Positions 1-64,000 of a DNA stretch of 64,000 nt are shown here, one piece after another; within the stretch, counting starts at the first letter, position 1; every line of letters starts with the position of its first letter. The notes under the pieces are model-generated. The model saw nothing but the letters and a program-made list of their open reading frames with translations. It was not told the origin of the DNA and ran no database searches. Origin of the DNA: Owenia fusiformis (taxonomy: Eukaryota; Annelida; Polychaeta; Sabellida; Oweniidae); assembly GCA_903813345.2 (NCBI GenBank), contig CAIIXF020000012.1:23138184-23202183 (forward strand), given 5' to 3'. The translations under genes and the position numbers were made by a program.

Positions 1-590
1 ATTTACACTACTAAAAATTTACAGAATATTACAAAAGTTAAAATTTATTTCTCCAAATTTGATATAAACCAGTAGACTTCCATATTCTTGATTTTGAAAC
101 ATGAACTCTATCCCCCAAGAAACCCAACCACCCCCCTCCCACTTTACCTTAGAGTCCAAGTTTCTCCACCAAAGAATATGGGTCGGCCAACAAAAGTCCA
201 CCAGTAAATATCAAACCGGGAGGTGCCCCCATCCCTATGCAAAACCATGAAGGAATACTTAACTTAGGTAGCAGGAACGTCGGTTGTAGTCCTAGTTGGC
301 ACGCAGCTGTTGTCTCCGTTGTATCTTTGGTCATCGGGCTCCTCATCTCAAAGCTGAAAGTGAACCTGAAAACAGAGGAACTAAACTGATGTAATAATTG
401 AATAAAAAAAATGTACTTACTTTGTTGCTATGGTGACAGGAACACGAACACCTCTCGCCCATGATACTGTTTACGTTGACTGAACCTGATGGCTCAAAGT
501 TGTCGAAAGACTGATCCAGCTGTCGCCCTAACTTAGTGTGTTCGCTGCATCTCTCTCATAGTTGTACCTGAAAGATACAAGATAAGAAAA
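1..590. repeat. Segmental duplication copy 1
   Basis: Nearly identical to 2496-3115, in direct orientation. On the minus strand it has splice-like sites: acceptor GTATCTTTCAG (about 575), donor AAAGTAAGTAC (near 416-426), acceptor CCTCTGTTTTCAG (near 380) and donor GTTAAGTA (near 261). The joined frame (ERCSEHTKLGRQLDQSFD..., then VHFQL) hits a TGA here that is GGA in copy 2. It may be a duplicated exon pair of an unknown gene, now broken. I do not recognise a family. Confidence 0.7.
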
Positions 591-1140
591 TGAAAAATAC
601 AAGGATGCAACTTGATCAAGTCAATTCCAATACAAGCGGAGAGAATGCCAAGACATTCCTTTCATTGACTCTCGTAAATTTGTCATAGCCTTGTACCCCT
701 CCCGGTTCAAGATTTATATCATCAAGTCAACTAACTGCTTGGGCAGATGTACCTTGTAACTCTGTAGGAAGAATGGAATAGTGGAGTATATGTATATGTA
801 TATGTATACGACCATTTGACTAAATTGAAATGTGGTGTTTCGTATTTCAAAGCAGTTGCCATCTTGACTTGGCCCAATGTGAAGTAGGAATGATTCAGGC
901 AACTATCACAGACCACACGTGAAAATAATGAAACATGGCTTCATGGTACATCTGTACATTAAGTGAAATCAAGGCAGTCATCATTTAGTGTATTTCTTAG
1001 AAAAAATGTTTGCCAAACATACATGTGCCAACAATGGGATTGGAATCCCAACAATTGAAAAATGTGTCTTTGTGGAATAACCGTAATGAACCAGAGAGCA
1101 AAATCATCAAATGATAGAACTGATTATGTGTTACAGTACC
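590..1140. other. No gene seen
   Basis: AT-rich with a short GTATAT run (about 786-812). The overlapping 61-62 codon minus frames look like chance. Confidence 0.5.
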
Positions 1141-1345
1141 TTTAACAAGATGGTATGTAGATATAAATGCTGCAGATAGGTAACACAAATTGTAGATTCT
1201 CTGTGGTTTTCCTTTTGTGTTTCTTTTTGTTCTCTCCAAGGCAAGATGTATGTAGATACAAATGCTGCAGATAGGTAGCACAAATTGTAGATTCTCTGTG
1301 GTTTTCCCTTTGTGGTTCTCTTTGTTCTCTCCAAGGCAAGAAGAC
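1141..1345. repeat. ~110-bp tandem duplication
   Basis: Two units of ATGTAGATA.AAATGCTGCAG ... GTTCTCTCCAAGGCAAGA. The 121-codon minus-strand frame covering it is produced by this repeat. Confidence 0.85.
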
Positions 1346-1562
1346 TGCACCTGAAAGTACATTTAAGGAAAAGATCAGCGATGGTTCAATTAAAAGAAAG
1401 AAAACCCCGAAACTAAGCCCACAAGTTTAACATGAAAACCCAAAAGAAAAGACCCTTCAATCTACAACTGTAGCTAAAATGAACACAAGACTTCAGACCT
1501 TCAAAATTTAGATCTGGAGTAGTACTTGAAGTGAACTTTAAAATTGAATCATTGCTGAGTAA

Positions 1563-1646
1563 GTATTGGTCAACGAAATACAATACAAAACAAAACAATA
1601 CAAAACTATACAATACAATACAATACAATACAATACAATACAATAC
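1563..1646. repeat. (AATAC)n microsatellite
   Basis: Pentanucleotide array ACAATACAATACAATACAAT with variant units at the left end. Confidence 0.92.
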
Positions 1647-1670
1647 TAAGCACTAGATCCATGATCTTGG

Positions 1671-1922
1671 TCATCTGGTTCGTTGGTTGTCTGGTTCGTT
1701 GGTTGTTTGGTTCGTTGGGTGGAGTGTTGGTTAGATGGTTGATTAATTAGTTAATTGGTTGGTTAGTTTTAACCTATTGGGTGGTCTGGTGGTTGTCTGG
1801 TTGGTCTGGTGGTTGTCTGGTTGGTTAGTTGGTTGGTTAGTATGTAAGTTGGTTGGTTAGATTAAGCCTATTGGGTCATTGGTTGGTCGGTTGGATGTCC
1901 GGTTGGTTGGTTGTCTGGTTGT
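1671..1922. repeat. GGTTGGTT / GTCTGGTTGGT low-complexity array
   Basis: G/T-rich, irregular GGTTG and TCTGGT words over 250 bp. Confidence 0.9.
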
Positions 1923-2260
1923 TTGACACCCCCAAGAAAAAATAACTGGAGTGATGACTTCCCAAAAACTTGAATTAAACAACCACATCCACAATCAAAA
2001 GATCCCCATTGCTCCATCAAATCCAACTCAATAAAAAGGTGACTTGAGACCCCACCCCCATGAAATTAAACTGGAACGGTACTGGAAGTAGCCCCCCCCC
2101 CCAAGACACACACTATGGAGTGAATACCTTCCCAAAAACTTGAATTAAGCAACCCAAGCTAAAATCTAAAAGACCACCGCTCAAACAAACTAAAAAGTGA
2201 AGTGACTTGAGGCCTCCCCCATTAAAAGTAGAACTGGAATAGTACTGGGAGTAGCCCACT
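1921..2260. repeat. Two-unit ~175-bp tandem repeat
   Basis: Units share TTCCCAAAAACTTGAATTAA, TGACTTGAG and GAACTGGAA...GTACTGG.AGTAGCCC. Confidence 0.8.
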
Positions 2261-2495
2261 GCTAATGGGATGAAACTGATTGCAAGAGGTAAAACTGGGC
2301 AAAAATGCGACATCTATTGTAAGTCCTGGAAACTCGACCTAGTCCCCTCGTGAAGTAAAATGTGATTTCAACAGGATCGTCATTTCGCAGGGACTTCACC
2401 ATCTGTGCTACAAATAGATAAAAACATGTTGTAGTAGTTGTTATTTTACATAAAGCTTTACATTAAACTTTGCATTATACTTTACAGTACTTAAA

Positions 2496-3115
2496 TTTAC
2501 ACTACTAAAAATTTACAGAATATTACAAAAGTTAAAATTTATTTCTCCCAATTTGATATAAACCAGTAGACTTCCATATTTCTGATTTTGAAACATGAAC
2601 TCTATCCCCCAGAAACCCAACCACCCCCCTCCCACTTTACCTCAGAGTCCAAGTTTCTCCACCAAAGAATATGGGTCGGCCAACAAAAGTCCACCAGTAA
2701 ATATCAAACTGGGAGGTGCCCCCATCCCTATGCAAAACCAGGAAGGAATACTTAACTTAGGTAGCAGGAACGTCGGTTGTAGTCCTAGTTGGCACGCAGC
2801 TGTTGTCTCCGTTGTGTCGTTGGTCATCGGGCTCCTCATCTCCAAGCTGAAAGTGAACCTGAAAACAGAGGAACTAAACTGATGTAATAATTGAATAAAA
2901 AAAATGTACTTACTTTGGTGCTTTAGTGACAGGATGGGCTCTACCACCTGATAGAGCCCATGGTGACAGGAACACGAACACCTCTCGCCTATGATTCTGT
3001 TTACGTGGCCTGGACTTGATGGCTCAAAGTTGTCGAAAGACTGATCCAGCTGTCGCCCTAACTTGGTGTGTTCGCTGCATCTCTCTCATAGTTGTACCTT
3101 AAAGATACAACATAA
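2496..3115. repeat. Segmental duplication copy 2
   Basis: Same as copy 1 except for a handful of substitutions, a 1-bp indel and an extra piece at about 2934-2963 that is a perfect palindrome (ATGGGCTCTA ... TAGAGCCCAT). On the minus strand the second exon-like frame is open here (VHFQLGDEEPDDQRHNG... ending DVPAT stop). On the plus strand a 95-codon frame ends in a hydrophobic stretch (AAVVSVVSLVIGLLIS). Neither is convincingly a gene. Confidence 0.7.
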
Positions 3116-3539
3116 GAAAATGAAAAATACAAGAATGCTACTTGGTACTGTATTTTCCTTTTTATTGCAGCCATTATTGTTTCAGACAGTTTTTTAGAAT
3201 TTCAAAGATTGTATCATCTAGATTGGATACATTTTCTGAAAGAATCTGTTCAGTGACCTTTCATGAGTTGAGTTTTGCACAAAGAAAGCATTTATGTAGC
3301 TAGAAAAGATTTATGAGATTTATTTTCAAAATCGAGCATGGTTTTGTCACTTTTTGTTTTGTTATTTCCTGTTTACTACTGCAGCACCTAATTGAGGGTT
3401 GATAATTATTCAGAATGTTTGAATAACTAGAATATTTAGTGGTTTACTTTTCAAAATTACAGAAAATTCCAACATGTATCCTGGCCTAAGGTACATGTAC
3501 AGCTGGAAAATAACATTTTGGTACAAAATTGCTATACCT

Positions 3540-3965
3540 GTTACACTATAAAATATGAATACTCACAAACATTACTGTTTTGACTATACTTTGAATTTAA
3601 AAAATAAGCAATCAAATAACCAAATTGTAACAATTTATGTAAAAATAGAACATTTATATTTATCCTAACTTTTGTATATTTTAGTTTGTTTTCTAGTTTA
3701 GCTATCTGTGTCCTCTTATATATTGATACTTCTCTGCCATGTTATTTTCGGAAAAATTAACATGGCTGAATATCCCTAAATGACAAAAGGCCACAGTTTT
3801 CCTGCACAGTATACATTACAATCTGAAATATACAAAAGTTAGGATAAATATAAATGTTTCTATTTTTACATATACTGTTTCAATATGGTCATTTGATTGC
3901 TTATCTTTTAAATTCAAAGTACTCCTAAACATTACTGTTTTGACTGTAGCATTTTTTCCAAAATG
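3540..3965. mobile_element. Inverted-repeat (MITE-like) segment
   Basis: 3590-3690 pairs with 3826-3925 (TTGAATTTAAAA.ATAAGCAA versus its complement; CCTAACTTTTGTATATTT versus AAATATACAAAAGTTAGG). AAACATTACTGTTTTGACT occurs directly repeated at both ends (3570 and 3928). Confidence 0.65.
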
Positions 3966-4072
3966 TTGTTTGGAAAGAATAACCCAACCATATAAAATAT
4001 CCTTACCGTTGTCGCTATGTTGCATGACACCACCATTTGTGCTTTTGTAGTTTGTGTTTTTACCTATTCCTT

Positions 4073-4215
4073 ATGCCTTGGTCACATTTGCTCCGATTTT
4101 CACTACTGCGCCCGGGCGATTGAGTATTTTGTTCAAAATTGAATACAATATGGAACAAAACACCCAATCGGGCGGGCGCCCGTAGTAAAAATCGGAGCAA
4201 ATGTGACCACGGCAT
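4073..4215. mobile_element. Harbinger-like MITE, TTA target duplication
   Basis: TGCCTTGGTCACATTTGCTC at the left pairs with the complement of GAGCAAATGTGACCACGGCA at the right; TTA on both sides (around 4071-4073 and 4215-4218). GC-rich CGCCCGGGCG/CGGGCGGGCGCCCG inner pair. The 3-bp TWA-type TSD fits PIF/Harbinger. Confidence 0.75.
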
Positions 4216-4240
4216 TAGTTTTCTTCGTCTGGAACCACTG

Positions 4241-4384
4241 CATGCTTTTAGGGTTGGCGGTCAATCGCATTCAGATTATGCAAAACTCTAAATCATCACT
4301 TCCTGAAGTCATTCACCACTAATATACCACTGCTATAGAGTTTTGCATTATCTGAATGCGATTGACTTTTCTCCATGCTTTTAG
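4241..4384. mobile_element. Hairpin element between CATGCTTTTAG direct repeats
   Basis: TCAATCGCATTCAGAT / ATCTGAATGCGATTGA and TGCAAAACTCTA / TAGAGTTTTGCA pair across a ~45-base loop. CATGCTTTTAG at 4241-4251 and 4374-4384 may be an 11-bp target duplication or part of the unit. Confidence 0.65.
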
Positions 4385-4914
4385 ACACTTGTTATTGTTT
4401 ATAACTTTTGTTTAGTCCCATATTGGTACTTTTCCCTCATACTTTTCCACTTCTTACAATGTTGGTATGGTTGTCCACTTAGGAAATCATCCAGATCGAG
4501 CATATGCTGGCATAATAATCTGGGCTCTGCTTATTCATTTTGTCTACAACAATGGCAAATATCAGCAATTTTTATGATAAACTGTGTTATTTTTGTTTTT
4601 AAGTATCTGCATTTTCCAACTTCGAAAATTCCTTTGTTCTTATTTGTATATTGAATGCTCATAGGGATCTTACCAGTGATCAGACGTACATGTAAGGTGG
4701 TCTGTTGAGATTGACCAATGAACACCGCCGAGAAATTGCTGTAATCGAATGCTAGTACGCATCAGTTTTAAGCGTCTGGTATCAGTTCCAAACTCACGTT
4801 CGAATTTCACGACGCTAGACATTAAATGCATGCTAATGTGAATATTGCGTTCTTTTTATACAACGTTTCAATCACAAACATTAAAATAACATGAACATAA
4901 CTTTTATTGAGAAT

Positions 4915-5650
4915 GCTTACATAAAAACCCATCCATTCTTCGTGGATAATGATAAAGTCCAATAAAGTTACGTTTTTAAGCAAAGTAACGTGTTTTGAAA
5001 ATGCCTACATAAAAATTCATCCATTCTTCGTGGAGAAAAGTTAAAGACCAATAATGTTACATTTTAAGACAAAGTAACGTATTTTGAAAATGCCTACATA
5101 AAAATTCATCCATTCTTCGTGGAGAAAAGTTAAAGTCCAATAAAGTTACATTTTCATGACAAAGTAAGGTGTTTCGAAAATGTCTACATAAAATGCATTC
5201 ATTCTTCGTGAAGAAAAGTTTAAGTCCAATAAAGTTATGTTTTATGGCAAAGTTAACGTGTTTTGGAAATACCTACATAAAAATTCATTCATTCTTCGTG
5301 GAGAAAGGTTAAAGTTCAATTAAGTTACGTGTTAAAGCCAAAGTAACTGTTTTAAAAATGCCTTCATGGAAATTCATCCATTGTTCGTGGATAAAGTTAA
5401 AGTCCAATAAAGTTACGTTTTTAAAGCAATGTGACGCGTGTTTTGAAAATGCTTACATAATATTCATTCATTCTTCGTGGAGAAAACTTAAAGTCCCATA
5501 AAGTTACGTTTTAATGGCAAAGTAACGTGTTTTGAATATGCATCATAAAAAAGCATTCATTCTTAGTGGAGACAAGTCGAAGTCCAATAAAGTATCGTGT
5601 TAAATGCAAAGTAACGTGATTTAAAAATGCAAACGTATAAAAGTAGATCA
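4915..5650. repeat. 90-bp minisatellite, about eight units
   Basis: Each unit contains CTACATAAAAATTCATCCATT, CTTCGTGGAGAAAAGTTAAA, GTCCAATAAAGTTACGTTTT and GCAAAGTAACGTGTTTTGAA (unit starts near 4919, 5003, 5096, 5187, 5276, 5365, 5456, 5545). Units are 5-20% diverged by eye. Confidence 0.9.
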
Positions 5651-5961
5651 CACTTCACGAAAAATGACTTAGTTCAAGTAGCGCTTTTTCGAAGGGATTA
5701 TCTGACCATTTTTTAACAAGTCTTCCTCACATCAATTGTCTTCGAATTGTTACTTGTAAAAGAGACGAAAAAAGCGTTACTTTCGAGGAAAAAGACTGGT
5801 CCTTAACTTTCTTTTTAGAAGTATATATATTATATCTCTATCAAATTCCAAGTAAGAATGATAAAATCTTTCTCGTAAAAGCTTTCGTGCAAAGCTTTTC
5901 GAACGACCATAATATTAAGTTGGAATTCTACATTTTTTCGATCCCATGTGGTTACTGCCAC

Positions 5962-6105
5962 TTAAGGTGCGATCTGCGTTGCGACGAGCGCGTGATAAGA
6001 CGCAACTCAGGAGTTTCGCTTGCGCAAATTGTCGATACGCGAACGCAACGCAGACGCAAATCTTGCAACGAGCTCGTGATAAGGCCTCAGCACTGGATGT
6101 ATCAA
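5962..6105. other. CpG/GC-rich patch with small inverted and direct repeats
   Basis: TCTGCGTTGCG (about 5974) and CGCAACGCAGA (about 6045) are inverted; GCGACGAGCGCGTGATAAG and GCAACGAGCTCGTGATAAG are direct repeats. It stands out in base composition. Probably a TE fragment; the overlapping 66-79 codon frames are not genes. Confidence 0.5.
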
Positions 6106-6369
6106 CTGCGACGAAGCTGCCAGTAAAGCAGGCTGATTTTGAACCAGAAGGGTCTGATTATGGTTAGAAATAAAACCGTTCTTATATTCATTAGGTTTCT
6201 GATCCATTCAAGAGGAAAAACTTTCCATTCAAGGTATTGTATCAATTAGGGAGGAACTACAATATAATACCTGTCTGTGAGTGGTGACTTAGACCGTGTC
6301 CCGAGTCATCACCAAGCATGAACACACATCAAGTCATGCAATTAGTGTCAAATGATGAACGGCCTCGGA

Positions 6370-8535
6370 ACCTGGGAGGACAGTGTTACAAGTATTTGTT
6401 AAAGGGGTTGTTGACAAATGTCACACAAGGGTAGGTTGTCACAGGGGGATGTCAAACAAGAAGACAAAGGAAGAGGTGCGTTTATTGGCAAATACCCCCA
6501 TGGTCAAAATGAATAATTCTTAGGTGTAACATGAAGAATAGAATGTCATATAACTCTTTGGAAAATATTAAAGTGCTCGGGCACACAAAGGCTGAGATAG
6601 GGGCAATTTAGTTTAGTGAGGTTGTATTGACTTACATGGGCTGTTCATCATTGACTTAACATGAGGATATCAGCAGATCCCAATAGAGGCCATTGGTTTC
6701 TATTGATTATTACAAAAAATACCAAAAATACACTATGACCTGAATCGATTGCAAACTTAATAATTGCACAATATGACACTATTGGTTTATCTCATCAAAT
6801 GTGCAAATATGAAGTTTGCAATCAGGGCATACTTAAAATTAAAAGATTGTACATTTTCATCATTTTTTCCCTACAAATGGCTTTAGAAAAATGCTCCAAA
6901 AACAACTTTTACACTTATCAAAAATCTTACAACTTTGTAAAACCAAAGAATATACTATTTTATTTCATTATGTAGTAACATATTTGGATAAGATGTGGGG
7001 ATGCGTAGGATGCAAATGGATTTTGACAGACACAAAAATACTTCCTGGTTTGGAATCATATGCCTCTACACTTCATGATTGAATTATGACCTTAATAAGT
7101 GGCCTATACATCAATACAGTGCTGAATATAGGTCAACAAGATACTAGTGTGCATATAAATGTAATAATTGAAGCAGAATACTCATTTTGAAAAATCAGAT
7201 GAATTATTTTTTCTCATGGGGAGATCCCAATGGAGGGTGTATAAGGTCCTTTACATTGATTGGGTGGGGAGGGGTGCGACAAGAGAAAAGGATGTCAGAC
7301 AAGCATATGGTTTCACAGGAGTGATGTATGTCACAAGGGGGGGGGGGTCAAACAAGACATTGTTACAGGGGATGTTACAGGGGTTGGTCATATGAATAGA
7401 GGCTGTTACAACAGGCTGTTGGGACACATGAGAGGAGGATGTCACACAACTGGAGGGTGTCATAGAAAGGGTTCAAAGGAGGGAAGACTGTCACTAGGGT
7501 GTCAAGCAAGAGTACAGTGTTACAGCAGTTGTTAAAGGGGTTGGTGACAAATGTCACACAGGCACAGGCTATCACAGAGGGGTGTCAATCAAGAGGACGA
7601 ATTTACAGGGATTGGTGACAAAAAACAAAGGGTTCACAGGGGAAGGGTGTTACACAAGCTAAGAATGTCACACAAGAGGAGGGTGTCAGAAGGGGAATCT
7701 CTCACAGGGGATGGGGTGTAACATGAGAGGAGGATGTTACACAAGCAGAGGGCGTAACAGGAGGGGGTGTTACAGTTTCGTAGAGTGTTACAGAAGGGGT
7801 TGTTAAACTTTAAGAGAATATATGTCACATGAAAGAAAGATATCACAAGTGGAGTGTGTCACCAACCCCTCTAACCCCCCTGTAATACCGTCCTGTTTGA
7901 CACCAATCCCTGTAACACACTTCCCTCCTGTTTCACTTTTCTGTGACATCCCCTCTCGTTTGACATTCTAAGCTCTTGTGACATCTTTCCTCTATGACAT
8001 CCTTTCTTTCTGTCACCAATTCATTGTCCTCTCGATTGACAACCCCCCCCTGTAACACCCTCCCTGTGACAACCTCAACTTGTGTGATACCTTGTCACCA
8101 ACTCCTGTAACAGCCCATTGTAACAACATATTTTTGTTTGACACTTTGTTAGCCATTTTGTAGGCAAAAATGATGAAAAATGTATAATATTTTAATTTGA
8201 AGTATGACCTGAATCGATTGCAAACTTTATATTTGCACATCTGATGTGATATACCATTTGTGTCATATTGTGAGATTATTTAATTTGCAATCGATTCAGG
8301 TCATAGTGTATTTTAGGTATTTTTGTGAAAATCAATAGAAACCAATGGCCTCCATTGGATATCCACATGTTTAGTCAATGGAACACATCCAATGTCAAGT
8401 CAATACACCCTTGCTGAACTTAATGACCTCAACCTCATCCCATGTGGGTCCAAACGCTTAATTATTTTCAAAAGTACTATGTGACATTGTATTCTTTGTT
8501 ACACCTAAAAATGATTCATTTTGTTCATGGGGGCA
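6370..8535. mobile_element. Foldback element with TGTCACA arrays
   Basis: 6490-6890 and 8130-8535 are inverted copies, sharing the CCATTGGTTTCTATTGA block, CACTATGACCTGAATCGATT and CCCCCATG near the ends. Between them a TGTCACA(AG)/TGTTACAGGGG array runs forward (7255-7860) and then reversed (7861-8110, CCCTGTAACACC type). An extra array piece lies outside the left arm (6395-6480). No clear target duplication; the right end abuts the TCATA-flanked element. Confidence 0.7.
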
Positions 8536-8540
8536 TCATA

Positions 8541-10037
8541 CACGCCTTACCATCGCGTAAGCAGGCGTCACCGTACAGCGTCAAAAAATAGCGGAGTACA
8601 GTTTTCTGTACGGTAACGCAAATTAACTGCTTTGAAGCAAAAACTATGACAAGGGTTTAAAAAAAATTAATTTGATGAAAACTAATACGATTTCATGTGA
8701 AATAAAAACAGCATTCTCTTAGAAATGGTTTTAACTTTCTGATTATGATAAACGTTTTACGAGCACTGTTCGGATTTTTTCTGAGTGAATCGGCCCACAT
8801 AATTGACCTAACTGAAAAAAGGTTGTTTTTTCACATTTCGTTTGGTTATTATTTTCCCTGCCGTCTGAGAGTATTGATTATTTTTATGAGAGTATGTATT
8901 TGTTAATTACACATTTTAGAACGGGCGAAGATTCAGCAAACAACCATTCATTATGTATATTTAAAAAAGATCTAATTTGTACGGTGACGCACCAGCTGTA
9001 CGGTGACGCTATGCTTTGATGAATTCGAACTAAATGAGACTAAGATTGTATGAAATGGAAACTCTGGAGTATGATCATTTGTTCATATACAGTGTATGGG
9101 CGCTACAGTTCAACGATATCTTCCATCGCTTAATGGAAGGTTACTGGAAATGTATGATACGGTAAAGATCATGAAACCAAAAACTCTCCTAGCCTGTTGC
9201 TATGTTATTGATGTTTTAAAACAAGGGATGTCACAAGTAAATCTCATCTTGCACGTGTGACTTTTTAGGATGAAAGATGCAATATCTTGCATGGGGTAAA
9301 GATGGATGTGTAGGCTATCTTTGTTAGTCATATGAAAAAAGCCTGGTTTAGTTCAAATGATACCAAAGCATTACGTCAACTTTCAAATAGTTAATTCCAT
9401 GAAAACTAAAAATATCGAAATTAATATATCCTGTCCGCCATCTTAAATGCGAAGGTGACGGTTGTAACCTTCGCTTGATACTTACCAGTGATAATGTACA
9501 TGTAGATCTGACGCTTCTTTACCTCTTGTTTGAACAGTAAGCTTAGAGCACTTCATAAAATCTAAGGAATCGTCACCGTACAGTTGACGCGTAACCGTAC
9601 AAATCTGATTTTATTTTTATAAACACAATGTATGATTATTTGTTAAATCTTCAACAGGCCTAAAATATGTAGTTAACAATTACATATTCTCATAAAAATA
9701 ACCAATACTATCAGACGCCAGGAAAAATAATAACCAAACAAAATGTGAAAAAACAACATTTTTTCTCCTGGGTCCGTTATGTGGGCCGATTCACTCAGAA
9801 AAATTCCGGGCAAGACTCGAAAAGCTGTTATCGTAATTGGAAAGTTAAAACAATTTCTAAGAGAATACTGTCTTTATCACACACGAAATCATAACTGTTT
9901 TCATCAAATAATTTTTTTTAAAACCCTCATCATATCTTTTGCTTCAAATCAGTTAATTTCGTCACCATACAGAAAACTGTACTACTGTATTTTTTGACGA
10001 TGTACGGTGACGCCATTTATCGCGATGGTTAGGCGTG
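8541..10037. mobile_element. 1.5-kb long-TIR element, TSD TCATA, non-coding
   Basis: Inverted ends CACGCCTTACCATCGCG and (reverse complement) CACGCCTAACCATCGCG extend about 460 bp inward with moderate divergence; the flanks are TCATA at 8536-8540 and 10038-10042. The motif GTACGGTGACG recurs in both orientations in each arm (for example near 8569, 8979, 8998, 9572 and 10000). Interior 9010-9560 is unique with no ORF. The superfamily is not assigned; a 5-bp TSD with CA termini is compatible with hAT. Confidence 0.78.
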
Positions 10038-10042
10038 TCATA

Positions 10043-10878
10043 ATAGAAAGTGCACTAGACCCTTTAATAACGGCGATTGCACCATTTTGTTACGAAAACG
10101 GTCCCGTTCTCGTAACTCGCTTTAAAAGTTCCTCCACAGTGGATTTGGACCAATCAGAGGTGTATGTCATCTCAATACAGGCAGGGGTGAATCCCGGGGG
10201 GTGAATACAGGTTTACATTATTAGAGGGTTAATCTCCCTTAGCAGCATTTGTATTTTCGTTTAGTGTAAGAATTAAAAGATCATCGACATTTCAAGCCAG
10301 ATATCCTAAATTTACACTTTGCCGATAGGTGGCGTTAGTAGTTAATTGAAAGTTTGTGAACTTTTCGAAAGTTCTTCACTTGATGTTTTTGAGTGTTTCT
10401 CGAACTACTGAGAGATAATTGCAAGTCAAATTACCTTGAAGGATACAAGAAGTGAGGAAAAGTCATCTGAGACCGTAAGTCATACATGATAGTTTGGTAT
10501 ATTCCTGCAAAATGCACATTCAATCACATATTGAATTCAGATTAGAAAATGTTTGTTTATGTAGGCTAATTTGCATTAGTTTGGTCGATTGAGTATGACA
10601 GTCAATGTGCTAGAGGTCGCTAGACATAGGCTAAAGTTTAACAGTATAGTCTGCGGTTGTAACTTCCTTTAGATGCTTTCTACTGTGTTGGATCTTCCAA
10701 TTTTTTGTTGTTGTCTAGTACAGAAGAGATTGCAGACTCTAATTTGTCTAAACATATCAGCTAAAATAAAACCTCAGCCTATGCTTATGACAGATCAACA
10801 GTGGGTCGCACTCAAAATCTAATTGTGTGATTCTCATATTATTTCACCTGTTATTACTGTGTTGAGTATGGCAGTATG
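10043..10878. other. No feature seen
   Basis: Unique-looking sequence between two transposons; no splice-supported coding frame and no repeat recognised. Confidence 0.5.
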
Positions 10879-11029
10879 GGTGGCCTGGGGTTTGCAGAAA
10901 AGACCGACCACCGACCAGTCACTCTCCACAGTTGGGTCCATGAGGTGAGAGGTCGGTGCTTGGTCGGCATTCGGTTTTTTACACAATCACTAGTTGCGTT
11001 CGTTTTTCAAATAAGTGGGACTCCTCTTA

Positions 11030-12185
11030 CCCTACTATCACACCAAACTAGTTCTCACTACGTTCTCGAAAACGGACTTTAACTGTGCACGAACGGATTT
11101 GACGTACTAAGAACCGTTTAGGGCCCGTTTAAACTTTGGAGAGGTTAAGCTAGCGATGTTTTACGCAACGTAACCGTGAACGCAAAGTCAATGAATTAAT
11201 ACAGTAATGTATACTAGTATAGCACGCATAAAAAGCAAGCGCTACTTAGTCTACTTCAGATATCAGGCCAGCTTTATTTTCCTGTTTACAACGGGAGATT
11301 TTCAATTTTACGTTGGTGTCAACGGGAATCATTATACTCATGTTTATTGGGTACTATGCTGGCAATTTTGATTTCGATACACAGTATCATATAGCTCCGA
11401 TCCCTTATTAAACTTATCTATCTAATTGAACATTAAGCTCTCAGCATTAACATTAAAAGGTCATGTAAGGTCACGCCACTGTGTTAGAGAATACTAGCCA
11501 GCTGAAAGTTGATACCTTTTTATTAATCTTTTTAATTGCTTCTGACGCAAGATAACCTCGAACATGCGTTTAGGCCAAAATAGCTTGGCTTAAATGCTTT
11601 CTGAAGAAAATGAATGTCATACATGTTTTAGCTTTAAATATCTTACGACACGAGCTTGTTAAAGTATGTATCATACAAAACCAGCTATATAACTATCAAT
11701 AACGTATTACACGAGGATGTGTAGCCTAAGTAACGGACTAAGTAAACACTGTAACTGAACGATTGTTTATGTGAGAAAACTACATGCATTTGTATACCAG
11801 AAGTTTGAGCCCCCCCCCCTTGTTGGTTCCCAGATCCGCCCCTGGAACGAGTAGGTCATCCAGAACTTAGTAATCAGAACGAGTGACCAGGTTTTTAAAG
11901 AACGCAGAACGATCTGGACACACGGCGAACTTCAATCCTACTAGAAACGTATTACGACGTTGTGCAGTCAGGCGTAAATTCAGGTCGTGAGTACACCAAC
12001 CTGTTCCGTTTGCAGCTTAATTAACAAATATAGCTATCACACCAAACAAGTTGTCACTGCGTTCTTTAAAACGTTGCCGAACTGGTTTTAAACTGTGTCC
12101 GAACTGGATGAACGTAGCTACAACTTTACAAACTTCATGGACTTGCCCGGACCGGGAATGTGATTAAGAATTTAGAATTTTTCTC
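11030..12185. mobile_element. Interrupted, 3'-truncated copy of the CCCTACTATCACACC MITE
   Basis: 11030-11120 and 11845-12185 match the intact copy at 46930-47460 in order. The piece in between is foreign and the right inverted end is absent. The left end is preceded by TA (11028-11029), as in the intact copy. Confidence 0.75.
11120..11845. mobile_element. Insertion with GGGGCGGATCTGGGAACCAA-type end inside the MITE
   Basis: Right end reads TTGGTTCCCAGATCCGCCCCTGG, split here for length as TTGGTTCCCAG and ATCCGCCCCTGG; its reverse complement matches the left end of the element at 41435. The internal part (TGTGAACGCAAAG..., GTTTATGTGAGAAAACTACA) recurs at 55310-55662. The left edge is not defined exactly. 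Confidence 0.6.
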
Positions 12186-12487
12186 TTCTGGGGGCCTTGT
12201 TACTGTAGCCAATATTGGGAAAACGGTATTGGAGTTAATGCCCGGAAACGGCGAACAGACATAGGCCTACATACGGACAGAAACAGGAATATTGTTTTCC
12301 TGTAAAATTGGTCAGTGTCAAGGCAGGCTTTTTTTCTTTTGGTCGGTCTTTTACATAGTGGTCGGTCTTTTACATAGTGGTCGGTCTTTTACATATTTTT
12401 TCAAACCCTGTTTTGAGGCTACCTATGGAAAACACCGACCGGTCGGTGGTCGGTGGGGTCGGTCTTTTCCGTAAACCCGGTGGCCTG

Positions 12488-14294
12488 TCGATATAAGGTG
12501 CCTATCCCCGAAATATAAGGTACAGCTAGATACTATATGCCTTTCTCATCTGAAATCCCAAATAGTTGAAACACATTTATATGTACCCAAGTATATGTAC
12601 AGCTAACTGAAAGTCATATGACAGCTGAGGGTGACTGCTGTTGCAGCTTTTTACTTAAAAAAATGTTTTCTTTAGGATAAGCCACAATCACTGTTCAACA
12701 GTTTTCAGATGACTCTAACTGCAGTTAGCTTCATTCAAGATGGTTGCCGAAATTCTTTCGTTTCCGATAAACCTCCAATTTCAGCTAAGCTAAGTTGAAT
12801 CTGGATTCCAAATGTTTCTCCATATAAATTAATAAAACTACGATGGTAAATAACCACAAATAAATGCTCAAACAACTGCGATATTGGAGAATTTTAAGAA
12901 AATGGTTTCACTTAGAATGACTCTAACTGAAGTTGATAATTATGTTATGATGACTTAAATCATCAACTTCAGTTAGAATCTTAATTTAATTTTGCAGATC
13001 TGTTTCTATTGAAATGTACTCAATGGCAACAATATTTGGACTGGTGCCACAGGTTAATGATGATTCCACAGTACTGTCTTGTGTATGATCTCATGCCAAG
13101 CTCATGTGACCTATGTCAGCATGTCGTTATGACAACTGCCATGTAGCTTGTTGCTATGACAACTGTAACATACATTGTAATCTTCTTGGAAAGTCAGTTA
13201 TAAAAATAGCTGTGTTGATTTTTGCTTGATTTAATTTGTGGCAAATCAGGAATCTGGATAAGAACAACATAATGCAAAAATGAATTCGTTTCTCAACACA
13301 CTCTGTAACCAGATATCTGGAAGGCTAGAAGAATACAATGCCTCAGTTATTTTATTATTAATTGAATATTTAATGAAGTAATTATTAGTTTTAAATCGGA
13401 CTTATTTTGAGGCATTTTTGTTTTTATTTTTAGGTCCTGACAATCAATGTGTCTAAATGTCTAAATTAGCTTTTTATCTGAGACTCTTAAACACTGTCAA
13501 CATCCAGTATTGCATTTCCTGATAACCTAACCTATTAGTGGTGATTTACTTCAGACATAGGCCAACTTTGATTTTTGTACCAATAGGTTCCTATTAGTAC
13601 CTTTTATATACCTTGAGTTTATATCCTCAACTTCACTCTACATTTCCATGGGCGTAGTGCTATTTTTCTAAGTAGTACGCCGCCACCATGGGAACAAGAG
13701 TTGTAGTGGATCAAAAAATGAGTATTCAGGGGGGTCTGGCACGAAAATTTTGAAATTTGGTTGTATTTGGAGCGAATTTGCAACCATCTGGTACGCCTGT
13801 GCGAACCGGGCGCTACCCCCATGATTTCCACCCAGACCATTTATTTTGAGGCGTTTGATTGGATGTTTTAAACTGTTAAAGTACATGTACAGTAAAACCT
13901 AAAAGTGGAACACCTCCTGGATCCATAAGTTGAACACTTTTAATGTCACCCCCAAAAAGTGGTGACATATTGTAATGGTCTCCATTTTTTATGATGGCAG
14001 TTGGCAGTTGTTCTTGTCAGTTGGAAGTCCCTCAGCTAGTATAATATGTTCATAGTATGTCATATAGATTTATATCTTAGTAACACAAATATACTTGACC
14101 TTCCTGTTTTACTACTCCTTCATATCTGTTCTAATCTCTAAAAATTCTCAACTGAACTGAATGTAAAAATGGTTTTGTCCCCATTTTTGCCTTTTTGGCC
14201 TCATTTTCAAAAAGAAACATATATTTTGCCCCTTCCTCCTGTCAATTTCAAGAGCTGTCCCTTGATTAAGAGATGTGCAGAATTTGTTAAATAT
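12488..14294. other. Intergenic, no gene
   Basis: Holds the hairpin at 12912-12985, a more GC-rich patch at 13616-13870 that resembles an old TE piece, and a fragment of the GGTGACATATTGTAATGGTCTCC dispersed repeat at 13963. Overlapping 72-73 codon minus frames are not credible. Confidence 0.5.
12912..12985. repeat. Hairpin TCTAACTGAAGTTGAT
   Basis: TCTAACTGAAGTTGAT pairs with ATCAACTTCAGTTAGA around an 18-25 base loop. Likely a very small MITE or its end. Confidence 0.6.
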
Positions 14295-14425
14295 TCAAAT
14301 TTTCAAATTATTTACTGGGTGCAAATAATTTTCAACTGAGTGCATATAATTTGCAGCTGGGTGCAATTAACTAATTTTTTAATTATCTCTTAACTAGGTG
14401 GAAATGATTTTCTTCTGGGTGCAAT
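14295..14425. repeat. CTGGGTGCAAATAATTTTCA repeat: target site of the foldback
   Basis: Four to five degenerate units (TGGGTGCAAATAATTTTCAA, TGAGTGCATATAATTTGCAG and similar). The array resumes at 18749-18840 (CGAATGCAAATAATTTTCAC) right after the foldback, so the element landed inside the array. Confidence 0.75.
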
Positions 14426-15560
14426 AGTAGATATAAAATGTCAGGTTCTGGCTCGCCACGGGCCGCCACGGGCCCGGGGCTTTCAAAATCTCTGAGAGAT
14501 AAAGATGAGCAGGAGATATAGATGAGCAGGAGATAAATTAATTGAATGGGGATTAGGAGATAAATTAATTGGATGGGGCTTTCATCTTAAATGTGTAAAA
14601 ATGTTAGATGGGGCTTTCATCTTAAATGTGTAAAAATGTTAGATAAGATGCGCATGACATCATTGTTATCTTAAATGGGTGAGAAATGTATTTCTTGAAC
14701 TGAATGTCTTTAGTAAAGTTCAAAATAAATCCCTTTAATATTATTTTAAATTTGGTATAATCCATTAACAGTGTTTACAATTCTACTTTCAATATTAACC
14801 CAACATTGAAAAGAATCAGTAATCCTATTGAGCTGGTCAAACAAATACTGTTCGCATAAAAGGAAAGAGAACTGGATTTTTGGATTAAATATGTGTACAG
14901 ATGAAAAGGTTTATTTATTTAAGTCCTATATTGAATTGACCGTTGAAAAGGTTTATTTATTTAAGTCCTATACTGATCATACTACTCTACTTGATTTCAA
15001 CAATAATGGTCTTTTAATGTAATGATTGAATGTTGACATTTAATTATGTCATCACAATGTTAATCCTTCATATTCTAGAACATCTTTTGTTTAATGTGTT
15101 AATCTTTTTTTTCTAGAATAATCTAGAGTATATGACATCATCATTTCATGACTTAAGTTTCTTAAAAAATGCATGACATCATGCCCTAAAATAGAATTTG
15201 ACATCATTTTTACCATATAAAAATCTCCAAAAAGTGTGTGGACCATTTATGAACATTGTAGTAAACAACTGGTGATTTAGACATATCTGTATGCTTGTTT
15301 AAGGTAAGTCCTAAATATTTATATCATATTCTGTACATGATATTCAATAACACAACATCTAAATACAGTAGGATCATATATGTTCCAATTTCTTTGATAA
15401 GTTGTTATATATGAATTGTATTTTATGTAAATAATTTCATAGAAATTGAGGGAATTGTATTTTATGTAAATAATTTCATAGAAATTGAGGGTAAATAATT
15501 TAGAAGAAATTGAGAGAATTTAGCATTGTGACATGGTCGAATACTTTAATTATCATGTAC

Positions 15561-15768
15561 AAATATTCACTGATTTACAAGTATTGTTCACAAATGTTCA
15601 CTGATGTCCACCAATGTTCACAAATGTTCACTAGTATTGTTCACAAATGTTCACTGATGTTCACAAATGTTCACTAGTATTGTTCACAAATGTTCACTGA
15701 TGTTCACTAGTATTGTTCACAAATGTTCACTGATGTTCACAAATGTTCACTAGTATTGTTCACAAATG
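15561..15768. repeat. TGTTCAC minisatellite, left arm of the foldback
   Basis: Irregular array of CAAATGTTCACTGATGTTCA and CTAGTATTGTTCACAAATG units. The mirror copy in the right arm is at about 17406-17613. Confidence 0.85.
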
Positions 15769-15879
15769 GGATGGGCTTTCATGTTAGATGTGTAAAAAAT
15801 TATTAGATATGATGCGCATGACATCATAATTTGAGACGTGGGGCTTTCATTGTTTACTTTATTAACATTTATTTCATTA

Positions 15880-16497
15880 GTTAGCATTATCATAAGCATA
15901 TGTTAGCATCTGTTAGCATTACTTAGCATTATCATTAGCATATGTTAGCATCTGTTAGCATTACTTAGCATTATCATTAGCATATGTTAGCATCTGTTAG
16001 CATTACTTAGCATTACCATTAGCATATGTTAGCATATGTTAGCATTACTTAGCATTATCATTAGCATATGTTAGCATCTGTTAGCATTACTTAGCATTAT
16101 CATTAGCATATGTTAGCATCTGTTAGCATTATCATTAGCATCTGTTAGCATTACTTAGCATTATCATTAGCATATGTTAGCATCTGTTAGCATTACTTAG
16201 CATTATCATTAACATATGTTAGCATCTGTTAGCATTACTTAGCATTATCATTAGCATATGTTAGCATCTGTTAGCATTACTTAGCATTATCATTAGCATC
16301 TGTTAGCATTACTTAGCATTATCATTAGCATATGTTAGCATCTGTTAGCATTACTTAGCATTATCATTAGCATATGTTAGCATCTGTTAGCATTACTTAG
16401 CATTATCATTAGCATCTGTTAGCATTACTTAGCATTATCATTAGCATATGTTAGCATCTGTTAGCATTATCATTAGCATATGTTAGCATTATTTAGC
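15880..16497. repeat. TTAGCAT higher-order array, left arm
   Basis: Units TTAGCATATG, TTAGCATCTG, TTAGCATTAC and TTAGCATTATCA form a 42-bp higher-order repeat; some copies lack the ATATG unit (32 bp). The array is about 96 bp longer than its partner in the right arm, the main length difference found between the arms. Confidence 0.9.
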
Positions 16498-16576
16498 ATT
16501 AGTTTTACAAATGTTCACTGATGTTCACAAATGTTCACAAATGTTCACTGATGTTCACAAATGTTCACAAATGTTC

Positions 16577-16718
16577 ACAAATCCCCCTCCTCCTCCTCCT
16601 CCTCCTCCTCCTCATTCCCTCCTCATCCTCATCATTCCATCCTCCTCCCCATTCCCCCATCCTCATCCCCCATCCCCCTCCTCATTCCATCCTCTTCATT
16701 CCCTCCTCCTCCTCATTC
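16577..16718. repeat. CTC/CAT/CCC pyrimidine-rich spacer at the foldback centre
   Basis: (CTC)n followed by CCTCAT and CCCCAT words, almost pure pyrimidine apart from A. It is the only non-palindromic part of the element, with TTCACAAATG arrays converging on both sides. Confidence 0.85.
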
Positions 16719-16772
16719 CCTGTGAACATTTTTGAACATTTGTGAACATCAGTGAACATTTGTAAAACTAAT

Positions 16773-17296
16773 GCTAAATAATGCTAACATATGCTAATGA
16801 TAATGCTAAGTAATGCTAACAGATGCTAACATGTGCTAATGATAATGCTAAGTAATGCTAACATATGCTAATGATAATGCTAAGTAATGCTAACAGATGC
16901 TAACATATGCTAATGATAATGCTAAGTAATGCTAACAGATGCTAACATATGTTAATGATAATGCTAAGTAATGCTAACAGATGCTAACATATGCTAATGA
17001 TAATGCTAAGTAATGCTAACAGATGCTAATGATAATGCTAAGTAATGCTAACAGATGCTAACATATGCTAATGATAATGCTAAGTAATGCTAACAGATGC
17101 TAACATATGCTAATGATAATGCTAAGTAATGCTAACATATGCTAACATATGCTAATGATAATGCTAAGTAATGCTAACAGATGCTAACATATGCTAATGA
17201 TAATGCTAAGTAATGCTAACAGATGCTAACATATGCTAATGATAATGCTAAGTAATGCTAACAGATGCTAACATATGCTTATGATAATGCTAACTA
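16773..17296. repeat. ATGCTAA higher-order array, right arm
   Basis: Reverse complement of the left-arm TTAGCAT array, same 42-bp order, fewer units. Confidence 0.9.
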
Positions 17297-18759
17297 ATGA
17301 AATAAATGTTAATAAAGTAAACAATGAAAGCCCCACGTCTCAAATTATGATGTCATGCGCATCATATCTAATAATTTTTTACACATCTAACATGAAAGCC
17401 CATCCCATTTGTGAACAATACTAGTGAACATTTGTGAACATCAGTGAACATTTGTGAACAATACTAGTGAACATCAGTGAACATTTGTGAACAATACTAG
17501 TGAACATTTGTGAACATCAGTGAACATTTGTGAACAATACTAGTGAACATTTGTGAACATTGGTGGACATCAGTGAACATTTGTGAACAATACTTGTAAA
17601 TCAGTGAATATTTGTACATGATAATTAAAGTATTCGACCATGTCACAATGCTAAATTCTCTCAATTTCTTCTAAATTATTTACCCTCAATTTCTATGAAA
17701 TTATTTACATAAAATACAATTCCCTCAATTTCTATGAAATTATTTACATAAAATACAATTCATATATAACAACTTATCAAAGAAATTGGAACATATATGA
17801 TCCTACTGTATTTAGATGTTGTGTTATTGAATATCATGTACAGAATATGATATAAATATTTAGGACTTACCTTAAACAAGCATACAGATATGTCTAAATC
17901 ACCAGTTGTTTACTACAATGTTCATAAATGGTCCACACACTTTTTGGAGATTTTTATATGGTAAAAATGATGTCAAATTCTATTTTAGGGCATGATGTCA
18001 TGCATTTTTTAAGAAACTTAAGTCATGAAATGATGATGTCATATACTCTAGATTATTCTAGAAAAAAAAGATTAACACATTAAACAAAAGATGTTCTAGA
18101 ATATGAAGGATTAACATTGTGATGACATAATTAAATGTCAACATTCAATCATTACATTAAAAGACCATTATTGTTGAAATCAAGTAGAGTAGTATGATCA
18201 GTATAGGACTTAAATAAATAAACCTTTTCAACGGTCAATTCAATATAGGACTTAAATAAATAAACCTTTTCATCTGTACACATATTTAATCCAAAAATCC
18301 AGTTCTCTTTCCTTTTATGCGAACAGTATTTGTTTGACCAGCTCAATAGGATTACTGATTCTTTTCAATGTTGGGTTAATATTGAAAGTAGAATTGTAAA
18401 CACTGTTAATGGATTATACCAAATTTAAAATAATATTAAAGGGATTTATTTTGAACTTTACTAAAGACATTCAGTTCAAGAAATACATTTCTCACCCATT
18501 TAAGATAACAATGATGTCATGCGCATCTTATCTAACATTTTTACACATTTAAGATGAAAGCCCCATCTAACATTTTTACACATTTAAGATGAAAGCCCCA
18601 TCCAATTAATTTATCTCCTAATCCCCATTCAATTAATTTATCTCCTGCTCATCTATATCTCCTGCTCATCTTTATCTCTCAGAGATTTTGAAAGCCCCGG
18701 GCCCGTGGCGGCCCGTGGCGAGCCAGAACCTGACATTTTATATCTACTTGCAATTTTCA

Positions 18760-21700
18760 ACTGCCTAAAATAATTTAATCTGGATACAAAAAGTTTTCAA
18801 CCGAATGCAAATAATTTTCACCTGATTGCAAAATGATATTCATTTTTTCAACTGCTATTGTTGAGAGTAAATGCATGTAAAATTTTGGTGCACTTTTTAT
18901 TAAATATAGCTGGTATAACCTTTTACATTATATTTAGTAGAATGGTCCCATTTGTGACTATTATTAGGTGTTATGTCACATACTCCAGGGACTACTGAAC
19001 AAAATGTTATAGACTATCATATGAAAATCTCCCTTTTTCTCCTTTAGGAGAGCATCTTAATGGACCCTTAAAGGATCTTGTTCACCTGTTTTGATACTTG
19101 GTTTTAGATTTAAAGATTAGTAAAATGTGGAAAAGTAATTATTTAAATACTCATATGCTAAATTCTAATTCCATTGGGAAAATTTCTATTTTATTTAGCT
19201 TAGGGACCTTTGGTTACCTGCCAAAGCTACCTTTGAAAAACAACATGTTACACTTTAAGTTTGAATATCAATGAAACCATGGGAACAAAATTGTTTTTCT
19301 AAAAATGATAAGTTAATTATTGCTTGAAATATACCATTTTTGTAATTACTTGAATATACTTTTATCATCTTATCCAATAAGTTAAATTATTTTTGTATCT
19401 TTTTTGTCATTCATAAAAATAGGACCTGGTTTTGTACATTTTATGAGAGGGTCAAATTTCATTTTAAGAGAGGGATAAATTGGATAACAACATGTTATAT
19501 CATGAATGTACCTCAATTTAACATTCCAGTGGTAGAATTCAATTAAACGCATAAATTGTTAAGTAAGTTAGATAAAACATACAATTTCACATCCTATTTG
19601 ATAAATGAAAGCACTTGTTTTGCTTATAAAATGCTTCAAATTTCTCACTATTGTATTCTTAACTTGCACACCAAGTCAAAAGTCAGAACTGGTAGCTTTA
19701 TATATTACCTGTAATATAAATGATGTAAAATTAATATGAATGAAACATCAGTGGGAAAGTGTGTATGATGAGCATTTTTATGAACTTTTCATGATTATAA
19801 TTTCTAATGGTTAATGATGAATCATTGATTAATATTTGTTTACTTTTTGATGTAGATGTTTACACATTATTATAAAATACATATTTGCTATCAAAATATT
19901 TCGATCAAGTCAGACTGAATTGAAATGACATCTCTCTATTCTTTTGCTTTCAACTCCATGTATCTTTATTAAGCTGCCTCACTACTTGTCCACTTAAAAT
20001 ATCCTAGATTTGGCAATGTACATGTCTAATTCCAAATTTTACTGAGTCTGTACCTTAAATCTAACTTTGTCTGAGGGACGAATTCAATTCATCATTTTGT
20101 CAGAATTGATAAACTATTACATGCTATAAGAATGTTTGATGCATCAGATTCTGGAATTTAGCATGGTCAAAATGTTATTTTGTCCAAAAATATTGTTGTT
20201 GTTTTGGTTCAGGCCAGAGCAGGTTAAATTGTTTGAGGGATATATAAGACAAAAACATGTTGCATTGTACTTAACTATAATAGGTTCATTTGGGGACTTC
20301 TTCTGGCTGAGTGTCAGCTTTACATCCTTTAAGGCTGTTATGAGGTTAAACCTTCAGACATCTCATAGAGTATTGACTTTTTCACATGAAAACCAAGAAT
20401 TCACCTGAGATTTTCCTTTAATTGTCAATGTTGGAAAACCCTAACTTACACCATTGGTTCCAGCTCACTTGACCTTTTGCATTCGTTTGACTTTGCTTCT
20501 TAAAAGAGAGTTTCGTCTTCACTCTTTCAGTTTACAATACATCTCACCAAGTCAAACAGGGTTCGTCGTCGAAATATGGACAACTTTCTAAATATAAGGG
20601 TTCCTCTGATGTAATCTCATAGTTAATGAGCAAGCATTTAGCGCATTTTCCTTCCAGCTTGTTGATTGGTTGTAAACAGGTCAGCAGAGTAGGTTTTAAA
20701 AGATTTATCAACTGGGCTGTCACAGGCACCAGTCATGGGGGTAGAGCTGCTAAACTCAAATTAGGGTCTATACTAAGCTGAAGGAAGTATATAACTAGAA
20801 TCTGTGCATAGGGTAAGCTCACTTTCATGAGTTTCACCTCATTGTGTCATCAAACTAGAATAAGTACTCGTCTTGTAAGCCATTTTCCCTTTGGGGGCCT
20901 CAATACAATTTGATACAAAGTACTGTTTTGTTATCTGTAATCTGATGAACTGAAGGAATACTATCATCTCTGGAATCTAAATAGAAACAAGTAGAGTTGA
21001 GGCCATGTGGCGGGTCTGCTGTTAAATGGTCTGTTCTCCTGAAAATATTTGTTTTCGTTTAAGTTTTTTCATCAGGCATCTCATTCTCAAAATGGTTGAA
21101 TATTGAGAAAATTAGGCTTTTTGAAAAAATAAACTTTGATCTTTGAAAATATGGCCTAAACTTTCCTAATATAGCCCCAAATCTAAAACAAAAAAGTCTA
21201 AAATTATTTTCAAAAACTTTACTCAATTTTCAGATCTGTCTGTGAACCTGATATATCCCTTTATATGTATTTTAACCCATCACAAGTACCAGGTTAATAT
21301 CTCTTCATGTCTTAGTCTAGAAGTGAGTTGCAAAAAGAAATATGTGATATGAATAATGAATTAAACCAGTTAAATGAGAATAAGGGCCATCTTGATCTAC
21401 CAAGGTATGACTGAAAGAATACTCTGGTTTAACAGTGTGAATAAGGGCGGAGTAGTGGAATACAAGGGTTCCATAGAATTCTATTTCTTCATAGAGTATA
21501 CTCTGGAGAATCAATTACCTGGTGTTCATGTCAACTTGTCTCTAAGTCTAATTGACTAATTGAAAATGATCAACACTGTGTATGTTAAATTAATAAACTT
21601 GATAAAATCATATCTCTTGGTGTAGAAAGGTGGAAATTGGTGGATCAATTCCTTATATTCTTTGTAACTTATTTTCTGAGTCTAATTTTAAGTGATCACA

Positions 21701-21903
21701 TCTCCATTCATTAATAACTTCATTTCACATCAAATAAAATCAAGATATAATGTTTCAAATGTTGAAATGTTGACTTTTTTGAATCAATTAATAGATGTTC
21801 TCAAAGGTTTAAGTTACACAAAAGTCTATTTCAGTAGATGTACAGACTAAACCTGTATAGAAAAACTAACATGAATAATGTATGTAATAATAAAAGTAAC
21901 ATA
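18760..21903. other. AT-rich intergenic, nothing recognised
   Basis: After the short continuation of the TGCAAATAATTTTCA repeat to about 18840, no repeat, RNA or coding exon could be supported. The 90-codon + frame at 20136-20408 has no domain and poor composition. Confidence 0.5.
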
Positions 21904-21910
21904 TTGTGAA

Positions 21911-22337
21911 TCGAACTCCCATGCAGTGTCTCGGTATAGACACTGCGGCGGGCAGATTATGGAATCCCCAAAATTTGGGGAAGATAGTCCCCCTTTTTGT
22001 CACAGATGTACTTGATTTTCATACAACTTATAAAATATATGTTTTTTTATGTTCACCAATCATTATTTTGTCAAAATATTTCAAAATTATTGAAATATGA
22101 GAAGAAATTACCGCGGAAGGAATTCTGAGTAAAAGTTTTGTTGATAATAGTTTACCGCACGTGTTGTTTATTGGTTAATACGCGCAATTCAACCAATGAA
22201 ATTGTCTAAATTTTACAATCACGCGACCTGAGCATGGGACTAGAACCAATCACGTCAGTTGTTTATCACGAAGTTACCATGCTTACGGTGAGATACCTGC
22301 CCGCCGCAGTGATATTATCACTGCACGGGAGTTCGAC
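21911..22337. mobile_element. Small TIR element with hairpin ends, TSD TTGTGAA(T)
   Basis: Ends TCGAACTCCCATGCAGTG and (reverse complement) GTCGAACTCCCGTGCAGTG, each followed by a small hairpin (CAGTGTC/GACACTG; CAGTGATA/TATCACTG) and GCGGCGGGCAG. TTGTGAA at 21904-21910 and 22338-22344 forms a 7- or 8-bp target duplication. Non-coding, about 427 bp. hAT- or Mutator-like by TSD length. Confidence 0.78.
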
Positions 22338-22345
22338 TTGTGAAT

Positions 22346-23939
22346 GAATGTTGTGATCCTTAACTTGAATATGTCTGTCTTGAATGTTAAATAGATAAGG
22401 TGAGAAAAGTGTCAAAATATGATAAGTACAGTAGAACTTGTATATGTAACATGTCTGTAGTATGAAAAATACAGCAAATCCTTACTGCAGTAAATCTATA
22501 TATACCCCCCCCCCCTGGGATCTACTTTGGTCTGATGATGGAGTTTGTTGAATTGATGAAGATTGATGAGAATTGACAAAATAATGGTGTCCTTTCAATA
22601 TGGTCTTGTTATGTCACTGTGAGATATCTTAAGATTCCCAATGTCTGAAGTTTTCAAACAGTATCAATTATGTTTGCGAGAGCCTTGGAAAATGATTGAA
22701 ATTGCATACTGGGACAAGAGTTAAACATTTGTAAAGGTTCCTAGTTCTAGGTCTCTTTGGGACAAGACTTAGCATAAAAAATGCTCATTATGAGCTGATA
22801 AACTGCAAGATATTCACACTAGAATCAAATGTCATGATCCCTCAAGATTAGGGAACTATCTATCACTATTAGGTGCCCAGGGTAGAACCTCAGTTTACTC
22901 TACTCTCTCATCTAATTTGGATAAATATTATTATAGACTTGGTTCAAGACTCTTCCTATATTTAGACCATACCATTCTTTCAAAACACAGTGGTATTTAG
23001 TCCCCCTTGTTCACATACATAAAAAGTAACAATATGAACGTGTGTGATAAGATGCCTGATGCAACTATACATTGAGACTCCTTGAAAGGACCATTTAATT
23101 CCATTCTACTCAATTCTTTAAACTAACACCAGAAACCTTCAAATTCTTTCAGGTTTTTCTATAATTGAATTTTATGAACTTTTATTATAGAATTCTTTTG
23201 AAAAGGCAGGAAGATCAGGCCTCCTTGACTTGGTTATATTTGTAGTCACTGGATAAAATTTCATTCCAACCCTGCCCATTCCTTGTCAGTATGAGCAAAT
23301 AAGGAGAAATTGGCAATTAATGTAGTAAATAGAAATAGACTCAAAACTTAAGATGATATACAAAAAACGGTCAAGTCTCTTTATTTATTTTTGGAGATGA
23401 AATCGATATGCAAATCAAACATTTGTAGATTGAATTTAATTCTTGGGACTATTTGCAAGGTAAATATTTCATATATAAATGGTCACAAATCCTGATCCTA
23501 AAAGTGTGTATAAAATAGCATGTAAAATTGCTAGTTTTGTGACGCATTATTGAAGGCCTCTAATCTGCAATAAGCCTTTATATTTTTATTACCCTTAAAT
23601 GAAAATGGCATGGTTAGTGAAATGAATGGTTTCAAGAATATGAAAAATATGGGAATCTGTAAGTACCAAAAAGATTGCATTGTGATCCCTCAAGGTACAT
23701 GTATTTCACATATTATTAGAAAGAGTAACCCCTGAATGATGAAAATGTCATAAACCTGTATTTGAAGTGCATTAATTGTTTTAAAATCTCAAGAATGACC
23801 AGGTGTGGTTTAAAAAAGTTGTAAAGTTCATTTTATTACTTCACATCTTAGCCTTAGAGCACATATCAGAGGTGTTTTGTATATTTATCTCTTTTAAAGT
23901 TTTGTAAACAATATAAGTAACAACCATTTAAGTAAGTAG
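22346..23939. other. AT-rich intergenic, nothing recognised
   Basis: A poly-C run at 22506-22515 is the only visible pattern. Confidence 0.5.
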
Positions 23940-26900
23940 TATGCGCCAAATCGCTTCCAAAGTGGCTTAGTTAGTCTAAACCGATGTTGAGGTAGATTAC
24001 TAAGAAGTGGCCCATAGTCATTAAAGATTGGTTCATTGACTTTTCATTTTCACTTGTCTGCAGTTAATTAGGTGACACGAAAGGGCTAAACGGCTTGCCC
24101 CAAGGTGCAACCGTCAAAAATATGAGTTTGAAAAAAATCATGTTTTTCAAATAATAGCAGGGAGTATATGAAATAGGAGGCATATTTGATATTGATATGT
24201 ATGATAGTCTATTTGGGTGTGGTCATTTTTATTAAAAACAATAATGGTGAAGAATTATACATTACTGACCTTGAAATGCCATTTTAATTCAAAAGTCACT
24301 GTTGCTAATGATAATATTCCTATTTTACTTATTCAATGTTTTCTAAATGTTTCAATCACCATTATGTTAGTTTTTGGCAAAGTAAATAATTATAGGGGTC
24401 ACACAAGGATCCACTTTATTTACAACTTTTTCATATTTAGTTATGATTTAAAAAATACCAAGTTTAACACAATTTTGTTTGTTAAATATTAAATAAAATG
24501 ATGGTATTGTGTTTGTTTTATTGTTTCAACTAAAAATCGCAATTCATTGCTCTTGCTCTTAGAGCTGCAGGGCATATACCAGTTCAAAAAGTCTTCAATA
24601 AAGTTGATCCTTGTGTGAGCCCTATGATTATTTACTTTGCCAAAAATGAATATAACGATTATTCAGATATATAAAAATCCTTTAATAGGTTAAATAGGAA
24701 TACAATGATTGACTTTTGAATAAAAAGGCATTATACATGTACATATGTAGTTGTTGCTGTAAAATTAACAAACCAAAGTGGACTATCTTTCCATATTAAT
24801 AGCAAATGGGCCTTCTGTTTGCATTTTACTGAAATTATTTGTAACAAAAGTTTATTGTGATAAAGCAGGCAGTGATTTTGTCACTTTTTTAGCTTGCAGA
24901 CCGTGATCTAGTCGAGACAACATCTTGTAGTAATGGGTGTAACAGTGATGAGGCAGGAATTGATTTTATAAATGCAACTTTTGACAATTCCATTATTGAT
25001 GGTTTATCTAACAGTTAGCCATTTTGTCCAACATTCTGCTTAGACGCCAAATTAAAAGATACTGATTTGCATCACATCAAGTTTGATTTGTTCACCGATG
25101 TTTGTCAGAGTGATACCTGTAGCAGCTGCACTCGACTGATATGCAGCAAGATACATGTGAGCTTTCATTGCAACATTTACATTTAGAACAGTTACAATTT
25201 TACTTAGTCTGATAGAAAATTAAATAATTGAAGTATATTTCTTTGAGTTTATTCCATTTGAACATTACTTTTACAATACAGATACCTTCGTTTTGAAACA
25301 TTAGCAGCAAACGGTCAGTTTTCAACTTTGAATGTTTCATTTTTGTTCATAAAAAGTGTATTCTACAAAAGTCAAGGTCATTTCAAGGTAAAATGTCAAC
25401 ATTTAGGTAGTTGGGTTTTTAAGACACCTGACCCTCCACAACCAATGATTAGGTGACCTGAAGTCAAGGTCTGAATAGATCAAGGTAATTTTAAGGTCAA
25501 TATCTAGCAAGTTGACATGAGAACAATTGTGACCTTTGGCGACCAATGATAAAGTGATTTCAAGGTAATTTCAAGGTCAAAAGTCAATATCTAGGTCATA
25601 GGTAGTTGGCTACTGTGGGTCTTCAGTAACATTTGATCACCAAAGATAAAGTGACCTACGGTCAATGTCACTGTTTATGGCTCAAGGTCATCTCAAGGTC
25701 AGAGGTCAATATCTGAATATTTGGCATTTTGGGGATGCTGCTTCATGTGAGGACCCATTGCTATGTGTTCTGAGGTCAAGGTCATTCATACAAGGTCAAA
25801 ATCTCTGTATTTGGCGTTTTGAGGCCCTGGGGGCTGCTATGACCCTTGGCAACTCATGCTAAGGTGACATGAGGTCAAAGTCAATATCTATTGTTCAAAA
25901 TTATAATAAGGTCAAAGGTCAATCTCTAGGTAGTTGGCTCGTTTGAGGCTACACCGACATTTGATCACCAATGATAAAGTGACCTGAGATCAGTGTCATT
26001 GTTATAGGTCAGGGTCAAAGATCAATATCTAAATATTTGGCGTTTCGGGGCGGCTGCTGCACTTGACTCCATTGAAACGTGACCTAGGGTCAAGGTCAAT
26101 CTAAGGTCAAATTTCAATATATTAGTGTTTGGTGTTTTAAGGCCACTGGGGCTGCTGTCGTGATGTGGCCTTTGGTGACTCATGATAAGGTGACATGAGG
26201 CAGTCATCATTTAATGGTTCAATTCAAGATCGTCTCAAGGTCAATATCTAGGTATTGGTGTTTCAAGGCACTCGGGGGATGCTGTGACGCTTGGTGACAC
26301 ATTACAATGGTGACATATTTCAATTGACATTTCAAAAGTAATAGTCGATCATTTCTGTTTTACCATGTCAATTTTAATAAAATTTGCCAATTTGAAGTAA
26401 AATTATAACAGAAGAGAGGTTATCCAAATATGAGGTCATATTAATGACTGTACTCAGTAATCTTCAGTCAAGCTGACGAAGTTTTTCATGAAAGAGTTAC
26501 TTTCTGTCATGGTTCTAAATTGAATAAGTATAAGCAGGTGCGTTTTCAAAAATGCAAATTTAAAGCAAATTTCGCAAAATTTATATTAGTTATTGATATG
26601 TAGATATAGTCCATTAGGGTATGGTTATTCTCTTATAAACAATTATGGTACAAATTTGGTACTTCTGACTATATAATGCTTTTTTATTCAAAAGTCAATT
26701 ATATTATTCTTATTTTGACTATCAAATGATTTTCATATATTCGAATAACCATTATATTAGTTTTTGGCAAAGTAAATAATAGTAGGGATCACACAAGGAT
26801 CAACTGTATTGAAAATTGGTCATACTGGTATATGCCCTGCCGCTCTAAGATCAAGCGCAATGAATTGTGATTTTTCAGTTGAAACAGGGAAACAAACACA

Positions 26901-27460
26901 CTATCATTATATGTTTAACATTTAACAAATAATTTTCTGTTAAACGTAGTAATTTTTCAAAACATCACTAAATATGAAAAAGGTGTAAATAAAGTGGATC
27001 CTTGTGTGAGCCCCATTATTATTTACTTTGACAAAAATGAATATAATGGTAAGTGTAATATATAGAAAACATTGAATAGGTAAAATAGGAATATAATTAA
27101 TAACAACTGTGACTTTTGCATTAAAATGGCATTTTAACGTCAGAAATGTATAATTCTTCAATATTATTGTTTTTAATAAAAATGACCACACCCAAATGGA
27201 CTATCATACATATCAATATCAAATCTGCCTCCTATTTCATATACTAGCTGCTATTTTTTGAAAAAAAAGATTTTTGTCAAACTCATCTTTTTGCCGGTTG
27301 CACCTTGGGGCAAGCCGTTTAGCCCTTTCGTGTCACTTTTTTGAGTGCAGACAAGTAAAAATGAATAGTCAATGAACCAATCTATAATGACTATGGGTCA
27401 AATCATAGTAACCTACCTCAACATCAGTTAATGGGATTTTCTGGAGTTTTGGCGCACACT
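23940..27460. mobile_element. Compound inverted-repeat element: two palindromes around an AGGTCA array
   Basis: Outer inverted ends (ATGCGCCAAA left; TTTTGGCGCAC right) and blocks such as GGTGACACGAAAGGGC and CAAGGTGCAACCG occur at about 24070-24110 and 27296-27340 in opposite orientation. Each arm is itself palindromic, so a ~250-bp unit (with GATAGTC, CAAAGTAAATAAT, CACACAAGGATC) occurs four times: 24200-24440 (+), 24590-24800 (-), 26590-26830 (+), 26980-27230 (-). Possible TA target duplication. The similar 91- and 83-codon ORFs in the arms are repeat-derived and have no recognisable domain. Confidence 0.75.
25370..26330. repeat. AAGGTCA-rich array
   Basis: About 20 AGGTCA/TGACCT words in ~950 bp, many as TCAAGGTCA, mixed with AGTCAATATCTAGGTAGTTGGC and TGATAAAGTGACCT units of roughly 130-150 bp. 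A short extension TCATTCAAGGTCATTCAAGG lies at 28258-28281. The words match the nuclear-receptor half-site, but the array structure is that of a degenerate tandem repeat. Confidence 0.8.
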
Positions 27461-27478
27461 AAAGGCCATCAATGTTGA

Positions 27479-27615
27479 ATGTGGTGATATATTGTTATAG
27501 TCTCAACAGTTTTTGTGGCCGTGTTCAAGGATCAGCATTCAGCGGTTGGTAGTTTGCATTTGGCAGTTTGGTTTTGATGTCTGTAACAAATGACAGGTTG
27601 TGACATTTGTTTATA
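27479..27615. repeat. Dispersed repeat copy 3' of the compound element
   Basis: GTGGTGATATATTGTTATAGTCTC, TTTTTGTGGCCGTG and GTCTGTAACAAATGACAGG, same order as the copies in the smoothelin/Ig gene introns. Confidence 0.65.
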
Positions 27616-30600
27616 GGAGTGAATTTTCTTGATTGCTCAGCATCCCTCTTGATCTAATTTAGAATCTTGTTCTCATCCAATGCATTATAGGGGCTGTGAA
27701 ACCCTCAATGCAAATTATATATATATTTTGCTTGTTAATTTTTTTGTCCATAAATGAGAAGAAATGAGATAGCAGTTTATTAACTCTAATTTCACTCACA
27801 GTTCTCAGGGTTTGGTTTATCATGATGGAATTGTGTTTTGTCCCAGCTCCAAATTCTAGTAACCCTTTGAAAGAGCTCGTTCCCAGGTTTTCCCAGGCTC
27901 TTTAAATGAGAAACAATTCTTGGATCTCAACAAATCAGAAAGTTGATTTAGTCCAAATCCGACTGGATCATGACATTAAATGCCTTAAAACACCAAGAAT
28001 TTGATGAGTATTTAAATGCCATGAAAGCTGCATCTGAGATCGTGAAGATGCTATTGTCATCCAAACTTTAAATCAACAGAAGATTTAGCTGGTAGATGCA
28101 AATAGAAGGTAGAGCCTTTGGGGCAAAATGCAATGAAGCACATGTGTGTATATGGCTAAGAAAACTGCCAAAAGGTTGAATGAGATGTAAATGTAAATAT
28201 TTACTTTGTGAAGCCATGCAGTTTGGAAATGTGACAAGAGGATAATGAGGTTTAAGGTCATTCAAGGTCATTCAAGGTCATCATTAGTTACTGTCTATAG
28301 ATCAGAGGAATGTCTTGTTGAATCCATTCTGATTTATCAATCTCTCTTTATCTTAAACCTGTGTATCCTATAGGGATAGAACAAGCTGTCTTTGGATCAC
28401 ATTACCTTGAATTAGTCATGCATCAAGTATCTGGATAAGGGGGAAGGGGGAGGGGGGGGGGTATCCTGAAAATGACCTTATATACACCATTCTTACCTCA
28501 AAGACCTATGTACAGGGCAATCAACTTAATAAATTTCAAGAATTAAGAATCTATACTTATATGTATTCTCGAGCCATTCTTTACTGGGCCTCTCTTTGTT
28601 AATGGGAGGGGGCAAAATGTTTTTAACAATTTGTTCCAAAACATTTTAGGACCCTTTTTACTTGGGACCTCATATTGAAAACATTTGCCCATTTCAAATA
28701 TCGGCCTATCTTTAAGTGTATGAATGACTTGGAAGAAAGTTAGAGGTTACATGGAGTATTATTGTCCTTCCCACACTGTATGGGTATAAGCCCCCACTTC
28801 TTTGCATGTGTTCCTCATTGAACATTTGATTGATAGCAACTTTGGGACGACAGTTTAACAGTGCAGTAGCATTGCATTTAGGAATGTTGTTCTCAAAGTC
28901 ACCATGGAGACAGCATCTCAAATGTCTGCAACAGAGTTGATACACATCTGGCTTTGTATCTCAATCATATGTTGTTGTTTTGTTTTGAAATCTTGTGCCA
29001 TGCCATTAGGATGCTAAAGTGCCTATAAGTATAAAGATACTATAGTATTATTTCCTGATATATACTGAACTATAACAATGTTGTGGAAAAGGAGTAGTAA
29101 ATAATTATCTTGCATGTAAAAGTGAATATCTTGCATGTAAGCGTGAATATCTTGCATGTGTATGGTGACAGTAAGTTAGATAGACTAGATACCTGCATTG
29201 ATTGAATGATGATAATAATCAGTTGTAATTACAATCATGAATTATAAAACAAAATTAGATATCATATAATTCAATCAAACCTATGTTTTTAGTGATTAAC
29301 ATTTTGACCTGAAATTAATTTTTATAGTTGTAACACCACCTGTATCACCTGTGAATAGTTTTTACTTATATGTAAGTGTGGTGTATAGAACACTTCATCA
29401 TAGGGATAGGTGTTGTGTCTCATTTTCAGTCTTTCTCCCTCAGGAGCATACTGAACCATATTGCTCCTATTAACAGTGCCACATGGTATCAACTTTCAAC
29501 AAGGCCCACAATATGATAAACCAGATTGAGACATTTTGATCTGTCAGACCCTCTCTAACCTGAAGTAGGAGCTTACATTTAGTTTGAGACTGTATACATT
29601 TAACATATTGTCTTGTTATGTTTCAGAAGGACTTATTGGGTACCACATCCTGCCATAATGTAAACTGACCTGAAGGAGGAACACATCAGAAGTCACATAT
29701 AAACCAGCTGTGTAGGAGAGAGACTCATCTAACATTAACTAATAGCTGCAATAATAACAGCTTACATTTCACAAACAATTGACAAGAAGACTGACTCAAA
29801 TCTGTTTAAGGAGACAGACTTTTTAAACTTCACAAGGTACAGTCAACAGGAGATTTCAGAGACTACATTCGACAAACCAATCAAGTACCTACCAATCAAC
29901 GAATTCCTACCAAACAAACAGAAACAACAACTAATCAAAGGAAACAATTAACCACCTCCAAACGAGCTAGAAATAAAAAATACCAGAAAAGTAAATCGCA
30001 AGTCAAACACCTCATGAGAATTCTTGGTTGTAACACTATAATCCAATATCCCAACCCCCTCACCTGGCTTGGGATTAGATCTAAGGATAAAGTGACACCA
30101 GGTCTGAAAACAAGGCCCACTCATTTTTCCTGCAGTTGTGATTAGGAACAGTCATTGCTGGGGTATCTTGCAATCTTGCATGACACAGCATATCAGATAA
30201 CTGCATAACTGGGAGTGGATGCAATCAACTAAGGAATATATCATGTTCTTGTACAGTTAGGTCCTGACATTGATAGAGCTGGAATTTATAAGGCGGAGGA
30301 GGTGACAAAAATTGTAGGAAGTCTAATTATTATCATATATTAAAAACAGAGATACTTTGGAGAAAACACTGGTTCTGATTTCCTACATCTAAAAAGAGTG
30401 ACTTCTGTCTCTGATATTAATAAGAGAAAACTTTTATCTAAGTTCACAGAAGATTGTCTAAATATCACATGGATTAAAAAACTAAATTGTAGTACTTTAT
30501 ACATTAAATAAGATTTTGAGAGAATTTATAACAGTTTTAAAGAAATCCCAACTAACCGGAACCCACACACAACAATTGAGTGAAAACATTACCATTAATC

Positions 30601-31212
30601 AGCAACTAGACTATACAAACCAATTCACTGACTGAATACTGAACTGTACATTTGAACAGGTGAAAGTTTGAGGCAACCGCAGAATTGAAAAAGGAAGTTC
30701 CAAATGAGCGGCTCTCACATTTATCTTCCTGTGTGTATGATAGCAGTGAAACCACAATATAATTGTTGTCATATGTTGCAGTGTGTATCTGTACCAGGGG
30801 CTTGTCGTGTCTGCTTTTCAGCGCCTGGAGCTTCATAAAGTCTGAACTCAGAGCCTTCAAGATAGTTCACCAAAAAGGATAAATTTTAGTAGGATTCTAT
30901 GTATATACTTTATTTTAGTCCAATGCGGATAATAGGATACATTTTAACATATGTCTGTTTTTCATTGGTGTGAATGACATTTATGTTGATGAACACATTC
31001 AATTTTGATACTGAAATTAAACATCTACAGTTTTTTTAACAATAACAAGAAGATTAATAACATGAGACCAGTGTAAAGGAATACCATAACTAGTGTCTAG
31101 GATTAACCTATGTAAGGAGTAATTCACAGGATTAAAAGCTGGGATTAAGTTGAGGATTAAAGCCAGTATTAAGATTATTAAGGATTAATTTCATTTGGAC
31201 GCAAGATTCAAG
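27616..31212. other. Region upstream of the smoothelin/Ig gene
   Basis: Must contain the promoter or 5' UTR exons of the gene starting at 31213 unless these lie further away, but no TATA or initiator could be defended. GAATATCTTGCATGTAA is repeated three times at 29110-29160; poly-G at 28438-28462. Confidence 0.4.
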
Positions 31213-31269
31213 ATGGATGATGAGAATAAGTATGACGATGTCCAAGATGAGAATGAACTCAATAGAATG
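31213..31269 (+). CDS. Exon 1: start codon and first half of smoothelin repeat 1
   Basis: Encodes residues 1-19, beginning MDDENKYDD and ending in NELNRM, followed by a perfect GTAAGT donor. An in-frame TAA lies 27 nt before the ATG and no other ATG intervenes, which fixes the start. The exon ends in phase 0 exactly where the other smoothelin repeats are also interrupted. It is a highly acidic segment. The 5' UTR and promoter were not identified; intron 1 is about 5 kb. Confidence 0.75.
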
Positions 31270-34200
31270 GTAAGTCTTGATTTATTATTATGATTTGAAA
31301 GGGCATTCACACATAGCTAGGCAAGGTCTGTCCGATTCCAGCCAATCCGAACAAAGTATTTTCACATAACAGCAGTGCATGAAATAATGAATAACGCATT
31401 CGTTTTATGTCATCAACATGGTGAGGAGTTAGACTTACTGAGCTTTGCCAATTTGACCCTTGCAAAAAGTTTCATTGAACTTATGTTCTTTTAGTGATTT
31501 TATATCTTAAGTGATATGGTAGGACATATTTTGCAATGTGTGAAAAGAATTTAAGCCCAAGACTCAATGCATTGTGGAATGACCATTCCTTTCAGGCATT
31601 GTTTCCTGAAATTAACACTCAATGATCTGCATCTAGTGCAAATTTTGGAAAGCAACATCTTTAAGAAATGGCCATTCCACATTGCACTGGGTTGAAGGCT
31701 TAAATCCTTAAATGAACAATGTTTGACCTTACCAGAGGTACACTTAAAACTTTATTTATGAAAGAATTGTGAAGGAATAATTTTATGGCAATATATGCAA
31801 TGCATAGTCAACTGTGAAAGTTATGGACCACCCTTTGACCAATCAGAATTGAGTAACTGAGGTTGTAATAATACATGTAATATATACTGTAGTGTGTGTG
31901 TGTTTGGGGGGCGGGGGGGGGGGGGGTAACTTACTAATGAGCCTCTGTTAGTTGATCTTACATCCAGGTCATCTTGGATTTCTAAGGTATGAACTCTTAA
32001 TATCAAATTGGTATTTGGTATATGCAAATATGCATCCAGGATGCAAATCAACTCAATAGAGTGCTAGGTTAAATAAATCAAAGTACATTTTTATACAGCA
32101 TTGTTAAGTAAAGTACAGATCAGTAAACAGTGATTTCCCCAGCATTAAAGCAAGTAGGCGCAGCACCCACCTGAAATTTTGAAAATAGGCTTGCACCCAC
32201 CTGAAAATCCACTTGCACCCACTTGAAAATGAGAAAAATCATGAAAAATTGGCATAATTTTTACCAATTTTGGTCTGAATTGTGAAAATGAGAATTTTGC
32301 ACCCACTTGTAAGGGAGATCACTGGTAAAGTACACAACATGGAATAAACCAAGCTATGTCCTATTTTTATATTTTATTTGCATATTTATTTGTCTTATTT
32401 CTATGTCTTGTTTGCATGTCACTTAGGTATGTCTTATTTCTACATTTTATTTGCATGTCAATTAGGGTATGCCTTGTTTGTATGTCTTGTTTGCATGTCC
32501 TAATTGTAAATTCTGTTTGTTTGATGGAACTCATGGGATTATACATCTTCCATATACAATGTACAGTGCTCTCTCCAGGATTTTCTTGTGTGGAGGATTT
32601 TATTATTTTTTTAGCGCTGCATTTAAGTATTTTGTAAGTTTTTATGCAACAAATTAGAGTTTTTCTTATTCTTCATTGTAACATTTTAGGAGGCACAACT
32701 TATTGCATTGAGGACCATTTTGGTTTTACAAAAATCATGGAGGTGCTGCGCCTCAGTGATTTCAATGTAGGGAGACAGCACTGTTGCACATGTAAAGAGG
32801 GACTTGTTATATTTCCCATGTTTATTCTCTTAAGCTTCCAAAATATTTTCTTATGTCTAAGAGAGGAACATAATGTTACATCTACCACTTTATGTGACCG
32901 ATTTGTAACAAATGGTTACATATTTGGGATTGAACAAGCTAGAATTAGTGATATTTCATTATTAAGTGCCTTGTTATTTTTAGGAAGAATTGATTGTCCA
33001 ATTATGAGTGAGCATCAATATCCTGCCTGCTATCTAAAATACTTCTATGACAAATTAGGTTATTATGTATGTTAAAACTATAAAGGAAGGGAATGTACAT
33101 GGTAGGGAAAGGTCCTCTTATGTCAGGTATCAGGTGATACAGTACAGGCACAAACATCAAAGTCAGTTTGGATTTACATAAAGTTGTCCCTTCCCAAGAT
33201 AATCATTTTTGAAAATATTGGTTATAGGATTCAATCGGGGAAACATGTTAAATGTGAGAAACCAAGGTTAATTGTAAAGTGTACAGTATATTTTTTCTTA
33301 TTTTTTGCTTGTTTTTACTAAATATTCATTGAAATGCCTTAATTTTATTACGCTCAGTTATGACGATTTTTTCTTCATGGGAATTGTTCTATGTAGGTGT
33401 TTGCTTGTTTGAAGTGTGACCCATGACGTTGAAACATTTTCAAGAACACCATATCTGAGGTTTCGGGTTTTGATGTAACAACGTACATGTTCCAGAAATA
33501 TCGCCTTTGTTTATATTTGTCAGAAGTGGCTTAGTATAGTGGAAGTCTAAGGAGATTTATAAATATTCCCAAGAACAATAATTGATATGGGTGTAAGTTG
33601 GGTGCAAAATAACTATAAGGTCTCCCTGGCTTTAATTGTTACATGATAAAACATATTAGACATTTTTATGAACTGGTATAAAGTATGAGACTTCCTACAT
33701 CTGGAAAAACTTTTTCTCATTTAAAGCAAAAAAGCACCCTTCTGATTCTAATGGATCAAAGGGTACTAATATAAGAGATGTTTAATGGGAAGATAGGATG
33801 GGGTGAGGGGGTACCAACAAAACCCATACTGTTGATGGAATGACACAATGCCAGGCTGACATTTTATAATCTCAAAAGATAAACTTTCAAATCAGTGTGA
33901 CATTTCATGAGAAATTGGTGTTCATGACACTCTAGATTATCAGTTCATTTTATTGCAGGGACATTTACAAAAAACTGAGTCTCATGAGGTCTGTTTCCCC
34001 TTAGCTGTAGAGCTGCAAATAACAAGTCATTTTTTATGCTTTTCCAACTGTCATCATTATGTCACATTAGCCATGTAGGGGCAGGATGTTTTCACTACCC
34101 TCATATATAATAGCAAACATGGGGGTCAGGTGTGAAATGTAAAATAGTGTGAAACGTTAGAGTGAAATAAGCATGAAATTTAGAATAAAGGAAAAGAGTG

Positions 34201-37200
34201 TTATAAGCAAGGAATATAGTAAAACACGTTTGTTTTAAAAAGCAATTTTTCACATTCATCATGGAAAGGGACTTCAAATCCAATGACAATTTTTGATGAT
34301 GATATTTTGTTGTTTTTTAAAATGTGAACCATCTCAAGCATCTTGTTCATAAAAATGTTTCCATAACTCTTATAAAGGATATTACATTTGTTGTATATGT
34401 TTGGTTTATTCCTAAAACATGCCTTTTAACGCTTTTAATTTTAAAGATATGTTTGGAAAAATAGTCCAGGGAAATTTCACTTAGGGTAAGTATAGGATAT
34501 CAGTCTAGCGTGTGTCATGTCAAACTAATGTAATAAACAGAAAAACATTTAAGAGGTTTGTTTTTATATGTGGTCTTTTTGATCCCACTAAAAGCTATTG
34601 ACAGTTGATCCTACTTGGCTTGGCTTCATGTCACCCTTGATATATCTGTTTCATAGATTTGGAGGTTGCGATGGTTTCAGGGGAAAACTTTGCCTCAATA
34701 ATTTGCCTCAATAATTTGCCTCAAATTATGAAGTTGCCTCAGCTTGCATTCAATGTAGGACCTAAGGATCAGAATCCTGCTAGTCAAAATGACATTACGG
34801 ACCAGTTGCAATGTTATTTTCCTATACCCAGTGAAAAAATCAACTGGTCCATATCAAAAGTAACCTGGTTATGACCAGCGGACAGGCCCTTAGGGCCAAC
34901 ACTGCTTGCATTAATTGGGAAGTCCTGGAGACACCATTATTTTTGTGATTTGCTTCCTACGTTTCATTAGAAAGCACATGAAAACCCCTTCAAATATATT
35001 AAGGAGTGAAATGAGCAATCAAAAGTAGCATTAATAATATAGAGACATGCCTGTTGTTTGGTTCAATAAAAGGAAGGTTATGTATACATATTATTTTATG
35101 TACAGTATATAGTAGTCCATTATGTGTGCATGTATGACATCATATTGTCGCCTGCAGGAAATCTTTTACGAGGTCATAGTGTTTGTATTAATACTGTCAA
35201 TATGGTTAAGTCCTCTAATATCCAGAGTTCTTAGGGTTCTCTCCAGGATTCCATCCAAGTCCAAGTCAGGGTACAAAACTAAATTTTTCCCTGCACTTAT
35301 GCAGAAAAAAACTGTAAAACTAGTGTTATTTCGTTTAAATAACTGATCAATTCTTCAATACTTTGCTTTTCAAACATAGATTTTTTCCGAATCAGAATAT
35401 AGAATTATTGTACCATTTCTGTGTAGAAAGATCTCAAAAACTTATGCCAGATATTGTCAAATTCTCCCAATGCCCACTACTTTTGTTGTTTTGAAATTAG
35501 ATACATTCCAACTAGGGGCATGTAATGTTATAGGTGCTCAAATTCCCTACATGTGCACAGGATGCAGCACTTTCAGCTTCTGTGATCACCCATGCTGTGA
35601 AAACCACTCAGGCTGCAATGATTTTATTCAACAATCCATTTTGCCTGTTTTGGTCAGAATACCTTATTCCTCATTATAATAGCATGTATTGATTTTCAAC
35701 AGGCATGTAATTATCAAATTCAACAGATAGGGTGCAGCACTGCATCTAGTTGCTCTAATCTCACATAGATAACTGTTTAGTTTGCCCTTGAATTGTCATA
35801 GAAAAAACACTTAAGTGGAGTCGTTGACTTTCAAAATAAACATCACCATCAGGAGCCCATTGCACTGTATGTCTTTCATCTTGAAAAAACAGAGTTAATG
35901 TATTTTTAGAAATACAATACTATAACACACTGTACTGAAGTTGTCATCTACCACACTTATAAAGTCTCTTGGGGATTACTATTGTATCTTGGCTCTTGCA
36001 GTTGTTGTATTATGAAATCCAGTTGTTTATGAAAAGAAAGAAATCAGCTTTTATGAATGAATATATTTGAACCAAATGATTTTCATTGATTTCAGTTGAA
36101 ATGTTTTTGTCTCCAATAGATCAACTTAAGTAGAGAATGGGAATTATCCTTATTGATATGTATCTTTATTTTTGTGTTTTGAATATTACTGCAGGTAGTG
36201 AGAAACATTTGTATTTCTTCCTATGCCCAACCTCCAATGATTGAGATTTACATTGCCAATGATCTATATATTGTGTTTGGGTCCATAAGAAATATTTGCA
36301 TAACATTTTACTTTCTTTCCAGCTTGCGGAGGCAACAGTTTTTACAGAAAGACGTAAACTTAGGGCTGCCTTAAGAAAGTTAAAGGAGAAGAAAGAAGGT
36401 AAGAGATTCTCAGAATATGATGTTTTGATGCCTAATAACTTTTTTTAAATTTAGGAAAAACAGACAAAGTATTAAATTAATTGATTTCAAATTATTAATT
36501 CAAAAGTTCTTTTAATTATATGTACTTGTTCTCTTAAAGGTTCAAATGGTTTTGTACATGTACTATAAATTCAAATGATTTTATAATTTACCCCACTGAC
36601 ATTCCCTTGTAGACCAGACAATGTGCATTTATTTAAAATAGGGAATGGAGAAGAAAGGCCTTTTCACCTCAGTATTTACAAAGTCACATTTAGTCATTTA
36701 CAAATGAAAATGTTATTCTTTTCATCTAGAGTAATGTACTTTTATGCCTATTAATTAACCCAAATAGGAGAACATAATTTTACTGATCCTTTCTCGGCAT
36801 GCTAACTGGCTAACTGTTCACAAATATAGATTCTGAAATAATGTACCATTTTCAGTTTTGGCAAGAGTACAAATGAACAGGTTTCATCTTTGTTTTTATA
36901 TTGTTTTTGCATGTGCCAGCTCACTCTGAGTTTGGCTTTGACATGTCAAATACACATATGTTTTATCAAATTAATGTCTTGTTTGATTTATGGCAGCAAT
37001 TTTATGAGGATTTTTCAAGTTCATATTTCAGACTCTTCAAGTTTTTGAAATATGAGATCTGGATGCTGTCCTGTTTTTAATTAGTGTCTCACAATGAGTT
37101 ATTACATCTGTGACATCACCATTGACATTTGGAAACAGTTACCCTTTATCAGAGCCTTACTTAGACTGCCCTCTAAAGAAACAATTTTCAATTTACCTTT

Positions 37201-40200
37201 TATCCAATCAGAATTACTCGTCAGAAAATGACTATCCAATCAGAAAGCGGAGTCTTTGCATTTATCTGTTTACACGTAGCTGGACATAATTTCACATTCA
37301 GATTCTTGTTTTTGTTTTTTGTAACCAATGTTTAGTGCAAACAGTCATAGGCATCTGTAACAATTGTCACACTCTTCTAACATTTTGCAGGTGGTGACAT
37401 TTTACCTTATGCTTTTTTACTGCTGTAGACTTTATTTTTTATTCAAAGGTCATTTCTTCTTAACAACCCCATGGAGTTTAAGTAGATTAAGTTCAATGGT
37501 TTGTGAATAAGTACATGACATACTGACTTTAAATTACCATTTATACTAGCTAATGTATACAACTCATGGCCAGTACTTAACCAACCCTGTGACTGAATTA
37601 AGTTTTTGTCATTTTTCCAGTATTTTCATTCATTTTTTGAGGCCACCATAAGACCTTGGATGACTTGCTGATAAAATTATTTTAAAATATAAGCTCCACT
37701 TTGTCCCTGTTATGTATATAACCTGGGTGGTATTTTTTTGTATTGTGGTATATTGAACTTCTAGTACAGTAGTACAATAATATATATATACAATTACAAG
37801 TACTGTATACCCAAAAAGAAATGAAAATTAAAAATACTTTGTTTTTGTTCTTATGCAAAGAATCAATGAAATTCAATAATACATTGGATCAATAACACCT
37901 AAGGCACATTTTTGCTTTTGACAATAATTGTAACTTTTCAGCTTTCACTTTTCATATGAAGCCACACACATATTTAAGAGTGTTCACAAGAATATATTGC
38001 ATTATTCTCTAAATATACATGTGCTGAATAGATGTTAAGACTGAATTAATCAGTATCGTTCATATTAACAATCTGTGGAACAGCCAAGAATTTGCAGCCA
38101 TTTTCAAATATTATTTTCCCCAAATGTGACTTTTTGTTGATGTTGTAGTTGTTGTTATTCATTTCAAATTGTAATTTTTTCATTGTGGAGATGTCATTTT
38201 ATTGTTTGCCAGTTTTAGAATTGATATTATATTAACAGTTCAGTATTATGCACAACCTTGAGAAATTTCTTGGATTGAAGTGACGGGAGAACCATTGTTT
38301 ACTACATGAACATAGCAATTTGCTAATTGTTTTGTGGCAGTAAAACCTGTGTAAATGGAACACTATTGGGACCACAAAAAGTGTTCTACTAGTTTAGTGT
38401 TTCACTTACAGATGTATTCTTCTTGACAATTTTATTGCATTTGCTAATTATCAAAAAACTTGACCTCAAACCCTGAGGCGATACCATGCCATGTGGTATT
38501 GCTGTGCATAAAACTGAGCTATTGTTGTTTTATTGTTGTTGTTTTTGTTTATACTAAAAAGTTGTTATCGTTTGAATTGTTGCATGTGATCAGCTGAAGC
38601 CGCCAAAGCAAACCAGAAGGATTACAGTGGTATTGAAGACATTGACCAACTACAAGTATTGGTATGTTGACCCTAAACATGTTTTAATGTACCCTCTGGT
38701 CCAATTGAATCTGTGCGTCATAATGCAATGCTCATAATTTTTGAAACCATATAATTTCATGCTTTCAGGGTTTGATGCCCTATACATTATGTTATGAGCA
38801 TTACATGATGACACGCAGATTTTTTTTGATCAGAGAGTACCCTTTTTAATTTATGATTTTGCCTCTGTAAAAGAGAGAGTTTCATCTTCCTAATTGCAAG
38901 ACTCTGGGACTCAGGGTAGTTTTAATGTTAATTAATGACAGGATTTAGTCTTGCATCAAGTCCTTTGTATATTCAATACTGTTTCACAAGACTTTGGTTT
39001 GTAGTCAGTGTCAGGTTGGGTTAGATTGGAGGCTTGTTGCAAGACTTGATGCGGTTGCAGGTATTACTATTACATTGGTGTCCTTCCAAGCGTCCTTTTG
39101 CATTCTGTATTCTAGATTGTGAACATTTTGAATATTGTACTTTACCATGTTTACTAAATTTGATTTGATTTTTGCATGGAGTTTTGTGGTGTTTGTTATG
39201 AAACATGAAAGTACATAGAACTTGAACGTACATAGTACTTGAAAGTACATAGAACTTGAAAGTACATAGTAATTTATGTTTAATCCTTTTATGTTTGTAT
39301 AGTACTAAATAAACAAATACATATGAAATTAGATAATTTAAATTATTTGTTTTTTAATTTAATTCGTTTCCAGTTGAATGATGCACCCAACTATGATGAG
39401 AAGAAGCGAATCCGAGCACAAATGCGGGAAGTCAGAAAGAGGCTGCGAGAAGGAACAGGTACACAAATTGATTAAATGATGACCTTCCCCACCCTCTACA
39501 TGTTATTATGTAGTGTACATTATTTCATATACAGTATATGATACATTAGGGAATATGTAATATGAAATTGTTAATTTGAAGTTAAATACAAGTTGTAGGT
39601 TAAATATGAGGGGAGTATATTGTGCTAGTTAATTGTTGATATAAAGTTGAAGTGTATATAATCCATAATACAAGTACAAGTTCATTGTTTCTAAAGTAGG
39701 GAGATACCATTCATGTGACCTTTTCATAGTTTCTTAGAAGCTGTTTTGTTCACCTGAACGTGTATAGTTGAGGCTATTGATATACTGGCAGATCTGCCCC
39801 CTTAAAATAAGCCAAAAATATGTTTTCATCTTGGGTTTGAAGAAATGAGAAAATTGACCTTTTTCTGTGGACCTCAAAAGGTCTCATATTTTTGAAAATG
39901 GGTCCAAAATGTCCCAGTTTGTCATCAGATTTGCACTCATCCCCACTGCAAGCACTTAATGTGTCCAATTCCCAATTTCATGTCATACCCAGTTGAAATC
40001 CAGGCTAGTAACTTAACTCCATTTGAGAAAATCATAAAATTAAACATTCAGATTTTTTAACCAGTTGCTGCCATTTCGGTCAGAATGATGTCACATCATA
40101 TATGATGTCAGTTTAATGATTTTAGAAGTTTTAAAAGACATTTATCTTATAGACATTGCTACGTAATTAATAACTGTAACCACAATTAGAAAAAGTTAAT

Positions 40201-43200
40201 GGGAACTTGTTAATATAGATGTTAAAATAGATTTGACACATTGATATAGATTTGACACATTGATATAGATTTGACACATTGATACACATTTTTCAAACTT
40301 AACCAAACACTGGTCAGTTTTATAGATACTCCAGTGCCACACGTCAAACTTTTCACTTGTATATGTAAATCATTGAGAATTACATGAGTTTAGAGATAAT
40401 TGTATCTAATCTATAGGGAGTAATGCAAAGTACTTCACACTTGAAAGTTGACCATGTTTCTACTTCAATATACCCCCTCAAATTATACCACATTTTTGTG
40501 GATATTTCAGTCATTTTTAGTCACAGTTATTTTAAATATTTATTGGTTTGTATATTTTCAAAATATGAAATTCTTATGTGTTAATTTAATTTAGTAATGA
40601 TTTTCATCTATGTAGTTTAACATTATATTATTCCATTTCATGATTAGATTTTTATTAAGGTTGATACGAGTGTTACTTGGTTGTAAGAATGTGTCACCAA
40701 TTGTAAATCATAACATCATATGTCACTTTGTACATTTTTATTAGAACTAGTACATTGTGTTTTAGCCTAATGGTCAAAAGGTATGGTGTCTCATAGCTCC
40801 AACTTCATGAAAATGAGAAATAACATCCATTGTGCTATCTTCATGTGAAGATGAACTTGTATTTTATCATTGCATGACCTATGTCTGTTATGTCATTTCA
40901 TCAGCTCTCATTGGTTGAAAATATATTGTTGACCATGTTGCTAGGAAACAAAATGAACAATAAAGAATTTGGGCATTTTTGTATCTTAAGGGTTGTGTCT
41001 GGCATGGATATTAACTTATGAAAAAGATTTAATAATTGATGTACATGTATACCATTATGGTATTTTGTTTATATATAGTTTTTTTTTCTTGGTTGTGGTC
41101 TGTATGATATATGCCTCATTTGACCAGGTCATGTCCTTCTTATCATTGTAGTGTTTCAGTAAAAGTATTCTGCTTAAACTGAGTCCCTACTCCTTGATAA
41201 AATTTTTTACTCGGATAGTTCCATTAAAGTTTAGTGATACCTTCAAACATTTCCTAAAGCAATGCTATGTATTTCAACTTTTTTTTATCAGAGAGACCAG
41301 TTTTTTTTATACTAATAGTTCCTCAGTAACATGAAACTACTCAGGAACTGTTTAGGCTCAGTACAGGTTTCACTGATGCCTAAAATACTATCCATCTCAA
41401 AATATTGACCAAAAAGACCAGATGATATCCTTTTCAGGGGCGGATCTGGGAACCAACAAGGGGGGCCCAAATTGCAGGTCAGAGAAAAAAACCTTTTGGG
41501 CCCAAAAACGCAAAAGTGGGCCCAAATTTTGAAATTTTGAGGCCTATTTTCTACAAAATTTAGTAATGACCAAAAAGGCCCACTTTTTGGGCCTGTAAGG
41601 CCTTTTTTGGTCTGGGCCCACCCAGGGGGGGGGGGCTGGGCCCCCAGGCCCCGTGTTTTTATTATACTTGCAGTACTGCAGTAAAATTAAACTACTCATG
41701 AACTCGTATAGCCTCTGTGTTCAGGTTTCACTGATGTTGTCAAACATTTTTATTTACAATGCGTGGTCATGTGTACATAATACATGTATATGTATCTAAG
41801 TATCTCACCTTTTCATCAGAAATATTTTCATTTATATGAAAATTATCTTGAACAAATAGAGGATCATGTTATACATAATGTAGATCACTTGTCCAGATTA
41901 GGAACAACTCATGAGTGAAATATCATGCTTATCATGTTTTTAAATGTGAAAATCAGAGGAAAAGAGAGGACTGAATAAGTAATAAAATATACAGGCATAA
42001 AGTATAAGCTCTAAATTATATAGAAATTCTGGAAAATCATCCATTTCATTCAAAATTTGTAGAGAAAATATATGAATTAGCTTTACAGTTTAGATATGTT
42101 TTGAAATATTAGGATAAGATTTATCAGTTTATATCAATCTGAAGTTATTTGAGAAGTAAATGAAAGCTAAATCTATATCTGTAACATAAAATATACTTAC
42201 TTGTATCCAGGTTTTAATCCTCTAGAAGTCATCAGCTTGGGTCCTCTGGACAACCTAGTGCATGATATTTAACAAAGGGAAACTATAAAGGGCTCAAAAT
42301 TGTTGCCATTTATTGTGTGTCAATTAATTTGTCTTTTATAATGGATTATTTAGGAACATCATCATCAGCTCCAGCTAAATCTGAAACGCTTAGAGACACT
42401 TCTAAATCTATCACGAAAGACACATCTAGGGTTGACACATCTAGAAAGGACACACCTAGTGCAATAAGGGAGACTGCAACTCTGAAAGGTGATCTTTCTT
42501 ATATGTTGAAAGCATTTTTAGCATAGGATAATACTGAAATGTTAATCAGTTTACCAATTCAAAAATGTTCAACCAGAGATAGTTTTGCATTGTGAATTTA
42601 AACAATAATATATGTATATGGAACTTACTTCATTTTCCCATGCAGTAATAGTTGATTTGTTAAAAATAATATATGCAGGGAAAGCATAAAGGGTAACACT
42701 AAAACACAAAGTTTTAAAGCTATTTGATCAACAGAATTATACTTCAAGCAATGCACAAAGATGAAGCCCTCTGGATAATAAAAAATATAAAAATCAAACC
42801 ATGTCACTAGCATGAAATTTATTTTCTAAGAATTTCTGAATTCATATATGGAGTTCTAATAAATTACTAAATCTTAAAAATCATTCCAGAGAAAACCAAG
42901 GTAGATACTGAATCAGTCACTTCAGTTAAATCAGCTCCACCAGCCCCTGAACAAAATGGTGAAACTCCCAAGGAAGAAACTTCTGATAAACCTGAAGAGG
43001 TTCGTAATAACACCAGTGAGGCCCCTTCTAAACAGAGCAAAGCAGTTGCCGATGTGACAAATGAGGCTCCTTCTAAACAGAGCAAAGATAGTGAGAAGGT
43101 GACCAATGGTGACGCTGATAATCTCGAGGATATACAGAGTATGCCCATCTTGGAAAAATTGGTATGTTTACTCCATGGTCATCTTAATCTAAATACTCTA

Positions 43201-46200
43201 ATTATGTCACCACCACAAGTGGGACATATTGTTCATGGACTCCAATTTTTGTGGATGGTGGTTGGTGTTCGGCGGTTGGCATCTGTAACAAATGGCAAGT
43301 AGTGACATTTTGGATGTTAATGCCTTGTTCATGTTTAATTTAGATTCTGAATGAAAGGTTAGGAGGTTCATTTTTCTTTGAAGCGATAGTGAAATAATGA
43401 ATAATGATCACAATCAAATGTTCTTTGACAAAGGTTGGTTAAAACTTGTGATTTCCTATAAAGAAACCTTTTTAATTGTCAATGATGAATTATTACAGCT
43501 TGATGATTATGAACTGGAGGTAAGATTCTATTGGTTACCAGGCTTGCTTTGTAGGGCTTATTAAAGTTGATATACATGTATCATCTCATCATCAACCATG
43601 ATGGACATATTAACAATGTTGAAGGGTACAAAATATTAGTGTAGTCCTAGAGCTGAAACCAATTTTCACTTCAGCATCATTTGAATTGAACATAATCATT
43701 ATTAATCTTTTCTTTTAGCTCTAATACACATAAAACGTATCATTTCACCGCTTTTATTTGAAGCATGCATAAGCTAGAAAAATATAGATCTGTATTTATA
43801 AATTCAGATTCACTTTCTACTAATACAAACACTAGTGGATTCTCTGATTTAGTCCATTGCTTATTTGGCCTCAAAGCAGTATATTGTGTTATATTGATAT
43901 AGAGACTCTACCTTAAGGGTGGGGGCTCACATTTCTTTCTCAGGGTGGTCAGTTTCTACTAACAAAACAAACTAAAGTCGAACACAGAGTGAACTGTTTT
44001 GGTTTCACTCATCCCCAGAAGCTTGATTTTATTTAGCTGGTTATTCGGTATAGGTACTGTCCAAATATTATTAATGTTGGCTTAATTCTACATTTCAAGG
44101 TCCATTCTGAGAATTTATTAACCATTTTAAAATTGTGTTGTTCCCTTCCATCTTTGTTCCATCTTTAAGCCAATGGGGGGGTGATTATTTGTACTATCCA
44201 GGATATACTGAGCAAATATTTCATTCTTTGAAGGGCAAAACCTGTTCATCTTTCAATGATTTTTGCAGCATGTATTGCCCGCAGCCCGTAGGGCGAGAAA
44301 TACATGCTTTAAAAATCATTGAAAGTGCAACTGGTATTGCCCTTCTTCAAAGAATGAAATATTTGTTTTATTATATCATTGCTAGACATTCTCTGTGATC
44401 ATTTATTTTAATCAATAATTATATCATAAACCCAGAATGCCTAAGTTAACATAATTGCGTCATTGTACAGTACACTTTATTTTCGTCCAGTGCAGTTGTC
44501 AGAATTCCCGGGCGGGCAACACACTGGGCAATACGTCTTTTATTATCCTAAAATTGAGGGAGCTGTGAAATACGCTATGGTATTTTTGATCACATGGTAC
44601 TGAATCAGCCAATCAAATCACGCAATATCTAGCAAGATATAATAAATATCAGTATTGGTTTATGTTATTTAGTTGGAGGATACCAAGGATTTCAGCAGAA
44701 GACGAGAGATTCGAGCAGCTATGAGGGAGTTACGTGCCAAGATTAAAGGTAACATTGATACCAGTTGCCATGGAAATGTTGAGTCATACAGTTAAGAATC
44801 AGTCGTCAATAATTATCCCAAATTTTCTCAATGGATTCATAGTTCTTATAGCCAAAAGTTTTGTTTTATCAATCATTGATTTTTACATCACATTAAATGT
44901 GCAAAAACTTTATGATTAAAAGATGCAATGCAATGTCCTTGTTGAGACCATCTACCTTGACTTAAGAATTGTATCAAATGTGTAATGAGGAAGCTCAACA
45001 GTTACATTTTATATTACAGAGGGTGTTATGACAGTTGCAGAAAGACCAACCACAGAAATGTCTGTCACACAAGGTGATGATGGCTCTGTCACCATGAGAG
45101 CCAGTAGTGTCACAGAGGGTGGCACACGAGTTGTCAAGACAACTGTCAAACACTCCCGCACTCCTAGCCAATCAGAAATCACTGAAAAAGACACAGTTGT
45201 AACCACAACAACAGAGGTACCAGGATGTGGTGATTTTGCCGAAACTGATCATATTGTGACAAAACGAAAAGTCACTTCGAGGAAATCCGAATACTATGAC
45301 TCGCAGGCGACATCAACGAAGACGCTTCATACACGGTCTGGTTCAGAATACACAGAAATGGATCTTGTTCAGGAACATGAGGAAGAGTCAGTCTCTAAGG
45401 ATGAACAGAAGGCAGATAGGACGCACACTAACGTCATTGTGAGGAAGCCTAGTGTTGAAATGGTACTGGATGATGCTGATACTGATGTGTTCACTGAACC
45501 TGATATTGCAGGTAAATTTAGACCAATAGATCCCATACACAATTTTTAAGCCAATATGATATTTAAGTTTACCAAAATACCAGTATACTGTGTATAGGTT
45601 ATTTACTGGGATCTAATGGAAGTAGCATCTAGAGGTGCATTTTTAAGTAATATTATATAATGATGGCAGAACAAGAGGTTGCCTTGCATATCACTTATTT
45701 TTGCATTGCATTATGGGATGTATTTCAGTGGAGCTACTGGAGGCTTTGAGTGATGTCACAGTGACAGAAGGGGAGGTGGCTACCCTACAATGTAAAATAC
45801 AGGGCCCAAAAGAACCAACTGTTACATGGTATGTCACATGGACTCTTTATTTTGAGATATTTCTTTTCTGCTAAAAAGCTGTTTTGGTGGCTTCTTGTCA
45901 TTATATGTTTTATTTGAGTTAATCTTTGGGAATGTAATATTTGATTTGTTAAAGCAACCTTTGTTTGTGAACACTTTTTGGTCACTGTCCCCTCATGCGT
46001 ATAACCTCTTCATGTAATTGCTTTTCCATGGTAGCCACTAGGCATCCTCACCACTGTTTATTTTTAGAAACATGGCCTGTAATTGGAAAAAGTGAATGGA
46101 TGATGGAGCAGCTGATTTCTTCTAGAAAATTTGGCAAATCTGCAAGATTTATTGAGAAAGGCTTGAGAAAGGTTAAATCTTTTATAACCTCAAATATACC

Positions 46201-49200
46201 TGTTTTCTCCTGTAGGTACAAGGACAGTGCAGAATTGAAGGAAACCCCCAGTATTAAGCAGACATTCACCTCAGGTGTGTGCCAGTTAGAGCTGAGGGAG
46301 ACATGTGTGGATGATGGGGGACAGTACACATGTAAGGTTGCCGGGGGCAACACTGAGATGTCAACAACAGCAGGCCTCATAGTCAATGGTAAATATGCAT
46401 ATGCATTTCAAAATGTAACTTATAGTACATCATGGATTGTGGACATTTACATTCTTTTTGAAAATGTGAAAAACTCACTTGAAATATGGCATAAATAGTT
46501 GCAAAAGCTATAAGGTGCATACACTTCCACATATGTTCAGATTTAGTTGAAAATCTATGGTTTACTTGAAAATGTGTATTGAAAGCATGTGTGATTTACT
46601 TGAAAGTATGTGATTTCAGCAAGAGAAGTTGCCCCTAAATTCATCAAAGAACTCTTGGACCAGACGGTAGATGATGGTGCAAATGTCACATTTTCCTGCA
46701 AAGTAGAAGCAAATCCTCCACCCACAATCATATGGCGCCATAATGATAAGCTCATCAAAAGTAACGCTGATTTCAAGCAGATGTTTTCTCAGAATGAGGC
46801 TAAGATGGTGGTTAATGAGGTCTTCCCAGATGACAATGGAAAGTATACATGTATTGCGAAGAATTCAGTAGGAGAGGCATTGACTATGTGTACATTGAAG
46901 GTCTTAGGTGAGTGCTACTGTATATTTTACCCTACTATCACACCAAACTAGTTCTCACTACGTTCTCGAAAACGGGCTTCAACTGTGTACGAACGGACTG
47001 GACCTACTAAGAACCGTTTGGGATCTATTTACAAATTTCATCGAACGTACTCGAACGGGTAGGTCCTCTAGAACTTTAGACAATGCTCAAAATGTTCTCC
47101 TGGTCGTCACGTTCTACAATTAGAACGAGTGACAACGTACTAACGACGAGCTGGACGTACTACGAACGGAACCGTCATACTTGAATCCTACTAGGGACGT
47201 TTTAACAACGAGTTGAACTGTCTGATGACGTGTTGAGAACGAGGTAGAACTAATTGCAAATGGGTTTAAACTGATTAAGAACGTATTTAACACTGCTTAT
47301 GAACTAGTTAGCAAAAACATAGCTATCACACCAAACAAGTTGCCACTGCGTTCTTCAAAACTGGTTTTAAACTGCGTGCGAACGGAATGAACGTAGCTGC
47401 AACTTTCTAAGGTCTATTTACGAACCTTATGAACGTTCTCAGACGGGAATGTGATTTTAGAATTTTGAATCGATTCAAAATTCGATGGCGACCATACCAT
47501 TCTGTAATCAGGTCATGTTGACCTTCTAGACTAAGGGACGCGTTCTACTACGTTGCACACCGACGTGGTGCGACCTGAACGAACTGCGAACGAGATGGAC
47601 GTATTGAAGACTGTTTAAGAATGAAGAAGCTAATTATTTCTGACATATTTCCCGACCACAGCCAGACTGAGCCCGTTTTACGACGTTTTTGTAGGACTGG
47701 CAAGAACGGGTAAGAACTAGTTTGGTGTGATAGGGGGGTAAAGGAAACTTCTTGATGCGTGCCTTAAAGCATGAAAGGCAATACAAGTAAAAGAGAGCAC
47801 ATGAGAAATCTGTAATTATACAAAATTATTAAAATTCATCTATGGCCGGATACTCTCAACCAATCAAATTGTGCATTTTTTTTTTGTTAATTATCGCTCA
47901 TCTATAAATAACCAATACGAGTATGTAACCACACTGTTAGATACAGGGGTGCTTCATTCATAGGTCAGACTCAGAACTCAAACCACCTCAGCATTAACAC
48001 TTCATCACTGTTGAATCCTACACACATTAGACAACAGTCTAAATGATTGATTTGGTTTCCCTTTGAAAATGGAACTTAAAATATATGTACTGAACAGTGT
48101 ATTTGAAAATATATGGTTTATGCTGAAACACATGCCTATGTAAGATTTACTTGAAAATATATGAAAATTATGAGAAGATTGGACTTAGGAAAGACTTCTA
48201 TTAAAATGTACTTAACTTTGTGATTTAATTGTCAAAATATATTATTATAGCCCAAGAAGTTGCCCCTAAATTCATAGAAGAACTCTTGGATCAGACAGTA
48301 GATGATGGTGCAAATGTTACATTTTCCTGCAAAGTAGAAGCAAATCCTCCACCCACAATCATATGGCGCCATAATGATAAGCTCATTAAAAGTAACGCTG
48401 ATTTCAAGCAGACGTTTTCTCAGAATGAGGCTAAGATGGTGGTGAATGAGGTCTTCCCTGATGATAACGGAGATTATACATGTATTGCGAGAAATTCAGC
48501 AGGAGAGGCATCAACTATGTGTACATTGAGAGTCTTAGGTGAGTGATGAATGCAACAGTTGTGTATCTATAAACTATAAATCCACCATATATACTCATTT
48601 TATTCATAATGATTTATACAAAAAATATTGAAAAAATCTTTTGTAACAATTATTGATATTCCTGAACTCCATTCCTAAAGAAAATGAATCATGTTATTTT
48701 TTGACACACATACATTTATGCAATTTAAACTCTCTTCTTATCCTCGCTTTGTAAGTTCCTTCTATACTAACGATGACATTTTTGTTTATATTAAATTTGA
48801 ATATTTGTTTGTTTTACAGAAGATAAGCCTAGCATCCCAGAAGTGATAGAAAAACTAAAGAACACGTCATTCAAAGATGGCCAAATTGATGCGACACTTC
48901 AGTGCGTCTTAAGTTCATCCATGACGCCATCTATCATGTGGTACAAGAACAACAAATTTCTGAAACCATCTGAGGATTTTCAACAAACATATAAAGATGG
49001 CGTTGCAAAGCTTGTGATAAGTGAAGTTTTCCCAGAGGATGCTGGGACATATGAATGCGTTGCTATGGCAAATAATGAAGAAGCCTCAACAAAGTGCAAG
49101 GTTAATGTTACAGGTAAATAAAAAATGTTGATTTTTGAGTATTTGTGAAAATATTTTCTGATTTGAGAAATTTTAATCTCAGAATAGGCATTTTTGGTCA

Positions 49201-52197
49201 TTATTGTCTAGATACGGTATTTCAAAAATTAATCTTTTTGAGCTCTCTCATATGATTGGTCAAAATGTAATATTAGTGTTAGTGTAAAGGACGAAACAAA
49301 ATAACTTTTGAGCCAAACTGAAGTCTATGTATAATGCCCCTCCTAAAATGTATTTTGTAAATCAATCAAACAAAACAATTTTTCTTTTGAAATGATTAAT
49401 ATGAGAGGTGTCACACCAACCTGAAGACGACTCGAATCTTGGGTCAGAAGTCTCAGTTTCAATTTCCAATTTACCAATTTCGCGTCGGGTCAGAACACTC
49501 AGGAATATCGTAAATTTTCGTAAAATGCTTTATTATTCCCAGCAAATTTTTCAAACTTCTAGCTGGCCTATTTCTTGTATATAGATAGATCACGAACAAA
49601 AAATAGTTTACAGTTCTTCTCTAATGATTTAATGCTAAGTTTCTATCATTTCCTTTATCAAAGCATAATATGCAGTAATGCAGGCTTAAACAGTCTTATA
49701 CTATGGCGTGTATTCATCCAGTTGTTTTAGATGCTTGTACTAAATTAATTTTTCTGTCTTCTGACCCAAACCGAAATTATCCGACCCACACACCTTTTTT
49801 CTGGGCTGACCCGACCCAAAAGAATATCTGACCCGCGACACCTTTACTAAATATATTGGAACTCCAGAAATGGACCTTATGGATAATGCTTGTATTTAAT
49901 TCACTTGTGATGGTGACATATTGTTATAGTCTCCAACATTTTTGTGGACAGCGGTGCTCAGCATCTGTAACAAATGGCAGGTGGTGACATTTTGCATGCT
50001 AATGCCTTGTCATGTCTTTTCAGAGATAACAATTCGTAAAATTGAGGCTCCAAAGTTCACTAAATATCTCAGTGACATAGAGGTCAAGGATGGTGACAGT
50101 GTGACTCTTAAGTGTCAACTCACTGCTGGAAATGGAACTGAAGTGAAGTGGTATAAAGACGGCAAAGTTTTACGATCAAGTAAAGACTTCAAACAGACAT
50201 ATATAGATGACGTTGCTAAACTGGCAATTGATGAAGTATTTGAGGATGATACTGGGAAGTACCGATGTTTCGCTAAAAATGAGTCGGGACAAGATGAAAC
50301 TACCTGCACAATGACAGTATTAGGTAATAAAAATAACAGTTTCGAACAATGTTCATATTATAGTAGCAATGATACATGTATTTATGAGTATTAATGTTAC
50401 AAATTTTAGAAATACAGAAATGTCTTTTCAACAATTTTGTAGAAAACAAATAATATCAAATTAAAGTACATGTACCAGTATATTAATCTTTATCAATCTC
50501 CAAATGTTGGGCTACTAAACTCATCAAACTGTTAAGTGATTTGGATATTAACACCCAGTATTTGGAGGTTGATTTACTTAAGCAATAGGATAGTTTCTAA
50601 ATAGCAGAAAAATCAATGAAATCTCGTGCTGCCATCTTTTATTCAGCTTTTAACTTGGGCTAGAGCTCCATTCATTTACATGCTAAAATCTTGGAAAAGT
50701 GGCTTAATTTCATGATTTATCAAAGTGTGTTTGTTGAATCTGTATAAAACTTGAATGATATACCACATGATGACCCTGTTTATGTACATGATGTGATTAA
50801 ACATGCAAATGTTGATTGACATACAAATAATCCACAGATTTAAAGAATTTTAGCATTGCATCTATGGACATTTGGCCCAAGTTTTTTAAATTGTTATAGA
50901 AAATTATTCAAATTACATAACTGTGTAAATCAAAGCTATTAAAGGAGAAAACATCTCACTGAATTCAAATATGCCATTTAAAATAAGGTAATGTAAGTCA
51001 TTAGAGGTCTAATATGCAAGTCTCTTAAAACCTCATGAAAAACGAGATTTAGCGAGATTTCAAAAGCTATATGGAAACTATACTATTAAGTTTCATGAAC
51101 ATTATTTTACAAACACTTGTCATTTATCTGAGCATAAAATAAATCTTCATGAATTTTATTCCGTTGATCCAAACTTTGAATATTTTGACATACATATAGT
51201 TTGGTCATGTTTAGTCAAACTAAGCAAAGACAAATGCTTTCATTTTTCATACCAATAAAACTTAAATGACATTTCTACTCAAAAATGCATTTGACTTACA
51301 AATTATTTAAATTTTATGTTAAGTTCTAATAGCAAAATTATCATATCATGCTTAAATCAGACATTAAACTACTTCAGTGAATCATGCCTCCTTTTTGTTG
51401 TTATGTCATTCTTTAGACATAACAACATAGGGCAGATATAGGATGAACATACATGTATTGTAAATTTTAAAAATTCTTATCTTTTTTCAAATATTGCTGC
51501 CTGCAAATTATGATATCATAGTTCTTGCCAAAATAACCAAGTTTCCTTGGTTCACCAAAAGAGGTCAGCAATTATTGAAACAGTATGTTGTTTAATAATA
51601 CCCCATAAAGCTTGAATAGAAGTACATGATGCAAATCTGTGCTTCACAGTATCTAGCACATTATCAGCACATTTTGTACAGTTAGGGGTTTCTTTTTTCT
51701 TCATTTTGAATAAACTATACCCATCCTCTTGAGGACCTGTTGTGTGTTCAAAGCCCAATGAATCAGAAATCCAATAAGAAATATTTGGTGGTTCAAATCT
51801 TCAGAGAGTAGATGAACTCTGTAGGGTGTAGGGTTAGGAAATAATTTAGAGAAACACTTTTGGTTTCATGTTTTAGAAGGTGATGTCACTCCGGATTTAG
51901 TTGATATGTTCAAAGGCCCATGAGCCATACATTAGATATTGTGTTACCATTATGTCTTGATTCAGTATAACATATATGTCATTGTGGCTTTCAGAGCCCA
52001 AAAAGATGTTTGCCCCTGATGAAAACCAGAACCAGCCAAAGATTGAAGATGTAGTGTCCACACTGAAAAAGGACAGCAAGCCAACGAATAACACAATAGA
52101 GAATAAAAGCAACAAACCCTTGAACAAAGACAACAAAATCACAAGCAATGACAACAAGGCAGGAAGCATTTACAACAATAAACCTACAAGTGATCAT
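31213..52197 (+). CDS. Smoothelin-repeat / I-set Ig muscle-cytoskeleton protein gene (16 exons, 976 aa predicted)
   Basis: Spliced gene with exons 31213-31269, 36323-36398, 38594-38661, 39374-39458, 42354-42488, 42890-43161, 43499-43519, 44673-44748, 45020-45511, 45729-45828, 46216-46388, 46620-46907, 48251-48538, 48820-49113, 50024-50323 and 51995-52197. Every junction has AG acceptor and GT donor, all phases agree, and the total is 2928 nt. Product: acidic N terminus; smoothelin-type repeats at about residues 15-44, 62-95 and 220-263 (signature RR.(I/L)RAA.R.L(R/K)); Ser/Thr-rich linkers; five I-set Ig domains at about 428-518, 519-614, 615-710, 711-808 and 809-908; Asn/Lys-rich tail 909-976. 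Smoothelins bind actin in contractile cells and I-set arrays are typical of titin/MLCK-type sarcomere proteins, so a cytoskeletal or muscle role is inferred. The calponin-homology domain of vertebrate smoothelins is not seen, so the gene may continue beyond the window. Confidence 0.85.
31886..31928. repeat. (GT)n plus poly-G run in intron 1
   Basis: GTGTGTGTG followed by GGGGGGCGGGGGGGGGGGGG; G-quadruplex-capable on the + strand. A similar run lies at 28438-28462. Confidence 0.85.
32128..32324. mobile_element. hAT-like MITE in intron 1, TSD GTAAA
   Basis: Inverted ends CAGTGATTTCCCC and (reverse complement) CAGTGATCTCCCTT, flanked by GTAAA at 32123-32127 and 32325-32329. The interior repeats GCACCCACCTGAAAAT/GCACCCACTTGAAAAT three times. 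The CAGTGAT terminus and 5-bp TSD fit hAT non-autonomous elements. Confidence 0.75.
36323..36398 (+). CDS. Exon 2: second half of smoothelin repeat 1
   Basis: Acceptor TTTCTTTCCAG and donor GTAAGA. Encodes LAEATVFTERRKLRAAL then RKLKEKKE (residues 20-44). This matches the conserved arginine-rich helical half of the vertebrate smoothelin domain (E..(D/T)F.ERR.IRAA.R.LR). It enters in phase 0 and leaves in phase 1. Confidence 0.85.
38594..38661 (+). CDS. Exon 3: linker and first half of smoothelin repeat 2
   Basis: Acceptor GTGATCAG, donor GTATGT. Encodes AEAAKANQKDYSGIED then IDQLQVL (residues 45-67). The IEDIDQLQVL end is the short acidic helix that precedes the RR-rich half in smoothelin repeats. 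Phase 1 in, phase 0 out. Confidence 0.75.
38692..38837. mobile_element. 146-bp hairpin MITE in intron 3, TA-flanked
   Basis: Inverted ends CCCTCTGGTCCAATTGAATC and (reverse complement) CTCTCTGATC, with the inner pair CTGTGCGTCATAATGCAATG / CTGCGTGTCATCATGTAATG and a TA at each side. It starts about 30 bp after the exon 3 donor. Confidence 0.7.
39374..39458 (+). CDS. Exon 4: second half of smoothelin repeat 2
   Basis: Acceptor CGTTTCCAG, donor GTACAC. Encodes LNDAPNYDEKKRIRAQ then MREVRKRLREGT (residues 68-95). The KKRIRAQMREVRKRLRE core is a clear smoothelin-type motif. Phase 0 in, phase 1 out, the same phase pair as exons 2 and 8. Confidence 0.85.
41435..41655. mobile_element. G-rich element with CAGGGGCGGATCTGGG end
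   Basis: Left end CAGGGGCGGATCTGGG, right end GGGGGCCCAGGCCCCGTG-like (reverse complement CACGGGGCCTGGGGG). Interior: runs of GGGCCCAAA and AAAAAGGCCCA. The left end equals the reverse complement of the insertion end at 11842. Target duplication not clear. Confidence 0.55.
42354..42488 (+). CDS. Exon 5: Ser/Thr/Asp-rich linker
   Basis: Acceptor GATTATTTAG, donor GTGATC. Encodes residues 96-140, a low-complexity linker with repeated (K/R)DTS motifs (LRDTSKS, TKDTSR, VDTSRKDT), probably disordered and rich in candidate phosphosites. It belongs to the gene because it starts in phase 1 as exon 4 requires and hands phase 1 to exon 6. No domain recognised. Confidence 0.65.
42890..43161 (+). CDS. 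Exon 6: acidic linker and first half of smoothelin repeat 3
   Basis: Acceptor AATCATTCCAG, donor GTATGT. Encodes residues 141-231: a Pro/Glu/Ser-rich linker with an internal duplication (NTSEAPSKQSK and TNEAPSKQSK), ending LEDIQSMPILEKL, the acidic lead-in of the third smoothelin repeat. Phase 1 in, phase 0 out, as for exon 3. Confidence 0.75.
43207..43312. repeat. Dispersed repeat copy in intron 6
   Basis: Shares GGACATATTGTTCATGGACTCC, AATTTTTGTGGATGG and CATCTGTAACAAATGGCAAG with the copy at 49906-49998. The overlapping 82-codon ORF is not credible. Confidence 0.65.
43499..43519 (+). CDS. Exon 7: 21-nt microexon inside smoothelin repeat 3
   Basis: Acceptor AATTATTACAG and donor GTAAGA bracket a 21-nt symmetric exon encoding LDDYELE. 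Both ends are phase 0, so it can be included or skipped without a frame change. It lies exactly between the two halves of repeat 3, lengthening the acidic helix. The size makes it easy to miss. Support is splice consensus and phase only. Confidence 0.6.
44213..44365. mobile_element. 153-bp hairpin MITE in intron 7
   Basis: CAAATATTTCATTCTTTGAA at the left pairs with TTCAAAGAATGAAATATTTG at the right, and an inner pair GCATGTATT/AATACATGC surrounds GCCCGCAGCCCGTAGGGCG. A close-to-perfect hairpin. Confidence 0.7.
44673..44748 (+). CDS. Exon 8: second half of smoothelin repeat 3
   Basis: Acceptor GTTATTTAG, donor GTAACA. Encodes LEDTKDFSRRREIRAA then MRELRAKIK (residues 239-263), the best match of the three to the vertebrate smoothelin core. 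It has the same 76-nt length and phases as exon 2, consistent with exon-pair duplication. Confidence 0.88.
45020..45511 (+). CDS. Exon 9: Thr/Ser-rich spacer between smoothelin repeats and Ig domains
   Basis: Acceptor TTATATTACAG, donor GTAAAT. The longest coding exon (492 nt) encodes residues 264-427. It is rich in T, S, E and K, with tracts such as VVTTTTEVPG and TSRKSEYYDS, and no cysteine-bearing fold. Probably a disordered, phosphorylatable spacer. No known domain recognised. Phase 1 on both sides. Confidence 0.8.
45729..46388 (+). CDS. Exons 10 and 11: Ig domain 1 (split)
   Basis: Exon 10 (45729-45828) and exon 11 (46216-46388) join within the codon for the core Trp (TG|G). Together they encode an I-set Ig domain: first Cys in ATLQCKI, Trp in TVTW followed by YKD, second Cys in DDGGQYTCKV. 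This is the only Ig domain here interrupted by an intron; domains 2-5 are single exons. The 387-nt intron has a consensus GTATGT donor and a TTTCTCCTGTAG acceptor. Confidence 0.85.
46620..46907 (+). CDS. Exon 12: Ig domain 2 (first of a tandem duplicate pair)
   Basis: 288-nt symmetric phase 1-1 exon encoding a full I-set domain: FSCKVEANPPP, IIWRHNDKLI, DNGKYTCIAKNS. Acceptor GATTTCAG, donor GTGAGT. Nearly identical to exon 13: I count 23 nucleotide and 8 amino-acid differences by eye. Skipping or mutually exclusive use of either copy would keep the frame. Confidence 0.9.
46932..47736. mobile_element. TA-flanked MITE in the intron between duplicated Ig exons
   Basis: Left end CCCTACTATCACACCAAACT and right end (reverse complement) CCCCCCTATCACACCAAACT are inverted, each bordered by TA (Tc1/mariner-type). 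The interior is rich in GAACG/CGTTC words and contains a second internal end-like piece (AGCTATCACACCAAACAAGT, 47321). No ORF. Confidence 0.78.
48251..48538 (+). CDS. Exon 13: Ig domain 3 (duplicate of exon 12)
   Basis: 288-nt phase 1-1 exon, acceptor ATTATTATAG, donor GTGAGT. Same domain as exon 12, with changes including K to E (FIEELL), M to T (KQTFSQ), K to D (NGDYTC) and L to S (EASTMC). Both copies are intact with good splice sites, so the duplication looks functional rather than decayed. Confidence 0.9.
48820..49113 (+). CDS. Exon 14: Ig domain 4
   Basis: Acceptor TTGTTTTACAG, donor GTAAAT. Residues 711-808 form an I-set domain: TLQCVL, IMWYKNNKFL, EDAGTYECVAM. A single symmetric phase 1 exon. 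More diverged from domains 2/3 than they are from each other. Confidence 0.88.
49408..49846. mobile_element. Possible TIR element with AGGTGTC ends and GACCC motifs in intron 14
   Basis: AGGTGTCACACC at the left and GCGACACCT at the right are inverted; GGGTCAGAA/GGGTCGGGT words flank an AT-rich centre. Weak: no clear target duplication. Confidence 0.4.
49906..49998. repeat. Dispersed repeat copy beside exon 15
   Basis: TGGTGACATATTGTTATAGTCTCCAACATTTTTGTGG then GCATCTGTAACAAATGGCAG. Related copies at 27479-27612, 43207-43312 and, more diverged, 13963-14012. Confidence 0.7.
50024..50323 (+). CDS. Exon 15: Ig domain 5
   Basis: Acceptor GTCTTTTCAG, donor GTAATA. Residues 809-908, starting EITIRKIEAPKF: TLKCQL, VKWYKDGKVL, DDTGKYRCFAKN. 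A complete I-set domain. A dispersed repeat (49906-49998) ends about 25 bases upstream of the acceptor. Confidence 0.88.
51540..51808 (-). pseudogene. LINE reverse-transcriptase C-terminal remnant (zinc-knuckle region)
   Basis: On the minus strand, a frame from about 51808 reads SLGFEHTTGPQEDGYS, then NCTKCADNVLDTVKHRFA and CTSIQALW. The C..C....D.V.H...SC......W pattern is that of the C-terminal zinc-binding segment of non-LTR retrotransposon proteins. No reverse transcriptase core is present around it. It lies in intron 15 of the smoothelin/Ig gene, antisense. Confidence 0.6.
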
Positions 52198-52215
52198 GTA
52201 AGTCTTTATGTCTAA
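51995..52215 (+). CDS. Exon 16: Asn/Lys-rich tail, splices on or reads through to a stop
   Basis: Acceptor GTGGCTTTCAG. Encodes residues 909-976, a polar N/K/D/S-rich tail starting EPKKMFAPDENQ. A strong GTAAGT donor follows base 52197 (phase 0), but if the donor is not used the frame reads VSLYV and stops at 52213-52215. An AATAAA lies at 52544-52549. Both a terminal form ending here and a longer form are possible. No later exon can be tied to it with confidence. Confidence 0.7.
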
Positions 52216-53360
52216 GTTGCAGAGTGTATATTTGAGAGTGGTCTTGAAAAGGGGGCATATCACATGTGTTTTGTTTAGACCTCAAAAATCAATACACCAA
52301 AGATTAACGTTACTTTTCTGTTGTTTGAATTTGATCAGGACTTTTAAGTTAGAGATATGTAAATCTAATCCTGGATGGCACTCCTATACTCGCATCCATT
52401 CTGGGCATACATTCATGCACTCACTCTCACTCTTGGTACCAAATTCCATTCATAATCTCACTTAAGACTTTGTGCAGTTCGTCTTTTAGATTCTGTCTCA
52501 GAGAAGATGAATCAAGAGAACAAAATCTTATCCACTTATCTTAAATAAACTAAAATTGTACTAACATCTAATTCAATCTACAACCTGTACTTGCAATTGT
52601 AAAATCCAAGGTAATGGATTTGCTAAAAAGATGCTCCTGTAATAGGCCAGGCATTTGATTCTGTTCTAAAATAACAATGAAAGAAACTGTCCAAATATAT
52701 AAACTACAATACTTAAGCAAGAGCCCTTTCAAAAAATGTTCATTTTAACACTATTTTTTTAAATGTACGAAAATCGAAAGATGAATTCTCACAAAAAATG
52801 TTGATTTTTCCGCATTGCCACAATTTTCATGACACAGATAATCATTTTCCTGTTGCATGTACTAAACAACTAATTTTATATCAGTAGCTAACTGGTCTAG
52901 TTAAGGTGGTCTTGGCAGTGGAACTTTTGACCATTTGATTCTAATATGCAAAATCATAATACACTGTTGCATATAAAAATTAAAATAAAATTAAGTGTAA
53001 AAATCATCAGTTAATTCTCTGTGATCTCTTATTCTTTCATTAAACCAGGTTTTATGTATAGTCCATTTAGTCCATAGTATCCTTGAAAGATTGCTCTTTG
53101 TAATTTTCAGAACAATACTCAGAAATACTTTTATTTTACATAGTTTAGAGAGAGTTAATAATAAAGATGTTTATAAATATGACCATGGTTGTTGATACAT
53201 TTCATTGTTCAATATTTATATTTTAACTTTCAAAGAAGTGTATGTACATGTATAATTCATTCGAATGTCCAAGGAGTTACTTTATTTCACTTATTTAGTG
53301 ATAGTTAATAACATAGTGGATTTCTATAATGTGTTCATGATTGTTGATACATATCATAAT
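52216..53360. other. Convergent 3' intergenic space
   Basis: Between the last recognised exon of the + gene and the stop of the - gene. AATAAA (+) at 52544-52549 and AATAAA (-) at 53130-53135 and 53281-53286 are candidate polyadenylation signals. Confidence 0.45.
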
Positions 53361-55165
53361 TTAATCTTTGTATTTTACTTCAAAGAGTTGTTCTCTCCAA
53401 TCCACTACTAGAAGATTCCCCTGATGATCTATAGTCACTGCTATTGGAAGATACAGTCCATCATCCTTAGTGAGGAGGTGTTGTAGGAAGTTACCCTCTG
53501 AGCTGATTAAACTGACTCTATGATTCCAGTGGTCAGCTACTATGATGTGCTCTCCATCAGTACAAACACCATGTGGAGTGTGTAACTGTCCTTCACCTGA
53601 TCCAGAAGTAACATATTGCAGCAGCTTCTCACCCTGTCTGCTCACCACTATAATACAGTCCCTCAACCCTTCAGACACAATCACATTGTTGTTGTTATTT
53701 ACTGCAATGAACCAAGGCCAACAAAACAACTGAGTATCTGATGTTGTATGGGATACTTCACCAGTGTCATAGTTTATGTGTGATATAGTATTGGTATCCA
53801 TATCACTAACAACTAATTCACCATCACTATTACATGCAATCCCATATAGATTGGTGAAAGGTGTGATGATGTCTCTTATGTGCTCACCATCTTGAGTGTA
53901 GATGTTGATGACACCACTACCATAACCACTTGTAAATGCTAGACAGTTATCAGGTGTAACTGTGACACATCTCATATTCTTCTGTATTGTCTTGATCAGA
54001 TTCAAGTTAAAGTAGATTTCCACACATATTTTCCTTACAATTACTAGTCTATGTGCATCTTCTGCTACTATATCATTAAAGTGACTAGATTCTTTAGATC
54101 CTTTTAAACTGAGCCTCTTAATTTTTGAATATCTTAGCTTCATTGGCACAGGAATCCTCTGTGTAGAGGAACCAGGGAGAGAACTTCCAGTAGCAAGTGG
54201 TTTGCTGTCAGTTGGGGTCTGTAGAAAAGATGAACTTTGAACATCAAAACCACTAAGTACACTTGATTGTTTTTTATAACTTAATGGCTTCTGAACACTC
54301 TTTAGTGCTCTAGGTGTTTTTTCATAACTCAGTGGGCTCTGAACACTCTCATCACTAAGTATACTGTGTGGTTTTTCAAATGGGCTCTCAATACTCAAAT
54401 GACCAAGGACACTGAGTGATTTTTCATAACTTAATTGGCTCTGAACACTCTCATCACTAAGTACACTTGATTGTTTTTTATAACTTAATGGCTTCTGAAC
54501 ACTAGTTAGTGCACTAGGTGTTTTTTCATAACTCAGTAGGCTCTGAACACTCTCATCACTAAGTACACTTGATTGTTTTTTATAACGTAATGGCTTCTTA
54601 ACACTCTTTAGTGCACTTGGTGTTTTTTCATAACTCATTGGGCTCTGAACACTCTCATCACTAAGTACACTTGATTGTTTTTTATAACGTAATGGCTTCT
54701 TAACACTCTTTAGTGCACTTGGTGTTTTTTCATAACTCATTGGGCTCTGAACACTCTCATCACTAAGTACACTTGATTGTTTTTTATAACTTAATGGCTT
54801 CTGAACACTCTTTAGTGCACTTGGTGTTTTTTCATAACTCATTGGGCTCTGAACACTCTCATCACTAAGTACACTTGATTGTTTTTTATGACTTAATGGG
54901 CTCTCAAAACTCAACCTACTAAGACTGAGTAATTTTTCAGGGGGTACTGAACTCAGTGGGCTTTGAACACTCTCATCACTGAGTTCCCTGGGTGATTTTT
55001 CATAATTTGATTTATTACTCAATGGACTTGAGGCACTCATATTATTTGGTGCATTTCCTTGGCTCATTTGGCTTTTAGAACTTGTCTCTTCTGTAGATTC
55101 CTCTCCTACTTCATGGCCTGTTGGAGAGCTAGTGGAACTATGTTGATTAAGTACCTCTAAACATC
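53361..55165 (-). CDS. Exon 4: Ser-rich repeats and NHL propeller
   Basis: Acceptor TTTCTATCTAG, entering in phase 1 (GA TGT TTA GAG), which matches the phase-1 donor at 60639. The frame is open for 98 nt before the first internal ATG (55067), so that ATG is not the true start. Residues 289-378 and 583-685 are Ser/Pro-rich; 379-582 are six 34-aa repeats. Residues 686-889 have NHL-type blades (NLYGIACNSDGELVVSD, TPHGVCTDGEHIIVADH, LPIAVTIDHQGNLLVVD). Stop TAA at 53363-53361. Candidate polyadenylation signals on the minus strand lie at 53281-53286 and 53130-53135. Confidence 0.88.
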
Positions 55166-58100
55166 CTAGATAGAAAGAGTAGAAAAATGGTGTAAATAAG
55201 GGGGAGAGTATTTGAAAACATTCTGCTTATTAAACAATAATCAGTTGTCATTTGTATAGGGCCATTCTCATATTTTAGACTTTAAGCTTGCAATATTTTT
55301 CACAATGTAACTGTGAACGCAAAGTTCATGAATCAATGCAGTAATGTATATAAAGGCAAAAATGCCAAAGGGAAGGGTGACTAAAAACTTTAAAGAAACC
55401 CAACAAGAAAAGCAAACTGTAAGTGTAAATCTGTCATAAGAAAAGTAGACCCTATTTATCCCAAAACCATGATATTACGTGAAAAGAAACAATGTCTAAC
55501 ATCCCCCTATATCACGGTGTTATAGCATGATGGTTACGTCAAGGCGGTTTGCAAAATATAACTATCAATGGCATATTAAAAGATGATGTGTAGTAGTCTA
55601 AATAGGACTAAACACTTAACCGAACAATTGTTTATGTGTGAAAACTACATGCATTTGTATAGGGCTATTTATAAACATTCAGGTAGGCGATCAGCCTGGG
55701 GGGTTGGTCGGTACCAAATCAGGGGAATAATGGCCATGGTGATTTTTGGGAAGGTGTACACCCCTAGAGTAAGAAAATATGTGATAGCATTGCAGAAGTG
55801 GCAGCTTAATGGGTGTTATCACATATTTTTCAAAATGGCCGCCGTTGCGCTTGCTACCAAATGAAAGAAGTTATATCTAAGCATACTGAGAGGCAAAATC
55901 AGTAATTTTAGGGTCTAATTCTTGGTTTTAGAGGTCACTGATTCGGTTTATGCCTAAATCCAAGTCATCAAAACATAAATTCATATGAAAATCCAAGATG
56001 GCCACCAATTTTGGTTCAAAAACAAATATATAACTAATGATACAAGCTAAAAACGTTTCAAAATGATTTTGAAGAGTTTTAGAAGAGGTTTTCAAGTCTA
56101 AGGATTTTATTCATGTCTAAATCTATGTCATAAAAGGATTACCTTATATGTAAATCCAAGATGGCTGCCAAAATAGGTGCCAAAGAACAGATAAAAAGCA
56201 ATTTTATAGATCATGAAAGGGTTTAGAGGTTAATGATTTCACTTATGCTTCATTTTAGTCTTAGTAATCAAATAATTACTTTTCATAGAAAACCAAAATG
56301 GCCGCCAATATGGGTGCCAAAACGAACATGTAACTATTAATGTAAGCTCAAAGAATAGCTAAAATGTAGTTTTATAGATCATGAAAGGGTTTGGGGATCA
56401 ATGATTTTATTGTCTTAGTTTTCAAAGAATAACTTGATGTCACCATTAATATAAGCTCAATGAACACTTACAGTACAAAGTGATTTGGAGACCATGTCTA
56501 AGTTTCAATGGTCAAGAGTTTTAAGTCAATGGCTTAGGTTTCAATGGTTGAGAACTTTAAGTCATCAAATAATTCTTTTATTTGGATATTCAGGATGGCA
56601 ACCAAAATGGCTGCCAAAATGAATAATTAATTTTGGAACATATTCATTTGGATATCAAAGATGGCCCTGATGTGATGTACCATCTCAATTGTACTTTCTT
56701 CATCAAAATGATGAACTGGTTTATGAAAGCAGAGGAGTCCTAATATGGAGGTCTCAAAGGGAATGATGATACAAGACATCCTTCTTGCCGAGCCTTTATG
56801 GACATCATTAATGTTATGACCTAGTCATTCCGTGGAGCATAACGGATTTTAAGCTGCTTGGAGAAGATGAGATGTATGTAGTGCAATCCCAGGAATCTTT
56901 TCAACTGAGTGGTATACAAAAAGGAATATCCTTTGCATTCATTCGACTTCGCTTCTGAAAAGAGAGCTTCATCTAGTTTAACAAGACTCTGCGAGCAGGG
57001 TAACAAATGAAGCTAATGTGCAATTTTTCATACTATCCATGATGAGAGAATTGAATATATTTTGACAAAATATTTTGATGGGTCCCAACAACAGCATCTG
57101 TGAGAACTAGAAAAGTGGATGAAAGCTCCTGACCTTATATTATCAATGTAGGAAGTTGGTACATAGAGATTATCCTATATGAGGTTCAGGATATTGGGAT
57201 TATTCCGAGGCCAATATAATATATCTGCCCGAGGGCCGTAGGTCTGTAAAGAAAGGACAAACTCAATCCAAGTCTACAATTACACAGAAGATAATATCTC
57301 GGATGGACTGAAGAGTGTCGAGTATGAAGACCTCATTGACAAAGTAAGGTGTAAAGGGTGGAAGGTGAGACACTTTCCAGTGCATGTAGGCTTTAGCGGC
57401 TTCCAATGTTCTTCTCAGAACATCATGTTGAGAGAACTAAGTCTGCAGCCTGTGAACTTCAAGATGGCAATAAAGGAAATAGGTTAGATGGTTGAGTCAT
57501 GCTCCATGTGAATGTGGTAATTTATTTTGGCAGCCAGTTTGGTGACCATTTTGGATTTTAATATGAGGAAAGGTTAGGATAACTTAAGTAAAGGCTTAGT
57601 AAATTGAAACCATTATCTCCCGAAACCCAGTCTCAGATATCTATAACATAACTATTCTAATTTTTCTATGTGCTTATAAATTCATTTTTGCAGCCATTTT
57701 GGCAGCCATTTTAGATTTCTATATAAAGGTATTCTTTAATCACTTCAATTTACACATGAATGGAATCCTTAACATCTAAAACCTTACCATGGTCACCAAA
57801 AGCAACCGTTTTTTGAGTTTACATAAATAGTTACATATTCATTTTGACATCCATTTTGGTGGCCATTTTGGATTTCTATGTAAAGTAGTTCTTTGATTAC
57901 TTAGATTTAGAGACAAATAAAATCCCTAGCCTCTAAAACCTTTCATGGTCTCCAAAGTCACTTTTAACCGTTCTTTGAGCTTTTTGAACTTATATCGATA
58001 GTGACATATTTGTTTTGACATCCATTTTGGTGGCCATCTTGGATTTCGAATTCTTTGATGACTTAGATTTTGACTTAAATAAAATCCTTGACACCTAAAA

Positions 58101-61100
58101 CCCTGAAATAGACCTCAAAATCACTGTTTTTGTCTCTCAGTATGCTTAGATATAACTTCTTTTATTTGGTAGTAAACGCACCGGCGGCCATTTTGAAAAA
58201 TGGGTGATAACACCCATTTAGCTGCCACTCCTGCAATGCTATCATATAATTTCTTACTCTAGAGGTATTTACCTTGCCAAAAATCACAATGAGGCTTATT
58301 CCCCTAACTTGGTACCGATAACCTAAATTTATGGGTGAAGCCTAAGGTTGTCATTTAGATTTTATATCTATTGCTTAAAGTCTCCATTATCTGCCGATCT
58401 ACCCTTTGACCTCCCTTGACGACTGACTGGTACATGGTTGTCATCGGTAGGTAGAATTAGATTAAATTGTTGCAGCATTTAATTTTGTTTCAATAAATTG
58501 TATTTTATGCTGACTTATGCAATGTACTCAAAAATGTTAAAAGTGATAGAGGATTGTTACGTAAATAGAAGGGGTTAGAAGTGCAGGTATTAACGTTTTT
58601 TGTTTTTTTTGAAGTTCTATTTATGTTACAAAAGTGAGGTATTTTAAAATTGATGGTTCTGTTGTCTTTCTGAACTATTTGTTCGCAAACATGTACATTT
58701 TCTTAGACATATGATACTGACACATGTTTGTGATAAAAATGCCTACAACTAGTGAAATAAGGAAAAAAGAAAAACCATACTTTCTAGGTTCCGACATTTT
58801 GTTACTGAAAGAATTCATTTTGGTAAAAACACAGTCGAGTGGAGAACCAGTGAAAATAATTTACACCAACTCATAACATAAATCCTAACCTACAGTAATT
58901 TGTGTTGAAAAAATGAAGAAAATTGGTTGAAATAAAAGCATGAAATTACCTCATGAGCACAGAAAAGTGGTTCAGAGAAAACAAGCATTTTGAAATTTTT
59001 GTAAGGAATTTTCTGATAATTAATTTTTTAAATATCCATTTGCAGTGGCAGAGCTATATAACATTATTACATTTGCAGTTGCACTAAATAAGTTCCCTGA
59101 GATTTGTAGATTTAAGTTAGGTTCATTTGTGCTATATGTTGGGTGCATTACTTAGCGCCCCCTACTTTTATGCCCCATCACATATTTTTAATCTCCAGTC
59201 TTAATTAAACATTTTGTTTGAGGTTTTCCTTTCATTTTGTTTAGGTCAGATCACATACTAAATGTTGAATACAAAAAATGTATGCCAAAATGGTATACAT
59301 TGGAAGCTACGATAATTTTCTGTGCCCTAGTTTACAATATGAACTGGACAAAATGAATTTACTAGTGTTTTACTCAAGCTTTTGAAATATTTAGCAAGTT
59401 GAAATCGAGTTGGATTTTCCTGGAGAATTACACCTCCACTCATGACATCACAAATATGTGCATAGAATCATAGATTGAATGGTTGAAATGATATAACTTA
59501 TGCTTGATCTATTCAATAGAGTAGAGAATGTTATGTGTTTTAAAGTGTTAATTGTTATATTTGATCATCTAAAAATCTAAATTTTTGTTTTTAAAATGGC
59601 ACGATATTGAAATATTTGAAAATTATAAGATGGCCAACTTTTTTCAAAAGATGCATTTTAAAAAAATGTCTCAAATAGTTTTTAAAGTCATGAAAAGTAA
59701 TCGGCTTATATTATAGTAAACAAGGCATGTATTCATTTAGACTATTTTGTATGCCCGTGGTGTTAGTGAATTGTGTACACTCACACAATTCTTTTGAAAG
59801 ACTTAACGGTTTATGCAATCAGACTCCTATGGTACACTAGCAACTAGGCGACACAGTTGACACATCGTAATTAGCGGTGTAAGTGCGCTTGAATGCGCTG
59901 TTTTTATTGAAAACGTGTGAGCCTGTAATTTGTAACACAGGGGCTCATCGTTCTTTTTCATGATACCTATGGGGAAAACTTATGCAATATACTGGCACCG
60001 TGGGCAGTTTAAAAATACAGTCTATTAGCCTTTTCCCTACTAGTAGAGAATCAGTATGTCAGCACAGTCATTGGTTACTAACATACTATGCATTTAAGTA
60101 TGCAGAACATATCAATCCCCATTGCGTATAGAGTAAACTGAGTAAACGATCGAACATTTACAAAGTAAGGAATATGTAATAAGAAAGTATGATAGAACTT
60201 CAAAGAGTGACAAAGCCAAATCTTGCATTATATATATCACCACTGTTTAATGAAAATGTATGCATAATTATTCAAGGAAAATCTAAATTATAAAGGGATT
60301 TGTTATTACACCCAGGCCCCTGGGTGTTTCTTTCTTTATAATGGCTGCTACTTTTTGAAATGAAGGTACACATGAGCCAAGTACCTACCCATGGATTTAT
60401 TTTTATGCTACTATGCTATACAGGAAACACAAATTAATAAACAACATGTATGGCAGCAGATAAAAACAAAATCTTTAACAAAGAATATTAATAAATATAT
60501 AATATTGAGAGTTTTGAGTCAATCAATGGATGTCAAATTCAACGAAACACTAAATTCAACAGGAGGTTATGGAGGTTAGAAAAAACAATTAACCTGATTA
60601 TGTTTAAAACCAGTTAATAACTAAATGTAAAGGCTCACCTTTATCCTGAGACAAGCATTCTTGAACTAGCTCGTCATCTATTGTTAGAGTAACTTCAATA
60701 TAAGATCCAAAAAACTCCATTCTAACATCTTCTGGAATTAGCACTGTTACAAGCTCCATAATTAAATCTCCACTGTGAAAATCTTCTATCAATTTCACTG
60801 CTCTTTGTTGGTCAATAACCTTCAATTCGAATACTATTGAACTTCTTTTGGTGTCTAATAATTTCACATCACGTTGTGCCAATAGTTCTTCGATTTCTCG
60901 TTTTAATTTTGGGTCTGATTTCATCGCTGCATATATCTTATTTTCAAGCTCATTTTCATGATTGCCTTCACTGTTCTGTAGCTGTGATTCTTCTACATCA
61001 TGAATCTCCTTGTAAGACTTTCCCAGATGAAAATGTATAGACCCTATATGATGAAAAAGTTTATTAATTGATTTAATGAATTGTTTTAGTTTTTTGACAT

Positions 61101-62291
61101 GTTATACAAATGTGCAATAGCTTTAGTTGTTGAACTATCACATTTTGGCTATAAGTCTTAAGAATTTTATAAAAATATCTTAAATAAGTTCAAAATTGAG
61201 CCAAATACCCATGGTGCTATTTCTATTTCTGTTTCTTACAATTATATATAAGTTTGATAAAATGTCATTTTTATTGTTCAATAAATATCAGTACCTTTGA
61301 AATTTTCAGGAGTTGCTATCACTATTTTAATATCATCGATTTCTTCAATTTTAGTCTCGTTGTCAAATGCAACCTTGTAACATCGTTTCCCAGCTTCTTT
61401 TGGGCCACATGCTTAAGGATAAAAATAAATAGAACATATGTCAAAGACGCATTTATTTTCTACATATTACTACAGCAAAGGGAGATAGTCATCACGTGAC
61501 ATTAATTTTTTTTGATGTTGCGCAAACAGACTGTTATTGTATTCTATACTTAATTCACAATGTTGAGTCTTGTTTCACTTATGTATCTCAACTCAGTCTT
61601 TCAAACAAACCCAAAGAGCTGCATATTTTATTGCAAACAATTTCAAACAATTATATTTTGAATTACTTATATATTCTGACCATGAAGACAGATGTTTCTT
61701 TAAGATCCGCTTATTAGATATATTCATACGCTCATTGTATGTTCAAGAAAAATATATGTAATGATAATTAAGTTAATCAGATTAAGATATAATGAACCCA
61801 TCAACATACCTTTTCAAAAATGTTGACCTAATTTACTCTGAAGAGGCAATGTTGTTAATTGCATAATTAGAATATGCTTTGAGACATGTTTTATTTCCTA
61901 AAAGGAAAAGTGGATTGCTCCAGGGACTTTAAAGACACTGGTACTTACCTAATTTGGACTTATACTCCTTCACTTTCCCAGCAAGATCTAGTCTGTTTGC
62001 TTCCCTCAAAACCTCACATAGAATATCTACCAGTGGTGCACCAGGTGATTGCCTTTTCTTCCACGCTGTTAGCAGGTCATATCCCCATAGTCTGGCTGAT
62101 TTCCGCGTTTCCTGAATATTTTTCAGCTCATCATCCGTGAAATCAAGATGAATTCCAATGTCAGTAAAGTGGTCTCCAATTTGTGTGCCAATCTCTAAAA
62201 ATAGCTTTCTATAAAATGTGTCGTCTATCTTGTTTTCAGTCCTTTCATGGCTTTCCATAGTTGTAGATACAAGATTAAAATCTTTTAGCAT
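53361..62291 (-). CDS. Death domain - Ser-rich repeat - NHL propeller protein gene (4 exons, 889 aa)
   Basis: Minus-strand exons 62291-61949, 61411-61295, 61043-60639 and 55165-53361 join with GT/AG sites, all internal junctions in phase 1. The total is 2670 nt, exactly 890 codons with the stop. Product: Death domain (about 26-112), middle region 115-288, Ser/Pro-rich region with six 34-aa repeats (379-582), NHL-repeat propeller (about 686-889). Death domains mediate homotypic signalling assemblies and NHL propellers bind protein or RNA, as in TRIM2/3/71. No RING, B-box or coiled coil is seen, so it is not a canonical TRIM-NHL. Function is inferred to be adaptor-like. Convergent with the smoothelin/Ig gene. 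Confidence 0.8.
54285..54896 (-). repeat. In-frame 102-bp coding minisatellite (six 34-aa units)
   Basis: Six consecutive 102-nt units (612 nt) plus a partial seventh, all in frame. Consensus starts LSYKKQSSVLSDESVQSP and continues with SYEKTPSALKSVQKP. Units 1-4 are almost identical, units 5/6 diverge (FEKPHSI). Each unit holds SP/TP sites and acidic-serine motifs. Copy number is likely to vary between alleles, and a collapse in assembly is possible. Confidence 0.9.
55300..55665. repeat. Dispersed repeat fragment shared with 11165-11805
   Basis: Matching blocks ACTGTGAACGCAAAGTTCAT, AATGCAGTAATGTATA and GTTTATGTGTGAAAACTACA occur in the same order at 11165-11215 and 11762-11800. Confidence 0.65.
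55703..58323. mobile_element. Inverted-repeat element of AAnATGGCNGCC motifs in the large intron of the Death-NHL gene
   Basis: 55703-56660 and about 57440-58323 are inverted copies (GGTACCAA..AGGGGAATAA, TGATTTTTGG.AAGGT, ATGATAGCATTGCAG, TTATATCTAAGCATACTGAG). Each arm repeats a ~130-170 bp unit built of AAGATGGCCACC / AAAATGGCTGCC words, ATGATTT and AAGTCATCAAA. The centre 56700-57430 is unrelated single-copy-looking sequence. Target duplication not found. Confidence 0.75.
58324..60638. other. Remainder of the large intron of the Death-NHL gene
   Basis: No exon with matching phase-1 splice sites was found. Contains the dispersed segment 59145-59245 and two short hairpins near 59770 (GAATTGTGT/ACACAATTC) and 59920. 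Confidence 0.5.
59145..59245. repeat. Dispersed 100-bp segment (second copy 62993-63095)
   Basis: Both copies contain GCCC.ATCACATATTTTTAAT, CCAGTCTT.ATTAAACATT and GAGGTTTTCCTT, in the same orientation. One sits in the Death-NHL large intron, the other inside the mariner-type MITE. Confidence 0.75.
60639..61043 (-). CDS. Exon 3: conserved-looking middle region of the Death-NHL protein
   Basis: Acceptor TTCATCATATAG, donor GTGAGC. 405 nt encode residues 154-288, with a helical charged start (HDVEESQLQNSEGN) and a compact alpha/beta-looking part: FELKVIDQQRAVKLIEDF, MELVTVLIPEDVRMEFFG, IEVTLTIDDELVQECL. I do not recognise the family. The pattern looks folded, not linker-like. Confidence 0.82.
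61295..61411 (-). CDS. Exon 2: short linker exon of the Death-NHL gene
   Basis: Acceptor TTTATCCTTAAG, donor GTACTG; 117 nt, phase 1 in and out. Encodes ACGPKEAGKRCYKVAF followed by a segment with EEIDDIKIV and ending PENFKG. Residues 115-153. No domain recognised; the length is symmetric so skipping would keep the frame. Confidence 0.72.
61949..62291 (-). CDS. Exon 1: Death domain
   Basis: Starts at ATG 62291 (MLKDFNLVSTT); an in-frame TGA lies 36 nt upstream. A second ATG at codon 12 (MESHERTENK) is an alternative start. Residues about 26-112 carry the Death-domain pattern: LFLEIGTQIGDHF, GIHLDFTDDELKNI, LLTAWKKRQS, LVDILCEVLREANRLDLAG. It ends with a GTAAGT donor in phase 1. The order and spacing of the predicted helices fit the family. 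Confidence 0.88.
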
Positions 62292-62873
62292 ATATGCTGT
62301 GGATGTTTTTTGACAGAAGAGCTTCGGTCATCTCATTATGTCTTTTTCGTAACATTCATATTAATGAATCATTTGATTGGCCTTGGCCTTAGGGTCATCA
62401 GTATCTGTGTCGCCATCATTTAGAACATCCATATTACTTTTCTGAGATATTGTTCAGCTTTTCTTCCATTCATTTTATATTAATATGTCCCAAGATGATG
62501 ATATGTACATGTACAATTGCATTTAAGTCATGTGCCATGCATCTTGTTTTTGTCTTTATTTCAAATGTTCTGTCATACTAGTTGTATCATGATAACGAAA
62601 CTGATGCCATGTCAATTGCCATTTGTTTCTGCTTGCTTATATAGTAAGTCATACAAATCCATAGAAATTAAAGATTCTTTGTACATCTATGCTACAAAAA
62701 GAAGAATTGGCAATCAAAATACTGTAAAGAGCTGGCATAATTTAATTGTTGCAAAGTTGGATAAAATTCGGAGTAAAATATTTTCATATGTAACTTATCA
62801 AATGTAATTTGTTCCTTTTACTAAAACTGATATATCTATTCAATTGATATGCATTATGTTGGTTAGAGACATA

Positions 62874-63244
62874 CAGGGTGGTCCAAAAATGGGACACTCA
62901 TATTTTGAAAATAAGTATTGATTTTATTGCTGAAAACATGTTATATTATATCAGTGGATAGGGAAATTTGTTCCCTGTTTCTTTTTATCTAACAGCACAC
63001 CCTATTTTTGTGCCCTATCACATATTTTTTAATCCCCAGTCTTTATTAAACATTTTGTGCGAGGTTTTCCTTCATTTTTTAGGTCAGATCAAATAAAGTT
63101 GACAAAAAAACTTGTGATATACCAAATTAAAGATAATTAAATTCCCCATCCACTGGTATATAATATGACATGTTTTTATCATTATCATAACAATCAATAT
63201 TTACTTTTGAAATACAAGTGTCCCATTTTTTTGACCACACCCTG
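62874..63244. mobile_element. Mariner-type MITE with CAGGGTG ends, TA target duplication
   Basis: CAGGGTGGTCCAAAAATGGG at the left; the right end GTGTCCCATTTTTTTGACC then ACACCCTG is its inverted partner. TA borders both sides (62872-62873, 63245-63246). TIRs extend about 90 bp. The inside (62993-63095) carries a sequence also found at 59145-59245. Confidence 0.82.
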
Positions 63245-63938
63245 TATATAATTTGCTTTGCTTAGTAACAAAATTCTCAGAAAATATAAAACACAGGAAA
63301 TATGTGACAAGAATACAAGGGGATCATAGATCAGAAAGTGTTTTTCAAGATTTTCAGGAAGTGTGACCAATTTTACAGAGATAAATCAATGGTATATGTC
63401 ATAAAGTTATATTGTTGCAATGACAAAAGATTTTGTGATGAAAAATAAAAAAGCACACCCAGTCTTAGAATCCTCATTTTTGTAATGTTCAATAACTTAA
63501 GACTTGAGATCTAATATGTACAAATCGTTTTAATGCAGTTTAAAAAGTAAAAGTCCATTTTCAACTGTTATTCATGATTTACTAAACCAATGCAACATGA
63601 CGTGTCACTGTGTAAGATAAGAAATGAGATATTTTGAAGTCACCTGAGCAGTCAAGAGTCTGTCAAAAAGGTTGTAACACATATTTCTCAAAATTGCATA
63701 TATTTTAAATGAACCTAAATCCCAAAGATATGATTGCAAATGAAACTCCTTCTCAAAAATATGCGTGTACATCCCTTATCATTGCTACCATACATTGTAT
63801 AAGGGGATTATAGATAGAGGATCAACCAAATGAAGTATTTTTAAGATCACTAATTATATCTGGATTTTGTTCAAATTATGTAGAAGATAAGAAATACAAT
63901 ATGTTATTGCTTTGGGAAATTTACTTTGCTTCTTCTAG

Positions 63939-63980
63939 CTTCTGATCAGGAAGCCATGTACAGTATACTTCGAAATAAAG
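63939..63980 (+). CDS. Orphan candidate exon at the window edge
   Basis: Good acceptor TTTGCTTCTTCTAG and GTATCC donor bracket 42 nt. Read from phase 1 it gives ASDQEAMYSILRNKG; read from phase 0, LLIRKPCTVYFEIK. It could be a distal exon of the smoothelin/Ig gene only in the second phase, or the first seen exon of another + strand gene. No domain recognised. Confidence 0.3.
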
Positions 63981-64000
63981 GTATCCTATCGAAACAAGTT

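Follow-up and report, generated by a model that had tools for sequence, protein, structure and literature searches.

TRADD carries a TRADD-N domain first and a Death domain last, and binds the MATH domain of TRAF2. NHL propellers, for their part, are usually found on ubiquitin ligases.

The TRADD-N domain, as described in the main text of PMC8195603, is an RRM-like sandwich whose helices are kinked; its β2-β3 turn carries a conserved 'uS' (a tiny residue, then Ser), and this Ser contacts TRAF2 in TRADD. The same text describes Branchiostoma proteins with the order DED, TRADD-N, low-complexity linker and WD40, and states that Death-like domains recruit partners by homotypic contact. Where TRADD-N lies between two domains, it is taken there to act as a switch, and the propellers are put forward as sensors of invaders. 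The combination of Death and TRADD-N is given as typical of death and immune adaptors. A rapidly changing immune system in marine invertebrates has been proposed to consist of Death-like–TRADD-N proteins whose C-termini vary (PMC8195603, main text).

The window, a 64,000-nucleotide stretch of the genome of the annelid Owenia fusiformis (contig C12), carries on its minus strand (62291-53361) what we read, with a probability of about 0.6 and judging from sequence, as a single gene for an intracellular sensor-adaptor of ~880 residues, consisting of a Death domain, a TRADD-N-like domain, a flexible Ser-rich linker and a six-bladed NHL propeller. This order of Death-like domain, TRADD-N, low-complexity linker and C-terminal beta-propeller is that of the Branchiostoma proteins and other TRADD-N expansions described in the main text of PMC8195603, and a conserved Ser at the beta2-beta3 turn is likewise shared with these expansions. 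The window gene differs from the Branchiostoma type in having Death instead of DED and NHL instead of WD40, and in its annelid host. According to the same text, a Death-like domain also precedes TRADD-N in DEDD2, but that domain is a DED, and DEDD2 has no propeller. Vertebrate TRADD likewise combines TRADD-N and Death within one adaptor, whereas the window gene has them in the reverse order (Death, then TRADD-N) and adds a propeller.

The kind of protein is known, as a theme of Death-like domain, TRADD-N, linker and propeller, and is varied here with NHL and Death. The words 'annelid' and 'NHL' are absent from the main text of PMC8195603, the supplementary tables of which may list such a protein, and the groups with TRADD-N expansions listed in that text include no annelids. 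If our reading holds, a TRADD-N system would be new for this phylum relative to that text. No paper was found with both 'TRADD-N' and 'NHL'; a Death–NHL protein may have been described under other wording. Likely relatives of every part survive in the same genome, in a Death family, in Death–TRADD-N genes and in an NHL gene of the RING type; domain shuffling, and the idea that a sensor can pass from ubiquitin to death signalling, can therefore be tested in it directly.

Gene model and the linkage of Death and NHL exons

The original prediction of four minus-strand exons joined in phase 1 was confirmed when the exons were read and joined (Table 1). Exons 1-4 (343, 117, 405 and 1805 bp) sum to 2670 bp, or 890 codons, specifying 889 residues and a single terminal stop. 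All three introns are in phase 1 and bounded by GT/AG; the donors start GTAAGT, GTACTG and GTGAGC, and the acceptors finish AAG, TAG and TAG. Translation probably starts at Met12 (62258, giving 878 aa) rather than at 62291, because the likeness to a related gene on contig C1 begins at 'TMES'. Exon 2 is the least certain: its acceptor was judged weak, and its sole plausible counterpart, just upstream of the TRADD-N exon in locus L007, aligns at E 2.8. A scan of the window for bacterial promoters and terminators was set aside as without meaning for an animal gene.

Table 1. Features of the window gene and its third intron
Feature	Position	Strand	Evidence
Exon 1, Death domain (residues 31-110 of the 889-aa model)	61949..62291	-	Pfam; Death exons of the C1 gene
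Exon 2, short linker, phase 1-1	61295..61411	-	Joined reading; weak counterpart in L007
Exon 3, TRADD-N-like domain, phase 1-1	60639..61043	-	13 own-genome loci, alignment, Pfam on relatives, model
Exon 4, Ser-rich repeat linker and NHL propeller, ends with stop codon	53361..55165	-	Reading; C1-like acceptor
102-bp tandem repeats encoding the Ser-rich linker	54251..54911	-	6.5 copies; ~69% DNA identity to C8 repeats
Six-bladed NHL propeller	53364..54134	-	Pfam, predicted model, structure matches
Inverted-repeat element in intron 3, non-coding for the protein	55708..58318	.	265-nt arms, 85% complementary

The domains originally placed at the two ends of the protein were both recovered by HMM searches above the curated Pfam cut-offs. 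The Death domain (PF00531) scored 24.4 bits in the whole model and 28.9 bits in an N-terminal piece (cut-off 22.6), and NHL (PF01436) scored 46.2 bits (cut-off 20). Neither RING nor B-box was listed for the 889-aa model by Pfam at E values up to 10, as had been predicted.

O. fusiformis is described as having 12 chromosomes, Fox genes on nine of them and tandem foxQ2 duplications on two (PMC9539403). In the genome analysed here (498 Mb, 525 contigs), 38 Forkhead matches lie on nine of the contigs C1-C12, and clusters of at least three close copies occur on C8 and C10; contig numbers and the chromosome numbers of that paper do not correspond. The genome was searched for the same combination of domains by cross-listing 147 matches for NHL, 65 + 67 for Death (which fall at 100 distinct places) and 13 for the TRADD-N-like domain. 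The NHL counts are lower bounds, as 147 of 292 candidates were scored. Death precedes NHL within 20 kb on the same strand at two of the 147 listed NHL matches, those of the window and of contig C1, and TRADD-N does so at only one of these 147 (of 292), in the window.

The C1 gene (L001) specifies 612 residues and has two Death exons, a short linker and an NHL exon, joined in frame through GT/AG introns of 332 and 717 bp, with a phase-1 junction into the NHL exon as in the window gene, which differs in having one Death exon and TRADD-N. The window Death domain shares 59% and 56% identity with the two C1 Death exons (NHL, 73%); against six loci of the Death–TRADD-N type, its identity to the Death exons is just 29-32%. 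In front of the NHL exons, the acceptors of the window and C1 genes have one 13-mer in common, identical and equally far from the exon, and 9 of 1000 dinucleotide shuffles reached their local alignment score anywhere in 147 bases; at the sequence level the two acceptors look related. Because the C1 gene joins Death, Death, linker and NHL in frame, it is unlikely that the linkage of Death and NHL is an accident of the gene model. The predicted pairing of the two domains in one gene model without RING or B-box and the adaptor-like layout are supported, and this second example speaks against a division into two genes.

Two neighbouring genes could give the same appearance: one, for Death and TRADD-N, that stops after 60639, and another, for NHL, that begins in exon 4 or just before it. 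Intron 3 (60639/55165) is long (5.5 kb) and carries an inverted-repeat element, exon 4 contains internal ATG codons, and the 12 other TRADD-N-like loci have no downstream NHL among the 147 listed matches (of 292). Against this, exon 4 is preceded by a good acceptor whose phase fits that of exon 3, and the C1 gene has its related acceptor 717 bp after a Death exon. The open frames that follow TRADD-N in L006, L007 and L008, together with one frame of L012, found no counterpart between exons 3 and 4 at E values up to 5; three weak matches of such frames were far off, at 22.7, 29.8 and 33.6 kb. On balance, a pair of genes is unlikely.

A short stretch of intron 3 (59558-59683) also occurs in an intron of the C1 gene and overlaps a match in L015; it is probably a dispersed repeat.

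The middle exon

Searches of the genome with exon 3 returned 13 loci, the window and 12 relatives, and the same 13 were returned when a distant member was used as query. Exon 3 shares at most 47% identity with this family. An alignment of ten of the 13 loci (the members of L012, L013 and L015 were left out) contains 11 invariant columns, including a Ser just before β3. This Ser occupies the β2-β3 turn in all ten aligned rows, and also lies at the turn in the predicted model; the preceding residue varies among relatives (G, S, Q, E, H, N), the window having Ser there.

Profile matches to known TRADD-N families are weak. When the ten members were scanned singly, five matched PF20694 (TRADD-like_N), the best at 4e-4 and 20.6 bits against a cut-off of 23.7, and one matched PF09034 (TRADD_N), at 0.13. 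The window's own exon 3 matched no Pfam family at E values up to 10. A genome-wide search with PF20694 (E up to 1) recovered, of these 13, only the one on C523 (21 bits, under the cut-off), besides two genes outside the family that scored above the cut-off. Aligned by hhalign with a TRADD-like_N exon on C10, the family gave a weak match (probability 21.5%, E 0.001).

Modelling of the family from the alignment (AlphaFold2) returned a β-α-β-β-α-β fold in which both helices are broken (pLDDT 77; E2-9, H30-43/45-56, E60-66, E70-76, H79-91/93-102, E117-122). The model found no solved structure by Foldseek at E values up to 0.001, TRADD included, and VIA-align gave Z scores of at most 4.5 with no TRADD listed; several of the VIA-align rows are structures that we take to be ferredoxin/RRM-like. 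A profile search of PDB sequences with the family likewise returned no TRADD, its single match being a tRNA synthetase (E 0.78).

Seven of the 13 TRADD-N-like loci, including the window, have a Death match upstream on the same strand within 10 kb, one more has it within 20 kb, and a CARD exon (2.2e-10) lies upstream of another. Taken in combination, the weak profile matches, the serine motif, the topology and the Death/CARD context make it very probable that exon 3 encodes a diverged TRADD-N domain. The region, which had been described as unfamiliar, is therefore probably TRADD-N-like, in view of the invariant Ser, the PF20694 matches of relatives and the predicted topology. During this survey a '1810-aa open frame' at C235:240262 was taken for a run of N and discarded; it is absent among the L012 frames with <20 X.

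The NHL propeller and the proposed function

Modelling of the C-terminal region (AlphaFold2, pLDDT 92.2) returned 24 strands arranged as six blades of four, which together with the Pfam score bears out the predicted propeller. The best matching solved structures were the NHL domains of TRIM2/TRIM3 (E about 1e-18; 7qrv_A, E 1.0e-18, TMq 0.87). In this six-bladed NHL domain the window gene resembles the TRIM-NHL proteins (TRIM2, TRIM3, TRIM71, Brat, LIN-41 and Thin), and its NHL relatives in the same genome are RING–B-box proteins (L002 by Pfam; L004 and L005 by reading). It differs from them in lacking RING and B-box, and has Death and TRADD-N in front instead. Without a RING, the protein would not itself be a RING-type ubiquitin ligase.

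Among the 147 listed NHL matches (of 292), the nearest to the window are C8:2381834 (77% identity) and then C1:10412311 (73%). The C8 gene (L002) consists of one uninterrupted reading frame (1101 residues) that encodes RING, B-box, numerous repeats resembling 'SDMSVQSPMTYENPPSVL', and NHL. That the closest listed NHL relative (77%) is a RING–B-box protein had been overlooked in the original prediction. The Ser-rich repeats noted there proved to be a tandem array (Table 1), and are ~69% identical in DNA to those of the C8 gene.

This likeness in propeller and repeats, with RING and B-box present only in the C8 member of the pair, might indicate that the window protein acts on the RING–B-box–NHL protein as a decoy or modulator, either competing for its ligand or pairing with the ligase and drawing it to a Death complex. 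For such a part the Death and TRADD-N domains would be needless, and the chance of it appears slim. We also doubt that the protein is an RNA regulator like Brat or LIN-41 that uses Death and TRADD-N just to dock other proteins and takes no part in death or immunity. Solved NHL relatives do bind RNA, to go by the titles of 4zlr, 5ex7, 6fq3 and 8j72, but the nearest solved relatives are TRIM2 and TRIM3, and the pairing of Death with TRADD-N is one typically seen in adaptors of cell death and immunity (PMC8195603, main text).

In the sensor-adaptor that we favour, the NHL propeller would bind a ligand, which might come from an invader (as RNA or protein) or be a host molecule in altered form. Once a ligand is bound, the protein could cluster, or its TRADD-N-like domain, which lies between Death and NHL and may serve as a switch, could be freed. 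Other Death proteins would then be drawn by homotypic contact into a complex nucleated by the Death domain, and the death of the cell or an immune response could follow. Judging by its domains, a part in immunity or cell death can reasonably be supposed.

Probable mosaic origin and rates of change

The window gene probably arose by the combination of phase-1 exons of families present in the same genome. The Death domain may derive from the kind seen on C1 and C12, and linker and TRADD-N from the Death–TRADD-N genes, while the repeats and NHL domain would be those held in common with a RING–B-box–NHL gene (C8). Both exon 2 and exon 3 are of phase 1-1, so that their insertion into the intron between Death and NHL of a gene like that on C1 would leave the frame intact. 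The phases would also permit the Death exon to be spliced directly to the NHL exon. It is equally possible that TRADD-N was lost from the C1 gene. The NHL tree joins the window and C8 at only 64% bootstrap, and these genes may reflect one fusion or several.

Synonymous divergence between the window and C1 is 0.30 (0.21-0.40) for NHL, and 0.73 (0.43-1.26) and 1.50 (0.80-3.47, 265/300 bootstraps finite) for the two Death exons; for NHL against C8 it is 0.225. The lower dS of NHL than of Death suggests a later exchange of the NHL cassette, although hidden paralogy of the Death exons could produce the same contrast. More tentatively, and with the odds somewhat against it, the NHL cassette may have been exchanged among loci on three chromosomes, so that a near-same ligand-binding end serves several outputs (C8, C1 and window). 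If true, a similar sensor would be wired to a RING–B-box ligase in C8, to tandem Death domains in C1 and to Death–TRADD-N in the window, and new immune adaptors would be built by phase-1 exon shuffling.

Omega values (NG86) were about 0.63 for the window NHL against C1 and C8, with an interval that reaches 1.04, compared with 0.16-0.34 for the window Death against the C1 exons, a sign of constraint on that domain, and 0.26-0.44 for the TRADD-N comparisons. A faster change of the propeller than of the Death domain is not firmly shown, as the bootstrap intervals overlap (0.41-0.89 for NHL and 0.20-0.76 for one Death comparison). The NHL omega (about 0.63, interval up to 1.04) and the closeness of the window and C8 propellers (dS 0.225) would also suit a young chimera that is transcribed but functionless, a reading made very improbable by the low omega of Death and TRADD-N (0.16-0.44, NG86, from pairs that say as much about the families as about this copy) and by the fact that every exon is open and the splice sites are intact.

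Other partners of TRADD-N and Death exons

Among the TRADD-N-like exons of the O. fusiformis genome, one on contig C8 (L017) is preceded by an exon specifying a CARD domain on the same strand, and the locus probably represents a CARD–TRADD-N gene. Matches to TRADD-like_N (PF20694) above the Pfam cut-off were found at two places in the genome, C10:8160300-8161300 and C1:40544500-40547500, which, on reading, we take to resemble DEDD2 and NCOA6, respectively.

A Death exon on contig C2 (L021), 43% identical to that of the window, is followed within less than 400 bp by the start of an open frame that matches the nuclease family Exo_endo_phos, and the two possibly form a Death–nuclease gene. The three consecutive Death exons of L003 (44–53% identical to the window's Death) have none of the scored NHL matches (147 of 292 candidates) within 20 kb downstream, and plus-strand open frames of at least 80 aa in the next 10 kb, judged by eye, included no evident partner.

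Features at the compared loci and in the window
Locus	Feature	Position	Strand	Support	Remark
L017	CARD exon	C8:31129500-31133500, 2892-3353	-	2.2e-10	upstream of TRADD-N-like exon
L017	TRADD-N-like exon	C8:31129500-31133500, 1089-1490	-
L021	Death exon	C2:4375800-4385700, 147-470	+	1.2e-11
L021	Exo_endo_phos open frame	C2:4375800-4385700, 843-1964	+	2.4e-6
L003	Three consecutive Death exons	C12:11523300-11532800	+
L013	Reverse-transcriptase frame	1901-2890	-	1.9e-13	adjoins TRADD-N exon
L010	Transposase-like frame	7347-7833	+	by reading only	between Death and TRADD-N
Window	Three open frames coding for I-set immunoglobulin domains	45971-50394	+

Reverse-transcriptase and transposase-like frames, an inverted-repeat element and the neighbouring gene

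A reverse-transcriptase frame and a transposase-like frame accompany the TRADD-N loci L013 and L010, respectively (table). Intron 3 of the window gene contains an element (55708-58318) with arms of 265 nt that are 85% complementary, and with further inverted repeats inside. The I-set frames belong to an adjacent gene heading toward the Death–TRADD-N–NHL gene.
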